Below are positions 1 through 64,000 of a stretch of 64,000 bases of DNA, in pieces. This DNA comes from Nostoc linckia z4. Lineage in GTDB: Bacteria > Cyanobacteriota > Cyanobacteriia > Cyanobacteriales > Nostocaceae. The stretch spans positions 30,323-94,322 of the forward strand of contig NZ_LAHA01000004.1 in the NCBI RefSeq assembly GCF_002608075.1, in the 5' to 3' direction. The translations under genes were made by a program, and so were the position numbers. The notes under the pieces were generated by a model that was not told the origin of the DNA, made no database searches, and worked only from the letters and a program-made list of their open reading frames with translations. Numbering within the stretch: the first letter of the stretch is position 1; every line of letters begins with the position of its first letter.

Positions 1-53
1 CCATCTCCCCCATCTCCCAGTCCCTAATCCCCACTCCCCACTCACTCCAAACT

Positions 54-1226
54 ATGGGATTGATTGAACAATTGCGACGGCGAACTCCTCTTGGATGGCT
101 ACAACTGAGTCATGAAAAAAGTCGTCTGTTGGTGGCATTGTTAGGCATTGCTTTTGCGGATCTTCTGATGTTTATGCAGCTGGGTTTTCAGACTGCGTTG
201 TATGACAGTAACACCAGACTACATCGCAGTTTGCAAGCAGACATTGTTTTAATTAGTCCCCAAGCCCGTAACTTGCCTAGTTTATCTACCTTTTCTCGGC
301 GGCGACTTTACCAAGCAATGGATATACCAGGGGTAAATTCGGCAGAACCAGTGTATTTAAATAACACAATCTGGAAAAATCCTTTAACACGCCGTGAGAC
401 TGGGGTGTTGGTTATTGGCTTTAATCCAGACAAGCCAGCTTTTGACTTACCAGATGTTAATCGGCAATTGGAGGCAATCAAGCTGCCTGGTGCGGCGTTG
501 TTTGACCGTGGTGCTAGAGGAGATTATCAACAAGCGATCGCTCAAATTGAGGAAGGTAAAATCGTAACTGCGGAAATAGAACGCCGCACAGTTATCATTA
601 GCGGTTTATTCCAAGTCGGGGCTTCCTTTGGTGCTGAAGGTAACTTAATTACGAGCGATCGAGGTTTTTTGCGGCTATTTTCTGGGCGACAGTCTAGCAG
701 CGTCAGTTTAGGGTTGATTAAGGTCAAACCTGGCTATGACCCGAAAAAAGTCGCAGCAATGCTCAAAGCCTACCTCAGAAATGATGTCAGAGTCTTAACC
801 CACAAAGAATTTATTGAATTTGAAAATAATTTTTGGAGAACAAATTCCCCAATTGGATTTATTTTCAACCTTGGTGTATCGATGGGTTTCGTGGTGGGCA
901 TAATTATTGTTTATCAAGTCCTCTCCACTGATGTTAATGCCCACGTCCGAGAATACGCCACCTTCAAAGCAATGGGATATCGCAATTATTACTTGCTAGG
1001 TGTGGTGTTTGAAGAATCTTTAATATTAGCAGTACTAGGTTTTTTTCCCGGATTGGCAGTATCCTTAGGACTTTACCAACTAACTCGCAAAGTTACAAAT
1101 TTGCCTATGTACATAACAGTATTTCGGGCATTACAAGTATTACTGCTAACTATAATTATGTGCGTAATTTCGGGTGCGATCGCCACGCGCAAACTCCAAG
1201 CCACCGACCCCGCTGATATGTTTTAA
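54..1226 (+). CDS. devC: DevC-like ABC exporter permease (FtsX/MacB fold)
   Basis: Inner-membrane permease of a DevBCA-type exporter. In heterocyst-forming cyanobacteria such exporters move glycolipids across the envelope with TolC, though several paralogues exist per genome. The 390-residue protein has the four-helix FtsX plan: one membrane segment near residues 24-46, a long periplasmic domain of about 210 residues, and three segments near 268-291, 314-343 and 361-380. The length fits DevC. The matching ATPase (devA-like) follows at 1539 after a repeat-filled gap. The membrane-fusion partner DevB would be expected upstream, outside the window. The family is clear; the cargo is inferred. Confidence 0.85.
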   Translation: MGLIEQLRRRTPLGWLQLSHEKSRLLVALLGIAFADLLMFMQLGFQTALYDSNTRLHRSLQADIVLISPQARNLPSLSTFSRRRLYQAMDIPGVNSAEPVYLNNTIWKNPLTRRETGVLVIGFNPDKPAFDLPDVNRQLEAIKLPGAALFDRGARGDYQQAIAQIEEGKIVTAEIERRTVIISGLFQVGASFGAEGNLITSDRGFLRLFSGRQSSSVSLGLIKVKPGYDPKKVAAMLKAYLRNDVRVLTHKEFIEFENNFWRTNSPIGFIFNLGVSMGFVVGIIIVYQVLSTDVNAHVREYATFKAMGYRNYYLLGVVFEESLILAVLGFFPGLAVSLGLYQLTRKVTNLPMYITVFRALQVLLLTIIMCVISGAIATRKLQATDPADMF

Positions 1227-1538
1227 AAAATGGGCATGGGGTATGAAGAGGATGAGGGAGATAAGGAGGTAGGGAGCAGCCCAATACTGGTCGGTTAAGG
1301 ATTTTAAACTGGAATTTGGTTTGGGGAAAAGGTGAGCCAGCGCGGTCTTGGGGGTTTCCCCCATGAGCGACTGGCGAACCCCGAAGGGGTTAAAGGGTAA
1401 GGGTTAAAGGTTTTTTCTTTCCCTTTTCCCCTTTCCCTTTCCCCCAAAACCCGACAAGTATTGGGGAGCGGCCCCCCTGCTTCTTCCCAATGCCCCCATG
1501 CCCCATGCCCTATGCCCAATCCAAAATCCAAAATTGAT
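1227..1538. repeat. Low-complexity intergenic repeats between devC and devA
   Basis: The gap holds purine/pyrimidine-rich short repeats: runs of TTTCCC and AAAGGG types around 1385-1450, and ATGCCC heptamers at 1490-1520 that belong to the STRR1-like family seen elsewhere in the window. Reading frames crossing this stretch are translations of repeats and are not supported as genes. Confidence 0.6.
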
Positions 1539-2237
1539 ATGCTCCCCGTCATCTCCATCCAAAATCTCGACCACTACTTTGGTCATAGCTCACTTCGCAA
1601 GCAAGTTTTATCTCATATCAACTTAGAGATTAACGCCGGTGAAATTGTAATCATGACCGGGCCATCTGGTTCTGGAAAAACTACTCTGCTAACCTTAGTG
1701 GGTGGCTTGCGTTCTACCCAATCTGGTAGTTTGCAGGTGTTGGGGCAAGAACTTTGTGGTGCTAGCGCCCAAGAATTAGTGCAGGTACGACGCCATAACG
1801 GCTACATTTTCCAAGCACATAATTTGCATCGCAGTTTGACAGCATTGCAAAACGTGAAAATGGCTTTGGAATTGCATAAACATATTGGATTAAAAAATAT
1901 GCGAACTCGCTCAGCCCAGATGCTAGAGCAAGTAGGATTGGGCAAGCACTTGCATTACTATCCCGATCAACTCTCTGGGGGACAAAAACAAAGAGTAGCC
2001 ATCGCCCGCGCCTTAGTCAGTCATCCCCAAATTATCCTAGCCGATGAACCCACCGCCGCCCTTGACAGTCAATCGGGAAGAGACGTGGTTAACCTTATGC
2101 AAAAATTGGCAAAAGAACAAGGCTGTAGCATTTTGATGGTTACTCATGACAACCGCATTCTAGATATTGCCGATCGCATAGTTCGTATGGAAGATGGTAA
2201 ACTCGACTCGAAATTACAACTATCAGCCTGGAGCTAA
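1539..2237 (+). CDS. devA: DevA-like ABC exporter ATP-binding protein
   Basis: ATPase subunit that powers the neighbouring DevC-type permease. The Walker A motif GPSGSGKTT, the signature LSGGQKQRVAIARAL and the Walker B/D-loop ILADEPTAALD are all intact, so the enzyme should be active. The frame is open from 1461, but the first 26 codons are a translation of the ATGCCC repeats and are unlike any ABC protein. I place the start at the ATG at 1539 (MLPVISIQNL), which gives 232 residues, the usual size of LolD/MacB-type ATPases. An ATG at 1512 is the alternative. Confidence 0.87.
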   Translation: MLPVISIQNLDHYFGHSSLRKQVLSHINLEINAGEIVIMTGPSGSGKTTLLTLVGGLRSTQSGSLQVLGQELCGASAQELVQVRRHNGYIFQAHNLHRSLTALQNVKMALELHKHIGLKNMRTRSAQMLEQVGLGKHLHYYPDQLSGGQKQRVAIARALVSHPQIILADEPTAALDSQSGRDVVNLMQKLAKEQGCSILMVTHDNRILDIADRIVRMEDGKLDSKLQLSAWS

Positions 2238-3068
2238 TCACCTTAGCACTTACGCATGGTACAAAAATTAAGGGTTTTGGCTGGGCATCGGCCAACAAGA
2301 GTGCAAAAAGCAATTGATTGCACTCTTACTCCATGAGCTGCGCTCACAAGGAACAATAAAAATCAATCTTCTCATGCCCAATGCCCTGTTTGGCCAATGC
2401 CCAATGCCCTATTTTTAAGTATGGTCTATTGTTGAACCTGAGTACTCATAAGTAAAGATATATCAGTAATTTTACTTAAGTTATTAATATTTTCCCAATA
2501 CACAAAAAATCTGTTATCACTATGTAAATGGAGATTAGAATTTACACAATAAATTGAACTAGCTTTGTGTAAAATCCTAATCGCGTTAATTTTTTGGATG
2601 GTTTCTGGTACTTTTACTGTGATTTAGCTGATTTTGCTCATTTCCTTAGAGCAACTTTGACCTGAAAGTTAGTATTTAGTGTCCAGTTGAAGAAGTGTCC
2701 AGTTGATTAGCAGATTTTATTCAAGTACCATTATGTAGTGACTTTAACCATAAAAAGTTTCTTTTGTTGCTTAACAAATGATTCCTATGGCAAGCCACTA
2801 AAGCAGTTTTAGCATCAAGCAAGTGGAATTTTACCAACAATTACAATGTCATACACCTTAGTTATTACAATTAATATAAATTTACAAATTAAGCTGACAA
2901 ATTATTTTCCGTTACCAAGTTTTGGCTGTTGACTTAATTTCCATAAATGCCTAGAGTATTTGCCAAACAAAATTTATGGCTTTCAACAACATCCGCTGTC
3001 AAAAGAAAATCCTAGTAGTAATAAACTAGTTTATTTTCCCACACAAGCAAAGGATTTATGGTAGCTCT
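2238..3068. other. Non-coding gap of about 830 bases
   Basis: No convincing gene is seen. The first 180 bases carry ATGCCC/CCAATGCCC heptamers and an imperfect GAGTGCAAAAAGC hairpin half near 2300. A solitary CACTTACGCA at 2247 resembles one end of the MITE described at 27786. The remainder is AT-rich and presumably holds the promoter of the M23 peptidase gene. Confidence 0.45.
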
Positions 3069-4004
3069 ATGATTACTAAGAATCGTACTAGCAATTCAAA
3101 TAAAAATTTGCTCAGCTTGAATGTCAAAAAATTGACGAATAATGACCCTGGAATAAATTTGCTCAAGGGAATTTTTGCTGTTCTCTCCATTACCTGGGCG
3201 TTGCCTGTAGATGCTTTGCAAGTAAAAGTGACTCCAACTAATCCTAAATTAGGGGATACACTTTCAGTGGAAATTAATTTAGATAATCCGGAGAATGGTA
3301 TAAATCCAGCAGTAACTATTGGCAAAAATACGTACCCAGCCTTTGAAATTGCACCGAATCAGTATCGAGCTTTTGTTCCTACAACTCCCTTGGAAAAAGC
3401 TGGAACTAGATCGCTTCAGGTGACAGGAGATGGTCAGGTGCAAAACTTGGCTGTGAATGTGCAAAATCGCAAGTTCCCCATACAACGGATTAATTTGCCA
3501 CCAGGCAAAGCTGGAGTGGAAGCTACAGAGTATGAACTTAAACGCGTAGCAGCTTTTAAAGCATTACAAACACCAGAAAAATATTGGAATGGAGTATTTC
3601 TGAGGCCAAATGCAGGGCGGATGAGTACAACCTATGGTGTACGTCGCTACTATAATGGTAAATTTGCAGAGGACTACTATCATCGTGGCCTTGACTACGC
3701 TGGTGCTGCCGGTTCAGCCGTAATTGCTCCAGCCGCTGGGCGAGTTGCTTTGGTAGGTAGGGTATCCCAAGGATTTCGGGTTCACGGTAACGTAGTTGGC
3801 ATTGACCACGGCCAGGGAGTAAGTAGTATTTTCATGCACCTCAGTCGTATTAACGTTAAAGAAGGTGATTTTGTCAAAGCTGGTCAACTCATCGGCGCAG
3901 TAGGCTCGACGGGTGCTTCTACTGGGCCACATTTGCACTGGGGTTTATATGTCAACGGGTTATCTGTCGATCCAACACCTTGGCGCACTAAGGTTGTGAA
4001 ATAG
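3069..4004 (+). CDS. M23 family metallopeptidase (LytM-like murein endopeptidase or regulator)
   Basis: Exported peptidase of the lysostaphin/LytM family that cuts, or helps others cut, peptide cross-links in peptidoglycan. The 311-residue protein has a hydrophobic N-terminal segment near residues 32-52, a beta-rich middle domain, and a C-terminal M23 domain. The zinc-site residues are visible as HRGLD (His205, Asp209) and HLHWG (His288, His290), so it looks catalytically competent. The gene stands alone, with long AT-rich DNA upstream. Its exact role in cell-wall growth or septal remodelling cannot be told from sequence. Confidence 0.88.
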   Translation: MITKNRTSNSNKNLLSLNVKKLTNNDPGINLLKGIFAVLSITWALPVDALQVKVTPTNPKLGDTLSVEINLDNPENGINPAVTIGKNTYPAFEIAPNQYRAFVPTTPLEKAGTRSLQVTGDGQVQNLAVNVQNRKFPIQRINLPPGKAGVEATEYELKRVAAFKALQTPEKYWNGVFLRPNAGRMSTTYGVRRYYNGKFAEDYYHRGLDYAGAAGSAVIAPAAGRVALVGRVSQGFRVHGNVVGIDHGQGVSSIFMHLSRINVKEGDFVKAGQLIGAVGSTGASTGPHLHWGLYVNGLSVDPTPWRTKVVK

Positions 4005-4108
4005 TAGAGGCGGAATTAATTGCGTCTGTGTATAATTTGGATATTTTTGCCCAAAGTAGGCAAAATCAATTGAATTGATACCGTCCCTACCTTCCTTGGC
4101 TAACATAA

Positions 4109-4663
4109 ATGATGATAAGCGTTATGAGTATTGAAAAAATTGTAGAACAAGCTCTCCAGGATGGTTATTTGACACCAGCAATGGAAGCAGAAGTCGGTAG
4201 AATTTGTGACAACGCTTCGGAACTCTCTATAGAAGAGTATATGGCGCTCGATCGCCTAATGGGTGCGCTATTAACTGGTGAGGTAGTGGCGGTACCTCGA
4301 AAACAATTCATTAACGTCATGGAAGAATTGGTACTTACAGAAGCGATCGCCAGAGTCGCTGAAATTGAGGCCACTAGTGAAAGTTCCCTAGATGTTGGTG
4401 ATATTGCAGCCTACGCTCTCAATCGGCTACCACCGTTGTATGCAACTACAGAAGAAGGCGCTAACTATCAGCGCCAACGCGCTCAAGCAGAACTGCAAGA
4501 ACTCATTTCTCAGCAAGTGAATGAAGCGATCGGTCGTTACCTAGATCGGCCTAATTTCTTCCCAGAACGGCAAGCCTTGGGTAAAAGTACTGGTAATGAA
4601 GTTCTCGACCAAGTTGGCGCTTTACTTAGACAATATGCGCCTAATTTTGAGCAAAAATTATAA
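4109..4663 (+). CDS. ComFB-like late competence protein
   Basis: 184 residues. The central part (about residues 68-88) matches the ComFB family pattern, seen here as NVMEELVLTEAIAR. Cyanobacterial ComFB-type proteins have been linked to cyclic dinucleotide binding and to pilus function or natural competence; that role is family knowledge and is not visible in this sequence. The tail is hydrophilic and helical. The frame opens at 4109, but an ATG at 4124 (MSIEKIV) is an equally plausible start. There is no operon partner: the next gene is on the other strand. Confidence 0.7.
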   Translation: MMISVMSIEKIVEQALQDGYLTPAMEAEVGRICDNASELSIEEYMALDRLMGALLTGEVVAVPRKQFINVMEELVLTEAIARVAEIEATSESSLDVGDIAAYALNRLPPLYATTEEGANYQRQRAQAELQELISQQVNEAIGRYLDRPNFFPERQALGKSTGNEVLDQVGALLRQYAPNFEQKL

Positions 4664-4790
4664 ATTTAAGGATATTGGGCATTGGGCATGAGGCATGAGA
4701 TGAGGGAGACAACGGAGAAAGATTGCTAGCCTTCCTTGTCTCCCTTGTCTCCCTTTTCCCCTTGTCTTCTTCCCATCCCCAATGCCCGAT

Positions 4791-5819
4791 TCATTCACGC
4801 ACTACCACAGTTGTTCCTAAACCCACTTGCTCGTATAACAATCTGACATCAGAATTACGCATTCTCAAGCAACCGTGAGATACAGCCGTTCCTAGCAGGT
4901 CAACATCTGGTGTACCATGAAAGCCAATTTCATTCCGTCCATCTGACCAAAAGCCAATCCATCTGTCTCCCAAAGGGCTATTTGTACCTGCCTCAAATAC
5001 TTTACCTGTAATCGGGTGACGCCACACTGGAAAGTGTCGCATATGCATGACTTTAAAAGAACCCGTCGGTGTTTCCCAACCTTTTTTACCTATAGCTATT
5101 GGATAGCTAGCTATTACATCATCTCCTACGTATACGTAGGTACGGTGATCGCTTAAATCAACCACCACTTTGGTTTTACCAGATATTATTTTATTAGTTG
5201 GTACTTGTTGGGCTGAAGCTTGAGGCCATAAAGCTTTAGGCCAACTGTCCACAATTGGATTTTGTTTTTCTGCTTGTACCACTACCCTTGTCTGAGTAGG
5301 GGTTTGTACAGGATTAGCTATATTTTCCTTAATTTTGGGCGGTTGAGTTTGAGGCGGCGTCGTAGGAGATTTTAACTGAGAAACTTTTGGCTTAATTGCT
5401 TTAGCTAAATTTTTCTTAATTTTTTTCGACTTAGTTTGAGCTTTGAGCTTAGCAGACTGATTAATTGTCGCTTTAGCTACATTCTTTTTAATTTTTTTCG
5501 ACTGAGAACTAGACCCAACAGCTGAAGACTTTGATGTTGACTTTTTCTCAACAGTTGAGCCTTGGGTGTTTTCCACAGGAGGTACGGATGCACCTAGCGC
5601 AACTTGTCCTAAACTCACCTGTGAGAAATTCTTATAGGCTTCCTCTGGGCGGCTTTCTTGAGAGTTATTTAGGCTAGAACCTTGCCGCATCGAAGTAGAT
5701 GCAGACTTTTCAAACTGCCGTTGTGCTGTAGTAATGCGCCAATGCACAGCTAAAGACAAAAATGCTGTGCCAAAACAAAGCAACATTACCATACGCCCTA
5801 CAGATTCATTTTTTACCAT
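4791..5819 (-). CDS. L,D-transpeptidase (YkuD domain) with long basic linker
   Basis: Periplasmic enzyme that makes 3-3 cross-links in peptidoglycan or anchors proteins to it. The 342-residue protein begins with a short membrane anchor (about residues 9-25). It continues with a long Lys/Ser/Pro/Gln-rich linker to about residue 190 and ends in a YkuD domain. The catalytic motif SHGCLRM is intact (Cys317), as is the upstream HGT motif. The linker contains repeated KKIKKN-type basic blocks, suggesting flexible contact with the wall. The start at 5819 puts the hydrophobic anchor near the N-terminus. Confidence 0.9.
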   Translation of the reverse strand: MVKNESVGRMVMLLCFGTAFLSLAVHWRITTAQRQFEKSASTSMRQGSSLNNSQESRPEEAYKNFSQVSLGQVALGASVPPVENTQGSTVEKKSTSKSSAVGSSSQSKKIKKNVAKATINQSAKLKAQTKSKKIKKNLAKAIKPKVSQLKSPTTPPQTQPPKIKENIANPVQTPTQTRVVVQAEKQNPIVDSWPKALWPQASAQQVPTNKIISGKTKVVVDLSDHRTYVYVGDDVIASYPIAIGKKGWETPTGSFKVMHMRHFPVWRHPITGKVFEAGTNSPLGDRWIGFWSDGRNEIGFHGTPDVDLLGTAVSHGCLRMRNSDVRLLYEQVGLGTTVVVRE

Positions 5820-6095
5820 TGCTATTGCCTATTGTTTATCCCTGACGTATCCAACTGAAGAATTAGATGGGTTCATTATCCGATCGCTAAAAATTTATCA
5901 ATACTTATCACTTCTGATATAAATCTGCCAACATCTCTGGGCAAACTAAGGCCATACGCGTCCCAACAGCAAAAATCCAACAGAGGAATCTCATTCCTCC
6001 AAACTTCAGGAGGCCGTAAGCCTCTAGTCGGACTTTGTTGTGCAACTTTGGAAATGCAGCAATCAATTATTAATGGTGTGGGTGGGAGAAAAATT

Positions 6096-6248
6096 ATGTT
6101 TGAAAAATTATTGCTGGCAGTCACGATTACATTTTCCCTCAATTTCTTTTTTCAAGTTCACTTACCAGAACAAAATAGCACTGGTGCTAGTTACGGGGTA
6201 CAACCAGAACAATCAGCAACTATTCTGGTAAGAAAATCAAAAAAATAA
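6096..6248 (+). CDS. Small secreted or membrane-anchored peptide
   Basis: 50 codons beginning at the ATG at 6096, preceded by a good ribosome site (GGGAGAAAA) 5-6 bases upstream. The product starts MFEKLLLAVTITFSLNFFFQ, a hydrophobic signal-like stretch, followed by about 28 polar residues ending in RKSKK. A longer frame opens at 6048, but its first codons lack a ribosome site. No family is recognised and the function is unknown. Confidence 0.4.
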   Translation: MFEKLLLAVTITFSLNFFFQVHLPEQNSTGASYGVQPEQSATILVRKSKK

Positions 6249-6616
6249 ACTACCATTATTACCACCAAAGCAACCCAACTTCTAGAAATTATTGCCTAAA
6301 TTTTTAAGGTATCAAGAAGTTAGAATTACAAAATTTCCATCTTCATCCTTATAACCAAATTTAATTATCTCGATCAAGCGTATATACCCAGTTGCTAAAA
6401 GTAACAAAATGTGCGTATATCAGATGCCTTTGTTAGCTGATGGGTAAAACAGAAACATCCAAGTAGTATAAGGAGAAACAGGTTCTTTTGACTGCTATTA
6501 ATTTAGCCAAACTTGTGTGCCTCAGTGTTCCAGTCATAAATCCGTCACCTTAGCAAGGAACTTGTGTCGTATTAGCAGGTCTAATAGAAAGGGATGATTT
6601 AGAGCCAGTACGATCT
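6249..6616. other. Gap upstream of sigG, probable promoter region
   Basis: About 370 AT-rich bases without a supported frame. They lie directly upstream of the ECF sigma factor and presumably carry its promoter. I could not fix a -35/-10 pair with confidence. Confidence 0.4.
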
Positions 6617-7273
6617 ATGAGTCAGTCGATTACTGTATCCTGGTCAACTGTTGATGCAAAGTATCCAGAAGCATCAGTGCAAGTTGACAAACTTCCTAAC
6701 CACGATTTAATTTTGCGTTGTCAAGCTGGACTGCGCCCGGATCGTGCTGCGTTTGCGGAACTATTGCGCCGCTATCAAACCCAAGTAGATAGGGTTTTGT
6801 ACCATTTAGCTCCAGATTGGCCTGACAGAGCTGATTTGGCTCAAGAAGTTTGGATTCGAGTGTATCGGAATATTAACCGCTTACAAGAGCCTGCTAAATT
6901 CCGCGGCTGGTTAAGCCGCATCGCGACTAATTTATTTTACGATGAGTTGCGGAAACGCAAGCGGATTGTGAGTCCTTTGTCACTCGATGCTCCCCGTTCA
7001 GTAGAGGATGGCGAGATGGATTGGGAAATTGCTGGTGATACCCCAGGGCCTGAAGAGGAACTGACAACTAGAGAGTTTTACGAACAATTACGGGAAGCGA
7101 TCGCGGATTTACCAGAGGTATTTCGTACTACTATCGTCCTGAGAGAAATTGAAGGCATGGCATACGAAGAAATTGCTGAAATTACTGGAGTTTCCTTGGG
7201 AACTGTCAAATCAAGAATCGCCAGAGCCAGATCCAGATTGCAAGCTCAGTTACAAAACTATCTAGATTCCTAA
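6617..7273 (+). CDS. sigG: ECF RNA polymerase sigma factor, SigG-like
   Basis: Alternative sigma factor that redirects RNA polymerase, in this clade linked to envelope stress. The 218-residue protein has sigma region 2 at about residues 45-110 (DLAQEVWIRVYRNI, then FRGWLSRIATNLFYDELRKR) and region 4 at about 155-210 with a helix-turn-helix (EIAEITGVSLGTVKSRIARA). The anti-sigma gene follows 157 bases downstream on the same strand, the usual ECF pairing and the order of sigG-sapG in Nostoc species. The symbol is assigned from this context and overall similarity. Confidence 0.88.
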   Translation: MSQSITVSWSTVDAKYPEASVQVDKLPNHDLILRCQAGLRPDRAAFAELLRRYQTQVDRVLYHLAPDWPDRADLAQEVWIRVYRNINRLQEPAKFRGWLSRIATNLFYDELRKRKRIVSPLSLDAPRSVEDGEMDWEIAGDTPGPEEELTTREFYEQLREAIADLPEVFRTTIVLREIEGMAYEEIAEITGVSLGTVKSRIARARSRLQAQLQNYLDS

Positions 7274-7430
7274 TTTACAGTATTTTGCTTCTGTCAAATG
7301 GCAGAATTTAAGCAATGATTAATAATTGCTCCAAAGATGTAGATTACTTCCGCCGTTAGGAGGAAAATTGAGTAATTTTTCCGAATTATCGGTTCCCTTT
7401 ACCCGTGTATGAATTGGTAATAATGTTAAG

Positions 7431-8048
7431 ATGACTACTGATTCTCAGTTTGATGATCGTTCCCACTTACAACTTCCTGAAGATTTGTCAGATGGAATGG
7501 TTGAGTATACCAATGAATCAACGGGTTTTATGGATATGGTGAAGCGCGATCGCTTCGAGTTATTAAGTGCTTATCTCGATGGTGAAGTCACAGCTGCCGA
7601 ACGCAGGCAAGTAGAAGAATGGCTGGCCAAAGATCCTTCAGTTCAATGCTTGTATGCCCGACTGTTAAAGCTGAGGCAAGGCTTACGAACTATGCCAGTG
7701 CCCACAGCCCAACAGTCGCCAGAAGTAACAGCCGAACAAGTATTGACACGTTTGCGCCGACGTTCTCGTTTTAACTGGATGGTTGGAAGTGCAGCCGCCG
7801 CCGCTTGTCTAATTGGTGCAGTGTCTGGCTTAGTACCCGGCAGTGGTTCGAGAACACCGCAACTGGCACAACGACCACAAATACAGCCAGTACAAACATC
7901 CTCTGCATCTGTAGTACCTCCTTCTTCGCTAATGGTGGGATTAAACAACCCGGTAATTGAAATTCCCAAAGCAGCAGTAGCTTCTCCAGAAAATTCAATT
8001 TATCAGGTACCGCCACAACGCCGGGATTCCACAGATGACATAAATTAA
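7431..8048 (+). CDS. sapG: Anti-sigma factor, SapG-like
   Basis: Membrane-bound partner that should hold SigG inactive until a signal arrives. Residues about 40-85 form the helical anti-sigma domain (RFELLSAYLDGEVTAAERRQ). The HxxxCxxC zinc motif of ZAS proteins is absent, so binding must be zinc-independent. A single hydrophobic segment near residues 118-140 (WMVGSAAAAACLIGAVSG) would anchor it, leaving a Pro/Gln/Ser-rich tail outside. It lies just downstream of the sigma gene and is probably co-transcribed. Confidence 0.8.
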   Translation: MTTDSQFDDRSHLQLPEDLSDGMVEYTNESTGFMDMVKRDRFELLSAYLDGEVTAAERRQVEEWLAKDPSVQCLYARLLKLRQGLRTMPVPTAQQSPEVTAEQVLTRLRRRSRFNWMVGSAAAAACLIGAVSGLVPGSGSRTPQLAQRPQIQPVQTSSASVVPPSSLMVGLNNPVIEIPKAAVASPENSIYQVPPQRRDSTDDIN

Positions 8049-8076
8049 TTAATCACAAACTTAATAGATAATAACT

Positions 8077-8517
8077 TTATTTTCGAGTTATACCAGAGCC
8101 AGTCCACCAACCGTCGGGTTGGTGGATGCCTGCGAACTGGTCAACTCGCTCTAAACTCATTAAGTAAACCCAAGCCCAACCGAGAGAAAGCCACTCTCCC
8201 TGATAAACCTCGATAGTTTTTCGGCTGTAAAGGTTTTCTGAATCTTGTCTAGCAGGGTGGTAATCCTCTAACACATCTAACTGCTTTAAAATCCCTGAGT
8301 TGGTAAAAGAAAGTAAATATCCGTGGACTTGGTTATCTCCTGGCGTCATGGCTGGATAGCCCATTGGCAAAGCAAACAATTCGCCTTTGACAAAAGCTTT
8401 TTTGGCATCTACAACTTTGCCAGCACAAAATCTTTTATAGTTAGCTTCACCTGGTTTGAGAGTGCCGTAAACAAAAACCTGCACCAAATCAGAAAATTTT
8501 ATATTTGATTCCAACAT
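8077..8517 (-). CDS. Gamma-glutamylcyclotransferase family protein (AIG2/GGCT fold)
   Basis: 146 residues with the family's substrate-binding motif YGTLKPGE at residues 17-24 and the downstream GYLLSF strand and LEDYHPARQ segment. Enzymes of this fold release 5-oxoproline from gamma-glutamyl dipeptides or glutathione, but many bacterial members have unknown substrates. It is transcribed divergently from leuS; the start codons are about 85 bases apart and share a promoter region. The fold assignment is firm, the reaction is not. Confidence 0.8.
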
Positions 8518-8589
8518 CGCCTATTTTCAGCATCTGATTTCTTTGCCTACCATCTACAATATGGAGGCATATACGATAACAGATATAGT

Positions 8590-8594
8590 AGGAG
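8590..8594 (+). promoter_or_regulatory. Ribosome binding site that fixes the leuS start
   Basis: AGGAG sits eight bases before a GTG at 8603. The upstream ATGs in the same frame (8543, 8561) lack such a site. The protein from the GTG begins (M)[14 protein letters not shown], the normal N-terminus of cyanobacterial LeuS. Confidence 0.7.
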
Positions 8595-8602
8595 ATTTTT
8601 TG

Positions 8603-11224
8603 GTGGATTCCCGATACAACCCCGCAGCGATTGAGGAAAAATGGCAAAAAACATGGACAGAACTGGGCTTAGACCGAACACCGACAGCTAGCAACAAGCC
8701 AAAATTCTACGCTTTGTCCATGTTTCCCTATCCATCGGGCAGCTTACACATGGGTCACGTCCGTAATTATACGATTACTGACGTAATTGCCCGCCTCAAG
8801 CGAATGCAAGGGTATCGGGTAATACACCCAATGGGTTGGGATGCCTTTGGTTTGCCAGCAGAAAACGCCGCCATTGACCGTGGTGTACCGCCAGCAAAAT
8901 GGACTTATCAAAATATTACGCAGATGCGGCAACAATTACAGCGTCTTGGTTTGTCCATTGACTGGGAGTGCGAACTAGCCACCTGTTCGCCAGATTATTA
9001 CAAGTGGACGCAATGGATTTTCTTGCAGTTTTTACAAGCGGGTTTAGCTTACCAAAAAGAAGCGGCGGTAAACTGGGATCCCATTGACCAGACTGTACTG
9101 GCAAACGAACAAGTCGATAATGAAGGACGTTCTTGGCGCAGTGGGGCAATAGTTGAACGTAAATTGTTGCGACAGTGGTTTTTTAAAATTACTGACTATG
9201 CCGAAGAATTACTCAAGGATTTGGATAAGTTGACTGGTTGGCCGGAACGCGTGAAATTAATGCAGGCTAACTGGATTGGCAAATCCACAGGTGCTTACTT
9301 GGAATTTCCCATTGTTGGCTTAGATGAAAAAATTGCTGTCTATACCACACGCCCAGATACCGTTTTTGGCGTGAGCTACGTGGTGTTAGCACCAGAACAT
9401 CCTTTAACAAAGCGCGTCACCACCAAAGAACAACAAGCAACGGTAGAAGGGTTTATTAAAGAGATTTCTAATCAAAGCGAGTTGGAACGTACTGCTGAAG
9501 ATAAACCTAAGCGGGGTGTCCCGACTGGCGGTAAGGCAATTAACCCATTTACAGGGGAAGAAGTACCCATTTGGATTGCTGACTACGTACTGTATGAGTA
9601 TGGTACTGGGGCAGTCATGGGTGTACCGGCACACGATGTCCGGGATTTTAAGTTTGCCCAAAGCTATGATTTGCCCATTGATTTTGTCATTGCTTCGCCA
9701 GATGATGTTGCAGGTTTTGACTTAACTCCCACATCAGAGACGGATGAAGTTACACAACTCGTGCAAATTGAATATAACCAGGCATACACTGAACCAGGAA
9801 TTTTAATTAATTCCGGTGCTTTTACTGGTATGGCTTCCACAGAGGCTAAACAGGCGATGGTGGAATATGCCGAACAACAAGGTTTCGGAAAAGCGCGGGT
9901 GCAATATCGACTGCGTGATTGGTTGATTTCCCGCCAGCGATACTGGGGGGCACCAATACCTGTAATTCACTGTCCCAATTGTGGGATAGTACCAGTGCCC
10001 GACAAAGATTTGCCAGTACAGTTACCAGAAGAAGTGGAATTTACTGGACGTGGTGGTTCACCTTTGGCGCAATTGGAAAGCTGGGTAAATGTGCCATGTC
10101 CTACTTGTGGCACTCCAGCGAAGCGGGAAACTGACACGATGGATACTTTTATTGATTCCTCGTGGTATTTCTTGCGTTTTCCAGATGCTAAGAACGAACA
10201 ACATGTTTTTGATTCCAGTAAAATCAATGACTGGATGCCAGTGGATCAGTACGTAGGTGGAATCGAACACGCAATTTTACATTTGTTGTATTCGCGGTTC
10301 TTTACTAAGGTACTGCGGGATAGAGGTTTGTTGAATTTTGACGAACCCTTTCAACGTCTGTTAACACAAGGCATGGTGCAGGGTTTAACTTACATGAATC
10401 CTAAAAAGGGTGGTAAAGATAAGTGGATTCCTTCTAATTTAGTGAATCCTGCTGACCCCCGCGACCCCCAGACGGGGGAACCACTGCAACGTCTCTACGC
10501 CACCATGTCTAAATCCAAGGGTAATGGTGTAGCCCCAGAAGATGTAATTTCCAAGTACGGTGTAGACACAGCGCGGATGTTCATTTTGTTCAAAGCGCCG
10601 CCAGAAAAAGATTTGGAATGGGATGAAGCCGATGTGGAAGGACAATTCCGCTTTTTAAATCGGGTTTGGCGTTTGGTGACAGATTATGTTGCTGCTGGAA
10701 TATCTAATAAAAAAGCTGAAGTTTCTGATTTAAGTAAGCCTGAAAAGGAATTGCGGCGGGCAATTCATACCGCTATTCAAGCTGTAACGGAAGACGTGGA
10801 AGACGAATATCAATTCAATACAGCTGTTTCAGAATTGATGAAGTTGAGTAATGCTCTAACTGATGCCAGCTGCAAAAATTCACCAATTTATGCAGAAGGT
10901 ATTCGGACTTTGGTGATTATGCTAGCGCCTTTTGCACCACACATTGCCGATGAATTATGGCATTTGTTGGGTGAAAGTGATTCAGTTCACACGCAAATTT
11001 GGCCATCATTTGACCTGGCTGCTTTGGTAGCTGATGAAATCACTTTAGTGATTCAAATTATGGGCAAAACTCGTGGTGCAATTCAAGTACCGTCACAAGC
11101 AGATAAAGCCGCCTTAGAGAAATACGCCCGTGAATCTGAAGTTGCCCAGCGTTACATCGAAGGTAAAGAAATTAAAAAGGTAATTGTGGTTCCTGGGAAG
11201 TTGGTAAATTTTGTAGTCAGCTAA
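8603..11224 (+). CDS. leuS: Leucyl-tRNA synthetase
   Basis: Charges tRNA-Leu with leucine in the cytoplasm. The class I HIGH signature is present as HMGH in [14 protein letters not shown] (about residue 50) and the KMSKS loop as MSKSKGNG (about residue 635). Two CxxC zinc-type motifs (CPNCG and CPTCG) flank the region between them, and a large editing domain occupies about residues 225-420. The frame extends upstream to 8543, but the ribosome site supports the GTG at 8603, giving 873 residues, typical for the family. No frame damage is seen. Confidence 0.97.
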
Positions 11225-11225
11225 A

Positions 11226-11350
11226 GGCATGGGGCATTGGGAGCAGGGGAGCTAGGGGAAAAGATTAAAGGGAAAAGGGAAAAGGAATAAATGTAATCTT
11301 TCCCCCTTACCTCTTTCCCTTTCCCCATGCCCTGTTTGCCCAATGCCCCA
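11226..11350. repeat. STRR1-like heptamers and AAAGGG repeats after leuS
   Basis: The short gap between leuS and the convergent DUF561 gene consists of GGGCATT/CCAATGC heptamers and AAAGGGAAAAGG runs with their reverse complement (CTTTCCCTTTCCCC), so the transcript could fold into a hairpin between the two converging genes. Confidence 0.5.
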
Positions 11351-11354
11351 TTCT

Positions 11355-12101
11355 TTACTTCTGACTCAACACTGTTGCAGTTGCCAAAGCTTCTACTAAG
11401 CCACGGACAGCAGCAATCATCGCTACTTCACTGTTGAGTTGGTTAATGGCTGAACCAACACCAACACCAGCAGCACCAGCGGCGATCGCTAATGGTGCAG
11501 TAACGCTAGAAATGCCTGAAGCACACAGTACTGGTACTCTCACGCTATGAGAAATTTCATAAGCTGCTGCCAAGGTGGGAGCAGCTTTTTCAATTAATCC
11601 TAAAGTTCCAGGGTGAACTGGGTTACTGCTAGTACCGCCTTCGGTTTGGATAATGTCTGCTCCAGCTTTTACTAATTCTTCTGCTAGTTGTACTTGTCTA
11701 TCTAGTTCGAGGATATGGGGAACGGTAACAGATAAGGTAATTTCTGGCAGCAGGGCACGGGTTTGCTGAGTCAAGGCTAGTACTTCCTCAGCCTCGAAAC
11801 GGCGTCCTTGAGCATAGAATGAATCGAAATTCCCGATTTCAATTAAATCAGCACCAGCAGCCACAGCTTGCACAAATTTCTCTGGTTCTACTGCTGAAAC
11901 ACAAATCGGTAAATTTGTCAAACTTTTAGCTAGCTGGACTAAGCTGGAATCGGCGGCAATATCGACGAAAGTGGCACCACCAAATTCAGCAGCTTTGACA
12001 ATAGCGGCAACGCTGGCGGCGTCAAAGTTATTTAAGCCGCTGATTACTTTGAGAACGCGGCGGTTAGCAAATGCACGTTGGAGTGTAGAATGCATCGTCA
12101 T
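11355..12101 (-). CDS. DUF561/Ycf23 family protein (TIM-barrel-like)
   Basis: 248 residues with a repeated beta/alpha pattern: FVDIAADSS, GADLIEIGNFD, GADIIQTEGGTSS and a glycine-rich phosphate-binding-like end GAAGVGVGSAINQL. This matches the Ycf23 family, conserved in cyanobacteria and red-algal plastids, whose reaction is not known. The barrel form and the GVGVGS phosphate site suggest a metabolic enzyme acting on a phosphorylated substrate (inference). It is single and convergent with leuS. Confidence 0.82.
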   Translation of the reverse strand: MTMHSTLQRAFANRRVLKVISGLNNFDAASVAAIVKAAEFGGATFVDIAADSSLVQLAKSLTNLPICVSAVEPEKFVQAVAAGADLIEIGNFDSFYAQGRRFEAEEVLALTQQTRALLPEITLSVTVPHILELDRQVQLAEELVKAGADIIQTEGGTSSNPVHPGTLGLIEKAAPTLAAAYEISHSVRVPVLCASGISSVTAPLAIAAGAAGVGVGSAINQLNSEVAMIAAVRGLVEALATATVLSQK

Positions 12102-12362
12102 GATTCGGCTTTGAAGCTACAAAAATTAGGTATATTCTACCGTTCATTAGTTGAGAAAGAGCCTAATACCAATTCAAAATTAAGAAAGCTGACATAATAA
12201 GGGTTTTGCAGTCTGTATCTGCTGCATTTTTTTAATTAGTATAAACTACTACAGTATTTACTAACTTTTGATACCTTCTATACCAAAGTACGCCCACACT
12301 TTTGCTGAATATACTGCTTAAGCAAATAACTTTTGACAGATTTTTTAATTCAAACAGCAGTC

Positions 12363-13922
12363 CTACATATCTAAAAAATTTATTTTTTTAGATATATCAG
12401 AGGGTACAAGAGTAAATGATGGAATACTTTTTTGAATTACTAGATTAACATCATCATATTCATTATTTTCTTTGAAGAACCTGATGACTTCTTTTTTCTT
12501 CCAACCTTGGATATAAAATATAAAAGTATTTTTTTCATTTTGAACTTCCAGTAAGTCTATAGTTTTTGTTGGTTGAGCTTTGAAAATTTTACTTAATTGA
12601 TGACGTTTAATTTGAGTATCTGTCAATAACGATGTTTTTAGAGGTTTAACTCTAACTTTGCTAGATAAAAGTTGCATTTCTACTACTACAGGGACAGAAT
12701 CAGCAACGACAAAAATTCGCTGAACTCTAGACGGTAAATCCTGGAGATTTTTAGCGAGTCTTTTATTGTCTTCTGTTTGAGTTGACCAGTAGGGATAAGG
12801 AACTGAATAAGAAACTCTATAACTCACAAAAACTATACAAATAAAAACTAAAGCCAAGGCAATACTTATAATTTTTTGATTTCGCCAAACAGAGAATATT
12901 TTTTTCAATACAGATTGCAACAATATTGCAATACCAATTGCTAAAACCGGAGAAACATAGATAAAATGACGGGCTGGATAATAGTTCGGTAGCCAAAAAA
13001 TATAATTAACAAGTAGCGTCGGAAAGATAAATAATACAGTTAAAGAGTCGCGTTTAATCCAAAGGTCAAACAAACTAATAAAGAAAATAAATATATACAA
13101 TGGATTACAAGCTTGAATAAAAGCTTTCGTTCCTGATTTGAAATTTTGAATTGCTATATCGGGGCCATGATAAAAAATTAAATCTTCTAATATTCCATCA
13201 CTCTGTATATTAATTTCTGGAAGTCGTGATTTGAAAGCCAAAAATATAATTATGGCGAAAAAAATATATAAACTAGAATAAGAAATAACTTTTGTGACAG
13301 AATAGCGTTCAAGAAGAAAGCAGCCTGGGATTAGTAAAAACATCAGTACTGCATCCAACCTAAACATTAAGCATAATGAAAAGGCAGAAATTATCAATAT
13401 ATCTAATATTATTAATTTCACTAAGCCAGCATTTGAAGATTTTACTTCTGAACGATATGCAATTAAGGCTAAACCGATAAACATGAATAGTACTGCTGGA
13501 ATCATGGGATGTCCATACAGACTTGTACTCCACCAAACTGGAATCAATATCAGTAATAAATTTGCTAAGACTGCCGTGGTTAGTCCCCAATATCTTTTGA
13601 CCAGATAAAAAATGGGAATAACTATGAAAATTGAACTTAAAGAATTTAGATAATTACTAATTGGGATAATTGTAGTAAAATTATTTTCAAAAAATGATCT
13701 AAAAATATTTATTAAAGCATAGTAGCCAAAAGAGATGTTGCGTCCATAAAGCAATGGACTACCTAATGGTTTACCAGATGTAACTGAGTCAATTATTCCC
13801 ATGACCATTCTGAAACCATCCCTCTCGCCTAGTGTATCTCTGTAAGTGAAAGGTAGATAAGAGATACAGGATAAAATTAATAACAAAAGTATTGTTAAGT
13901 TCTGGTTTCGTTTGAATTGCAT
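12363..13922 (-). CDS. Multi-spanning membrane protein, GT-C glycosyltransferase-like
   Basis: 519 residues, very hydrophobic, with about ten predicted membrane helices and a soluble C-terminal domain of about 130 residues. An acidic motif (GERDGFRM) lies in the first periplasmic loop after helix 1, where GT-C glycosyltransferases (PMT/ArnT class) carry their catalytic acidic residues. Such enzymes use polyprenyl-phosphate sugars. Base composition is more AT-rich than the neighbours. The assignment is by topology and loop motif only; the substrate is unknown. Confidence 0.55.
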   Translation of the reverse strand: MQFKRNQNLTILLLLILSCISYLPFTYRDTLGERDGFRMVMGIIDSVTSGKPLGSPLLYGRNISFGYYALINIFRSFFENNFTTIIPISNYLNSLSSIFIVIPIFYLVKRYWGLTTAVLANLLLILIPVWWSTSLYGHPMIPAVLFMFIGLALIAYRSEVKSSNAGLVKLIILDILIISAFSLCLMFRLDAVLMFLLIPGCFLLERYSVTKVISYSSLYIFFAIIIFLAFKSRLPEINIQSDGILEDLIFYHGPDIAIQNFKSGTKAFIQACNPLYIFIFFISLFDLWIKRDSLTVLFIFPTLLVNYIFWLPNYYPARHFIYVSPVLAIGIAILLQSVLKKIFSVWRNQKIISIALALVFICIVFVSYRVSYSVPYPYWSTQTEDNKRLAKNLQDLPSRVQRIFVVADSVPVVVEMQLLSSKVRVKPLKTSLLTDTQIKRHQLSKIFKAQPTKTIDLLEVQNEKNTFIFYIQGWKKKEVIRFFKENNEYDDVNLVIQKSIPSFTLVPSDISKKINFLDM

Positions 13923-14323
13923 AATGGTAATCTCATTTAAGAATAATTATCACTTTGATTGAGCTTCAGGAAATATCTTGGTTAGAGAAGGCATCAGCTA
14001 CTATGCATTTAAATTTTATATTTTGCATTCAAGTTGTCAAGAGTCCCAAATGAAAATTAAGCTTTCAACTCTTGAAAAAGCACAGGTATGTATTAAATAA
14101 GTAGGTTAACATTGAAAAACCTAAAATCGAGTCTTGACGATTACTACCTTTCTGCGGATAGATGGCTACAACACGTTTACGCTATATTGCGTTAAGATTT
14201 TAATGAAATTTTACGTTTAATTAGCATCAGTTACTGAATTATTTAGGCAAATTTACATGACGTATTTTATGGTTTGAAAGCTGGAGCATAAATCTTGATT
14301 TATCAATAAAAGCTAATTAGATA
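13923..14323. other. Non-coding gap between divergent genes
   Basis: About 400 AT-rich bases between the GT-C-like gene (minus strand) and the phosphatase gene (plus strand). It must contain both promoters. No repeats or frames of note were seen. Confidence 0.4.
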
Positions 14324-14905
14324 ATGGCAGAAATGAAAAAAGCTGAAATACAACAGGTTAAAAAATACAAATTCTCTCCGGCTTGCGAGAATGAGCAAGT
14401 AGTATTTGGTGCTGCACGTCCCCAATATACTAATCAAATGGTTGAAGATTGGATAGAATTTATGAAAGGACAAGGTATCAAAAGAGTTTGTTGTCTTCTC
14501 CATGATGAACAATTAGCTTACTACTCCGATCTTCTGGGTGCATATAAACAGGAATTTGGTAGTCAGCTAGTTTGTTGGACACCGATCGCTGATTTTCATT
14601 TAGTTGATTTAGAAACCCTCACACAAAAAATAATTCCTTTTTTAATTGCAGCAGATAAACAAAATGAGAAAGTTGTTGTACACTGCTCTGGTGGAATTGG
14701 ACGTACTGGACATGTATTAGCAGCATGGCTAGTTAGCGTCAGGGGATTATCAAATGAAGCTGCAATTAAGGCTGTGAAAAAAACAGGTAGAAATCCTTAT
14801 GAAGCAGCGATCGCTGCTATATTCAAAGGTAAAAATCCTTTTAAAGTTGCAAAAGATATCGACATACTTTTAAATAATTGCCGCCTAGTACTGCGTGGTG
14901 AATAG
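14324..14905 (+). CDS. Dual-specificity protein phosphatase family
   Basis: 193 residues with the cysteine-phosphatase signature HCSGGIGRTG: His120, nucleophile Cys121, Arg127. This is the P-loop of dual-specificity/tyrosine phosphatases, and the protein should dephosphorylate protein or small phospho-substrates in the cytoplasm. A general-acid Asp may be in the WTPIADFH stretch upstream. No kinase is adjacent. It is followed by a methyltransferase-like gene and a deacetylase gene in the same orientation, separated by repeats, so co-transcription is doubtful. Confidence 0.82.
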   Translation: MAEMKKAEIQQVKKYKFSPACENEQVVFGAARPQYTNQMVEDWIEFMKGQGIKRVCCLLHDEQLAYYSDLLGAYKQEFGSQLVCWTPIADFHLVDLETLTQKIIPFLIAADKQNEKVVVHCSGGIGRTGHVLAAWLVSVRGLSNEAAIKAVKKTGRNPYEAAIAAIFKGKNPFKVAKDIDILLNNCRLVLRGE

Positions 14906-14949
14906 TAGATAATCGTATGATTATAACCAAAGGTAAAATTATCAAACAG

Positions 14950-15200
14950 AATTCAGGAGTCAGGAGCCAGAATTCAGAATGAATTCTGTGCGAGTGGTGG
15001 ATGAATAACTGGGTTTAAGACCCCCACCAAATTGTAGATTTGGTGGTCTTCTCCCAAGGGGAGACGCTACGCGAACAATCAGTCGCGGGTCTGAATCCCC
15101 GACTGATAGCGCAGCTAAGCCGTGTCCGCGTTCGCGTAGCGTCTCGTAGAGAGCGTCTTGATTCTGACTCCTGAATTCTGAATTCTGAATTCTTCTTCAA
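14950..15200. repeat. MITE-like repeat with heptamer ends (copy 1)
   Basis: The element is bounded by AATTCAGGAGTCAG-type sequence on the left and its reverse complement CTGACTCCTGAATTC on the right. Inside are the hairpin CCACCAAATTGTAGATTTGGTGG and two copies of GAGACGCTACGCGAA/TTCGCGTAGCGTCTC facing each other. A shorter relative lies at 21233-21392, sharing the ATTTGGTGGTCTTC core and the same ends. No transposase is encoded, which fits a non-autonomous element or composite repeat. Confidence 0.55.
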
Positions 15201-15275
15201 TTTATTAATATGTATTTTAATGACGAATTGACAATTAGAAATTAGTATAATCAATCTAGTTACGAGGCAAACTCT

Positions 15276-15971
15276 ATGGTCATGGTTTTAGATAAAGTAG
15301 TTCCCTTTGGAAGGTCAATGGATGAATATATCAAAATATTCAATTTAACAAAGTTAGATTTGAATAAAAGAATTATTGGGGTTGGGGATGGCCCAGCAAG
15401 CTTTAATGCTGAAATGGCACAACAGGGTAAAAATGTAGTTTCTATCGATCCCCTGTACCAATTTTCTGGCGATCAAATCCTGCAAAGATTTAATGAAGTA
15501 GTAGATAACATTATTAATCAAGTCAAGGCTACACCGAACGATTGGGTATGGAGCTATCATAAATCTCCAGATGACTTGCGACAAAATCGAGTGAAAGTAA
15601 TTCAAGAATTTCTAGCTGATTATGATAGTGGTAAAAAGACCAACAGATACATATTTGGCGAATTGCCCAACTTTGCATATAATAATCAAGAATTTGACAT
15701 AGCCCTTTGTTCGCATTTATTGTTTTTATATTCAGACCAACTAGATTATGATTTTCACTTAAATTCAGTAGGTGAAATGCTGCGTATTGCTCAAGAAATC
15801 AGAATATTTCCTCTGATAGATTTAATGTTAAAGCCTTCGCCACATTTAGAAAAAATAATCAAATATTATACTGATAAAGGTTATAAAATAAATATTGAAA
15901 AAGTTGAATATGAACTACAACCTGGTGGGAATAAAATGTTGAAGATAACTAAAGATGTAAATATAATTTAA
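15276..15971 (+). CDS. SAM-dependent methyltransferase-like protein
   Basis: 231 residues. Residues about 35-60 read IIGVGDGPASFNAEMAQQG then VVSIDPLY: a glycine-rich loop followed by an acidic residue at the end of strand 2, the SAM-binding arrangement of class I methyltransferases. A later FDIALCSHLLFLYS resembles motif IV-V. The substrate is unknown. The gene is AT-rich, flanked by repeats on both sides, and not obviously in an operon. Confidence 0.6.
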   Translation: MVMVLDKVVPFGRSMDEYIKIFNLTKLDLNKRIIGVGDGPASFNAEMAQQGKNVVSIDPLYQFSGDQILQRFNEVVDNIINQVKATPNDWVWSYHKSPDDLRQNRVKVIQEFLADYDSGKKTNRYIFGELPNFAYNNQEFDIALCSHLLFLYSDQLDYDFHLNSVGEMLRIAQEIRIFPLIDLMLKPSPHLEKIIKYYTDKGYKINIEKVEYELQPGGNKMLKITKDVNII

Positions 15972-16151
15972 AATCATAGAATTTGAAAATTCTACTAATA
16001 AAAACATAGAATTGTAATAATTAAATAATGTTAAAACTGCCTTTGATTGATGATTCGGCTGGATTATAAACTAATATTCATCAAAGAATCAGACCCCAAT
16101 TCATGCTGACTTCTGACTCCTGAGTTCTGAATTCTTCCTAATAAAGATACA

Positions 16152-17105
16152 ATGGCATTCAGTGTTGGTACCCCTTTTGACTTTATGCTACCAGTCATCT
16201 ATTCCGACGAATTTTTAGATCACAAGACTGGAAAATACCATCCGGAAACACCAGAACGGTTGATAGCGATCGCTAATGCTCTAAAAGCAGCTACGTTTGC
16301 AGATAAAATTACATGGCGCGCCCCCACACCAGCACCAGAACAGCCGGAGTTAATGTCTTTATTAGTTGAGGCTCATAGCCCAGCCTACATCAAAAAACTC
16401 TCTTTCATTGCCTCTAGTGGCGGCGGCCCTTTGGATGGTGATACACCGATTTCGCCCCGCAGTTATGATGTGGCATTATTAGCGGTTAGTGCTTGGTTAG
16501 ATGGAGTTGTAGCTGTACTAGAATCCAATAATCCGGCTTTTGTATTGGCGCGTCCACCAGGACACCACGCTGAAAGCGATGCAGGTATGGGATTTTGTTT
16601 ATTTTCCAACGCCGCCATCGCCGCTTTTTTTGCTCTCAAACAACCCGGAATTAACCGTGTCGCCATCCTCGATTGGGATGTACATCACGGTAATGGTACT
16701 CAGTCCATCGTCGAAACTCATCAGCAAATTGCCTACTGTTCCCTCCATCAGTATCCATGTTATCCCGGTACTGGGAGAGCAACAGAACGGGGCTTTTATG
16801 ATAATGTCTTGAATTTACCAGTACCCCCTGGTAGCGATATTACGGTGTATCAGCCATTATTTGAAAAAAAGGTAGTACCGTTTTTAACTAACTTTCAACC
16901 AGATTTATTGATTGTCAGTGCTGGTTATGATGCCAATGCGGCAGATCCTTTGGCAAGTATCAACTTGCAATCAGAAGATTATGGTTTATTCACCGATTAT
17001 TGTCTGGCGCTAACTCGTAAAATTCTCTTTGGCTTAGAAGGTGGTTACGATTTTGATGCACTTTCTCAATCGGTTCTAGCAACTATCGAACGTTGTTTAC
17101 TTTAA
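16152..17105 (+). CDS. Histone-deacetylase-family protein
   Basis: 317 residues of the arginase/deacetylase superfamily, as in bacterial acetoin-utilisation or acetylpolyamine deacetylases and class II HDACs. Diagnostic motifs are present in order: HPETPERL near the N-terminus, RPPGHHAE with the tandem catalytic histidines, GFCLFSNAAIAA, the zinc ligands in LDWDVHHGNGTQ, and AGYDANAADPLA. It should hydrolyse an acetyl-amide bond; the natural substrate (acetyl-lysine or acetylpolyamine) cannot be told apart here. Confidence 0.9.
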   Translation: MAFSVGTPFDFMLPVIYSDEFLDHKTGKYHPETPERLIAIANALKAATFADKITWRAPTPAPEQPELMSLLVEAHSPAYIKKLSFIASSGGGPLDGDTPISPRSYDVALLAVSAWLDGVVAVLESNNPAFVLARPPGHHAESDAGMGFCLFSNAAIAAFFALKQPGINRVAILDWDVHHGNGTQSIVETHQQIAYCSLHQYPCYPGTGRATERGFYDNVLNLPVPPGSDITVYQPLFEKKVVPFLTNFQPDLLIVSAGYDANAADPLASINLQSEDYGLFTDYCLALTRKILFGLEGGYDFDALSQSVLATIERCLL

Positions 17106-17715
17106 CTGTGTCTCAAAAATCTTAATATTTCTTAATATTTTTCTGGGCGATCGCTTTCCTCTGGCGGTTCAAAAAATCGCAATATTTCTTCACATTTTGC
17201 CCATACCATTGTCCTCAGTAGCTTTCAGCAGTCTGAGAAAAATAACGTCTTGATTATTTAAAAATTTTTTAGGGTTTGTTTTTTCTCAGTAGAATCTTGG
17301 CATCGTCCATCGTTCTGCTTTTGTATATGCACTGAGATAGATGCACGTGACTAGAAAATTTGTCAGTAAAATCTCTAGAGTATTTGCTAGAGATTTTAGA
17401 AAATAGTCAAGAAAAATCAGCTTTTTGTAGATATTTAGTTTCTTGACTCTTTGTAACTGAATTGACGAATTCCAGAACAATGTTTACGGAAGTTGAAGGT
17501 GCCGTAACTTTTGTTTGGACTTTTGTCTCAGTATTTTCTTTTACAAATACTCTTTAAAGTTCATCAAATCTTCAGGAAGAAAAAGTTTCACCATTGTTCT
17601 GCAAGAGCTAAAGTTTTGTTAAGATGCAATTGCTAGCACTTTTTCAGCGAAATTCACCTATCACCATGTGGAGAAATAAAAAGTACTAGCGGCACAAAGT
17701 TTAGCAGGTGAAGCA
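17106..17715. other. Non-coding gap of about 610 bases
   Basis: No supported frame. It has direct repeats CTTAATATTT near 17122-17145, one HIP1-related site at about 17149, and otherwise AT-rich unique sequence. The promoter of the small membrane protein at 17716 should lie at its right end. Confidence 0.35.
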
Positions 17716-17853
17716 ATGACCACCTACATTTTTTTTGACGAAGCCCTACGAATGCTGACCAATGCTTTTTTGATATCAGCAATACTGTTAATAGCAGCTT
17801 CTGGTATAGGTTTGGCAGTAATTGAAACAATAGAGAAGACAGGAGAACGATAA
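17716..17853 (+). CDS. Small single-span membrane protein (45 residues)
   Basis: A 45-codon frame preceded by AGGTGAAGCA as a plausible ribosome site. The product has one hydrophobic helix (AFLISAILLIAASGIGLAVI) between a short acidic N-terminus and a charged tail (ETIEKTGER), the form of many small cyanobacterial thylakoid or plasma-membrane subunits. It is not one of the photosystem or cytochrome b6f small subunits I can recognise. It is isolated, so no function is proposed. Confidence 0.4.
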   Translation: MTTYIFFDEALRMLTNAFLISAILLIAASGIGLAVIETIEKTGER

Positions 17854-18031
17854 GTTCACACAATAACAGTGTACTTATTCCCAAAAACCATTGGGTACAA
17901 GTGTTTGCCATGAAATCATCCTGGGAACACTAAACTATAAAAGTCTCACAGCGTTGCAGTTTCACCTGGTAGTCCAGCAAATGCACAGGCAACTGTATCG
18001 CTATTGAGACCTTAACGAAGGAGCTACTACA

Positions 18032-18478
18032 ATGGGTTTACTCGATGCTGTGTTGGTTACAGGAAGCAAAACTCAACCAGTACTGAATTCAGCGGAAGCT
18101 TTTGCTGTTATAGTTCTGATGGCAACTGCTCCAGACGGTTACCTTTCCGTCGAACAAGCGAACTCTATCACTTATGTGCTATCTCGGATGCAACTTTTTA
18201 AAAGTTATCCCCATGAAATGATGAAGAGTCTGCTCGATAAAATTTTATCTATTTTCCAAGGGGAGCATTTTAATAGTTTATTTAATGCTGCTAAAGATTG
18301 TCTATCTCAAGACTTGCGCGAATCAGCCTTTGCAATAGCTACCGACTTAGTCTTGGCTGAAGGTGTAGTAGCTGAAGAAGAAAAAAACTTTTTAAATGAT
18401 TTGTATCAAGCTTTGGGTGTTTCCAGTGAAATGGCAATACAAATTATCCAAGTAATCTTGATTAAAAATCGGGTATAG
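18032..18478 (+). CDS. TerB-like tellurite resistance family protein
   Basis: 148 residues, all-helical, with the paired acidic helices of the TerB fold: LMATAPDGYLSVEQANSI in the first half and ATDLVLAEGVVAEEEKNFL in the second, each a helix-turn-helix with an acidic loop. TerB proteins bind metal at such acidic sites and sit at the inner membrane face in stress systems; single TerB genes in cyanobacteria are uncharacterised. A strong ribosome site (GAAGGAG) lies 9 bases before the ATG. Confidence 0.75.
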   Translation: MGLLDAVLVTGSKTQPVLNSAEAFAVIVLMATAPDGYLSVEQANSITYVLSRMQLFKSYPHEMMKSLLDKILSIFQGEHFNSLFNAAKDCLSQDLRESAFAIATDLVLAEGVVAEEEKNFLNDLYQALGVSSEMAIQIIQVILIKNRV

Positions 18479-18650
18479 GGTAACAAAAAAAATATCCGCT
18501 ATTTAATCTATGTGAATAGCCGATAAATTGCATTAAATTTCATTGATTGCTTTGAGAAATAGCGTTATCAAGTAATAAGCAAAAGAAAGCTAATGTTTCT
18601 CCATTGCTGAGACGATCGAGAACTGTTAAGCCTACCAAGTGTTTGTTAGT

Positions 18651-19070
18651 TCACACACTATTATCCAACAGCCTAGCGTGGATAATTTTGAGTTGCTCCT
18701 GGGTCTTAATGGGAGTTCGTGGCGTTGGTAATTCAGTATTAGGCCAGTTCCATAAATCATTACAAGGACATAACAAAGCCGGCATCCCAAGGTTTCGTGT
18801 AGCTACTGGCATTGTGCAGCGACAACAAGGTAGCATGTCCCATGTCGATGTCAACAGTTGGGCAATAGTTTCTTCTGTACCTTCCAGATGACACTCACCA
18901 GATTCTTGTGAGAGAATCTGCTCCCAGCATTCCTCAAATTCTGTACTATAGCGATCGCCATCTAGCACAGACTTTGGCAGAATGCTTGCCTTGCCGTTGC
19001 CGACGATTACTTTTTTACCTAGTTGAAACCAGTAGGCGAGATATGCCTTAACTTCTTGTTTAGTAGCCAT
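18651..19070 (-). CDS. Conserved hypothetical protein next to cobU
   Basis: 139 residues, no known domain recognised. It carries three cysteines close together (CCRCTMP) and a further CPC, which could bind a metal. It lies 46 bases downstream of cobU on the same strand and may be co-transcribed with it. An overlapping plus-strand frame (18604-18891) is judged a shadow. Confidence 0.55.
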   Translation of the reverse strand: MATKQEVKAYLAYWFQLGKKVIVGNGKASILPKSVLDGDRYSTEFEECWEQILSQESGECHLEGTEETIAQLLTSTWDMLPCCRCTMPVATRNLGMPALLCPCNDLWNWPNTELPTPRTPIKTQEQLKIIHARLLDNSV

Positions 19071-19116
19071 ACTCTCAATTGTAAATTTTGATCGGGATTT
19101 TTCGGAGGTTCAATGT

Positions 19117-19677
19117 TTAATTTTGAATTAAGTCTTTAGATGTTGGTAATGGCGAACCAAGAACAGTGAGATTGAGAGCATAGCCACCAGTGATTAGATA
19201 AACAGCATCACACAGCGAACTTAGGCGGCGTACCAAAGAGCCAAGGCGATCGCGGAACATCCTACCAACAGGATAAGCTGGCACAATCCCCCAACCTACT
19301 TCTTCCGCTACAAACAGCATATCAGCAGCCACCAAATCCACAGTCTCTAAAAACTCTACCACCAGATTTTCCCAACTTTGGTCATCTTGTTCTAGGAGAT
19401 TCGCTACCCAAGTTCCCAAAGAATCAACCAAAAGACAAGTATGGGGTTTCGCTTCAGCAAGGGTAGCAGACAGTTCCACAGGTACAGACAGAGTTACCCA
19501 ATCTTGGGGACGACGTTTTTGGTGTTCTAAAATACGTTGGTGCCATTCTTCATCATCTGGGTTATCAGTGGCTGTAGCTACGTAAATAACTGCTTTCCCC
19601 GACTCTATAGCCAGAGTTTCTGCCCACTCACTTTTACCAGAACGAGCGGGCCCTGTGACTAAAATGACTTTACTCAA
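19117..19677 (-). CDS. cobU: Adenosylcobinamide kinase / guanylyltransferase
   Basis: Bifunctional enzyme of cobalamin nucleotide-loop assembly. It phosphorylates adenosylcobinamide, then transfers GMP to it, making AdoCbi-GDP. The 186-residue protein starts with the Walker A GPARSGKSEW (about residues 8-17). The stretch IYVATATDNPDDEEWHQRI holds the histidine that carries GMP in the family. The second half has EVGWGIVP and the C-terminal G(G)YAL segment, all typical. Length is normal. The 139-residue protein gene follows. Confidence 0.93.
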   Translation of the reverse strand: MSKVILVTGPARSGKSEWAETLAIESGKAVIYVATATDNPDDEEWHQRILEHQKRRPQDWVTLSVPVELSATLAEAKPHTCLLVDSLGTWVANLLEQDDQSWENLVVEFLETVDLVAADMLFVAEEVGWGIVPAYPVGRMFRDRLGSLVRRLSSLCDAVYLITGGYALNLTVLGSPLPTSKDLIQN

Positions 19678-19884
19678 AAGTTACTTCCTAAGTATCTTCA
19701 CAATATGGCTACGTTTGCAGTTTATCATCACAGGAGTGGGGAGATGGGCAGGTAGGGAGGTGGGGAGATGAGAGTTATTGTACAAGTTTTTTCTCCTCTG
19801 CCCCTGGAGGCTCTTGTGCCTCATGCCCTGTTTGGCCAATGCCCAATGCCCAATGCCCAATACCCAATACCCAAATAATTAAAA

Positions 19885-20100
19885 GGGAACTCTTAACAGG
19901 CAATAGGGAATAGGGAAATTCCCATACTTAAAAGTAGGGGATTTGTACAAGGACGCATTTTTTCACAGCATGAGTGTTCCCTTAAAAAATATTTTTTTTG
20001 TTTTCATAAATAAATTTAGTTGCTCTGAACCCAGTATTAGAGCAGGTTTTTCCACTATTCCCTATTCCCTATTCCCTATTCCCTGCCCGGAGGGCTTGGT
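19885..20100. repeat. Dispersed palindromic repeat with GGGAATAGGG ends (copy 1)
   Basis: The element starts with AGGGAATAGGGAAATTCCC and ends with a run of CTATTCCC units followed by TGCCCGGAGGGCTTGG. A second copy is at 27675-28022 with the same order of internal blocks: GGGGATTTGTA, AAGGACGCATTTTTCACAGC-like, CATGAGTGT, TTCATAAATAAATTTAG and GAGCAGG. Left and right ends are inverted repeats. No transposase is encoded. Confidence 0.6.
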
Positions 20101-20323
20101 AAGATTTTTAATTCTAAATAACTTTTAAGAGATAAAATTAGCACCAGCATCATTGCGAATTAATAATTACAGTAGATTGCAATTTGGTGAAGTAAATAAA
20201 TTTAAGTCTGTGAGACAGCTATCTAAATTGTTTTACTAATGACTAGGATAATTCACCGATTCTGCTGTATTTTTCAAGTCGGGATTGAAAACCCGCCAAT
20301 AACTGGACAGCAAACTATAGGGT

Positions 20324-21136
20324 ATGTTTATGAAACCAGGCTTAAAACGTATTGAAGCAACTCTACACGATTTAGGAACTCGTGGCACTGACTCTGCTGC
20401 TGAAGCAGGAGATTCAACAAAGCGGCCTTTCTCTTTTAGAATCAGTGTCACAGCCAACGAACCCACAACAACCACAAACACTTCATTTTCTCAGGATGAT
20501 GAAGTCAAGATACAAGAACAAGCAGCTGGCGTTAGTGTTGATAAGGAACAAAATTTATTTCCTCACCACGACTCTGTGCAAACCTTTCAAGCAGAAGATA
20601 GTACAAGCAGAACACCGAGCCTACCCAAGTTCAAAACTCCCAGCATCAGTAGCCATCGCCACGGAGCCAATCCAGGCTTGGCTATGAGTATATTGCAAGA
20701 AATTCAAGAAAGTCTTGCTAGTTGGCAAACAGAATTACAAAATATTTTGCAGCAAATTCAGGATATTTACTTAGAAGGGCCGATTGTCAATGGTTGGTTA
20801 GAATCCAATTTTCAGGAACCAGAACCAGGTGGAACTGCAACACTCCGCCATGCAGAAATTGACAGGCTAATGAACTATGTTGAAGAAATTTGCGCTAATG
20901 GTGGAAAAGTGTCCTACCAATCGTCTGCTACTAGCTATCGCCTCTGCGGTGTGGACGATTCTGGTAAAGTTTGGTCGCGCCCATGTCCAGCAGATCAAGT
21001 TCCCACCGTTAGTATAGCGATCGCTCGTTACCAAAAGTTACGTCAGTTGTTGGGGCGTAAGCAAACTTTGGAAACGCGTTTGGCTCAACTTGCCCAAAGT
21101 CTTGTAGTTTTACATAGCCACATTCAGCAAACGTGA
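20324..21136 (+). CDS. Conserved hypothetical protein with disordered N-terminus
   Basis: 270 residues, no family recognised. The first half is rich in Ser, Thr, Gln and Asp and likely disordered. The second half (about residue 125 onward) is helical with coiled-coil character (LQEIQESLASWQTELQNILQ) and ends in a heptad-like helix with many Gln and Leu. A start at 20330 is also possible. An overlapping frame at 20382-20687 is a shadow. The neighbourhood gives no clue to function. Confidence 0.55.
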   Translation: MFMKPGLKRIEATLHDLGTRGTDSAAEAGDSTKRPFSFRISVTANEPTTTTNTSFSQDDEVKIQEQAAGVSVDKEQNLFPHHDSVQTFQAEDSTSRTPSLPKFKTPSISSHRHGANPGLAMSILQEIQESLASWQTELQNILQQIQDIYLEGPIVNGWLESNFQEPEPGGTATLRHAEIDRLMNYVEEICANGGKVSYQSSATSYRLCGVDDSGKVWSRPCPADQVPTVSIAIARYQKLRQLLGRKQTLETRLAQLAQSLVVLHSHIQQT

Positions 21137-21232
21137 AGCTTTGAAGATTTTTTCCGAAAAAACTCGGTTGGTGGGCAGATAAAATTTAGTTTAGATTAAC
21201 TAAGACTAAATGTGCATTAGATTTAACAACCA

Positions 21233-21392
21233 GAATTCAGGAGTCAGTCGTCAAAATTCAGTTAAGAATTTTGTATCCGTGACAAATGAATAAAGGGTGA
21301 ACATTACACCAAAATTTCCCATTTGGTGGTCTTCAATATAGTAGCGGGATTCAAATCCTCTAAATATATTGATTCTGAATTCTGGATTCTTG
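21233..21392. repeat. MITE-like repeat with heptamer ends (copy 2)
   Basis: This shorter relative of the element at 14950-15200 begins AATTCAGGAGTCAGTC, contains CCCATTTGGTGGTCTTC, and ends in GATTCTGAATTCTGG. The GAGACGCTACGCG arms of copy 1 are missing. It separates the hypothetical gene from the polysaccharide cluster. Confidence 0.5.
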
Positions 21393-21441
21393 CTGAAGAT
21401 TTTAATCTAAAATCCCACATCTAAAATCCCCAATTAAATCT

Positions 21442-22377
21442 ATGCCAGATATCCAAATCTCTGCCATTATCTGTACCCACAATCGAGATACCTACTTAGG
21501 TGCTGCAATTGATAGTCTTTTAGGACAGGATTTTGCCGCTAATTTTGAAGTTGTAGTAGTTGATAATGGGTCTAGCGATGGCACTCGCCAAGTAGTAGAA
21601 CAAAGAGCTGACGATCCTCGGCTCAAGTATATCTTTGAACCCACCATCGGCTTATCCGTCGCCCGTAACACGGGTGCAAAAGTGGCTAGTGCTGATATTC
21701 TGGCTTATCTTGATGACGATGCCGTTGCGAGCAAGGGCTGGCTGCAAGTTTTATATTCTGCCTATTACAATAACTCTAAACTAGCGATCGCTGGTGGCAA
21801 AGTCACTCTCATCTGGCCTGAAGGAATGCAACAACCAAGGTGGCTATCTCCAGGACTATCAGGAAATCTAGGTGCATACGACTTGGGTGACGATATCATC
21901 TACATTCAGCAACCAGGCTCCACACCAAGAGGCTTAAATTACTCCATCCGTCGCAGTTTTTTAGAAGAAATTGGAGGTTTCGATCCTCATCTTGGTCGAG
22001 TAGGGAAAAATCTATTATCTAACGAAGAACTACAAATGACCGAATTTGCCCTACAACGTGGATGGCAAGTTGCTTATCTTCCAGAAGCACTAGTAGCTCA
22101 TAATGTTGCCCCAGAACGCCTGCAACGTTCTTGGTTTTTAAACCGAGGCTGGTGGCAAGGTATTAGCGAGTGCTATCGAGAACAACTCGCTGGTAGGGCT
22201 GGTATCGCTCAATTACAACGAGGGGGCGAACGATTTTTGCGCGGTTTGTACAAAGCATTGCAATACTTCTTTGACCCAGCAGAACGATTTGACAAACTTG
22301 TGTATGCTTACGGTCAAATTGGCTACTTAAATGCAGCTATTCAAGGTCTTTTATCCACATCAAATAAGAAGTCATAA
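21442..22377 (+). CDS. GT2 family glycosyltransferase
   Basis: 311 residues with a GT-A fold: ISAIICTHNRDTYL at the nucleotide-binding start, EVVVVDNGSSDGT, and the DXD-type metal motif in LAYLDDDAVASKGW. The acceptor half contains SNEELQMTEFALQRGW, the ED-like motif of inverting GT2 enzymes. It begins a three-gene cluster (21442-24030) with 21-base spacing to the next gene, which points to extracellular or hormogonium-type polysaccharide synthesis (inference). Sugar donor and acceptor are unknown. Confidence 0.85.
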   Translation: MPDIQISAIICTHNRDTYLGAAIDSLLGQDFAANFEVVVVDNGSSDGTRQVVEQRADDPRLKYIFEPTIGLSVARNTGAKVASADILAYLDDDAVASKGWLQVLYSAYYNNSKLAIAGGKVTLIWPEGMQQPRWLSPGLSGNLGAYDLGDDIIYIQQPGSTPRGLNYSIRRSFLEEIGGFDPHLGRVGKNLLSNEELQMTEFALQRGWQVAYLPEALVAHNVAPERLQRSWFLNRGWWQGISECYREQLAGRAGIAQLQRGGERFLRGLYKALQYFFDPAERFDKLVYAYGQIGYLNAAIQGLLSTSNKKS

Positions 22378-22398
22378 ATATCATAAATTATAATTCTT

Positions 22399-23355
22399 AT
22401 GTCATCTAAAATACCAGTTTCTGTATTAATTCCTGCCAAAAACGAACAAGCCAACTTACCAGCTTGTCTCACTAGTCTCAGTAGAGCAGATGAAATATTT
22501 GTAGTCGATTCTCAAAGTAACGATAATAGTGTCGAAATTGCTAAAAGTTATGGCGCTAACGTCATTCAATTTAAATTCAACGGACATTGGCCTAAAAAGA
22601 AAAATTGGTCTTTAGATAACCTACCTTTTCGTAACGAATGGGTACTAATTGTAGATTGCGACGAACGCATCACTCCCGAACTTTGGGAAGAAATTGAGCA
22701 GGCAATTAATCAAGATGAATATAGTGGTTATTATCTCAATCGCCGGGTATTTTTCTTAGGCAAGTGGATTCGTTATGGTGGAAAATACCCCGATTGGAAT
22801 TTGCGTTTGTTTAAGCATAAAAAAGGACGCTACGAAAATTTACATACAGAAGATATTCCCAACACTGGCGATAACGAAGTTCACGAACATGTAATTTTAC
22901 AGGGTCAAGTTGGGTATCTGAAAAATGATATGCTCCATGAAGATTTTCGCGACCTTTATCATTGGTTAGAACGGCACAATCGCTATTCAAATTGGGAAGC
23001 TCGCGTTTATTATAATATTCTCACAGGTCAAGATGATAGCGGCACTATTGGTGCAAATTTATTTGGTGACGCAGTGCAACGCAAACGCTTTTTGAAAAAA
23101 GTATGGGTACGCTTGCCATTTAAGCCTCTTTTGCGGTTTGTGTTATTTTATATCATCCAACGCGGCTTTTTAGACGGCAAAGCAGGATATATATATGGAC
23201 GATTGCTGAGTCAATATGAATATCAAATTGGAGTTAAACTTTACGAATTACGAAATTGTGGTGGTCATTTAAATACTGCAACTACAGCAAAGCAGGAAAT
23301 TATTGAGCAGGGAAGTCGAGGAGCAGAAGGAAAACTATTGACCATTGACTCCTAA
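22399..23355 (+). CDS. GT2 family glycosyltransferase (WaaE/KdtX-like)
   Basis: 318 residues of the WaaE-like GT2 subgroup: VSVLIPAKNEQANLPACL at the N-terminus, EIFVVDSQSNDNSVEIAKSYG, then WVLIVDCDERITPELWEEI with the metal-binding DCDE. The form is that of enzymes adding a sugar to lipid-linked or LPS-core acceptors. It follows another GT2 gene by 21 bases and precedes the acetyltransferase gene by about 96 bases, so the three are likely one transcript. The last 20 residues are poorly conserved. Confidence 0.85.
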   Translation: MSSKIPVSVLIPAKNEQANLPACLTSLSRADEIFVVDSQSNDNSVEIAKSYGANVIQFKFNGHWPKKKNWSLDNLPFRNEWVLIVDCDERITPELWEEIEQAINQDEYSGYYLNRRVFFLGKWIRYGGKYPDWNLRLFKHKKGRYENLHTEDIPNTGDNEVHEHVILQGQVGYLKNDMLHEDFRDLYHWLERHNRYSNWEARVYYNILTGQDDSGTIGANLFGDAVQRKRFLKKVWVRLPFKPLLRFVLFYIIQRGFLDGKAGYIYGRLLSQYEYQIGVKLYELRNCGGHLNTATTAKQEIIEQGSRGAEGKLLTIDS

Positions 23356-23451
23356 CTCTAGCAATTTTAGATTTTGAATTTTGAATTTTGGATTGGAGGA
23401 GAAATTTAAAATCTAAAATCTTAAAATCTAAAATCTAAAATCCAAAATTGA

Positions 23452-24030
23452 ATGACTAATGACAAACCTTTTGTAGATTTACGCAAATATAACCAATCTT
23501 GGTTCGATCGCGGGCGTCCTGGTTGGTATATTTTATTATGGTGGTTTGTACAAGCGATCGCCTTTCCTCTGACTCCTCAACCGTTAAATATTTTACGTTG
23601 TACTCTACTACGATTATTTGGCGCTCGTATCGGCAAAGGCGTATTGATTCGACCCACTGCGCGTTTTACTTACCCCTGGAAAATTACCATAGGCAACTAC
23701 AGTTGGATTGGAGACAACGTGGTTTTATATAGTCTCGATGAAATTAACATCGGCGAACAGTGCGTAATTTCCCAGAAAAGCTACCTCTGTACTGGTAGCC
23801 ATGACATCCAAGACCCTGCCTTTGGCTTGAAAACAGCAACCATCACCATTGAGAATGGTGCATGGGTGGCGACAGATTGTTTCATTGGGCCGGGAGTAAA
23901 AATTGGTGCTAACGCTGTAATTGGCGCTCGTAGCAGTGTTTTCACCAGTATGCCTTCTGGACAAGTTTGTTGGGGAAGCCCCTGTCGTCCGAATAAAGCT
24001 CGGATAAAACTCGATCCTGTTAGTCATTAG
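23452..24030 (+). CDS. WcaF-like hexapeptide acetyltransferase
   Basis: 192 residues. It has a left-handed beta-helix built from hexapeptide repeats (about residues 60-175), including IGKGVLIRPTARF, IGNYSWIGDNVVLYS, GAWVATDCFIGPGVKIG and ANAVIGARSSV. It matches the putative colanic-acid acetyltransferase group, which O-acetylates polysaccharide units using acetyl-CoA. The trimeric active site would use His in GSHDIQD. Position after two glycosyltransferases supports a role in decorating an exopolysaccharide. Confidence 0.85.
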   Translation: MTNDKPFVDLRKYNQSWFDRGRPGWYILLWWFVQAIAFPLTPQPLNILRCTLLRLFGARIGKGVLIRPTARFTYPWKITIGNYSWIGDNVVLYSLDEINIGEQCVISQKSYLCTGSHDIQDPAFGLKTATITIENGAWVATDCFIGPGVKIGANAVIGARSSVFTSMPSGQVCWGSPCRPNKARIKLDPVSH

Positions 24031-24031
24031 T

Positions 24032-24154
24032 CAATAGACTTCTTGCAGAAGTCGGGAAAAGGGGGAAAGGTTTGGTATTTTACCTTTCGCCAATAAAGAT
24101 GTATCCCTTTTCCCACAAGAGTGCAAAAAGCACTCTTGTGCAAGAGGTCTATTG
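24032..24154. mobile_element. MITE-like element with 16-bp inverted ends
   Basis: The ends CAATAGACTTCTTGCA and TGCAAGAGGTCTATTG are inverted repeats with one mismatch, 123 bp overall. Inside is a strong hairpin (CACAAGAGTGC-AAAAA-GCACTCTTGTG, about 24115-24140) that may end transcription of the polysaccharide cluster. No coding capacity. Half of the same hairpin sequence occurs near 2298. Confidence 0.55.
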
Positions 24155-24247
24155 GTCATTGGTCATTAGTGATTAATATCAACTTGTTATCAAAATCTCT
24201 CCCTTGTCCCCGCGTCCGTCTACACAATGATGGAATATTTATTCATC

Positions 24248-25636
24248 TCAAAGTACCCGCAGTAAGCTGGGAATGCTTTCTACAGCTTCCAGACTCTCAA
24301 TTTCTGCCAAGGCTTGCCGGAAGTTACCTTCCCGCACATCATGGGTGACAACTACAATCTCTGCTAGTTCCCCTTGAAAGCCTGTTTGCACAATTGATTC
24401 TAAGCTAACGCCATAGTTACCAAAGCAAGTACCCAATTTACCGATAACTCCAGGTTGGTCATTCGTAAGGAAACGGGCATAAAACCGAGTTATCAATTCT
24501 GCCATCGGCACAATTTGGCTATATTCGTGATGTCCGCAAGCTAATAATGGATTTAGCGAACCGATTTTGGATTGATTATCAGTACTAACTTTTTGCGATT
24601 TTAAACTTGCAGCTAAATTCAAGATATCTGAGGTTACAGCACTGGCGGTTGCACCAGCACCAGCACCAGGGCCAAAAAACATTACCTGCCCAATGGGTTC
24701 TCCTTCCACAAGGATGGCATTATAAACTCCGTTGATGCTAGCCAAAGGATGTGCTTTCGGCACTAAAGTCGGATGAACTCTCACGGAAAGAGGAGATAGG
24801 TAAAATTTTTGCGCGTCACCGTATCCCCGCGTCTCCCTATCCTCTTCTGAGGAAGTAATTCTTTTAGCGATCGCTAACAATTTAATCACAAATCCCAATT
24901 TTTCGGCGTAGGCTATATCTGTTTTGCTGACTTGCCGAATGCCTTCGGTATACACATCTTTGAGGTTGATACGTCCGCCAAAACCTAATGATGCCAGGAT
25001 GGCAATTTTATCAGCTGCGTCTAAGCCATCAACGTCGGCTGTGGGGTCGGCTTCGGCATAACCCAAGTGTTGGGCATCAGCTAAAACATCACTGAAGTTG
25101 CTACCTTCTGTTTGCATCCGGGTGAGGATGTAGTTAGTTGTACCGTTAACAATACCTGTGACAGCTTGAATGCGGTTAACGCTTAAAGATTGCTTCAAGG
25201 GTTGAATTACCGGAATTCCACCACCGACTGCGGCTTCTAACATCACGTATACGCCTGCTTGATTGGCTGTGGTGAAAATTTCTGCACCAAAACGGGCGAT
25301 GACTGCTTTGTTGGCAGTGACTACGTGCTTGCCATTACTTAAAGCTTTGAGAATGAGCGATCGCGCTGGTTCTAATCCGCCCATGACTTCTACTATTATA
25401 TCCACTGCCGGGTCGTTGACAATGGCTTCTAAATCTGTAGTCACCACATCGGTAGATAATTCTACTGCACGGGGCTTATCAAGCGATCGTACCCCCACAC
25501 GGCATATTTCTATCTCTTGTAACAACGGGTGACGCCCAGTTTTGTCTTGTAACAACTGCACTGTACCCGTTCCCACGGTTCCTAATCCCAGTATTCCCAG
25601 TTTGACACCCACAAATTTTGCACCCAATTTCACCAA
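24248..25636 (-). CDS. hom: Homoserine dehydrogenase
   Basis: Reduces aspartate semialdehyde to homoserine for threonine and methionine synthesis. The NAD(P)-binding start GILGLGTVGTGTV is followed by ANKAVIARFG, the homoserine dehydrogenase core GIVNGTTNYILTRM and YAEADPTADVDGLDAADK, and an ACT regulatory domain in the last 80 residues. At 462 residues it is some 30 longer than usual: a short N-terminal extension (a GTG at 25612 may be the true start) and an in-frame insertion at residues 261-278 made of repeat DNA. Both domains around the insertion are intact. Confidence 0.94.
   Translation of the reverse strand: MVKLGAKFVGVKLGILGLGTVGTGTVQLLQDKTGRHPLLQEIEICRVGVRSLDKPRAVELSTDVVTTDLEAIVNDPAVDIIVEVMGGLEPARSLILKALSNGKHVVTANKAVIARFGAEIFTTANQAGVYVMLEAAVGGGIPVIQPLKQSLSVNRIQAVTGIVNGTTNYILTRMQTEGSNFSDVLADAQHLGYAEADPTADVDGLDAADKIAILASLGFGGRINLKDVYTEGIRQVSKTDIAYAEKLGFVIKLLAIAKRITSSEEDRETRGYGDAQKFYLSPLSVRVHPTLVPKAHPLASINGVYNAILVEGEPIGQVMFFGPGAGAGATASAVTSDILNLAASLKSQKVSTDNQSKIGSLNPLLACGHHEYSQIVPMAELITRFYARFLTNDQPGVIGKLGTCFGNYGVSLESIVQTGFQGELAEIVVVTHDVREGNFRQALAEIESLEAVESIPSLLRVL
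24803..24856 (-). repeat. Dispersed repeat inserted in frame in hom
   Basis: The segment encodes SSEEDRETRGYGDAQ-like sequence between the conserved KLLAIAKRI and LSPLSVRVHPTL. At DNA level it is GGGAGACGCGGGGATACGG, the same GACGCGGGGA-type string found in intergenic DNA nearby (24205-24220). Its length is a multiple of three, so the frame is kept. Confidence 0.6.
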
Positions 25637-25743
25637 TAAAAATTGTAGGTAGAGCGATTGCCCTACCTACTGATTATCCTTCTTCTTTAGTCTTTTGTCG
25701 TTTGTTGTCAGTCGTTAGTCACTTGCCCTTTGTTTTTTGAATA

Positions 25744-25773
25744 ACTAATGACTAATGACTAATGACTAATGAC
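25744..25773. repeat. TAATGAC heptamer tandem array (STRR)
   Basis: Four perfect copies of TAATGAC lie just downstream of petH, one of the seven-base tandem families typical of Nostocales chromosomes. Confidence 0.75.
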
Positions 25774-25777
25774 AAAA

Positions 25778-27669
<1,892 letters not shown>

Positions 27670-27674
27670 CTTTA

Positions 27675-28022
27675 AAAGGGAATAGGGAACAGGGAAATCC
27701 CCACAATTAAAATAAGGGGATTTGTATAAAGACGTATTTTTCACAGCATGAGTGTCTCGAAAAAATCTTTTTACCTTTTCTCATTAGGACTTACGCAAGA
27801 ACTCTCTGAAACTCTTATTCCTTCGTGTCCTTCTCTGACGAGACGCTGCGCGAATGCGTCCTTTGTGGTAGCCTGCGGCAAGCCGCTCGGCGTCTACGTT
27901 TTTTCATAATTTTGCGTAAGTCCTGTTCATAAATAAATTTAGTTGCTCACAAACCTAATATTCGAGCAGGATTTTACAACTGTTGCCTGTTCACTATTCG
28001 CTGTTCCCTGCCCAAAGGGCTT
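27675..28022. repeat. Dispersed palindromic repeat with GGGAATAGGG ends (copy 2, interrupted)
   Basis: Second copy of the element at 19885-20100: AGGGAATAGGGAACAGGG start, GGGGATTTGTATAAAGACG, CACAGCATGAGTGT, TTCATAAATAAATTTAGTTG, GAGCAGGATTTT, then TTCCCTGCCCAAAGGGCTTAG. Between the AAAATCTTTTT block and the TTCATAAATAAA block it is split by another element at 27786-27924. Confidence 0.6.
27786..27924. mobile_element. MITE with AGGACTTACGCAA ends, nested in another repeat
   Basis: Perfect 13-bp inverted ends (AGGACTTACGCAA and TTGCGTAAGTCCT) bound 139 bp without coding capacity. Inside are GAGACGCTGCGCGAATGCG and GGCAAGCCGCTCGGCGTCTACG, palindromic blocks common in Nostoc genomes (a relative is at 35345-35380). 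No clean target duplication is visible. The insertion into the larger repeat gives its relative age. Confidence 0.65.
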
Positions 28023-28829
28023 AGTCAACTGATGGAGTTTGTTGCAGATGTTGAATATCAAAAGCTTGTAGTAGCAGTATTTCCACTTAGTGGTTAAAAT
28101 CTATAGATTTTGCATCTCTGGCTAAAATTTCAGCTATCGTCCATTTTAGGCAATACATCTTTTGGTGTTGGCTATTGACTGTAGACGATTAACTGTTAAC
28201 CGTTAACAGTCAATGAATTCAAAGCCCAATTGCTTACTATTTTTATCAATGGAATCTTGAATGTTGAGAACACTGAGATTTCTATTTGAGTTTATCCATA
28301 AATTTACACCCAATAATTTTACTCATACAACTTAGGGAGTCATTCGTTAGATAGATTATGGTCTCAAATATGTTGCAGTCTTTGGGCGTAATAATACTTG
28401 CCAAGGCCAAAAAACTTGCCAAAGATATCAATTATACCATTACAACACCATTAGATAAAGTCACAACTAGCAAACAACAGAGCAGTGGAATACTTACAGG
28501 TAGTATCGATCCCTCACGGTAAATTAACAGCTCAATCATCAAAATGATTAGTAAACCAAACTAATTCTTGTTAACATCAAATCTTGTATGGGATACCCCC
28601 TTCTGTTAAAATCAAATATACCACTAGGATTAAATACTTACCGGCACTTAGATTCAGGCTAGTCCAATGAGTAGCAACTTATGAGTTTTAAATTTGTTGT
28701 TTACTTGTTGATGTCTTATAGCAGTGCTGGGTAGCAAGAACGCAGGATAAACCAAAGGGGTAAACTCCTGGCTTCAGAATCTGCTGTGTGAAAAATTATT
28801 GACACAACTTTAGTATTAAGAGGAGATTT
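28023..28829. other. Gap upstream of prk
   Basis: About 800 bases. They hold a small palindrome around GTTAACCGTTAAC (28193-28208), a possible 54-codon frame (28358-28522) and the prk promoter region. An AGAGGAG ribosome site lies just before prk. Confidence 0.4.
28358..28522 (+). CDS. Possible small ORF upstream of prk
   Basis: 54 codons starting MVSNMLQSLGVIILAKAKKL. The residue mix is reasonable, with a hydrophobic patch and basic residues, but there is no good ribosome site and no known homologue. It could equally be part of the prk leader region. Confidence 0.2.
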   Translation: MVSNMLQSLGVIILAKAKKLAKDINYTITTPLDKVTTSKQQSSGILTGSIDPSR

Positions 28830-29834
28830 ATGACAAGTAAGCCGGAACGCGTGGTACTGATTGGAGTAGCCGGAGACTCTGGTTGCGGTAAATCTACGTT
28901 TTTGCGTCGTTTGATAGATTTGTTTGGTGAAGATTTAATGACAGTCATCTGTTTGGATGACTATCACTCCTTGGATCGCAAACAGCGCAAAGAAACCGGG
29001 ATAACTGCACTAGACCCCAGGGCCAACAATTTTGACCTGATGTACGAGCAAATCAAAGCGCTCAAAAATGGTCAAGCGATTGATAAGCCGATTTACAACC
29101 ACGAAACCGGCTTGATCGATCCGCCAGAGCGGGTAGAGCCGAATCACATTGTGGTAATTGAAGGGCTGCATCCTTTATATGATGAAAGAGTGCGATCGCT
29201 AATCGACTTTAGCGTTTATTTCGACATCAGTGATGAAGTCAAAATTGCCTGGAAAATCCAGCGAGATATGGCTGAACGCGGTCATCGTTACGAAGATGTC
29301 TTAGCACAAATCAATTCCCGCAAACCTGACTTTGAAAAGTTTATTGAACCACAAAGAGAATTTGCCGACGTAGTTCTTCAGGTATTACCCACAAACTTAA
29401 TCAAAAACGATACTGAGCGTCGAGTCCTACGGGTACGTATGCTCCAGCGGGAAGGAAAAGAAGGCTTTGAGCCAACCTACCTATTTGATGAAGGCTCAAC
29501 AATTCATTGGACTCCCTGCGGACGCAAACTCACCTGTTCTTACCCTGGTATGCAACTGTACTACGGTTCAGATGTCTACTATGGTCGCTACGTCTCAGTA
29601 TTAGAAGTGGATGGTCAATTTGACAACCTAGAAGAAGTCATTTACATCGAAACCCATCTCAGCAATACATCAACCAAATATCAAGGTGAGTTGACTCACT
29701 TGTTACTCCAGCACCGTGAATATCCAGGTTCCAATAATGGAACTGGCTTGTTCCAAGTACTTACAGGTTTAAAAATGCGTGCTGCTTACGAACAGCTGAC
29801 AGCTAAAGAAGCAAAGTTAGCAATTCAAGTCTAA
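28830..29834 (+). CDS. prk: Phosphoribulokinase
   Basis: Calvin-cycle enzyme that makes ribulose-1,5-bisphosphate from ribulose-5-phosphate and ATP. The 334-residue protein has the P-loop GVAGDSGCGKST near residue 12, where the first regulatory cysteine sits in GCGKS, plus DDYHSLDR and VVIEGLHPLYDERVR. In the family, a second cysteine near residue 40 (VICLDDYH here) forms a redox disulfide and CP12/GAPDH bind the enzyme in the dark. Ribosome site AGAGGAG is 6 bases from the ATG. It is followed by a good terminator, so it is a single-gene unit. Confidence 0.97.
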   Translation: MTSKPERVVLIGVAGDSGCGKSTFLRRLIDLFGEDLMTVICLDDYHSLDRKQRKETGITALDPRANNFDLMYEQIKALKNGQAIDKPIYNHETGLIDPPERVEPNHIVVIEGLHPLYDERVRSLIDFSVYFDISDEVKIAWKIQRDMAERGHRYEDVLAQINSRKPDFEKFIEPQREFADVVLQVLPTNLIKNDTERRVLRVRMLQREGKEGFEPTYLFDEGSTIHWTPCGRKLTCSYPGMQLYYGSDVYYGRYVSVLEVDGQFDNLEEVIYIETHLSNTSTKYQGELTHLLLQHREYPGSNNGTGLFQVLTGLKMRAAYEQLTAKEAKLAIQV

Positions 29835-29861
29835 AGCAGCAGGTTTGTGTCAAAGCTTGCA

Positions 29862-29893
29862 GGGGCACTTTTCGGAATGCCCCGCTTTTTTTT
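29862..29893 (+). terminator. Intrinsic terminator after prk
   Basis: GGGGCA pairs with TGCCCC across a 10-base loop and is followed, after CG/GC, by eight T residues (29886-29893). It lies 28 bases after the prk stop codon. Confidence 0.85.
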
Positions 29894-30089
29894 GTCTTCT
29901 TCAAAACATTTTACCGAGAAAATAATTAGCGTAAATTGTATCTTCCTTACTTGTAGTTAGTAGTTTTAATCGATCTTCAAAAGACACTAACGACTCCAGT
30001 ATAAATGTTGTTATGATTTCATAAATTAGGTAGCTGGACTAAATAACGCATTTAGTTAGCGAAAATACTCTAACAAGGAGGAACAACCT

Positions 30090-31364
30090 TTGTCTCGTCG
30101 ATATTTATTTACCTCCGAGTCAGTCACTGAAGGTCATCCAGATAAAATCTGCGATCAGATTTCTGATACCATCCTTGATGCTCTACTGACACAAGACCCA
30201 AGCAGTCGTGTAGCCGCTGAAGTAGTTGTTAATACTGGCTTAGTGCTAATTACAGGTGAAATCACCACCAAAGCCAATGTAAATTTCGTCAATCTCGCCC
30301 GCAAGAAAATTGCCGAAATCGGCTATATCAATGCTGATAACGGCTTTTCTGCCAACAGCACCAGCGTTTTGCTCGCTTTAGACGAACAATCACCTGATAT
30401 TGCCCAAGGCGTCAACACGGCCCAAGAAACCCGCCAGCAAGATAGTGACGAACAGTTCGACAAAATTGGCGCTGGCGACCAAGGTATCATGTTCGGTTTT
30501 GCTAGCAACGAAACACCAGAATTGATGCCCTTGCCCATCAGTCTAGCTCACCGCATTGCTCGCCGATTAGCAGCAGTTCGCAAAACAGGTGAATTACCAT
30601 ACCTGCGTCCTGACGGTAAAACTCAAGTAACTGTAGTTTATGAAGATGGACGTCCCGTAGGCATTGATACTATCTTGATTTCCACCCAGCATACAGCCAG
30701 TATCGGTGAAATCACAGATGAGGCAGCAGTACAAGCCAAAATCAAACAAGACCTATGGTCTGCCGTAGTTGAACCTGTTTTTAGCGACATCGACGTTAAG
30801 CCTAACGAAGCAACACGCTTTTTAGTCAATCCCACAGGTAAATTTGTGGTTGGTGGGCCTCAGGGAGACTCTGGTCTAACAGGACGGAAAATAATCGTTG
30901 ACACCTATGGTGGCTATTCACGGCATGGCGGCGGTGCTTTTTCTGGCAAAGACCCCACCAAAGTAGACCGTTCTGCGGCTTATGCAGCTCGTTATGTGGC
31001 AAAGAATATTGTCGCCGCTGGCTTAGCTGATAAAGTTGAAATCCAACTTTCCTATGCTATCGGCGTAGCGCGGCCAACCAGCATCTTAGTGGATACGTTT
31101 GGTACTGGCAAAGTCGATGAAGAAATCTTGCTGGAATTAATCAAGCAGCACTTTGAACTGCGTCCAGCAGGAATTATCCATACCTTCAACTTACGCAACT
31201 TGCCAAGTGAACGAGGCGGACGTTTTTATCAGGACGTCGCGGCTTACGGTCACTTTGGTCGGGCTGATTTAGACTTGCCTTGGGAACAGACAGATAAAGC
31301 AGAATTGTTGAAGCAAGCAGCTAATGAATCACTTTCAGCAGCTGTGGCTCAGGCATTAAGTTGA
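30090..31364 (+). CDS. metK: S-adenosylmethionine synthetase
   Basis: Makes S-adenosylmethionine from methionine and ATP. Signature stretches are [17 protein letters not shown] at the N-terminus, [10 protein letters not shown] (ATP-binding loop) and [19 protein letters not shown] (P-loop-like, metal and phosphate binding). The start is a TTG at 30090, supported by a strong AAGGAGG (30075-30081) nine bases upstream and by the family N-terminus [10 protein letters not shown] right after it. At 424 residues it is normal for cyanobacteria. No SAM riboswitch fold was seen in the leader. Confidence 0.97.
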
Positions 31365-31488
31365 ATTGAGAATTGGGGTAAAGGGTAAGAAAAATCCTTT
31401 TCCCTTTCTTGCAAAATTATTTTTGCAAAAGCTTTATTCAACCTTTGTCCTCATATTGTTTCACTTTTAGATTGATACAAATACTTTA

Positions 31489-31522
31489 ATAGGGGCGCAC
31501 AGCTAGCTGTGTGCCCCTATTA
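31489..31522. repeat. Palindrome AATAGGGGC...GCCCCTATT
   Basis: A near-perfect inverted repeat with centre CACAGCTAGCTGTG, 125 bases after metK. It may act as a transcription stop but lacks a clear T-run; similar palindromes are dispersed in Nostoc genomes. Confidence 0.5.
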
Positions 31523-31596
31523 AATAATCATATGTATCTAGATTTTCAGAAAATGCGATCGACCCCAATTTCCACAATCTAAAATCCAAAATTTCA

Positions 31597-31893
31597 ATGA
31601 GAGCAAGAATCGACAATAAATTACTTTTTATTCACCATGAGGATTTACCAGAGTTCAAAAAAGGCGGTTCGGTGGTCAGAAATTCATATTTCTGGGCACT
31701 ACGTTCAATTGCTGGTCAAGCTTCCCGTTATCGTGATTGGGAATACGAACCAGAGGTTTGGCTGGCGCTTTCGCGAATGCTATTATCCTTCGCTGAATCT
31801 GGGTATTTAGGTTATAGAGAGACTATTCTGGAGTTTCCTTTGTCTCAAGGAGAAATTCCAGATGTGTTGCGAAATGTATCCACTTGGGAGTAG
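31597..31893 (+). CDS. Conserved hypothetical protein, 98 residues
   Basis: No domain recognised. The product is compact and rich in aromatic and charged residues (SYFWALRSIAG, RYRDWEYEPEVWLALSRML), with a likely helical core and no membrane segment. It lies between metK and a secreted protein gene; both gaps hold repeats. Codon use is like the neighbours, so it looks real. Confidence 0.55.
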   Translation: MRARIDNKLLFIHHEDLPEFKKGGSVVRNSYFWALRSIAGQASRYRDWEYEPEVWLALSRMLLSFAESGYLGYRETILEFPLSQGEIPDVLRNVSTWE

Positions 31894-31923
31894 AAAGGAT
31901 TTTAGATTTTGGAAAAATATAGA

Positions 31924-31950
31924 TAGAGACGTTGCAATGCAACGTCTCTA
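31924..31950. repeat. Perfect palindrome TAGAGACGTTGCA-A-TGCAACGTCTCTA
   Basis: Inverted repeat of 13 bp arms around a single base, just after a hypothetical gene. An identical core is at 36114-36144. It could fold as a hairpin at the end of the transcript. Confidence 0.7.
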
Positions 31951-32096
31951 CATCAGGTGTCATGAATACGGGCACTTAAATGAGCTTCATTCCGTCAGCA
32001 TTAGCCATCATGGACAAATCTTAGTTAACAGCAATACTGAAATCTGCTAGTTCTGAGAAAACTATGAAAATGCCGCAGTTAGTGTAGGAAAATAAC

Positions 32097-32486
32097 GTGA
32101 AAATAAGCTTTATTGCTAAAACATTAATTACATCCATAGGGTTCTTAGGTTTATTTACCCCCAGCCAAGCATCGGCTCAAGTGATACCACAGCCTTGGGT
32201 TTCAGTAGGTGGCAAAGATGGGGATATAACTTATGCTGTGGGAGCTAGGGCTTTGAATTTTGGAGTTGAAGTAGGAACTGGCCCTGATGGCGCTACAGGA
32301 GTAGATGTTTTGAAATTTATTAGTTTGCCTGTAGTTTCACCTTATGTAGGAGTTGGACTGTATTCAGAAGATAAAGGTGTTGCGGTTTCAGGTGGCGTTC
32401 AGGTAGGCGCTAGTGATAATGTTTTTGTGGGTGCTGGCTACAATTCTGTTCGTGGCTTTAATGGACAACTGGGAATCAGATTTTAA
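32097..32486 (+). CDS. Secreted hypothetical protein with glycine-rich beta repeats
   Basis: 129 residues, GTG start at 32097. Residues 1-27 form a signal peptide ending in an AxA-type site (SQASA). The mature part is rich in Gly and Val with repeated short strands (GVEVGTGPDGATG, SPYVGVGLYSEDKGVAVSGG, VFVGAGYNSVRG), compatible with a small outer-membrane barrel or a periplasmic beta protein. The terminal Phe (GIRF) also fits an outer-membrane protein. No named family is recognised. Confidence 0.55.
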   Translation: MKISFIAKTLITSIGFLGLFTPSQASAQVIPQPWVSVGGKDGDITYAVGARALNFGVEVGTGPDGATGVDVLKFISLPVVSPYVGVGLYSEDKGVAVSGGVQVGASDNVFVGAGYNSVRGFNGQLGIRF

Positions 32487-32945
32487 CAGTTGGCTTGAGG
32501 TATTTCTAAATTAAAAAACATCGAAATATTCTTGTGGAGTGCATATCTTGTGTAACTAGAATTATGGTTGGACGAGACGCCCATCCCACAAGATTATACA
32601 AAATTCAATACTTAATTTATTGGTATTTCTTGAGGAATAGGTAATGGGAAATAAGGGATAGATTTTTTAACCAATGACTCCTCCTCCAGGTATATCTTCA
32701 GGGAAATACAAAATCTAAAATCCATAATCTGTGGATTAAAGGAATTACTAGATGCTGCCTCTCAACCCCACATCATAGGCCTGATAACTGTTTGCAGAAA
32801 ATTTGGACAATACATGCTATCTTTTTGGATAGATGACATGCCATAGACAAAGAGTAAAGCGATTGTCTATACAATGTCCAACACTCGGCTATTATTCAGA
32901 TTTTCAGCACACTGTTAGTGTTATTTATTTAACAGGACTCTTCCT
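32487..32945. other. Gap of about 460 bases before the WD40 gene
   Basis: No gene is seen. It holds an inverted pair ATCTTGTG (32544-32551) and CACAAGAT (32587-32594) and a short CTAAAATCCA-type repeat, then AT-rich DNA that probably includes the promoter of the WD40 protein gene. Confidence 0.4.
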
Positions 32946-35276
32946 ATGGAGCCAGGGCTAAGATTACTAATTCAATTGGTATTAGAGTTTGCACCTGTAA
33001 TTGTAGACCTGATACAAAAGAGAAGGGAAGAAAGTCTGACTACAACTAATTATCTATTGCCTACAGTTATTAATGAAGCTGTCAGATTTGGCAAGAATAT
33101 GATGGCAGAAAATGATAGCTATGATGGAAGTTTTGAACAAACAAAACTTCTGCAACAACAATTAGCTGTTTATCAGCGTGAAACACAATTAAAAGTAGCA
33201 GATCAAGAAAGAGAGACTGCTCTTAAGTTACCAGAAGTATACAAAATTTTTGAGAGTTGGCCTTTAAGATTATACCCCTCACAAATTTTAGAATCTCATA
33301 CAAATCAAGGGCGGACTCCGCTCAAAATCTTTCTTGCTCCTCCGCAAATAAAATTTGACCAATTTGAACTTAGGAGTGATGGCGTTTCTGAAATAGAATT
33401 AATGTTGGCTGAAGGTTTAAGAAAATTATTCAATCAACATTATTCTCTCCACAATCCTATTAGACCAACAGAATTTTTAGCAGGAGCTTGGGATAGTAAA
33501 CGTTTTCATAGTGAATCCAGTATCAAGGCTTTGTATGGCATTCTAAAAACAGAACCAATTTTAATTTTAGAGTCAGAAAATGATGGAGATTACCTCAATT
33601 TTCGGATTGGTTATTGGGGATTAAAACAAGGTAAGTATTACTACAAAACAATTGCACGGTTATCTTATAAAGAAATTCTTCAGGAATCTGCCAAAAGACG
33701 CGCTTGGGAGTGGAAGAAAATTCGAGATGAATTATTGGCGTTGGGAGAAAACTTAGAAGAAATCAATCTTTTGGGCAGAGATAATGTACTTAATTTGGCA
33801 ATTTTAGAAAAATCAGAAAAATGGCAGGCTCAAGGTATTGATGTGAGCAAGTTATCCTTGCAATATCAAATTAATCATCAAGATTTTGAACAGCTTTGCC
33901 AGGTGTTGATTAGTTGTCATTTTCTGGTTGCGGCTTGGGTAGCGGATATTTATCATTTAGTTCATCATGATGTAGCGCCTTTGCTGCCAAAGTTGCTGCC
34001 AAGTTTGCTCAAAGATGCTTTTGATTTCCAATCTGTGGAAGCAATAGCCACAGGTTATAAACAAGTCTACCAAGCTCTAGAAGAGGAACGACGTTGTTGG
34101 GTTCCAGAGTTGGCTTTGCAGTTAGCTCAAAGTTTATCTCATTTACCCGATCGCTCTTGGGCACAAGAACAAATTGATTATTCAGTTAGCACATGGTTGG
34201 AATTACGTCAAGCTTCATCACAGGAATTTGCTAACCCCTTGGAGGCCATGCAATCAGCTGTGAAAATTGAAGATGAAGAATATTTCCAAAACTTAAAAGA
34301 ATATTTTACAGCTGTGAGCGATCGCCAAAATATTCTAGCTGTAGAAAAACTCCTAGAAGCGATCGCCATTCTCAAACACAAGCGCACCTTAGAAAATGCC
34401 AATCTCCGGTATACCCTTATTGGACACGCTGGCAAAGTTACCTCTGTGGCCATTAGTTCTGATGGCGAAATTTTAGTTAGTGGCTGTGCAGACAAAACCA
34501 TCAATCTGTGGAATTTGCAAACCGGCAAACTCATCCGCACTTTGACAGATAATTTAGGTGAAGTTTCATCTCTAGCAATTAGCCCCGATGGTAATTTCCT
34601 TGCTATTGGTAGCTGCGAACACCCCAAAAGTAATGTCAAAGTCTTGCATTTAAAAACAGGCAAAGTATTGCACACACTTTTAGGGCATCAAAAACCAGTA
34701 AATGTTGTGGCAATTAGCCCAGATGGTACAATTCTTGCCAGTGGCAGTAATAAAATCAAGATTTGGAATTTAGATAAAGGCGACCGCATTTGTACCCTTT
34801 GGCATTCATCGGCTGTTCATGCCGTGGCAATCAGCCTTGATGGTACAATCCTTGCCAGTGGTAGTTCTGACAACAAAATCAGGTTGTGGAATCCACGCAC
34901 AGGTGACCCGTTAAGCACGCTAAACGGTCATGATGGCGGAGTCAATGCAATTGCCATGAGTCCCGACGCACAACTCCTCTTCAGTGGTAATGCTGACACA
35001 ACCATCAAAGTTTGGCATTTCGCCACTGGTAAACTGCTGCACACATTAACCGGACACTCACAAGCAGTAAAATCCCTAGCCGTTACTCCAGATGGACAAA
35101 CTTTAATTAGCGCTAGTGCAGATAAAACCATCAAAATTTGGCGAGTTTCCACAGGCGAACTACTGCAAACCCTGACTGGTCATTTAGAGATGGTGAATTC
35201 TCTCGCCCTGAGTCCTGATGGTAAGTTACTCGCTAGCGGTAGTACAGACCAAACCATCAAAATTTGGCAAATATAG
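32946..35276 (+). CDS. WD40 repeat protein with uncharacterised N-terminal domain
   Basis: 776 residues. The last 290 (from about residue 485) make seven WD40 repeats, each with the SPDGxxLASGSxDxTIKIW pattern, enough for one closed beta-propeller used for protein binding. The first 480 residues carry no kinase, NACHT or TIR motif that I can see. They start with a hydrophobic helix (RLLIQLVLEFAPVIVDLI) and hold a conserved-looking block around residues 100-220 (WPLRLYPSQILESH, FLAGAWDSKRF). A scaffold or sensor role is likely but not shown. Confidence 0.8.
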   Translation: MEPGLRLLIQLVLEFAPVIVDLIQKRREESLTTTNYLLPTVINEAVRFGKNMMAENDSYDGSFEQTKLLQQQLAVYQRETQLKVADQERETALKLPEVYKIFESWPLRLYPSQILESHTNQGRTPLKIFLAPPQIKFDQFELRSDGVSEIELMLAEGLRKLFNQHYSLHNPIRPTEFLAGAWDSKRFHSESSIKALYGILKTEPILILESENDGDYLNFRIGYWGLKQGKYYYKTIARLSYKEILQESAKRRAWEWKKIRDELLALGENLEEINLLGRDNVLNLAILEKSEKWQAQGIDVSKLSLQYQINHQDFEQLCQVLISCHFLVAAWVADIYHLVHHDVAPLLPKLLPSLLKDAFDFQSVEAIATGYKQVYQALEEERRCWVPELALQLAQSLSHLPDRSWAQEQIDYSVSTWLELRQASSQEFANPLEAMQSAVKIEDEEYFQNLKEYFTAVSDRQNILAVEKLLEAIAILKHKRTLENANLRYTLIGHAGKVTSVAISSDGEILVSGCADKTINLWNLQTGKLIRTLTDNLGEVSSLAISPDGNFLAIGSCEHPKSNVKVLHLKTGKVLHTLLGHQKPVNVVAISPDGTILASGSNKIKIWNLDKGDRICTLWHSSAVHAVAISLDGTILASGSSDNKIRLWNPRTGDPLSTLNGHDGGVNAIAMSPDAQLLFSGNADTTIKVWHFATGKLLHTLTGHSQAVKSLAVTPDGQTLISASADKTIKIWRVSTGELLQTLTGHLEMVNSLALSPDGKLLASGSTDQTIKIWQI

Positions 35277-35499
35277 CACAATACAGTTCAGTTAAGCAAT
35301 TTTTTACATCTGTTTCTTCTCTCTGTGTGTACTCTGCGCCTGGAGCGGTAGCCTGGGGCAAGCCGCTGCGCGTCTACGTTAAAAAAAGTGCCAATCGAAC
35401 GACAGAAGGATGTTGCAGTTTTTTTTATACTAGGGATGATTTTGGCGATCGCTTTATTCCTGTACGATCGAAGAACAATTAATTACAAATAGAAAAATT

Positions 35500-35730
35500 A
35501 TGGCAACCGAGCAAGAGCTTCAATCTCTTTTTAATACCTTGGATACCGATGGAGATGGTAAAGTCTCGAAAAATGAGCTTTTTTTAAGCCCAGGCTTAAG
35601 TGCAATCATCTCAGCAGAAACAGGTGTCAGTAGTCCCCAGGAGTTGCTGAGTATGTACGGAGATGAAGACGGTAGTATCACCTTTGAAGAGTTAAAGGCA
35701 GTTGTTGAAAAGGCTGGGAATTTAAAGTAG
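35500..35730 (+). CDS. Small EF-hand calcium-binding protein
   Basis: 76 residues with one canonical EF-hand loop, DTDGDGKVSKNE (residues 15-26, all metal ligands present), and a second, shorter loop GDEDGSITFEE near residue 52. Two-EF-hand proteins of this size in heterocyst-forming cyanobacteria include the calcium sensor CSE. The size and layout fit, but I cannot confirm orthology from memory. It stands alone between repeat-rich gaps. Confidence 0.8.
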   Translation: MATEQELQSLFNTLDTDGDGKVSKNELFLSPGLSAIISAETGVSSPQELLSMYGDEDGSITFEELKAVVEKAGNLK

Positions 35731-35863
35731 CAATAAATTCTGAAACACCCCACCCGCCTCAATACTTGTCGGGTTTTGGGGAAAAGGGGAAGGGGAAAGG
35801 GAAAAAAACCTTTAACTTTTACCCTTTAACCTTTACCCTTTACCCTTTAACCTTTTCCCAAAC

Positions 35864-36118
35864 TGGAGAGATGATTATTTAAAAAAAGCTGCTGACTATG
35901 AAGCAGTAGGTATCGCGGAATACTGGATTGTAGATTATGCAGCTTTAGGTGGTAGACGATTTATCGGCAATCCCAAACAACCAACTATCTCAGTTTACTT
36001 GTTGGTTGAGGGGGAATACCAAGTCCGACAGTTTCTTCAGGGCGATATCATTGAATCACCAACTTTCCCGGAATTGAATTTAACTGCTGAACAGATTTTT
36101 CAAACCGCCAACATGTAG
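35864..36118 (+). pseudogene. C-terminal remnant of a Uma2-family (DUF820) endonuclease-like gene
   Basis: An open stretch of 84 codons without a start codon reads DDYLKKAADYEAVGIAEYWI, then a VD, and later SVYLLVEGEYQVRQF and FPELNLTAEQIF. This is the C-terminal half of the Uma2 family, where the E-Y-x-x-x-G-x-x-E-Y-W-I-V-D stretch belongs to the PD-(D/E)XK-like core. The N-terminal half is gone and is replaced by TTTACCCTTTAACC repeats (35775-35862). The stop codon lies inside a palindrome. Confidence 0.7.
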
Positions 36119-36144
36119 AGACGTTGCAATGCAACGTCTCTACA
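36114..36144. repeat. Perfect 31-bp palindrome (copy 2)
   Basis: TGTAGAGACGTTGCA, one A, then the exact reverse complement. Shares the core of the palindrome at 31924-31950. It lies between the Uma2 remnant and the convergent PTS-fusion gene. Confidence 0.75.
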
Positions 36145-36147
36145 TTT

Positions 36148-38661
36148 TTACAAGCGTGGGTGCGCCGATGGTTCTCTTACTTGTTGTGCGGAATCTTGTT
36201 CTAATGCTGATGCTGCGATCGCCTGACTTTCGACTAAACTTAACTGATGAATTCTCTGCTTAATTGCAGGTATGCTTTGAGGGTTCACACTTAATTCATC
36301 TAGTCCCAAACCTAGTAAAATCGGTGTTGCTAAAGGATCGGCTGCCAATTCGCCACATAAACCGACGGAAATTCCTGCCCTATGGCCAGCCTCAACGGTT
36401 TGTTTTACCATCCTTAAGACTGCTGGATGCAAGGCATCAACTAAATTTGCCACCCGTGGGTTGGTGCGATCGCCTGCCATAATATACTGGCTCAAGTCAT
36501 TGGTGCCGATACTAAAAAAGTCTACTTCAGTGGCTAATCGTTCGGCCATGGCCACTGCTGAGGGCACCTCCACCATAATTCCTAGTTTTATTCCTGCATC
36601 GAAGGGAATACCAGCTTGCTTGAGTTCAGCTTGCACTTCACCCAGAATTGCCTTAGCTGCCCGCACCTCCGTTAAAGTAGCAATCATGGGCAACATAATT
36701 TTAATTTGGTGTCCGACACTAGCTCGCAAAATTGCCCGCAATTGAGTTTTGAAAACTTCTGGATTCCCCAAGCAAAAACGAATTCCCCGCCAACCTAAGA
36801 ATGGGTTGGCTTCCAGAAATCCTACCCTCAAATAAGGAAGTGGTTTATCGCCACCGATATCCAAAGTCCGAATCAACAACGGACGATGCTCCAAAACTTC
36901 AGCGATCGCCTGATACACTGCTAGTTGTTCTTCTTCTGTGGGGGCGCTGGTTCTGTCCAAATAAAGAAACTCGGTGCGGAGTAGTCCCACCCCTCCGGCA
37001 CCATTAGCTACAGCCACTTGCACATCATTAATACTACCGATATTGGCAAAAACGCTCACTTGCCGACCATCAGAAGTAATTGCTGGCTGGTGTGCCGTGG
37101 CTTGTGCTTGCTGTTGGGCAGCTTGCCAAGCTTCTCGCTTTGTCTGAAGCTGTTCTAGAATATCTAACTCTGGTTCTACCCAAGCTTTGCCGCTTTCACC
37201 ATCCAATGCCATGAGGGTACCATCTGCCAAATGCAACACCTGGGCATCTAGTCCCAAAACTGCGGGAATACCCAAAGTCCGGGCGATAATTGCACTGTGG
37301 GAAGTAGCACTCCCTGAAGTTGTACAAATCCCCAACACCTTTGTGGGGTCTAGTCCGGCGGTATCCGAAGGCGTTAAATCGCTGGCTACCAAAATCGCTG
37401 GTGATTCTAGATGCAAGTTGGCTGGGGCATTGCCAGTGAGTAAGCGCATCACCCTTTGCCCCACATCCACAACATCGTCCACTCGTTCTTGCAAATAAGA
37501 GTCTTCAAGTGTGCGGTAGGAAGAAGCCACTTCATCAACTACGGCTTGCCAAGCAGCTTCGGCATTGATATGGTGTTCTAAAATGCGCCCATGAGCCGCT
37601 TCTAAAAGAACTGGATCTTCTAAAAATAGTAAATGGGCATCAAAAATGGCGGCTTCTGCATCGCCAATTTGAAAAGATGCTTGGGAGAACACCGCTTGAA
37701 TTTCTTGGCGGGCGATGTTAATTGCAGCTTGTAAACGTTGCCACTCAGATTCAGTATCTTCTACGTGATATTCCGTAACTGTAATGGGGGCGGGTTGATA
37801 ATGAACCATAGGTGCGATCGCCACTCCCGCAGAAGCCGGAATTCCCACGAGTTCGCCATCAGTGCTTGGGGTAACTTCGCGTTGCAACACTGCTGAATAA
37901 TTCAAAGTTGCATTATCTTCGCCAAAGTTAGTTGCAAACAATACTTGCAATGCTGCCAGTGCTGCATCTGCATCAGCACCTGTGGCAGTAATTAGCAATT
38001 CGTGTCCTTGACGCACCCCTAAAGTTGTGACTTGGTTAATACTATCGCCCCGGACTAAGGCAGTATTTCTAGTTAAATTTTGCACCAGAATTTGAGATTG
38101 AAATCGGGCTGCCGTTGCCACAAACTGGGCTGCCGGACGGGCGTGTAAACCCAAGCGATTGCTGACAGTTAGCCGAATTTCTTGCCTTGGAGATTCTGCA
38201 TTGCTGGCTGGGATGTCGCTATCCCCAACCGACGCAGGGCTACTAACTCCAGCCAATTGAGTTGCTTTTGCTACTAATGCGCCCCGTGCCTCCGCCATCA
38301 CTTGCTGAATGTTTCCACCAGCCGCAGCAGCTACCACAGCAGCCATCGTACCTTCCACCAGAGGCGCTTCACACAAATACACTTTTTGCCGTTGTTCCTC
38401 CGACAGAAACTCCAGCGCCATTTCTGCACTGAGTAAAGCACTACCCAAATCCATTAACACCAAGACACCATCATCAGAGAAAACAGCAGCGATCGCTTCA
38501 CTCACCTGGATAGCATCTGTACCCAAAGGATTTTGGGGATCTTCAATCCCTGCTGCAATGGCGATGGGAACTTCACCCCGAACCATTTGTGCGGCGAGTT
38601 CCCGCACACCCAAAGCTAGTTGTTTACTGTGAGAAACTATGACAATTCCGACCACTGCCAC
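36148..38661 (-). CDS. DhaM-HPr-Enzyme I fusion (PEP-protein phosphotransferase)
   Basis: 837-residue phosphorelay protein. Residues 1-125 are a DhaM/EIIA-mannose-like domain with the phosphate-accepting His11 in IVIVSHSKQLA. Residues 160-250 are HPr with GLHARPAAQF (His173). From about 270 onward comes Enzyme I: LVGIPASAGVAIAP, the active His455 in SGSATSHSAIIAR, DIGGDKPLPYL and the PEP-site stretch IKLGIMVEVPSAVAMA. Phosphate should flow from PEP to EI, HPr, DhaM, then to ADP in DhaL for dihydroxyacetone phosphorylation. No dhaK or dhaL is next to it here. Confidence 0.93.
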   Translation of the reverse strand: MAVVGIVIVSHSKQLALGVRELAAQMVRGEVPIAIAAGIEDPQNPLGTDAIQVSEAIAAVFSDDGVLVLMDLGSALLSAEMALEFLSEEQRQKVYLCEAPLVEGTMAAVVAAAAGGNIQQVMAEARGALVAKATQLAGVSSPASVGDSDIPASNAESPRQEIRLTVSNRLGLHARPAAQFVATAARFQSQILVQNLTRNTALVRGDSINQVTTLGVRQGHELLITATGADADAALAALQVLFATNFGEDNATLNYSAVLQREVTPSTDGELVGIPASAGVAIAPMVHYQPAPITVTEYHVEDTESEWQRLQAAINIARQEIQAVFSQASFQIGDAEAAIFDAHLLFLEDPVLLEAAHGRILEHHINAEAAWQAVVDEVASSYRTLEDSYLQERVDDVVDVGQRVMRLLTGNAPANLHLESPAILVASDLTPSDTAGLDPTKVLGICTTSGSATSHSAIIARTLGIPAVLGLDAQVLHLADGTLMALDGESGKAWVEPELDILEQLQTKREAWQAAQQQAQATAHQPAITSDGRQVSVFANIGSINDVQVAVANGAGGVGLLRTEFLYLDRTSAPTEEEQLAVYQAIAEVLEHRPLLIRTLDIGGDKPLPYLRVGFLEANPFLGWRGIRFCLGNPEVFKTQLRAILRASVGHQIKIMLPMIATLTEVRAAKAILGEVQAELKQAGIPFDAGIKLGIMVEVPSAVAMAERLATEVDFFSIGTNDLSQYIMAGDRTNPRVANLVDALHPAVLRMVKQTVEAGHRAGISVGLCGELAADPLATPILLGLGLDELSVNPQSIPAIKQRIHQLSLVESQAIAASALEQDSAQQVREPSAHPRL

Positions 38662-38722
38662 ACCGCCAATCTAATTACGAGGTTTGCGATTAGCCAGTCA
38701 TTCATTTCATTTTCCCATTGAG

Positions 38723-39919
38723 CTAAAATTCCAACTCAGCGAAAATATTCCGGTGTTGCAAGCTAGAAACCCGAATAAAATATCCTTCTTTTACTGGAAT
38801 ACGTGGTATCCATTGATGAATTCCATCACTAGCAGTATGGGGAGAAATGTTTTGAATAAGTTTCTTCTCATAGTACAACCTAATCGAGACATCGCCATCA
38901 AAATTGTCTCGCCACAATATTAAATAAGGTTGATCTTTGTTCGCAACGACTTTACCAGCTGGCTGACTCAAGAAAATTTTTGGCGCAATCTGATTTTTAC
39001 TTTTCTTACGGAATCCCAGATAATGAGGTAAATCTCGAAAAGTAGGATTTGCTTGCAAATTAGACATTTGTGGAACAATAATATTTCCACTTTGGGGATT
39101 AAACAAATAAGTGGATCTGCCACCATCAACGGTAATGATATCCCCTTTGACTCCTAATTTACGCAATAAATCCGCCGCCTCGTCTAAAGTTGTTTGGTTC
39201 GCTGTCACAATCAACAACAGTTCGTCACCTTTCACACCATCTTTGTTAAGAGTACCCATGACTTGGTATTTATTGACTTGATTTTGGGCTAAGACTTTTG
39301 CCGGATGGTCGCTGTATTGGTAGGTGACAATTGCATTTTTTACTGCTTTTTGATTGAGTGGCGCACCGCTCGTTGGATCGTAATTTGTAATATATGCTTG
39401 ATTATCATCCCACACTAAAGCCTTGAGGCGAATATTACGATAATATTTATCTTTTGGTTCTTTGACTGGGCCGTAGGGACTATTCCCGCCACTGATGACT
39501 ACACCATTAAGTTTAATGGGAAAAGATAATTGTGTACTGGGTTGATATTGCTCAAAAAAAGAACAATTAATGATAGAAAAAACGTTGTTAGCATAAAGCT
39601 GTTGATATTCTTCTGCAACTTTCGAGAATAATTTGTTTTTGAAAAAAGGGCTGTAATGTCCACCCTCTCCTTGATAATATTTACCTTGCTTTTGACCCAT
39701 ATTATCCACCTCTCCAATGATTTGGTCGATGTGCATTTTCCGGAGGTCAATAACTTGTAAATAAGCTTCATTACCGTTTGTTAATTCTTTTTTATATAAA
39801 GCTGCACCGTCTATAACTTGGAGAGGCTGATAAGAAGCTAAAGGATCGAAACTTTGAGCAATCCACAGACTACTTAGAATTGGCAGCAAAAACAGCAATA
39901 AATTGATGAGAATATTCAT
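38723..39919 (-). CDS. Phosphodiester glycosidase (NAGPA-like) family protein
   Basis: Secreted or membrane-anchored protein. From the ATG at 39919 it is 398 residues, beginning MNILINLLLFLLPILSSLW, a signal or anchor helix. The NAGPA fold is indicated by SIINCSFFEQYQPSTQLSFP, GVVISGGNSPYGP and, later, LLRKLGVKGDIITVDGGRST, the conserved D-G-G-R-S end. Members remove sugar phosphodiester caps or act on polysaccharides; the substrate is unknown here. The frame stays open to 40297, but that upstream part is a translated 21-bp repeat array and is excluded. About 60 C-terminal residues form an extra beta domain. Confidence 0.75.
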   Translation of the reverse strand: MNILINLLLFLLPILSSLWIAQSFDPLASYQPLQVIDGAALYKKELTNGNEAYLQVIDLRKMHIDQIIGEVDNMGQKQGKYYQGEGGHYSPFFKNKLFSKVAEEYQQLYANNVFSIINCSFFEQYQPSTQLSFPIKLNGVVISGGNSPYGPVKEPKDKYYRNIRLKALVWDDNQAYITNYDPTSGAPLNQKAVKNAIVTYQYSDHPAKVLAQNQVNKYQVMGTLNKDGVKGDELLLIVTANQTTLDEAADLLRKLGVKGDIITVDGGRSTYLFNPQSGNIIVPQMSNLQANPTFRDLPHYLGFRKKSKNQIAPKIFLSQPAGKVVANKDQPYLILWRDNFDGDVSIRLYYEKKLIQNISPHTASDGIHQWIPRIPVKEGYFIRVSSLQHRNIFAELEF

Positions 39920-39957
39920 TAGAATTTTGTTGAGGCAGAAATAAGAATTAATGTCAC

Positions 39958-40288
39958 TCAGGTTTTGAAGTCCAAATTTCCAGTTCTGAAGGCGAAGTTT
40001 TAGATTTTGAAGTCTAATTTTCCAGTTCTGAAGTTGAAGTTTCAAGTTTTGAAATCCAATTTTCGAGTTCTGAAAATAAAGTTTCAGGCTTTTTACTCGG
40101 CATTTTGATTTCAAAACTTCAAACTTGCTGTTCAAAACTCGGAACTTTGACCTTTTTACTCGAACATTGAGCTTCTGAACTTGGAATTTCGTGCTTTTAT
40201 CTCCAAAAATCAAGCTCAAAACTCGGAACGTCGAGCTTTTAACTCCAACATCTAAGTTCTGAACTTTAACATTGCACCTTTGAAGTAC
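39958..40288. repeat. Degenerate 7/21-bp tandem repeat array
   Basis: About 15 units of 21 bp, each made of three related heptamers such as TTCTGAA, GTTGAAG and TTTCCAG. On the minus strand it reads without a stop as heptads of the form LQNWKIR-LQNLKLR-LQNWKFG-LQNL, in frame with the NAGPA gene. The period of seven is that of the STRR families, but sequence drift is large. Confidence 0.7.
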
Positions 40289-40305
40289 AGCTAACAAGTT
40301 ATTTT

Positions 40306-40779
40306 TTACAACGCTGTCTTTTCAGCCTTGGCTTTTCTAGGTTTACGGGCAAACCGTTGTCCCATTTCCGCCACCACTGCATCTAAACCCGCCACGTGTC
40401 CACTAACTTTGGCATAATTATACACCTGCAACGCCGCTGTAAAAGCTTCACTACCCACTGCAAGAGTTGTATCATCCACCAACTCTTGTAACTGCGTCAA
40501 CGACAATAACAACGGATACAACGCTTCAAATAATTGAACATCCTTTCGCATTTCTTCCAAATCAAACGAACGCGGTAAAAACTCCGGGTTCTGTGTCGCT
40601 ACCTCTAATGCTTTGCTAACAAACGCCCGACTCTTATCTCCCATTTTGGGTAAAGCTTGACGCTCTTCAGTGGTCAAATCGATTAAAAATGGTAACTTTT
40701 CTTTAATTGTGGCGATCGCTTGCAACAGAGCATCTCTCTGTGTTTGTTCTAGTATTGCACTAATTGAGGTCGTAGACAT
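40306..40779 (-). CDS. Conserved hypothetical helical protein, 157 residues
   Basis: No family name is recognised. The sequence is all-helical with few aromatic residues (ALLQAIATIKEKLPFLIDLT, LYPLLLSLTQLQELVDDTTL) and a basic tail (RKPRKAKAEK) that might touch nucleic acid. It is probably cytoplasmic. It stands 8 bases upstream of the repeat array that precedes the NAGPA gene, on the same strand. Confidence 0.6.
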   Translation of the reverse strand: MSTTSISAILEQTQRDALLQAIATIKEKLPFLIDLTTEERQALPKMGDKSRAFVSKALEVATQNPEFLPRSFDLEEMRKDVQLFEALYPLLLSLTQLQELVDDTTLAVGSEAFTAALQVYNYAKVSGHVAGLDAVVAEMGQRFARKPRKAKAEKTAL

Positions 40780-40838
40780 AAAAATAAATCTCTAGTATTT
40801 TTGTTAAATATAGAGTGCCCAAGTATACAATTTAAATT

Positions 40839-40973
40839 TCAACTCATATTGCGTCTCAGAGCTAGCTTAATCTCAATGAGAGTGGCTAACTCTGGCGTAA
40901 GTTCTAAAAATTCTGCAACTGTTCCAACTTTCCAGCCCTTTTTTTCTAGCCGTTTTCTTTTTGTTTCATCCAT
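40839..40973 (-). pseudogene. Truncated XRE-type antitoxin N-terminus
   Basis: From the ATG at 40973 the 44 residues read MDETKRKRLEKKGWKVGTVA, then EFLELTPELATLIEIKLALR. This is the N-terminal segment typical of HigA/XRE-like antitoxins whose toxin is RelE/HigB-type. In intact members a helix-turn-helix follows the KLAL segment; here the frame stops after RRNMS and AT-rich DNA follows. No toxin gene is adjacent. Either a decayed antitoxin or a solo short protein. Confidence 0.5.
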
Positions 40974-41040
40974 AAATGCTAATCCTGTATGTCTCTCGTT
41001 GTAGTATAATTTTCGATTTGTATTATTAAACGTATAAGAG

Positions 41041-42219
41041 ATGACACTCCAATTTGAATACAGCACTCTAGCTCATCCCCAGGATATTCAGCAGCTTGCG
41101 TTTATCTTTAAGCAGTGTTTTGTCAACGCAATTGGTGGTGAGGAAACTTACATGAACCAAATTGGCATAGACAACTTTCGGATTATTCGTGAGTCACAGC
41201 AATTAATTGGTGGGTTAGCAACTCTGGATATGGGACAGTGGTGGGGTGGTGAGCGTTTACCAATGACGGGAATTGCCGTAGTGGCTATTGCTCCAGAATA
41301 CCGTGGTTCCGGAGGAGCGATCGCTCTCATGCAGCATACCCTTAAAGAACTTTATGACAGAGGCATACCGCTTTCTGCTCTTTATCCCGCCGTGCAAAGC
41401 TTATATCGAAAAGTCGGGTATGAGCAAGGGGGTAGCTGGTACATTTGGGAAGTTGCAACCAACGCCATTGGACTACGAGAGCAACCCTTACCTTTGCAAC
41501 CAGTGTTTCCCATAAATCTGGAAGTCTTTCGCGAACTATATCAGCAGCAAGCAAAACTCACGCATGGATACTTAGACCGACATCCCGCAATTTGGCGGCG
41601 ATTAATTGAACCAGATCAAAACGAAATGACCTATGCCTATTTAATTGGTACAAAAGACCAACCCCAAGGTTATATTATCTTCACTCAAGAACGAACACAG
41701 AATGGTGAAATCATTGTTGTTAAAGATTGGGTACTCAAAACAGCTGCCGCCACACAAACTTTTTGGTCTCTTCTAGCCAGCCATCGTTCCCAAATTCAGC
41801 AGGTGCGTTGGAAGAGTTCTGCAATTGATACCTTAACATTGGCACTACCAGAGCAAACTGCCAAGATTTCCACTCAGTTTCGGTGGATGCTAAGAATAGT
41901 AGATGTAGTCAAAGCATTATCCATGCGCGGTTATCCATCAGAAATCGAAACAGAACTGCACCTAGAGATTCGAGATAATTTGCTAGATGCAAACAATGGT
42001 AAATTCATCCTTTCTGTTGCCAACGGACGCGGTGAAGTTACAAAAGGTGGCAAAGGAGAATTGCAGCTAGATGTCCGAGAACTAGCACCACTATACACAA
42101 GTTTATTTTCTCCCTACCATCTGCAAATAGCCGGAAAACTGCATGGCACAGAAACAGCCATTTCAGCAGCTACGCAAATATTTGCAGCCAGTTCTCCTTG
42201 GGTGGCTGATTTCTTTTAA
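41041..42219 (+). CDS. Eis-like GNAT family N-acetyltransferase
   Basis: 392 residues in the Eis arrangement: an N-terminal GNAT domain with the acetyl-CoA loop in VAIAPEYRGSGGAIALMQHT, a second degenerate GNAT domain, and a C-terminal sterol-carrier-like domain (about residues 290-392). The catalytic C-terminal carboxylate of Eis is matched by the ending WVADFF. Eis enzymes acetylate amines, such as aminoglycosides or lysines in proteins; the cyanobacterial substrate is unknown. The stop is directly followed by STRR1-like heptamers. Confidence 0.85.
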   Translation: MTLQFEYSTLAHPQDIQQLAFIFKQCFVNAIGGEETYMNQIGIDNFRIIRESQQLIGGLATLDMGQWWGGERLPMTGIAVVAIAPEYRGSGGAIALMQHTLKELYDRGIPLSALYPAVQSLYRKVGYEQGGSWYIWEVATNAIGLREQPLPLQPVFPINLEVFRELYQQQAKLTHGYLDRHPAIWRRLIEPDQNEMTYAYLIGTKDQPQGYIIFTQERTQNGEIIVVKDWVLKTAAATQTFWSLLASHRSQIQQVRWKSSAIDTLTLALPEQTAKISTQFRWMLRIVDVVKALSMRGYPSEIETELHLEIRDNLLDANNGKFILSVANGRGEVTKGGKGELQLDVRELAPLYTSLFSPYHLQIAGKLHGTETAISAATQIFAASSPWVADFF

Positions 42220-42221
42220 TG

Positions 42222-42330
42222 GGCATTGGGTATGGGGAGATGGCAACGCCTTGGGAAAAGGGGAAAGGTTAAAGGGAAAAGGAGGGATCTTTCTTTTGCC
42301 CAATGCCCAATGCCCAATGCCCATTAAGTT
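42222..42330. repeat. STRR1-like ATGCCCA heptamers with inverted half
   Basis: GGGCATTGGG at the left and four CCCAATG units at the right (42299-42323) are inverted to each other, with AAAGGGGAAAGG runs between. It may act as a transcript end for the Eis-like gene. Confidence 0.6.
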
Positions 42331-42589
42331 GGAAACATAATTGACCCTTGGCTCGTCCTTGCGCTAGATTAACAATTTCTGTTGTTGTCAACTCACATCA
42401 CAAACAAAATTCTCAGCGATTTACTTTTAATGAGTAATGATGATTTGTTGTGCTTATCTAATCCCAAAGACATCTCAAAAAATAACTCAATGGGATTTAA
42501 AATTTTTATCCGGAAGTTCAACACAGTCATCAGAAAACAATCTAAGTAAAGTTGATTACTTGCTACTTACTTGCACACACAATCACAAC

Positions 42590-43912
42590 ATGAAATCACA
42601 TCTACTGGCCGTTGGTTTAAGCAGTTTAGTTTTGGTTGCAGGACAAGCGAAAGCATCACAATTACAGTCTTGGTATTTTGATTCTAGCCAAAATCAATTA
42701 AATTTAACTACCACTTCTGGAGTAGAACCACAAGCTTTTTTATTAGATAATCCCAACCGATTAGTAATTGATTTACCTGGAACTAGTTTTAATTCTGAGA
42801 GCGTCAAGCAAAATTTTGGGAAGGCAATTAAAGAAATTCGCATTGGTAAACCAGATGCTCAAACAACTCGTTTTGTTATCGAATTAGCTCCTGGTTATGA
42901 TATTACTTCGCAAAATATATCAATTAAAGGAGATTCTCCTTCTCATTGGATAGTCCAATTCAATTCTTTTAACCGGGAAAATACTCCTGTTGTTGGAGAA
43001 AATCGAGAAGATATTGCGATTAAATCCACAGATGCTTCAACATTTGCGGGAGTTGTCCATCTTGGGCAAGAGATGGTTGGTCTTAGTTCTCAAATTCGCA
43101 CTTTGTTAGCGAATTATAAATCATTAAATCCGGGAATCTTTTTCTTAGATTTAGCAACAGGGAACTATATAGATATTAATGGTGAAAAAAGATTTGCTGC
43201 TGCCAGCACAATCAAATTTCCCTTATTAGTAGCTCTTTTTCAAGACATAGACGCTGGCAAAATCAAACTCACAGATAAATTAGTGATGCGGCGTGATTTA
43301 AGGGTTGGTGAAGCTGGAACTATGCAATACAAGCCCGTTGGCACTAAATTTAGTGTCCTGGAAACTGCTACTTTGATGATGACAATCAGCGATAATACTG
43401 CAACCAATATGGTTCTCGATCGCTTGGGCGGTGCAGCAAAAGTTAGCCAACGTTTTCGTAGCTGGGGATTGCAAAATACAGCAATGCAGAATTTACTTCC
43501 AGACGTTGGCGGCACAAATACAACTAGTTCTAAAGATTTGGTGAGATTGGCAGCGTTAGTTGCTAATAATCGTTTGCTCTCTCCCAATAGCCGCAATCAA
43601 GTTTTAGGTATTATGCGTCGTGTCAAAACCAATAGTTTACTACCAGCTGGCATTGGTCAAGGAGCTACCATCGCCCACAAAACCGGTACGTTGAGATTCA
43701 TCATTGGTGACGCGGGTATTATTCAAATGCCCAACGGCAAAAGCTATTTAGCCGGTGTTTTAGTACAAAGACCAAACTACGACCCCAAAGCCGGAGATTT
43801 TGTCCGTGAAGTTTCTCGCAGAGTCTACAATTACCTAGACCAAACCAAAGTCAGCAACATAGAACCGACTTTTGGCGATGCCTCCGGCGGGCTACGCCTA
43901 CGCACTCGTTAG
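42590..43912 (+). CDS. AMIN-domain serine hydrolase (class A beta-lactamase-like)
   Basis: Exported protein. From the ATG at 42590 it starts with a signal peptide (LLAVGLSSLVLVAGQAKA), then an AMIN domain (about residues 25-125) that binds cell-wall structures, then a serine hydrolase of the class A beta-lactamase/DD-peptidase fold. The three active-site motifs are present: STIK (Ser206), SDN and KTG. It could hydrolyse beta-lactams or act on wall peptides; the AMIN domain favours the latter. The frame opens at 42437, but that extension has no signal and is less likely. Confidence 0.85.
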   Translation: MKSHLLAVGLSSLVLVAGQAKASQLQSWYFDSSQNQLNLTTTSGVEPQAFLLDNPNRLVIDLPGTSFNSESVKQNFGKAIKEIRIGKPDAQTTRFVIELAPGYDITSQNISIKGDSPSHWIVQFNSFNRENTPVVGENREDIAIKSTDASTFAGVVHLGQEMVGLSSQIRTLLANYKSLNPGIFFLDLATGNYIDINGEKRFAAASTIKFPLLVALFQDIDAGKIKLTDKLVMRRDLRVGEAGTMQYKPVGTKFSVLETATLMMTISDNTATNMVLDRLGGAAKVSQRFRSWGLQNTAMQNLLPDVGGTNTTSSKDLVRLAALVANNRLLSPNSRNQVLGIMRRVKTNSLLPAGIGQGATIAHKTGTLRFIIGDAGIIQMPNGKSYLAGVLVQRPNYDPKAGDFVREVSRRVYNYLDQTKVSNIEPTFGDASGGLRLRTR

Positions 43913-43956
43913 TAAAAGGGAGTGGGGAGTAGGGAGTGGGGAATGGGAAGGGGATA

Positions 43957-44004
43957 AGGGGGGCAAGGGAGACAAGGGGGGCAAGGGAGACAAGGGGGAC
44001 AAGG
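43957..44004. repeat. GGGGGCAAGGGAGACAA tandem repeat
   Basis: Two to three imperfect 18-bp units rich in purines lie in the gap between two convergent genes. They are part of a wider GGGAGACAAGG repeat family also present near 4700. Confidence 0.5.
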
Positions 44005-44133
44005 TAGCAATCTTTCTCTCCGAAGTTCTGATGCCTGCGGCAACGCCAAGGGCGAACGGAGGAAACCTCCGCTCAGACTTCTCTCCTTGTCTACCCCCTC
44101 TTCCTTGTCTCCTCATCCCCCTCATCTCTCTAC

Positions 44134-46332
44134 TTAGCTCAGGAAATTCGGCGTACCATTACCACCATTCTTACCAACGGCGGGAATTTCTATTAAGCTA
44201 TCTGTGGCTTTGCCAGTACCGTCGTTGGTGACTTTTGTGGTGTCACCGGGATGTCCGTTGGGGACAAACAGTTGCGGGTGGTCAAAGGGTGCTTTTTCAT
44301 AACGGACTCGGTCATCGGTTAGCGCTTTTAAGAAGGCTACTAATTGCTGTTTTTCTTCTGGTGAAAGATTCAGGCGGGGAAGCGCTCCAAAGTCACCACC
44401 GCGATTGTAAAAATCAATGACTTGTTCTAAAGTTGCTTGACCTCCATTGTGGAAGTAGGGAGCAGTGAGTTCCGCGTTGCGAAGTCCGGGTGCTTTGAAA
44501 GCTCCATCGGCAACTACGGTTTCAGTGGGCTGCAACGGTGGATTTAGGGTAGGGGGATTTTCACCAAGGAGAAGCTGAAATTTCCCTAGCTGCGCCAATC
44601 GAGCCTCTGACAAGGGATTACCTTGGCCGTTACCAAATAAACCATCGTTACCACCCAAGCCAAGGTCATCTGTGTTTGGTCTAACACCAATTCTGAAGAA
44701 GCCATTATCTTCGGGGCTGTTTGGTGGGAACGGCGCACGTTTGATTCGTCCGTTCTTGGTGACATTGCTCACTGAAGCGGCGGTAAATTCTGGTGCAGTG
44801 TGACAACCAATGCACAAAGCTTTACCTTCAAATAGTTGTTTACCTAGTTGCTGCTGCTGGGTGAGGGCGGTGGTTTTACCTTCTAGGAAGCGATCGTAGG
44901 GTGTGTCATTGGAAATGAGTGTAGACTCGTACAACTGAACTGCCAGACCGAAGAATAGGGAGAAGTTGTACTCCATCAATGTATATTCATTAGTCTCCAA
45001 GGAGCGATCGGGTCTTTTGACGAAAGTACGTCTACCTTGGGAATCAACCTGGATGAGTTTGTTAGACTTCCACCACTCTGGTTTAAAGGCATCTTGAATC
45101 ATGCGATCGTAGGTTCTATCTTTGAGTCCCGGTCTAGGCCATCTGCTATCTGCACCTAAAACGCTATCTTGTGGATGCACAAGCTGTTTACCTAGCGGTC
45201 TCAGAGGAAATAACTTTTTCGCAAGTTTTCGGGGTAGTTTTTTACCTTTACTAGGGTTGGTTCGGCCAAATTTATCACCAATTTCTTGAAAAGTCCGACC
45301 ATCAGCAGACACCTCAAAGGAACTGAGTGGCGGCCCAACTGCTTGGGATGCTAAAGAGGAATTATTCAGGCTAATTTTGACAAATTCCAGCTGATTTAGA
45401 TTTTTGGCTTTGACAACAGAAGCGTTGGGATCTCTCAAGCCGAAAGGATTCACCCCATTAAAGATGTTCTGTGCCCTTCCGTCCCAGAAGTTGCGGAAGT
45501 TAAATACTGCATTAATTACGCTTGGGGTGTTACGGGCCTGGACGCGACGCACATTTACGCCTCCCACGTTAAACACGGGATCTGGCTGAGTTTGTACTTG
45601 GTCTTCCGCACTACCAGGTACGACATCAACAAACTTCGTATTGGTAACTCCTTGGGAAGAACTGACATCGTTGCGATCGGATATGACGCTGTTAGGATCG
45701 TTGGGGTCTGCTAGTTTGTGGAAGGGAAAATCTTGTGGCTTGAGTTGGTAGTTTGGTAGTCCTCCGATGTCAAAAACTGTATCGGGATTCTCTGTCCCAT
45801 CTGCGTTAACCCGCAATAGTCCGGGAGCTATTTGATTTTTGGATCTATTGTCGGCTCCAGCATGAAAGTGACAAGTGGCACAGGAGGTCACGCCGTCGCT
45901 ACCCACCTGCATATCCCAAAAAAAAGCCTTTCCTAATTTGATGGCGGCTGCTTTGTCTTTGATAAAGTCTCTGAGATTGTCTGGTTCTGGAACAGGCACA
46001 CTTTTGAGGGAAGGTGGCGATGTGGTAATCTGCGCTGAGACGGTATTTCCAGCTATTACTGCTGCCATAATCATCACAGCAATTACTATGGTTTTGGAAA
46101 ATCTCCATCTCCAAGGATTAAACTTGCCAGATTTAGATCTTTGCCTTTGGGGCTTGATGTCAATAGGTAATTCATAACGCTGCAATTTTGGCTGATTAGC
46201 TAAGCCTGGAATTGCTTGCTTGATTCTGGCGACCAAAAATTTGAGCGAAAATCTACCTGTTGAATTGAGTAGTAAATAAATTGGTAGGCTAGTCAAAACT
46301 AGCACCAAGACTATTACGGGTATAGTCCCCAT
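44134..46332 (-). CDS. Di-haem cytochrome c peroxidase family protein (MauG-like)
   Basis: 732 residues with two CxxCH haem-c sites: CATCH (about residue 156) and CIGCH (about residue 508). The N-terminus has two hydrophobic segments (about 3-24 and 78-98), the second ending in SAQ like a signal cleavage site. Between the haems is a long insertion of about 150 residues compared with the 350-residue bacterial peroxidases. The second half holds TAPYFHNGGQATLEQVIDFY, the conserved end of the family. Likely role: periplasmic peroxide reduction or oxidation of a protein partner. Confidence 0.87.
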   Translation of the reverse strand: MGTIPVIVLVLVLTSLPIYLLLNSTGRFSLKFLVARIKQAIPGLANQPKLQRYELPIDIKPQRQRSKSGKFNPWRWRFSKTIVIAVMIMAAVIAGNTVSAQITTSPPSLKSVPVPEPDNLRDFIKDKAAAIKLGKAFFWDMQVGSDGVTSCATCHFHAGADNRSKNQIAPGLLRVNADGTENPDTVFDIGGLPNYQLKPQDFPFHKLADPNDPNSVISDRNDVSSSQGVTNTKFVDVVPGSAEDQVQTQPDPVFNVGGVNVRRVQARNTPSVINAVFNFRNFWDGRAQNIFNGVNPFGLRDPNASVVKAKNLNQLEFVKISLNNSSLASQAVGPPLSSFEVSADGRTFQEIGDKFGRTNPSKGKKLPRKLAKKLFPLRPLGKQLVHPQDSVLGADSRWPRPGLKDRTYDRMIQDAFKPEWWKSNKLIQVDSQGRRTFVKRPDRSLETNEYTLMEYNFSLFFGLAVQLYESTLISNDTPYDRFLEGKTTALTQQQQLGKQLFEGKALCIGCHTAPEFTAASVSNVTKNGRIKRAPFPPNSPEDNGFFRIGVRPNTDDLGLGGNDGLFGNGQGNPLSEARLAQLGKFQLLLGENPPTLNPPLQPTETVVADGAFKAPGLRNAELTAPYFHNGGQATLEQVIDFYNRGGDFGALPRLNLSPEEKQQLVAFLKALTDDRVRYEKAPFDHPQLFVPNGHPGDTTKVTNDGTGKATDSLIEIPAVGKNGGNGTPNFLS

Positions 46333-46601
46333 AGTTGTTGGTTATAAATTAAGACTGAAAAAAATTATACGTTCAGTAAAAACCATGAAATTTATTGTTT
46401 AGGTAAAAGAATTACTAATTTTATGTGAACAAAAAACCCATGAAGGCATAACTCAATTGATGAAAATCAGCAATCTTTATTTACATTTTTTAGAGAAAAA
46501 ATCGTTGATATCCTTAACTAGTAAGAGGTTGATAAAATTTAGATATGTAGAATATATATGTTTAAGTTGATTATTAGCCATAGTTTGCAGAGCATATTTA
46601 A

Positions 46602-47525
46602 ATGTCACTACATCAAATTTCTGGTCGCTGGCGCTTAGGGCTGGCGTTATCATTGCTGACAGTATTATTGTGGGGAATTTTACCAATTGCTCTGGCGGTA
46701 ACTCTGCAAGCATTGGATGTATATACAGTGATTTGGTTTCGTTTTCTAGTATCATTTGTTTTGCTTTTTGTGTATTTAGGAACAAGTGGAAAATTACCAA
46801 GATTGGAACAATTGCGTTCTGGTTCTAGGAAATTATTAGCGATCGCTACATTCTTTTTAGCGATGAATTACTTTTTATTTATGCAAGGGCTGGCCTTAAC
46901 ATCACCGGCGAATGCTGAAGTTCTGATTCAATTAGCTACTGTTTTATTAGGTTTGGGCGGTTTAGTAATTTTTCACGAACGTTATCAGTTGTATCAATGG
47001 CTTGGTGTAAGTGTACTGAGTTGCGGTTACTTGTTATTTTTTCGGGAACAGCTAACGAATTTAATTACAGCACCTAATACCTACATAATAGGTAGCATTT
47101 TGATTGTGCTAGGAGCAGCAGCATGGGCGATTTATGCTTTGGCGCAAAAGCAATTATTACAATTTTTATCTTCCCCTAGCATCATGCTAATTATCTACGG
47201 AGGGTGTGCTTTATTATTCACTCCCCTAGCTAAAGTGAAATCAATTTTTACACTTGATACTTTGCACTCAGGAATGTTGATTTTTTGTGCTTTGAATACT
47301 CTAATTGCTTATGGTGCTTTTGCTGAATCATTAGAACATTGGGAAGCATCAAGAGTAAGTGCAGTATTAGCGTTAGCTCCCATTGTCACATTAATATCAG
47401 TTGCCATTGTATCAGCGATCGCACCTGATTTAATTCCACCAGAACGCTTCACTTTTGTTGGAATATTAGGAGCAGGTTTAGTAGTCGCGGGTTCAGTGGC
47501 TATTGCTTTGGGTAAAAGTGATTGA
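46602..47525 (+). CDS. DMT-superfamily transporter (EamA)
   Basis: 307 residues with ten predicted membrane helices in two EamA repeats. Signs of the family are LLWGILPIALAVTLQ at the first helix, FLAMNYFLFMQGLALTSPAN near helix 4, and the second-half equivalent ending VGILGAGLVVAGSVAIAL. These proteins export metabolites or amino acids; no substrate can be named. The stop codon is followed almost at once by a heptamer array. Confidence 0.85.
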   Translation: MSLHQISGRWRLGLALSLLTVLLWGILPIALAVTLQALDVYTVIWFRFLVSFVLLFVYLGTSGKLPRLEQLRSGSRKLLAIATFFLAMNYFLFMQGLALTSPANAEVLIQLATVLLGLGGLVIFHERYQLYQWLGVSVLSCGYLLFFREQLTNLITAPNTYIIGSILIVLGAAAWAIYALAQKQLLQFLSSPSIMLIIYGGCALLFTPLAKVKSIFTLDTLHSGMLIFCALNTLIAYGAFAESLEHWEASRVSAVLALAPIVTLISVAIVSAIAPDLIPPERFTFVGILGAGLVVAGSVAIALGKSD

Positions 47526-47526
47526 A

Positions 47527-47686
47527 GAAGTGGGAAGTCAGAATTCAGAATTCAGAATTCAGAAGTCAGAATTCAGAAGTCAGAAGTCGGAAGTCAGAAG
47601 TCGGAAGTCAGAAGTCGGAAGTCAGAAGTCAGAAGTCAGAAGTCGGAAGTCAGAAGTCGGAAGTCAGAAGTCGGAAGTCAGAATTC
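47527..47686. repeat. CAGAATT/CAGAAGT heptamer tandem array (STRR)
   Basis: About 22 seven-base units of types CAGAATT, CAGAAGT and CGGAAGT in an orderly alternation (GAAGTCGGAAGTCAGAAGTC). It begins right after the EamA gene stop. Frames that run through it encode only repeats such as SEVRS and QKSEV. Confidence 0.85.
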
Positions 47687-47729
47687 ATTCTGGTGGTCTG
47701 TCCCATTAATATTGTAGTAAAAAATGTTC

Positions 47730-47779
47730 GTAGTAAGTACTTTAGTGCTTAAAAAATCAAGAACTAAAGTGCTTACTAC
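47730..47779. repeat. GTAGTAAGTACTTTAGT inverted repeat
   Basis: Left arm 47730-47746 and right arm 47763-47779 pair at 16 of 17 positions with a 16-base loop. It belongs to a dispersed hairpin family. No T-run follows. Confidence 0.65.
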
Positions 47780-48070
47780 AAACCGTGATTAATTCTGAAT
47801 TCGGAATTATTCTTCATTGTAATAATAATTTTTTCAACAATTTTGCTATTTTTTTCTCAATCAAAGTTGTGCCATGTTCAAAGTTACAACATAGATACTG
47901 AGGCAAGATATTTTTTCGTTTGTTATGATTTTCTAGTGAAGGCGAACTACTGAAGTCATGCTTCTGTAAAATCGATACTTTTCCCACAAGTTTGACTTTG
48001 TAGCGATTTAATTTGTTCAATTGATAGCCAAAAAAAATGTTTGAAGAAGAATTTGGAAGGCGGGATTAAT

Positions 48071-48129
48071 GTTGACAGTTGATTGTTGATTGTTGATTGT
48101 TGAGTGTTGACTGTTGACTGTTGACTGTC
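48071..48129. repeat. TTGATTG/TTGACTG heptamer array (STRR3-like)
   Basis: Eight seven-base units in tandem: TTGATTG three times, then TTGAGTG, then TTGACTG three times. The last form is the reverse complement of the described STRR3 unit CAACAGT. Confidence 0.8.
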
Positions 48130-48230
48130 AAATTTATGATTTTGTAGGGGGTTTAAAACCCATTTATTCAGATGCTCGCGCACTTGGTAATGCTGTGTTA
48201 TCTGCAATTGATACAGAAATCATAATAAAT

Positions 48231-48457
48231 TCTGAATTCTGAATTCTGACTTCTGAATTCTGACTTCTGAATTCTGACTTCTGACTTCTGACTTCTGACT
48301 TCTGAATTCTGAATTCTGAATTCTGACTCCTGAATTCTGACTTCTGAATTCTGAATTCTGACTCCTGACTTCTGACTTCTGACTTCTGACTTCTGACTTC
48401 TGAATTCTGACTCCTGAATTCTGAATTCTGACTCCTGAATTCTGACTTCTGAATTCT
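48231..48457. repeat. TTCTGAA/TTCTGAC heptamer tandem array (STRR)
   Basis: About 32 units, the same family as at 47527-47686 but in the opposite orientation, so the two arrays form a large inverted pair 545 bases apart. It lies about 75 bases before the DUF1400 hydrolase gene. Confidence 0.85.
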
Positions 48458-48533
48458 TTTATCAACGTAGCAGGGTGGCCGAAAAACTACCAAAGCCAAC
48501 ACGTCAAAACCAGACTACCGAAACAGTTGAGCG

Positions 48534-50249
48534 ATGAATAGTTTGTTTGGTAATTGGGCCAGCACCCTGAGAAAAAATTCTCTATTGCTGGTTCTGTCAA
48601 TGATGCTGCCAATGTTTGGAATGAGTAATTCTGTTTTGGCAGCAGAACGCATTTATGCGTCTTATTCAGCTTTAGAGCTGTCAATTTCTGTGACGGCTTT
48701 AGAAAATTACGCTAAAACAGGTGTAATCGAAGGTGATTTAGCTGCATATCAACAATATTTACCTGTTGAAAAGTTTGAAGAATTGCGACGGATTTTACTA
48801 AATCGTGTGAAAGTTAGTCCGCCAATAGTTTCGCAACTTTTGTACACATCCCAAGGAGAATTTCTACTGCATCGGTTGGCGCAAGTGATTAAAAGCAAAT
48901 CTCCTCAGCCAGAATCAGAAGTTGCTGCTTTGCGTTCGGCGCTGATTTTAGCATCTGGAGAATCAGGAGGCTTAACACTTTTAAATGTGTTACGTAAATA
49001 TCCAAGCAAAAGCATTCATCTGGATGTAGCGCAGACTTTTCAAATAGCTACGGAATTGGATAAACTTGTTAATCAAACCCATCGAGCGATCGCGGCAGTT
49101 TCCCAAAAGTCAAATATCGAAGCTAATAGCATCCAAGAATCAAATTTATCACAATTACCTAAGTTAGAAATTCCGGGAAAATATAAATCACAAAAATATA
49201 CATTAAAGTTTTTGGATTCTCAACGCCATCGTCTATTAATAACTGATGTTTATCTTCCCAAAATTTCAACTCCCGCATCTGTAATTGTGATTTCTCACGG
49301 CTTGGGTTTAGACAGCAGCAATTTTCAATATTTAGCTTCTCATTTAGCATCATACGGATTTGCTGTAGTTGTCCCCAATCATCCTGGTAGCGATACAACA
49401 AAATCGCCTTCACTGTTGAATAAACACACCAACGAACTAGCACAACCAAGTGAATTTCAAGACCGACCTTTAGATATTACGTATATATTGAATCAATTGG
49501 AAAAAGCTAACCAATTTGATTCACGGTTTAAAAATCGGTTAAATGTGCAACACGTTGGTGTATTTGGTCAATCTTTGGGAGGCTACACAGCTTTAGCCTT
49601 GGCGGGCGCTAAAATTAATTTTGAGCAGTTAAAACAAGACTGTCAGTTAACAGGATTGAAAAAAACTTGGAACATGTCTTTACTGCTTCAGTGTCGTGCT
49701 TTGGAATTGAATATTAATAATTTTGGAAAAAATTATAGCCTGCGGGATGAGAGAATTAAAGCAGCGATCGCAGTTAATCCAGTTACTAGTTCTATTTTCG
49801 GTGAAGCTGGCTTAAATCAAATAAAAACTCCAGTGATGATTGTTAGCAGTAGTGATGATACTGTTGCACCAGCTTTATACGAACAAATTCTACCTTTCTC
49901 TTGGTTAGCAAATCCCCAAAAGTATCTTGTTATGCTTGTAGGTGGTACTCACTTTTCCATTATTGGTAATGCAAATCCTACAAACCAACAAGTATCATTA
50001 CCTGCTGATATGATTGGCGATGCTTCCCAAGCGCGTCGTTATATGACTGTTTTAAGTTTGCCTTTTTTCCAAAGTTATATTGCAGGAAAGTCACAATATA
50101 TTCGTTATCTTAATGCTAGCTACACTCAAAGCATTTCTAGTAAGTCTCTGGGTTTGAGTTTTGTTGAATCATTAAATAGAACTGAATTACCACAAATTTC
50201 GGATATTTCAGGAGGTAAATTCTTAAAAAAAAAGTTCCTAACACTATAG
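48534..50249 (+). CDS. Alpha/beta hydrolase with DUF1400 N-terminal domain
   Basis: 571 residues. A signal peptide (about residues 15-36, ending SVLAAE) precedes the cyanobacterial DUF1400 domain (about 37-145; ERIYASYSALELSISVTALE). An alpha/beta hydrolase domain follows, with the oxyanion HG in VISHGLG and the nucleophile elbow GQSLGG (Ser in GVFGQSLGGYTAL), then an Asp in VSSSDDTVAP and a His in GGTHFSI completing the triad. It is probably an exported esterase or lipase; its substrate is unknown. Confidence 0.85.
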   Translation: MNSLFGNWASTLRKNSLLLVLSMMLPMFGMSNSVLAAERIYASYSALELSISVTALENYAKTGVIEGDLAAYQQYLPVEKFEELRRILLNRVKVSPPIVSQLLYTSQGEFLLHRLAQVIKSKSPQPESEVAALRSALILASGESGGLTLLNVLRKYPSKSIHLDVAQTFQIATELDKLVNQTHRAIAAVSQKSNIEANSIQESNLSQLPKLEIPGKYKSQKYTLKFLDSQRHRLLITDVYLPKISTPASVIVISHGLGLDSSNFQYLASHLASYGFAVVVPNHPGSDTTKSPSLLNKHTNELAQPSEFQDRPLDITYILNQLEKANQFDSRFKNRLNVQHVGVFGQSLGGYTALALAGAKINFEQLKQDCQLTGLKKTWNMSLLLQCRALELNINNFGKNYSLRDERIKAAIAVNPVTSSIFGEAGLNQIKTPVMIVSSSDDTVAPALYEQILPFSWLANPQKYLVMLVGGTHFSIIGNANPTNQQVSLPADMIGDASQARRYMTVLSLPFFQSYIAGKSQYIRYLNASYTQSISSKSLGLSFVESLNRTELPQISDISGGKFLKKKFLTL

Positions 50250-50487
50250 TCAGCTTCGGATTTTGGATGCTGGATATTGGTGTTTCACTATTGAATGTGA
50301 TGATTTCTATTTGATTGAGGAATCAGTTTTAATTTCTCTCTTTTTTATAGGGATTTTTAGTTAAGTGAGGTGTGGAAATAATTTTTTAAACGCAGAGGGG
50401 CGCGGAGGACAGCGCAAAGGTACGCAGAGGTTTGCTCAGTTTTATTAGCGATGTATTAACTATCTCTGCACATTAGGTTTCATCTGT

Positions 50488-50960
50488 GTTTCAATCCCTA
50501 ATAGGGAGTAGATGAAATTTCAATGCAGAATTGGCGCATTCAGGATTTGAAATCTCAGTCCAAGCAGTTTCAATCCCTAATAGGGAGTAGATGAAATTTC
50601 AATTAATGCTTCCCGTCTGTGGATTGCCAGATATAGTAGTTTCAATCCCTAATAGGGAGTAGATGAAATTTCAATCGGGTTCTAGCTTGTAAGGGTCTGC
50701 TTTATCCCGTTTCAATCCCTAATAGGGAGTAGATGAAATTTCAATTTTTGGTAAACTTAAACTCAGGTTTATATAAAGTGTTTCAATCCCTAATAGGGAG
50801 TAGATGAAATTTCAATTTGAAGCTGAAAGTTTTGAAGCTAAGTTACAGCCAGGTTTCAATCCCTAATAGGGAGTAGATGAAATTTCAATCTTCGGGAGCA
50901 TTCAAGCATTTGGCAAACAAGTAGTTTCAATCCCTAATAGGGAGTAGATGAAATTTCAAT
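50488..50960 (-). CRISPR. CRISPR array, seven 37-bp repeats, six spacers (type I-D)
   Basis: Seven identical 37-bp repeats start at 50488, 50567, 50639, 50709, 50780, 50853 and 50924. On the plus strand they read GTTTCAATCCCTAATAGGG and end in GATGAAATTTCAAT. The reverse complement ends in GGGATTGAAAC, the usual 3' end with the 8-base handle ATTGAAAC after a TCCCT/AGGGA hairpin. Transcription is therefore on the minus strand, the same as the cas genes, with the leader at 50961-51171. Spacers are 42, 35, 33, 34, 36 and 34 bases, the 42-base one farthest from the leader. All repeats are intact, suggesting recent or maintained activity. Confidence 0.97.
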
Positions 50961-51171
50961 GGCGGTAGCCTGAAACATTGTTTGTATTGGGTTTTCAAGG
51001 TTCGGTAGCGCGGATGAGGAAATCATAGCATGTGAAATGGACATTGGGTTTGAGGAAAATGGCTAGAACCTAGTCTGTATAAGGTGCGCGGGTACTTTCT
51101 GAGCTATTTTCCCCAAAACTCTTGCAGCAGAGGAATTTGAAGGTTGCTTGCTGCAATTTGGTTTTCAACAT
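50961..51171 (-). promoter_or_regulatory. CRISPR leader
   Basis: 211 bases between the cas2 stop and the first repeat on the minus strand. It has no coding frame and has an AT-rich part near 50965-50995. Its position at the end of the array whose repeats point away from it marks it as the leader holding the promoter and integration signals. Confidence 0.7.
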
Positions 51172-51459
51172 CTACCCATCCGCGCACTCAGCAAAGAAAA
51201 TAGAGTCATCACGAATTTTTTCGCCACCAATACGTTCAACTTTACCGAGACAGCAGGCACACAAAAAGTAAAAAAGTATACTATCGGTTTCAGGTTTAAT
51301 TAACTTGTTCAAACGCGATCGCAATTTTGCGTACTGAGTATCTGTCAGATGACATTCAAATACACTGTACTGTACCCATTGTCCATAGGACTTGAGAATT
51401 TTGTGAATTTTGGTACGGCGTTTATCTTCAGAAATATCATAAGACACAACAACATTCAT
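51172..51459 (-). CDS. cas2: CRISPR-associated protein Cas2
   Basis: Small ferredoxin-fold protein that holds the Cas1 dimers together during spacer insertion. From the ATG at 51459 it reads MNVVVSYDISEDKRRTKIHK, with the conserved Asp at the end of strand 1 (YDIS), then GQWVQYSVFECHLT. An upstream ATG at 51477 would add six residues. The C-terminus carries a few extra residues (AECADG). It is the last cas gene before the leader. Confidence 0.95.
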   Translation of the reverse strand: MNVVVSYDISEDKRRTKIHKILKSYGQWVQYSVFECHLTDTQYAKLRSRLNKLIKPETDSILFYFLCACCLGKVERIGGEKIRDDSIFFAECADG

Positions 51460-51595
51460 TGCTAGTTTTTTCTGCATTTTCTACACCAATGACTCAATAA
51501 TTAGTAATTCGTAATGAGCTAGGCCGCTTTTTGGTAAGGTAATTCGTAATTAAAGATTTATTAATTACGAATTATTATGAAAAATAGCTAAGTTT

Positions 51596-52600
51596 CTATT
51601 TCAACACTAATGGTGGATATTTTTCGGTTTCACCCATCAAGTATTTTGCTAATAATCGAGCCTGTAATTCAAATGCTTCTTGATAAGTACATTTGCGTCC
51701 GAATACGGGATGTTTAAATTCCGATTGTTTTTTTTGTGCATATTGCTGCAAAAATCTTTTTCGTCCTTCTGGGGTTAGAGAAACTGCTCCACTCAATGGT
51801 TCTGTGATAAAATCTGGTTTTGTTAATAATTGTCTATTTAATACAGACAATACAATTGCGTCTACAACTAAGGGACGAAATTCTTCCATTAAGTCTAATG
51901 CTAATGATGGTCTACCGTAGCGATCGCAATGCAAATATCCTAAATATGGATCGAATCCGGCAATATTGACAGCACCTTGAATATCATGGCGCAATAACGA
52001 ATAGCCAAAGCTGAGTAAAGAATTTACCGGATCGGTTGGAGGACGGCGGACGCGTTTATCAAAACTAAATTCTGTACTCCTAATTAATTGGTCAAAACAA
52101 CCAAAATAAGCAGCACTTCCAGCACCTTCTAAACCGCGCAGTGAGTTAATATTTTGAGTAGTTTCAATGGGAGCGATCGCTTGCTCTAAACGTGTTACAT
52201 TTACAGATAAATCTAAATCTGGATTTTCACGTTGACGGCGGTTGAGAAGATTTCGATAATTTTTCAACTTTCCGCGCACAAAACCTTGTACTATATGAAT
52301 TGCTTGGGCTGATTCACCGGCTGCTTGCCATTGAGCTTTACGCACAAAGATATTTTTAGTCACTTCTGGTTCTATCCTTCCTAAATAACGACCATTTTCT
52401 GTGAGAAAAGTCAGAGGTATATGTCGTTCTAGCAGTTCAGATATAACTGCTGGCGAAACAGTAGCGCGTCCTAAAACTACAACACCATCAATCTTAATTA
52501 ATGGCACATCTAAAATTGTCTTTTTTTCAAACTTGACATGTAGCCTTTCATCAACTTTCCCAATAAAAGCATCTTCTTGAGTAACGTATACTGTACCCAT
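51596..52600 (-). CDS. cas1: CRISPR-associated endonuclease Cas1 (type I-D)
   Basis: Integrase of the adaptation complex, which joins new spacers to the leader-proximal repeat. At 334 residues it has the beta domain with VVLGRATVSPAVISELLERH, then the helical domain with the metal site: Glu in RGLEGAGSAAYFG, His in PYLGYLHCDRYGRPSLALDL and the acidic residues in MEEFRPLVVD. All catalytic residues are present. cas2 follows after 136 bases. Upstream the operon is interrupted by a heptamer array. Confidence 0.96.
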   Translation of the reverse strand: MGTVYVTQEDAFIGKVDERLHVKFEKKTILDVPLIKIDGVVVLGRATVSPAVISELLERHIPLTFLTENGRYLGRIEPEVTKNIFVRKAQWQAAGESAQAIHIVQGFVRGKLKNYRNLLNRRQRENPDLDLSVNVTRLEQAIAPIETTQNINSLRGLEGAGSAAYFGCFDQLIRSTEFSFDKRVRRPPTDPVNSLLSFGYSLLRHDIQGAVNIAGFDPYLGYLHCDRYGRPSLALDLMEEFRPLVVDAIVLSVLNRQLLTKPDFITEPLSGAVSLTPEGRKRFLQQYAQKKQSEFKHPVFGRKCTYQEAFELQARLLAKYLMGETEKYPPLVLK

Positions 52601-52712
52601 AATTACATCCTAAATTAACAAAAAAACTGGTTTTTAAAACGCGATTCATCGCGTCTCTACAAGAGTAACTTTGCACTGAAATGAATTTGATTGCTCTAAA
52701 AACTCTGTTGAA

Positions 52713-52893
52713 ATTCTGACTTCTGACTTCTAACTTCTGACTTCTAACTTCTGACTTCTAACTTCTGACTTCTAACTTCTGACTTCTAACTTCTGACTTC
52801 TGACTTCTGACTTCTGACTTCTGACTTCTGAATTCTGACTTCTGACTTCTGAATTCTGACTTCTGAATTCTGAATTCTGAATTCTGAATTCTG
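52713..52893. repeat. TTCTGAC/TTCTAAC heptamer array inside the cas operon
   Basis: About 26 units of the STRR family: TTCTGAC, TTCTAAC and TTCTGAA. It fills the gap between cas4 and cas1 and ends two bases from the cas4 stop codon. The CTTCTAA variant alternates regularly with CTTCTGA in the left third. Confidence 0.85.
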
Positions 52894-52894
52894 A

Positions 52895-53488
52895 TTAACT
52901 CGCTTCTTGATAGCGTTGTAATTTTTCTACAGCTTGAGGTAAACAGTGTGAAAATAAACTACATCCATCACAGCGTTTGGATTTGATAGCTTTGGGCATT
53001 GCACCCGTAAATAACAGTGTTTGCACGGCTTCAATAGTGGCGATGGCACTTTGGCGTAATTCTTGAGAAATCTCCACTAATTGGCGTTGATGAGTTTGTG
53101 CATAGTAGATATAGCCAGTATTAATAACTTGGCCAGTCATTTCTTCTAAACATAAAGCTTGGGCGCAAACTTGTAATTCATCATTATCCCATTCGCCCTT
53201 ACGTCCTCGTTTGTATTCTACTGGATACCACTCACCATTTTCCGATTCAATTAAATCAGATTTACCGATTAATTTGTATTTTTCAGACTTCAGCCAAATA
53301 GCTCTTATTTGCCAAATATCTTCCCGTTGTCCCTCACCAACAGTATGCACTCGCTCATGTAAACTTGTGCCTTCAATTGTGTATTGATTATCAATAAATT
53401 CTCCAGCACAAAACATTCGCCAACAGCGATGGGAACAGTAGCTATATTGATTTAAAGCCGCAATAGCAATGTAGTCACTTTCATTCAT
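52895..53488 (-). CDS. cas4: CRISPR-associated nuclease Cas4
   Basis: RecB-like nuclease with an iron-sulfur cluster that trims prespacers and helps choose the PAM. The 197-residue protein has its first cluster cysteine in SYCSHRCW and the last three in CDGCSLFSHC near the C-terminus. The nuclease core is visible as GKSDLIESENGEWYPVEYKR, with the Asp, Glu and Lys of the PD-(D/E)XK motif. It lies between cas6 and cas1, the normal I-D order. Confidence 0.95.
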   Translation of the reverse strand: MNESDYIAIAALNQYSYCSHRCWRMFCAGEFIDNQYTIEGTSLHERVHTVGEGQREDIWQIRAIWLKSEKYKLIGKSDLIESENGEWYPVEYKRGRKGEWDNDELQVCAQALCLEEMTGQVINTGYIYYAQTHQRQLVEISQELRQSAIATIEAVQTLLFTGAMPKAIKSKRCDGCSLFSHCLPQAVEKLQRYQEAS

Positions 53489-53591
53489 ATCTTTGATTAA
53501 CTATTTCAAAATTGCAAATCTCAAACTCTTACTCTCTGCGCCTCTGCGTCTCTGCGTGAGCTAAATTCATATCTATATTCAGCAACGCCCT

Positions 53592-54410
53592 TTATACTCG
53601 TCGCACCATTCCCATTCCCATTGTTGTTTTCCGTCCCAATCCTGCGTATAATGCAAAATTAGCTAAAGCATTGATTTGCTTAATTAATAACGGCTCAACA
53701 TCACCTAAAATTCGATAGCTAATGCCACCAACACAACCGATAAACTTACTTTCATAGTTACTGATAACTTCAGTATTAATGTCAAAAGCACTGGGATAAA
53801 TTGATTCAATAGAAATACTAGAAATTTCAATTCTACTGTATTTATTCCAACGACTCAAAAGACTATTAAACACAGATTCCTTGATAGGAAGGACATTATC
53901 ATATCCACCTTGGCGGAAAGATACCGGTGTAGCAAAAGTGAAATTGAGAGTGCGATCGCGATCGCTAGCTTGCTCATACAATTGTGTATAACTGCAAGCA
54001 TTAGCCCAAGGTTGCGTAGATTGCGGAGTACCTTGAATACTGGTAATATGTAAATTTGCAGAACCCAAATGCCAAGGATGTTCCGGGTTAAGATTGAGCC
54101 AAAGTCCAGTTAATTTACTAAACAAACTGTCATCAAGTAGAGAAATACGCCACCAACAGGGAGTACCAGCCGGAATCGGTTTTTGATGACTAAATTGCAA
54201 CATCTGGTGATGTTGTTTGTGTTGTCGTTGTATTTGCAACGGCGAGAGAGTAAAGGCTTTATCTGCGTTAGACGAGTGCAGATAGTCTGCCAAGCTAGAA
54301 TCAACAGAATTGATGAGAGTGAGAAATAATGCGTGGTAATGTCTCCCAGTCAAAAATTCCGGGTAAATGGGAGATTGGGGAATCAAGTTAAGGACGAGGC
54401 TGTGGGGCAT
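53592..54410 (-). CDS. cas6: CRISPR RNA endonuclease Cas6
   Basis: Cuts the array transcript at the base of the repeat hairpin, leaving the 8-base 5' handle ATTGAAAC. The 272-residue protein has the double ferredoxin form of Cas6. Its glycine-rich loop lies at the very end (GLGRKTTMGMGMVRRV) and a histidine-bearing segment near the start (GRHYHALFLTLI) may hold the catalytic His. Gaps to csc1 (181 bases) and cas4 (103 bases) are modest. Confidence 0.92.
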   Translation of the reverse strand: MPHSLVLNLIPQSPIYPEFLTGRHYHALFLTLINSVDSSLADYLHSSNADKAFTLSPLQIQRQHKQHHQMLQFSHQKPIPAGTPCWWRISLLDDSLFSKLTGLWLNLNPEHPWHLGSANLHITSIQGTPQSTQPWANACSYTQLYEQASDRDRTLNFTFATPVSFRQGGYDNVLPIKESVFNSLLSRWNKYSRIEISSISIESIYPSAFDINTEVISNYESKFIGCVGGISYRILGDVEPLLIKQINALANFALYAGLGRKTTMGMGMVRRV

Positions 54411-54497
54411 GAATAATTTAAAATGGTAGATGTAAGGTAGGCATTGCTACTATTTTCAAGGGTCAAAAATCCCTTTTTCACCTCTTATCTCTGTGTT

Positions 54498-54560
54498 CTC
54501 TGCGCCTCTGTGGTTAGATAAATTACTATTAAACCGCAGAGACGCAGAGGGCGCAGAGAG
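54498..54560. repeat. CTCTGCGCCTCTG palindrome between cas6 and csc1
   Basis: CTCTGCGCCTCTG on the left pairs with CAGAGGGCGCAGAG on the right, with one bulged G. It is a member of the ACGCAGAGGCGC family common in Nostoc (also near 50392 and 53530) and could act as a partial stop or an RNA processing point in the cas transcript. Confidence 0.6.
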
Positions 54561-54591
54561 TAATTTTTCCAGTCACCTTGAAACGTTAAAA

Positions 54592-55311
54592 TTAAGCTTT
54601 AAATCGATACTGCATTTTTGCAGGTAAGCGCAACTTTTCAGTTTTATTGGGACTATCGAATTCGTAATATTGTCCTTGGCGAATACTGACATTTTGAATC
54701 AAACTCACCGGGGGCATATTTACCACATCGTAGCTAACAACTTGATGAGTAAACATCACATCCAAAGGATTTAAAGGGTAAGAAAAAGTAAAGTCACCTG
54801 TTTTTAATTCAATTTTCGTAACTTCTTGAATTGTGACTTCAGCTTTACTCATCCATTTACCTAAACGAATCCATTTTGGTAGCTTCAGTTGCTTTTGAGA
54901 AATGATAAACAACTCAAATTGACTTTCCGGTGCAATTTCTTTCGCCCTACCAAAACTAGGAATATTTTTTTGCGTTTTCTCCATTTCCACATGATAGTTA
55001 TTATTAGCATACTTCCATGTGTTGAGAATAGCAGTATGTTTAATTGCACGCCCAGGAGTTACATAAATTCCTTGTTGATTTAGCGGTGTTAAATGTGCCT
55101 CATATTTAGGAACTTGTTCGGAACAAAAGTAACGATAGGAATGTTCTTCAGTGACAGTAGTAGAGTAAATTTCGCTGTCTACTAAGCCTAACGCATAGCA
55201 GAGTGCGTAGTTGTGAATTACTGGTTCTGTTTCGTAAAGTCGCCCGATTTCACGAGTTGCATAATAAAGGCTGTCATGAAGTTCTAATTGACAGCAATAG
55301 ATGATTGGCAT
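54592..55311 (-). CDS. csc1: Type I-D Cascade subunit Csc1 (Cas5d-type)
   Basis: Cas5-like subunit that caps the 5' handle of the crRNA in the type I-D interference complex. The 239-residue protein begins MPIIYCCQLELHDSLYYATR, then IGRLYETEPVIHNYALCYAL, both typical of Csc1. It starts five bases after the csc2 stop codon, so the two are translationally close, as is standard in I-D loci. Confidence 0.95.
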   Translation of the reverse strand: MPIIYCCQLELHDSLYYATREIGRLYETEPVIHNYALCYALGLVDSEIYSTTVTEEHSYRYFCSEQVPKYEAHLTPLNQQGIYVTPGRAIKHTAILNTWKYANNNYHVEMEKTQKNIPSFGRAKEIAPESQFELFIISQKQLKLPKWIRLGKWMSKAEVTIQEVTKIELKTGDFTFSYPLNPLDVMFTHQVVSYDVVNMPPVSLIQNVSIRQGQYYEFDSPNKTEKLRLPAKMQYRFKA

Positions 55312-55316
55312 AGCTA

Positions 55317-56345
55317 TTATCCAGCCTTAGCAGCAGTTTTCTTTTTAGTGATGTGTTTTTTGGCGTATTCTTTAGCTTCCGCATCAGCTTTTTGTAAAAT
55401 TGACTTGATTCCTGTTTCGCTACCTGTGAGAACTTTAACTTCATTCAAAAGAGGTTTAAAAGCATCACCAATAAAGTCGGTATGAACGATAAATTCATCA
55501 GCCATTAAACTTTCAATTGCACTTTTCGCAGCACTAATTACATCATCTTCATCTAAAGGCTCAGGAGAATTAATAGTTTTATTTGATTGCATTTTGTCAT
55601 AGATTCCTTGAGTCCAACGCAAATTACTAGTAATTTCGCCATCTGCAAATACAACACCAATTAATTCGTTTCTAACGCGACCTGTACGGGTTGTTTGCGC
55701 TCCATAGTGACGAGTGCGTAAGATGTTATTAAAGACGTAAAGAAAACTAGCTTCAGTGGGGTCTTTTAGTGTGACAATACTGGGGAAAAAAACTTGCGGC
55801 TTAACGTGGTCTTGTTGGTTAATTCTAGCTGTGACTGCACCTATTTCACCATCTAATTTACCATCTGATTTTTTTTCTCCTTTTGCTGCCATTGTCCCAT
55901 TTTCATAAGGAGCATTTAGAGTAAAAGTTTCATGTGATTCATCAAAAGGTGTAATTGAAAATGCTGTATCGACAACAACTTTCGATTTTTCAGAGCCAGA
56001 ATCCCCAATAGCAAAACCGTAAATAATGCAATCAGGATTATCCATTGCAAACGCTACGTTATACTCGCATTCTTTATCTGTCATAAAACCATAATTACGC
56101 AGTAATTCACGACCAACCAAACGTTCTGGTGTTGACTGCTTTCGTTTGAACATTGATAGACGGCTAATTGTGGTTTTATCTTTGACTCCAGCCCTAACCC
56201 TTGCTTTATTGAGTTCGCCATCTGTTTGAAATAGCGGATAAGATTCTGTAATGCGAATCGTTAAAAAATGAGCGTATTTACCCATAGGTTTATAGGGAAT
56301 TTCAGCTTGGAATAATTTGCTATCAACTGCTTTAAGCAATGCCAT
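55317..56345 (-). CDS. csc2: Type I-D Cascade backbone subunit Csc2 (Cas7d)
   Basis: Cas7-family protein that coats the crRNA spacer in several copies. The frame is open from 56405, but the ATG at 56345 is preceded by GGAGG seven bases upstream and gives the family start MALLKAVDSKLFQAEIPYKP. The 342-residue protein includes LRTRHYGAQTTRTGRVRN (basic, RNA-facing) and a Lys/Ala-rich tail (KKHITKKKTAAKAG). It is separated from cas10d by 72 bases. Confidence 0.96.
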   Translation of the reverse strand: MALLKAVDSKLFQAEIPYKPMGKYAHFLTIRITESYPLFQTDGELNKARVRAGVKDKTTISRLSMFKRKQSTPERLVGRELLRNYGFMTDKECEYNVAFAMDNPDCIIYGFAIGDSGSEKSKVVVDTAFSITPFDESHETFTLNAPYENGTMAAKGEKKSDGKLDGEIGAVTARINQQDHVKPQVFFPSIVTLKDPTEASFLYVFNNILRTRHYGAQTTRTGRVRNELIGVVFADGEITSNLRWTQGIYDKMQSNKTINSPEPLDEDDVISAAKSAIESLMADEFIVHTDFIGDAFKPLLNEVKVLTGSETGIKSILQKADAEAKEYAKKHITKKKTAAKAG

Positions 56346-56417
56346 AATAAGCCTCCAAAAATTGAGTTTATTTTTCCAAAAAATGAAATTAATCAGGTAT
56401 ATCACAAAAAAATGTAT

Positions 56418-59400
56418 TTATTCATTTTCATTATCTGATTCCGGAGATTTTTCATTTCTTGCTAAGTTTTCCTTGTCGTCTTCTAGACGGTAAAGAAATT
56501 CACAAGTATCTCGAATTAAGTTGAGTTGACGACCGGCTAAACGAGCGCGATCGCCTGCAAAAGATTTATCAAATACCTCCTCTACAAAATACCGTGCAAA
56601 TTCTAAAACAGCCAGCCGTTCTTCTTCGCGTTTACTCATTATCCAGCGTCCCTCTGCTGTCGAAGAATGCACCCGATCCATCAGTTTAAAAACCTCTGCT
56701 GCTACTGCTGCAACTAGTGTTTCACCATGAAACACACTTAACTCAGCTTTGAGTATAGTTTCAGCAGCAATATCAATCGGTTTCAACACAGCATTAGACT
56801 TGGGATTATAACGCTTATTCGCTCGATAAAAACGGCGATAAAGTTCAGTTAATTTCTTTGGATGATTCAGACTTGATTCTTCTCCCACAATTAATTCCTC
56901 ATTGATACGGTCAAATTTTGCATAGGGGTCAAAGCATGGATAAAAATGATAGGTATAAAGCCGAATTTTTTCAATTCTGGCTGTTTCCACTCCCTGGTTA
57001 CGTACCCAACGGTTAAGATAAGAAAAGACATACAACGGACTAGTTTCAAAATCTTTTGCTAGTTCCGTAAATCTTCCCCAATTGGCATCATAACCAGACT
57101 TTCCTTGTCGCGCATTCACATCTAAATGAATCGCGTAAGCAGCGGTAAGTACATTTAAAGGTGCTGGATATTCAATACCATTTTCATTCCAACCTTCAAG
57201 AATGTAATCCAACCGAAACCTGTCTCTTCTTACCAAAGCACGAAACGCATGAGGCGCACTGTCAAGAAAAACGCTTTCTTCAAACTCAGCACCATCATTA
57301 AATGGTGGAATTGGCGACTCAGAAACCACTGTTTTCACATCCAAAATCATCGGGAAAGCAAACGCTAACCAGCTAGGCATTACCCAAGATTCTGTATCAG
57401 TGCTATCTCGTCCTGGTGGTAGCGCCATGAAGTAAAATGTTAAAGGTTGGTCTTCAGGATAGGAAAGCTTAAATGTGCGGTCTTTATCGTCTTCTAAGTT
57501 TTCATCAATCAAAAAACTATCCACACTTTGATAATCTTTCTTAGCCAAATGAGCTTGCAAATCCTTAGTAATAAAATGATTGCGAACACTCGTATCAAAG
57601 CGAGTTTGAGCAATTCCACCATAAGCTTTTTGTAAAAACTTATTAGTTTCTGGTGTAAAATAATAAGTCGGATAAAAGTAGAGATAGCGATATTTCCCAT
57701 CTTCAAATCTTTTACCTACTGCTTGGGTTTGATTCATCAAAATTTGCCTGAGCATCATTTCTACACCCGCAATGCTAGAAATATTACGCTTGGCATTAGA
57801 ACCACCCAACATTTGTTTATTTGTATAAACTTGGGGTGTAAATAAAACTGCTGATTCCATTTGCTCGGTTACAGTGTAAGCAGAATGGGAAATTGAGCAA
57901 ATTAATTGCCGTCCTCGTCCAGGTTTTTTCGCAGCATTATAATTATCTAACTCCTGGAAAAAATTCTCACTTTGAATTTTGGATGATAGTTGTTGATTTG
58001 TACTTGGTAACATCACAACTCGCGTTACCCATTCCCTTAAATCATCCCAACCATCAGGTAACTCATATTGTGCAAGAATTGGAGAAATTAAGTTTGTTAA
58101 ATAGTTGATAACTTCCTGACAACTTTCTCTGACATTTTCAATACCAGGATGTTTTTCCAGATATTTAGCTGCAAGATAATACCATTCATAAGGAACTCCG
58201 CCTGTATTTCCCTTTAAGTTATTTTCTTTCAGGCTTTCATTAATGCGCTCAATGTAGCGAATTTGAGGAATATATTCTGTTAAATTCCAAAATTCAGCTA
58301 CCTGATGAATCAAATTTAAACTCGGTATTTCTGGTAACTTTTTATCTTTTTTGCGAACAGCTTCAAGACGATTAACAGTTTCTTCCCAAATTTTACGACT
58401 CACTAAATCACCAAACTCTGCAATTTGGTCAATACGGATATCATCAGCAAAGTTGAAATCAAATTCGGGTGGTAAAACTCCTTGTTGTTGAAACTTGACT
58501 AAATTTTCACTCCGGCTTTTGGCGACTGATGGTTTATTAGAATTTAAAATGCGTAGAGTTGCATCTAAAGCCACTTGCATCAAGCCTGGAGAATCAAAAA
58601 ATAAGTTGTAATATTCGGCATATTTCATCCCTTTACCATCTCGACCAAATCCTGTTTGTCTCAAACGCAATTGACCAGCACACAGAGATTTAATATTATT
58701 AACTACAAGGTCTGGTAAATCTGTTGCAGAGATTGAAGGAGCATTACGCGCAGCGAGGTAAATTACACCTGTTGGCAGATATAATAAGGGTTCATAATAT
58801 GTATGCTCATCAGTATTCAGGCTAGTGTAAGCTTGGATTACAGCATTATTCACCACATTAGTTAAAACACCACGATTTTCAGCAATGCGGTGATAGGTAA
58901 ATTGTAATTGCCCATCACTAAGACTGTGGAGAATATCATTTAAGGCTCTATGTTCTGCATCTTGGGGATGTTTAATAACTGATGCGAGTAAATCAGCTAA
59001 ACGAGTTAAATCACATAAACTGCGAATAGTGCGGTCTTTAAGAACAGGATTTAGACCAAATTCCGAAAAATTCCAGTTAGTATCCCACCGACTTTGTGCA
59101 TTATAAGCCATACACAACAAATCATCGATATATTCCTTATACGCTTCAGGATGCTCTGAATTGATAAATTTATCAAGTCCTAATTCTTGAACTTTTTCCT
59201 CAACGATTTGCCGATGTTTTTCTAAAGGTAATTTGCGACATTCTTCAGGTGCATCGGGAAATTTTTCAAAGTCATGTAGAATAAATCCAGCAATTACTAA
59301 TCGCCGTTCCCGTTCTTTCACAACTCGCCGGACGGTGGTATCGAGATTTTCTAATTTTTTCTCAATTAAATTTGCGGGAAATAAACCATTAAGCAAGTGA

Positions 59401-59780
59401 GTATTGAGTGATTGGTCAGCAGCGTTATCTCGCCTAACTTTACTTTTCCCTTCTGCTTCTCGTTTTTGGTCAATTTCATCAAAAAACTTACCACCCTTAG
59501 CAGTGACACCAATTGCTATCCGCAGTAAGTTTGGTAAAACATACTCGCCAAAATCCGCCATAACTTTATCACCTGGATTTTGTGTTTGTATTGCTTCACG
59601 TAGTAATTTGAGTGTGAGTAGTTCAGCTTCTATTTCGATAGTGCGGTCTGAAGAATCACCATCAAATCCAAAATCACCCGATAACCAATCTTCATCCATT
59701 ACTTGAGAATTTATATCGTTTTCTGTTTCTAAAAGTGATAATTGTTGAACTTTATTAGCAATTTTGCTTTTTTTAATCAT
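56418..59780 (-). CDS. cas10d: Cas10d (Csc3) large subunit with HD nuclease domain
   Basis: Large subunit of the type I-D interference complex. It recognises the PAM and, unlike in other type I systems, carries the HD nuclease that cuts the target. The 1120-residue protein has its HD motif at His169-Asp170 (AGFILHDFEKFPDAP), with other metal ligands likely at His128 and nearby. No GGDD cyclase motif was seen in the palm region, as expected for Cas10d. Its first eight bases overlap the end of hepT, so translation is probably coupled to the upstream toxin island. Confidence 0.96.
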   Translation of the reverse strand: MIKKSKIANKVQQLSLLETENDINSQVMDEDWLSGDFGFDGDSSDRTIEIEAELLTLKLLREAIQTQNPGDKVMADFGEYVLPNLLRIAIGVTAKGGKFFDEIDQKREAEGKSKVRRDNAADQSLNTHLLNGLFPANLIEKKLENLDTTVRRVVKERERRLVIAGFILHDFEKFPDAPEECRKLPLEKHRQIVEEKVQELGLDKFINSEHPEAYKEYIDDLLCMAYNAQSRWDTNWNFSEFGLNPVLKDRTIRSLCDLTRLADLLASVIKHPQDAEHRALNDILHSLSDGQLQFTYHRIAENRGVLTNVVNNAVIQAYTSLNTDEHTYYEPLLYLPTGVIYLAARNAPSISATDLPDLVVNNIKSLCAGQLRLRQTGFGRDGKGMKYAEYYNLFFDSPGLMQVALDATLRILNSNKPSVAKSRSENLVKFQQQGVLPPEFDFNFADDIRIDQIAEFGDLVSRKIWEETVNRLEAVRKKDKKLPEIPSLNLIHQVAEFWNLTEYIPQIRYIERINESLKENNLKGNTGGVPYEWYYLAAKYLEKHPGIENVRESCQEVINYLTNLISPILAQYELPDGWDDLREWVTRVVMLPSTNQQLSSKIQSENFFQELDNYNAAKKPGRGRQLICSISHSAYTVTEQMESAVLFTPQVYTNKQMLGGSNAKRNISSIAGVEMMLRQILMNQTQAVGKRFEDGKYRYLYFYPTYYFTPETNKFLQKAYGGIAQTRFDTSVRNHFITKDLQAHLAKKDYQSVDSFLIDENLEDDKDRTFKLSYPEDQPLTFYFMALPPGRDSTDTESWVMPSWLAFAFPMILDVKTVVSESPIPPFNDGAEFEESVFLDSAPHAFRALVRRDRFRLDYILEGWNENGIEYPAPLNVLTAAYAIHLDVNARQGKSGYDANWGRFTELAKDFETSPLYVFSYLNRWVRNQGVETARIEKIRLYTYHFYPCFDPYAKFDRINEELIVGEESSLNHPKKLTELYRRFYRANKRYNPKSNAVLKPIDIAAETILKAELSVFHGETLVAAVAAEVFKLMDRVHSSTAEGRWIMSKREEERLAVLEFARYFVEEVFDKSFAGDRARLAGRQLNLIRDTCEFLYRLEDDKENLARNEKSPESDNENE

Positions 59781-60216
59781 CTTCTTGACTCAATGAAATT
59801 AAATAAGAGTTAATCTGGCGAACATAAAGCGGATATTGTTGCAATGCAAAACTGATAGAGTTAAAAACTTGGTAAGGATCTATTTCGTCATATTCATGAA
59901 CAAGACGATTTCTTAATCCTGATGATGGTGCTATTTGTTTTGCTAATTCTGGTGTAATTACTTGATATTTGCTAAGTTCAATGAAAGCTTCAAAATTAGT
60001 AACCGAATTTCCGGGACTTAATTTTGATAATATGTGTTCATTGATATCTATTGCAGCTTGAGTCATTAATTGCAGTAGTCTTTCTACAACAAGCTGTTGA
60101 CGAAAATCACTTAAGAAGTCATCAAGGCTAGCAGAGCGAAACTCTTCTAAAGTGTTGTAATATTTTGTAATTAACCTCAGCCTAACTAAAATTATTTCGG
60201 GATCTATATTACTCAT
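59773..60216 (-). CDS. hepT: HEPN-domain toxin HepT (HEPN/MNT system)
   Basis: RNase-type toxin of the HEPN/MNT (type VII) toxin-antitoxin family. The 147-residue protein, from the ATG at 60216, is all-helical and carries the HEPN catalytic motif in SGLRNRLVHEYDEID (R-x4-H and the following Tyr that MntA adenylylates). Its start overlaps the mntA stop by four bases (ATGA). A GTG at 60225 is an alternative start. Its end overlaps the cas10d start, an unusual join between a toxin pair and a CRISPR effector gene. Confidence 0.88.
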   Translation of the reverse strand: MSNIDPEIILVRLRLITKYYNTLEEFRSASLDDFLSDFRQQLVVERLLQLMTQAAIDINEHILSKLSPGNSVTNFEAFIELSKYQVITPELAKQIAPSSGLRNRLVHEYDEIDPYQVFNSISFALQQYPLYVRQINSYLISLSQEDD

Positions 60217-60665
60217 ACTCCCCACTTATTTAGTTCTTTTTCAATAATTTTGTGTTGCTCTTCACGGAATTTTTTTAACTCTGATTTGGATTTTAGTGAG
60301 GTTAATCTAAATTCCTCAAATTGTCCAGGATATTTTTCAAACATCATAATCCCATCACAAGCAATAAAATGGGCTATTAGCTCTGAACAATGATTAAGTT
60401 CTACAATATCAATAAGGTCAGAATTGATTTTGAATAATTCGCCAATCTGCATAGGTAATTCAAACCAACGTAAAGCATTATCTTTCACGTAAGCCTCACG
60501 TTGTTTTTGATCATACAAAACAGCAAAATCCCAGTCACTCTTGGCATTTATATTACCAGTAGCTCTAGAGCCAAATAGAACTAACATTTTTAAGTAAGGA
60601 ATTTTTTCAGGAAGTTGTAATGAAAGTTCTTGTAGTTCTGAGATGCTTGGAGTATTGTTTTGCAT
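60213..60665 (-). CDS. mntA: MNT nucleotidyltransferase antitoxin MntA
   Basis: Antitoxin of the HEPN/MNT pair; it adds AMP units to the Tyr of HepT and silences it. The 150-residue protein from the ATG at 60665 has the minimal nucleotidyltransferase motif LVLFGSRATGNINAKSDWDF: GSRATG and the metal-binding D-x-D in SDWDFAV. The ATG is preceded by TGGAGA. The frame is open from 60692, but the first nine residues are less likely. It precedes hepT with a four-base overlap. Confidence 0.9.
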   Translation of the reverse strand: MQNNTPSISELQELSLQLPEKIPYLKMLVLFGSRATGNINAKSDWDFAVLYDQKQREAYVKDNALRWFELPMQIGELFKINSDLIDIVELNHCSELIAHFIACDGIMMFEKYPGQFEEFRLTSLKSKSELKKFREEQHKIIEKELNKWGV

Positions 60666-60723
60666 TTGATAATTCTCCAGTTGAATAAACAATCGTCAAC
60701 ATTCAGTTGCTCATTCTATAATT

Positions 60724-61743
60724 CTATTCAAATCCTTCTAGGAGTTTAGCAACTTGTTCTGGAGCGGGAAGCTGGTTTTTGAGTTCTTGAGGCACCGTAG
60801 AAACTATTTGATAAGTTGCTACACCAATAGGTTTATTGGATTCTCTCAGTGCATACTCAACAATAGTTTTATCTTTAGACTTGCAAATAATAATTCCGAT
60901 TGAGAGGTTTTCGTCTGGTAGTCGAGCTAAATCATCTAAAGCTGCCAGATAAAACTGCATTTTCCCTACATACTCAGGTAAAAACTCTCCAGTTTTTAAC
61001 TCAATGGCAACTAGACATTTTAATTGGCGGTGATATAGTAATAAATCGATGAAAAATTCTTTATCACCAACTTCCAGGCGATATTGACTACCAACAAAAG
61101 TAAACCTTCCACCCATTTCTTGCAAAAATGGTTCTACTCTTGCCAAAATAGACTGTTCTAGCTGTCGTTCACTATGTTCATCTGCTAATTCTAAAAAATC
61201 AAATGTATATTCATCTTTCACAGCTAGTTTTAATTGATTACGGATTTCTGCTGGAACAGTTTTATCAAAGTTAGTCTGATTGAGCAGAGTTTTTTCATAG
61301 GTTTGATTTTCAATTTGGTGAATCAAAACGTTTTTTGTCCAACCGAATTTGCGAGTCATTCTAATATAAAACTCTCGTTCTAGGTCATCTTTACACTTTT
61401 CTAAAATGACTATATTGTGAGTCCATCCAATTTCTGCCACCAATGGTGGCAGAATTTCTTTAGAGTGGTAAGTCAAGTAAAAATCTCGCATTCTCCAAAT
61501 ATTACGGGCAGAAAATCCGCTAATTCCAGGAAACTCTGCTTGTAAATCTTTTGCTAACTGTTCCACGACTGATTTACCCCAACTAGCACCTTGTTGTTGA
61601 GTAACAATCATCTGCCCAATGTCCCAGTATAAGTTAATCATTTCCCGATTAACTGCTTTTAGTGCTTCGTACTGGGCTGAACGAATGCGCTGTTTTATTT
61701 CCATTAGCAAATTTCTGTAATTGTCTGAAATGGAGTCACTCAT
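60724..61743 (-). CDS. YhcG/DUF1016 PD-(D/E)XK nuclease-like protein
   Basis: 339 residues of the YhcG (DUF1016) family. The N-terminal helical domain has INLYWDIGQMIVTQQ and FSARNIWRMRDFY, the family hallmarks. The C-terminal domain has the nuclease core FFIDLLLYHRQLKCLVAIEL with a following K (D...ELK). Members occur near restriction and phage-defence genes and are presumed nucleases. It begins inside the last bases of the DUF433 gene (ATGA overlap), so the two form a unit. Confidence 0.87.
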   Translation of the reverse strand: MSDSISDNYRNLLMEIKQRIRSAQYEALKAVNREMINLYWDIGQMIVTQQQGASWGKSVVEQLAKDLQAEFPGISGFSARNIWRMRDFYLTYHSKEILPPLVAEIGWTHNIVILEKCKDDLEREFYIRMTRKFGWTKNVLIHQIENQTYEKTLLNQTNFDKTVPAEIRNQLKLAVKDEYTFDFLELADEHSERQLEQSILARVEPFLQEMGGRFTFVGSQYRLEVGDKEFFIDLLLYHRQLKCLVAIELKTGEFLPEYVGKMQFYLAALDDLARLPDENLSIGIIICKSKDKTIVEYALRESNKPIGVATYQIVSTVPQELKNQLPAPEQVAKLLEGFE

Positions 61744-61979
61744 AACGTAAAATGTTCAACTCGTTCATCACCAACTAGCCTACGTGCGTAGACTAAACAG
61801 GCTTGTATATCTTCTCTTTCTAGCCAGGGATAACCTTCTAGCAAGGTTTCGATACTGTCTCCAGCTGCTAGCATTCTTAAAATATGTTCAACCGCAAGGC
61901 GACGATCGCGAATAATTGGCTTACCACCAAAAATTTTGGGGTTGACTGTGATTCGTTCCAAAAGTTTTTGTTCGTTCAT
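61740..61979 (-). CDS. DUF433 domain antitoxin-like protein
   Basis: 79 residues of the DUF433 family (VNPKIFGGKPIIRDRRLAVE, then ILRMLAAGDSIETLLEGYPW), a winged-helix-like DNA-binding domain. It normally acts as the antitoxin of a DUF5615/PIN-like toxin. Here no DUF5615 gene follows; the YhcG nuclease gene overlaps its stop by four bases instead. It could regulate the island promoter or neutralise YhcG (inference). Confidence 0.85.
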   Translation of the reverse strand: MNEQKLLERITVNPKIFGGKPIIRDRRLAVEHILRMLAAGDSIETLLEGYPWLEREDIQACLVYARRLVGDERVEHFTL

Positions 61980-62040
61980 GGTTACGTGATGTTAGTAGAT
62001 TGTTTTATCGTGTGTACACTCGAAACAGTAACTCAGTCTT

Positions 62041-62091
62041 GTAGACAGAGATATGAATCGACGACCTTCCGATTACAAGTCGGGTCTACAC
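62041..62091 (-). ncRNA. tRNA-Thr(UGU)-like fragment or tRNA mimic
   Basis: On the minus strand CCGA-CTTGTAA-TCGG forms a perfect anticodon arm with anticodon TGT (62077-62075), followed by AAGGTCGTCGATTC, the normal variable-loop/T-arm start of tRNA-Thr. D-arm, T-stem and acceptor stem do not fold as in a working tRNA. Instead GTAGAC (62089-62084) and GTCTAC (62046-62041) close the segment as a six-bp stem. It is either a decayed tRNA piece (an old integration scar) or a small tRNA-like RNA. Confidence 0.45.
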
Positions 62092-62104
62092 TGCGAACAG
62101 TTTC

Positions 62105-62350
62105 TTAATCTGGTGGATAATGAAAATCTACAAGATTCTGTAAATCCTCATTTCGACAAACTTGGTGTCCGAAATTTGTCTCTAAAACACTGACGCGATT
62201 CTCAAGGTCAGCTAGCTGATTATCTTGAATGGCATTCTGGAGTCGTACTGCTTCTATTGCATCAACTAAATAGTGAAGTTGCTTAAGTACCGTGCGGATT
62301 AGGTGGAGGTCGGCATTCTGGTTCTGCATTTGAGATTGTTTCATTTGCAT
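62105..62350 (-). CDS. Small coiled-coil protein, first gene of the island
   Basis: 81 residues, Gln/Asn-rich at the start and then a clear heptad helix (AIQDNQLADLENRVSVLETN). No family is recognised. There are several possible ATGs (62350, 62344 and 62329). No Shine-Dalgarno site is visible and the likely TAAAAT -10 box is only some 16 bases from the first ATG, so the mRNA may be almost leaderless. Its promoter is the sequence matched by the mini-array spacer. Confidence 0.45.
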   Translation of the reverse strand: MQMKQSQMQNQNADLHLIRTVLKQLHYLVDAIEAVRLQNAIQDNQLADLENRVSVLETNFGHQVCRNEDLQNLVDFHYPPD

Positions 62351-62388
62351 AGAATAAGGTACAGTATTTTACGTTCACAGTAATTAAC
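62351..62388 (-). promoter_or_regulatory. Promoter region matched by the mini-array guide, with GTT PAM
   Basis: On the minus strand the sequence is GTT (62388-62386), then AATTACTGTGAACGTAAAAT and on to TTCT at 62351, directly before the ATG at 62350. It contains TAAAAT (62371-62366) as a possible -10. It matches the spacer at 62478-62511 at 30 of 34 positions with a 1-base and a 2-base gap. Cascade bound here would block transcription of the island and perhaps of the cas genes behind it. Confidence 0.65.
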
Positions 62389-62400
62389 CCCATAAGATAT

Positions 62401-62431
62401 TTTACTGTGACTAAAACTTGTGTACTATAGT
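62401..62431 (+). promoter_or_regulatory. Possible promoter of the mini-array
   Basis: TTTACT (62401-62406) and TATAGT (62426-62431) are spaced 19 bases apart; TACTAT (62423-62428) gives 16-base spacing. Transcription would start about 62438, just before the first repeat. It is divergent from the island promoter. Confidence 0.35.
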
Positions 62432-62440
62432 AGCAGTATA

Positions 62441-62556
62441 AGTCTAAGGCATTCAAATCCCTATTAGGGATTGAAACAATTATCTGTGAACGTACTACTG
62501 TTCCTTGTTCTGCCTTAAGACCATGAATAACCAAAATCCCTATTAGGGATTGAAAC
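62441..62556 (+). CRISPR. Mini-array of two degenerate repeats with one self-matching spacer
   Basis: Two copies of AAATCCCTATTAGGGATTG plus AAAC end at 62477 and 62556. Their last 20 bases equal the 3' end of the main array repeat in its reading direction, with the hairpin and 8-base handle. Their 5' halves are unrelated to it and to each other. The orientation is opposite to the main array. The spacer begins at 62478 and its first 34 bases match the promoter region 62351-62385 in inverted orientation. The second repeat ends two bases from the cas3' stop codon. This is the layout of CreA/CreR-type guide RNAs. Confidence 0.75.
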
Positions 62557-62557
62557 C

Positions 62558-64000
62558 TCAAGCAACCCATATCTCATCTCCCTTGCTTTTAAAGGTGTAC
62601 GCCAGCGTATCTAGCAGCAGTGCAGAGTGACCAAAAGCGATCGCATACGGTGCGTTAACATCATGAAAGCTATACTGATCGCTGATTGGGTAAATCTGAA
62701 AATGCATCGGTAGCCGCAACCGCATCCGTACTTCTGCAACTGGACGGCGAATCACATAACAAACTAAACCCTGTGTTTTCAAGCGTTTGTTAATCTCCCC
62801 AATCCAGTAGTTTTCAGGTTGCCAAATTTCCACACCTTTTAAAACCTGAACTTTCCAAGCGTCTGCTTTTGGTTGCAAGTCGCCTGAATAAGTAAATTTC
62901 CAGTTCAGCCGTTCCTCGCGGTAGGAACGCAACTTGATAAATGCGAGACAGTGAGCAAATCTACCTTTGGCTATGGGTTGTCCGGTGCGTTTGGCGGTTT
63001 CTTGGAGTGTCCGTATAAACGCCGCTTCTGTCCACATTTCAATTTCTAAGTTGCTTAAAATTCCCGGTAAATCATAGGTTTTAAATCTGTCTACTTCGTT
63101 TGTTTCTGTTAAATCGTAAATTCCGCATTGCAAAGGACTAGAACCTCGAAAACTATAAGCATCATCAGCAATGGGATTTCCTAATTTACCTGAAAGCGCT
63201 TGCCAATCTTTAGCCCATCCTTGAATACGTCCGGCTAGAGGTTTTAAACTGGTTTCAAAGACTGCTTCACAAGCTTGAATAAATGCTTCTAAACTACCTA
63301 CATACTGTTGTTGAATAGTCTTGTGTTTCAAGTCCCAACACAGTTTCATTGATTGCACAGCACCCCAACGGCGATAATAACCATGAAAATCATTGATTTG
63401 GCGATATTGCTCTTTAATTATGTTTTGCAGAGTGGGGCGATCGCAAGTACTATTAACTACTAAAGGTGGTGACTCTATCTGAAATAATCTCTCTACTAAA
63501 AAGTTGGGAACCAAAGCCAAAGCTGTGAAGTTTTCAAACTTAATTTGCTCACCATTTTTATCATAGCCATCATGTCTACCCAAGCGTCCCAAACGCTGAA
63601 TAAAATTACCCGCATCCGATGATTCAAAAATTAGGAAGTTAATTTTAAAATCAACGCCAACATCAATAGTACTCGTGCCAAGAACTAAATCAGCAGCCAA
63701 ACTTAACTCTTTTTGCGCTTTTCCTGATAATCCTGTATTTTCTCCTACCGTCAAGCCATGAGGCTGCAAAAGTTCTTGAAAAAATGGAGTCAGGCGCTTG
63801 ACTGCTGCGATGGAATTGAGAATAATTGCTCCCTTACTCCCTGGATACTGCTGAAACTGAGCCAAAATCAAATTACTATTTTCTCTTAACCAAGTTTCCG
63901 AAGCTTTAAAAGCAGGTTCTAAAGGAATAAAGTTCAGTGAAATTGTTCGTGCTACTTGCCGCCATCCTTGCGTTTGCAGTTCGTTTTCTTGTTCGGCGCT
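62558..64000 (-). CDS. cas3: Type I-D helicase Cas3' (partial, runs off the window)
   Basis: SF2 helicase of the type I-D system, which in this subtype lacks its own HD domain. The frame is open to the window edge: the 43 codons from 64000 to 63872 contain no stop and read on smoothly (GWRQVARTISLNFIPLEPAF). Thus the apparent TTG start at 63871 is not the true one. The C-terminal half is seen here: ADLVLGTSTIDVGVDFKINF, then motif VI in FIQRLGRLGRHDGY. The last codons (EIWVA) abut the mini-array. The ATP-binding motifs must lie outside. Confidence 0.9.
   Translation of the reverse strand, partial: SAEQENELQTQGWRQVARTISLNFIPLEPAFKASETWLRENSNLILAQFQQYPGSKGAIILNSIAAVKRLTPFFQELLQPHGLTVGENTGLSGKAQKELSLAADLVLGTSTIDVGVDFKINFLIFESSDAGNFIQRLGRLGRHDGYDKNGEQIKFENFTALALVPNFLVERLFQIESPPLVVNSTCDRPTLQNIIKEQYRQINDFHGYYRRWGAVQSMKLCWDLKHKTIQQQYVGSLEAFIQACEAVFETSLKPLAGRIQGWAKDWQALSGKLGNPIADDAYSFRGSSPLQCGIYDLTETNEVDRFKTYDLPGILSNLEIEMWTEAAFIRTLQETAKRTGQPIAKGRFAHCLAFIKLRSYREERLNWKFTYSGDLQPKADAWKVQVLKGVEIWQPENYWIGEINKRLKTQGLVCYVIRRPVAEVRMRLRLPMHFQIYPISDQYSFHDVNAPYAIAFGHSALLLDTLAYTFKSKGDEIWVA

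Follow-up and report, generated by a model that had tools for sequence, protein, structure and literature searches.

A crRNA-like guide in a type I-D CRISPR-Cas locus of Nostoc linckia z4 matches the region upstream of a gene run that includes cas10d

The type I-D CRISPR-Cas locus of Nostoc linckia z4 contains a one-spacer mini-array, the guide of which matches the region upstream of a run of genes encoding a small protein, toxin-antitoxin proteins and Cas10d. The locus was analysed in a window of 64,000 nucleotides from contig NZ_LAHA01000004.1 (assembly GCF_002608075.1), and all positions are given in the numbering of the window. It is quite likely that type I-D Cascade loaded with the guide binds the matching region and represses the gene run without cutting, as predicted from sequence comparisons. 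The repeats, guide, PAM, target, their conservation and co-variation, and a six-nucleotide period in the pairing can be read from the DNA of the window and of its relatives. A preliminary description of the locus interpreted the mini-array as a CreA/CreR-like guide of type I-D. This interpretation is supported by the co-variation of guide and target, by the GTN motif, which recurs beside the targets without being imposed, and by the pairing period.

Mini-array and target in the Nostoc linckia z4 locus

The mini-array is located on the plus strand and consists of two repeats (62441–62477 and 62520–62556), which flank a spacer of 42 nt (62478–62519). The second repeat adjoins the 3′ end of cas3′, to which the mini-array is antisense. 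The 3′ part of cas3′ (62558–64000, minus strand) was assigned from its open reading frame and a profile match, and the gene extends beyond the window. The first repeat, which precedes the guide, contains a CCC-TATTA-GGG stem and the handle ATTGAAAC. The two repeats share an exact 20-nt end, TCCCTATTAGGGATTGAAAC, and match the Rfam family CRISPR-DR5 with scores of 34.8 bits (E 0.0014) and 39.3 bits (E 0.00014, over 62528–62556), both below the gathering score of 40. The main CRISPR array of seven repeats (50488–50960, minus strand) has the opposite orientation and contains seven exact copies of the 20-nt repeat 3′ half (50488–50943). The similarity of the mini-array repeats to the main repeat drops in their 5′ halves (27/37 for repeat 1, 24/37 for repeat 2), which are somewhat nearer to those of an array on contig C40 of the same genome (29/37 and 30/37). 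The two repeats with intact 3′ halves and degenerate 5′ halves, pointing away from the main array, are thus present as originally described. A canonical CRISPR array was considered and rejected, because the mini-array has a single spacer, repeats unlike each other in their 5′ halves, and an orientation opposite to that of the main array.

The 20-nt repeat 3′ half is common to three arrays of the genome, on contigs C40 and C64 and at 50488–50960 of the window. The 5′ halves of the C40 and main-array repeats, the two that were compared, differ. Arrays with a common 3′ half and unlike 5′ halves would fit a shared Cas6. Dense runs of the 7-nt unit TTCTGAA/TTCTGAC, in steps of 14 and 21 nt, are positioned at 47513–48529 and 52641–52971, on either side of the main array and of the open reading frames at 51172–52600.

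The first 34 nt of the spacer (62478–62511) form the guide part and match the target 62385–62351 on the minus strand, upstream of the first small open reading frame. The alignment has 30 matches, one 1-nt gap and one 2-nt gap, and is positioned directly behind the minus-strand GTT at 62386–62388; recalculation reproduced the match as first reported. The GTT agrees with the type I-D PAM, given as GTN/GTH and located 5′ of the protospacer in the excerpted I-D review (PMC10212523). The length of 34 nt, which the preliminary description equated with that of the main-array spacers, applies to the matched part, whereas the whole spacer has 42 nt. The two copies, guide and target, are inverted relative to each other and 92 nt apart.

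The match scored 22.5 in a shuffle test that searched both strands of a 355-nt neighbourhood at this single locus, compared to a mean of 12.2 (sd 1.7) and a best score of 22.0 among 2,000 shuffled spacers. Taken alone, the result of the single-locus test is strong but short of overwhelming. Because it is too weak to decide the matter, relatives of the locus were examined. A DNA search of the complete genome, which is blind to bare 10-nt seeds, returned the target as the strongest match within the spacer (32.8 bits); weaker matches of 28–31 bits mostly straddle the end of the repeat.

In an ungapped seed scan, the target in the window reaches only 6/10 positions, below the threshold of 8/10, because the base opposite guide nucleotide 6 is missing from it. 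When nucleotide 6 is allowed to bulge, the guide pairs at 14/14 positions (nucleotides 1–5, 7–11, and 13–16), and 1,362 unrelated combinations of guide and region reach at most 10/14 in the same PAM-anchored test. A second locus, L162, has the same bulge and pairs at 13/14 positions. It is plausible that Cascade tolerates the missing base, since nucleotide 6 is expected to be unpaired anyway. Nevertheless, a 1-nt bulge within the seed might weaken the binding.

Conservation and co-variation of guide and target

Two sets of loci, which overlap in strains, were compared. The first set contains 80 cas3′ loci, taken together with their flanks from named genomes; all of these are cyanobacterial apart from one metagenome-assembled genome labelled gammaproteobacterial. 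The second set comes from genomes of the same family, 120 of 217 of which have a cas3′ match, at 122 places; 120 places were used, and the partial ones in G168 and G188 were left out. A one-spacer mini-array directly after cas3′ and antisense to its 3′ end is present in 58 of the 80 I-D loci of the first set. These comprise 51 loci from a regular-expression list, with guide repeats picked by hand, and seven with a divergent stem. A locus in which the repeat at the cas3′ stop stands alone did not count as guide-bearing; in the uniform pipeline described below, a rule on offsets <25 nt serves the same end. When the guide of the window is added to the 51, 46 of the 52 guides have a sense GTN site with at least 8/10 seed matches in their own locus.

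The uniform pipeline found 118 guides in 201 loci, missing six loci found otherwise (L013, L015, L045, L064, L073, and L087). After identical guide/target pairs were collapsed, 91 non-redundant pairs remained. Sites on either strand with at least 8/10 seed positions beside GTN exist for 81 of these pairs, and with at least 9/10 for 76. The corresponding frequencies are 1.4% and 0.06% when unrelated guides are swapped between loci (6,280 trials), and 2.4% and 0.05% when the regions are shuffled. In the near clade of the same-family set, 62 of 81 loci have a guide, and a site of at least 8/10 accompanies it in 54. A guide was not found in 22 of the 80 loci of the first set and in 19 of the 81 near-clade loci (uniform pipeline), indicating that the mini-array is not essential. 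The mini-array repeats share their stem-and-handle class (ATTGAAA or ACTGAAA) with the array of the same locus in 6/6 listed loci, where the list covers arrays within the fetched stretch that have a repeat ending A[CT]TGAAA[CT]. Two of the six are of the ACTGAAA type, and the last base of the handle differs in L033 and L079. A DNA search for close relatives of the cassette in the window returned, besides the window itself, mostly matches to the repeat part.

When no PAM was imposed, 76 of the 78 sites with at least 9/10 matches carried GTN (48 GTT, 27 GTC, and 1 GTA), and the remaining two AAT. The motif of the strong sites agrees with the GTN/GTH PAM of type I-D, as does the GTT noticed beside the target in the window. 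In type I Cascade, one guide base in six is flipped out. Among 77 sense sites, the fraction of matches is 0.94–1.00 at nucleotides 1–5, 0.32 at nucleotide 6, 0.86–0.97 at nucleotides 7–10, 0.64 at nucleotide 11, 0.35 at nucleotide 12, 0.69–0.81 at nucleotides 13–16, 0.52 at nucleotide 17, and 0.19 at nucleotide 18, and mostly near chance beyond. Nucleotide 6 and those from 12 onward were not used in the selection of sites. The near-chance pairing at nucleotides 6, 12, and 18 is the pattern expected of an R-loop formed by a type I Cascade. The CreA RNA of Haloarcula pairs by nucleotides 1–5 and 7–11 beside the PAM (PMC8501985), and nucleotide 6 is excluded from the seed according to the excerpted I-D review (PMC10212523).

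The guides belong to 41 distinct seed classes, 34 of which match a site in their own locus; two more do so with a bulge at nucleotide 6. Co-variation of guide and promoter region in relatives, suggested as a check in the preliminary description, is thus found in 36 of the 41 classes. The same description named independent decay of repeats and match as evidence to the contrary. Guide and target mostly stay together; however, eight of the 91 non-redundant pairs part company and have no convincing site even after the bulge test. Four loci (L016, L055, L111, and L112) have a changed guide seed, CTCCTTTTCTG, and no matching site, and retain a first open reading frame of family c2, described below. 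Decay and retargeting are both possible in these loci.

The first open reading frame after the target belongs mainly to one of three small-protein families: c0 (43 loci), c1 (35 loci, including the window), and c2 (27 loci). Predicted structures are winged-helix-like for c0, with no match in the PDB at E ≤ 0.001, and a single long helix for c1 (pLDDT 91.9). The c1 protein matches no Pfam family at its cut-off, and a scan of representatives of the first open reading frames with Pfam and NCBIfam matched no known toxin. The class of the guide tracks the family of the open reading frame: all 14 loci with guides GAATA.GTCTG and 25 of the 26 with AAATA.GTCTG belong to c0. The c0 loci L122 and L135 have guides unlike the c0 class. 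Descent of the locus, as represented by a tree of 75 cas3′ proteins, is followed only weakly by the cassette type. The tree was calculated without L088, L064 and L065, without L027 and L077, which have in-frame stops, and without the window itself. Five cassette labels require 36 changes on the tree, compared to 41.0 after shuffling, and a count this low occurred in only 3 of 200 shuffles, so that some clustering remains. There are 18 changes among the 44 rows of c0, c1, and c2; taken singly, c0 requires 15 changes vs 17.0 in shuffles, c1 12 vs 12.9, and c2 11 vs 10.3. The cas3′ of locus L009 is 92% identical to that of the window, yet its cassette is of the c0 type, whereas that of the window is c1. 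The tracking of open reading frame families by guide classes, the weak dependence on cas3′ descent and the cassette of L009 indicate that guide, target, and first small open reading frame move together, inherited and exchanged between related loci as one cassette.

Sites with at least 8/10 matches on both strands were found in 19 non-redundant loci, 16 of them c0, and in 13 of the 19 the PAMs are positioned head-to-head, 1–2 nt apart. Two head-to-head sites with PAMs 2 nt apart are seen, for example, in the c0 loci L098, L100, L105, and L128. The second site points toward the mini-array, the upstream region of which it would cover in such c0 loci, and the guide may therefore also repress its own expression. 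In a distant I-D clade, with cas3′ about 40–50% identical, a relaxed pattern identified the mini-array repeat in 13 of 39 loci. Twelve of the 13 have a site of at least 9/10, located on the strand of the mini-array in 11 of the 12. Seven loci of the distant clade (L181, L182, L185, L199, L202, L206, and L212) have two tandem sites 24–26 nt apart on the strand of the mini-array.

Gene run downstream of the target and its predicted repression

All genes downstream of the target are encoded on the minus strand. The first is the small open reading frame of family c1 (62105–62350, 81 aa, or perhaps from 62329, 74 aa), for which one long helix is predicted. It is followed by the gene of a DUF433 protein (61740–61979; PF04255, E 6.3e-23), which we take to be antitoxin-like, and that of a YhcG/DUF1016 nuclease of the PDDEXK type (60724–61743; PF06250, E 1.5e-61; PDC-S02). 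Next are the antitoxin MntA (60213–60692; NF047752, 78.3 bits) and the RNase toxin HepT (59773–60225; NF047751, 112.6 bits) of a type VII toxin-antitoxin system, both above the cut-off of 60 bits. The hepT gene overlaps the start of cas10d/csc3 (56418–59780; TIGR03174, 1201.7 bits). The run continues with a probable csc2 (cas7d; 55317–56405), assigned by position only, csc1 (cas5d; 54592–55311; PDLC02037, E 2.5e-106), and cas6d (53592–54410; PDLC02042, E 3.6e-154). No KilA-N domain was matched among the window proteins scanned.

The target was originally described as ending at the first start codon of the run. The ATG at 62350 does adjoin the target, but the true start is perhaps at 62329, judging from five 74-aa homologues (P0004, P0005, and P0007–P0009) that begin at the corresponding methionine; an 81-aa gene call of the small open reading frame also exists (P0001). 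A piece of 34 nt between the small open reading frame and the DUF433 gene (62050–62083, minus strand) is 94% identical to tRNA-Thr(UGU) from the anticodon arm to the T arm. Its matches elsewhere include a real tRNA-Thr gene of the same genome, on contig C85, and the gap around it resembles those of L018 and L019 at about 73% and that of L117 at 85%. The piece may be a scar or a tRNA mimic. A tRNA gene in the island was rejected, since ARAGORN finds none in 48000–64000 and only the fragment is present.

The DUF433 and nuclease genes overlap, as do hepT and cas10d, the latter by 8 nt in the window and with an identical offset in 26 of the 49 loci compared. Because of these overlaps, the toxins and cas10d are probably cotranscribed. 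The gap of 125 nt between the small open reading frame and the DUF433 gene leaves room for a second start, and the toxins and cas10d may have a promoter of their own.

The target was first thought to cover a possible −10 box, which the present analysis does not bear out. A consensus scan found no sigma-70 match covering the target on the minus strand, and in a position profile across the families no promoter box aligns cleanly and no −10 or −35 element is consistent. For lack of consistent boxes, the promoter is a putative one, and we infer that the target coincides with it and that it drives cas10d.

In the proposed mechanism, the mini-array (62441–62556, plus strand) would be transcribed, Cas6 would trim the RNA at ATTGAAAC, and the trimmed guide would load into the type I-D Cascade. 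Cascade bound to 62385–62351 on the minus strand would block the promoter of the run. Cas3′ and Cas10d are not expected to cut the target, which would be explained by the limited pairing: it lies mostly within the first 17 nt across the set, and in the window it is broken by insertions and deletions.

A WYL-type regulator is encoded divergently to cas3′ in the window, with its WCX domain above the cut-off and its WYL domain below. Among 69 loci tested, a homologue is present in all 47 with a guide and in 20 of the 22 without. The idea that the regulator takes the place of the guide was rejected, because both are present in all 47 guide loci; the guide would rather be an added layer of control.

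Because the run includes cas10d, the regulatory loop would work like CreR, with Cascade limiting its own large subunit. The small open reading frame and the toxins belong to the same run, and loss or inhibition of Cascade would therefore release them too, as in CreA and CrePA. In locus L071 (Phormidesmis sp. RL_2_1, a metagenome-assembled genome), the target is positioned upstream of cas10d with no open reading frame of at least 45 aa between them. This is the cleanest CreR-like layout, with the PAM GTA, and the absence of cargo speaks for autoregulation. Conversely, the co-exchange of guides with small open reading frames and toxin cargo points to a guard role. A composite of the two roles, in whatever proportion, appears most likely and is favoured over either role alone. 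A fuller version of the composite reading is put forward tentatively. In its first part, exchangeable cassettes of guide, promoter, and small open reading frame would enable Cascade to repress a composite operon of cas10d and toxin-antitoxin genes, merging CreR with CrePA. In its second part, back-to-back sites, as many of the most frequent cassettes have them, would let the guide also repress itself, and a target without base 6 would be tolerated. With a composite operon of the first part, the removal of Cascade by an anti-CRISPR or by a flood of other crRNAs would release fresh Cas10d and toxins together.

It is possible, if somewhat doubtful, that the guide is purely a toxin guard of the CreA/CrePA kind, which silences the small open reading frame and the toxins and thereby makes Cascade addictive, while cas10d has its own promoter. 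The guide class tracks the first small open reading frame more than cas3′, as this explanation predicts, and in near-clade loci with a guide, the nearest of five known genes tends to begin farther behind cas3′ (396–1147 nt, median 720) than in those without (24–1105 nt, median 265). The median gap of 244 nt after the c0 small open reading frame also leaves room for another promoter. However, no cargo separates guide and target from cas10d in L071, hepT and cas10d overlap, toxin-antitoxin genes between cas3′ and cas10d are present in many guide-less loci as well, and the small-protein representatives tested resemble no known toxin.

Pure autoregulation of the cas genes as in CreR, with the small open reading frame and the toxins as passengers, is the less probable of the two single-role explanations and unlikely overall. 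It agrees with the layout of L071, with the hepT-cas10d overlap, and with loci such as L082 and L060, in which only cas10d was found among the five genes searched. The exchange of the guide together with a specific family of small open reading frames would be unexpected if cas10d alone mattered.

A self-targeting spacer that is recent or in decay, or a functionless array remnant, could have the bulge at nucleotide 6 seen in the window and would account for the minority of relatives with a guide and without a site, but is strongly disfavoured and very improbable given the position and orientation conserved in 58/80 loci, the 36/41 matched seed classes, the periodic pairing, and the GTN found without imposing it. 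It is equally improbable that the inverted copies, 92 nt apart, are a protein operator, an RNA hairpin, or a mobile-element end, even though the c0 sites can form a dyad beside a small open reading frame with a winged-helix-like model, because sites of the distant clade are mostly direct relative to the guide, and an operator or terminal repeat predicts neither a match that begins at the repeat border and follows GTN nor one that skips nucleotides 6, 12, and 18.

Comparison with known systems

Mini-arrays predicted to match promoters of cas genes or of cargo such as toxin-antitoxin genes, mostly in type I systems, are reportedly the subject of a survey by Shmakov et al. 2023. The Nostoc locus would be of the same kind and may be among the entries of that survey. 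The type I-D locus on plasmid pSYSA of Synechocystis PCC 6803, a studied model system, has the same cas3′-cas10d-csc2 order and a divergent WYL regulator; however, only 13 nt separate cas3′ from cas10d, too few to accommodate a mini-array or cargo, and no such element is present.

CreR, a cas-regulating RNA, is reported for types I-B, I-E, and V-A (PMC13131331) and is also described in PMC12737573. Compared with the parts of these papers that describe CreR, the Nostoc element similarly is a crRNA-like mini-array outside the main array and near the cas genes, has partial complementarity to its target, and is predicted to mediate autorepression. In contrast to CreR, it belongs to subtype I-D, its target precedes a small open reading frame and toxin-antitoxin genes followed by cas10d, its repression is a prediction, it is part of exchangeable cassettes, and some families have back-to-back or tandem paired sites.

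The mini-array resembles CreA of the CreTA modules, as characterised in excerpts of PMC8501985 and PMC9458426, in having two degenerate repeats that keep the handle around a pseudo-spacer, and in pairing by nucleotides 1–5 and 7–11 beside a PAM, in the window with the bulge at nucleotide 6. A CreTA case of type I-F is the subject of PMC10097628. Unlike the CreT described for type I-B systems of haloarchaea, which is an RNA toxin, the run downstream of the Nostoc target encodes proteins. Its first feature is a conserved small protein family, and the tRNA-Thr-like fragment is located further downstream.

In CrePA, as described in PMC12737573, a guide represses the promoter of a protein toxin gene. 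Repression by CrePA depends on the Cas effector, as is predicted here. CreP is typically a KilA-N protein, whereas the candidate toxin-antitoxin proteins of the Nostoc run are MntA-HepT, the YhcG-type nuclease, and the DUF433 protein. No type I-D case was recognised in the titles and abstract openings searched, a comparison that did not extend to Liu et al. 2023 and Shmakov et al. 2023, and the excerpt of the I-D review (PMC10212523) mentions none.

If the predicted repression is true, the hybrid type I-D effector joins those under RNA-guided self-repression, which would then be widespread, not exceptional, within one large cyanobacterial clade. It would tie adaptive immunity and toxin-antitoxin cargo into one feedback unit and offer a reason for the toxin modules between cas3′ and cas10d. 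The dozens of targets with partial complementarity would form a natural dataset, a readout of the crRNA positions that the type I-D Cascade reads. The kind of element is already known from CreR, CreTA, and CrePA, and the type I-D locus would be a variant of it rather than a new category.
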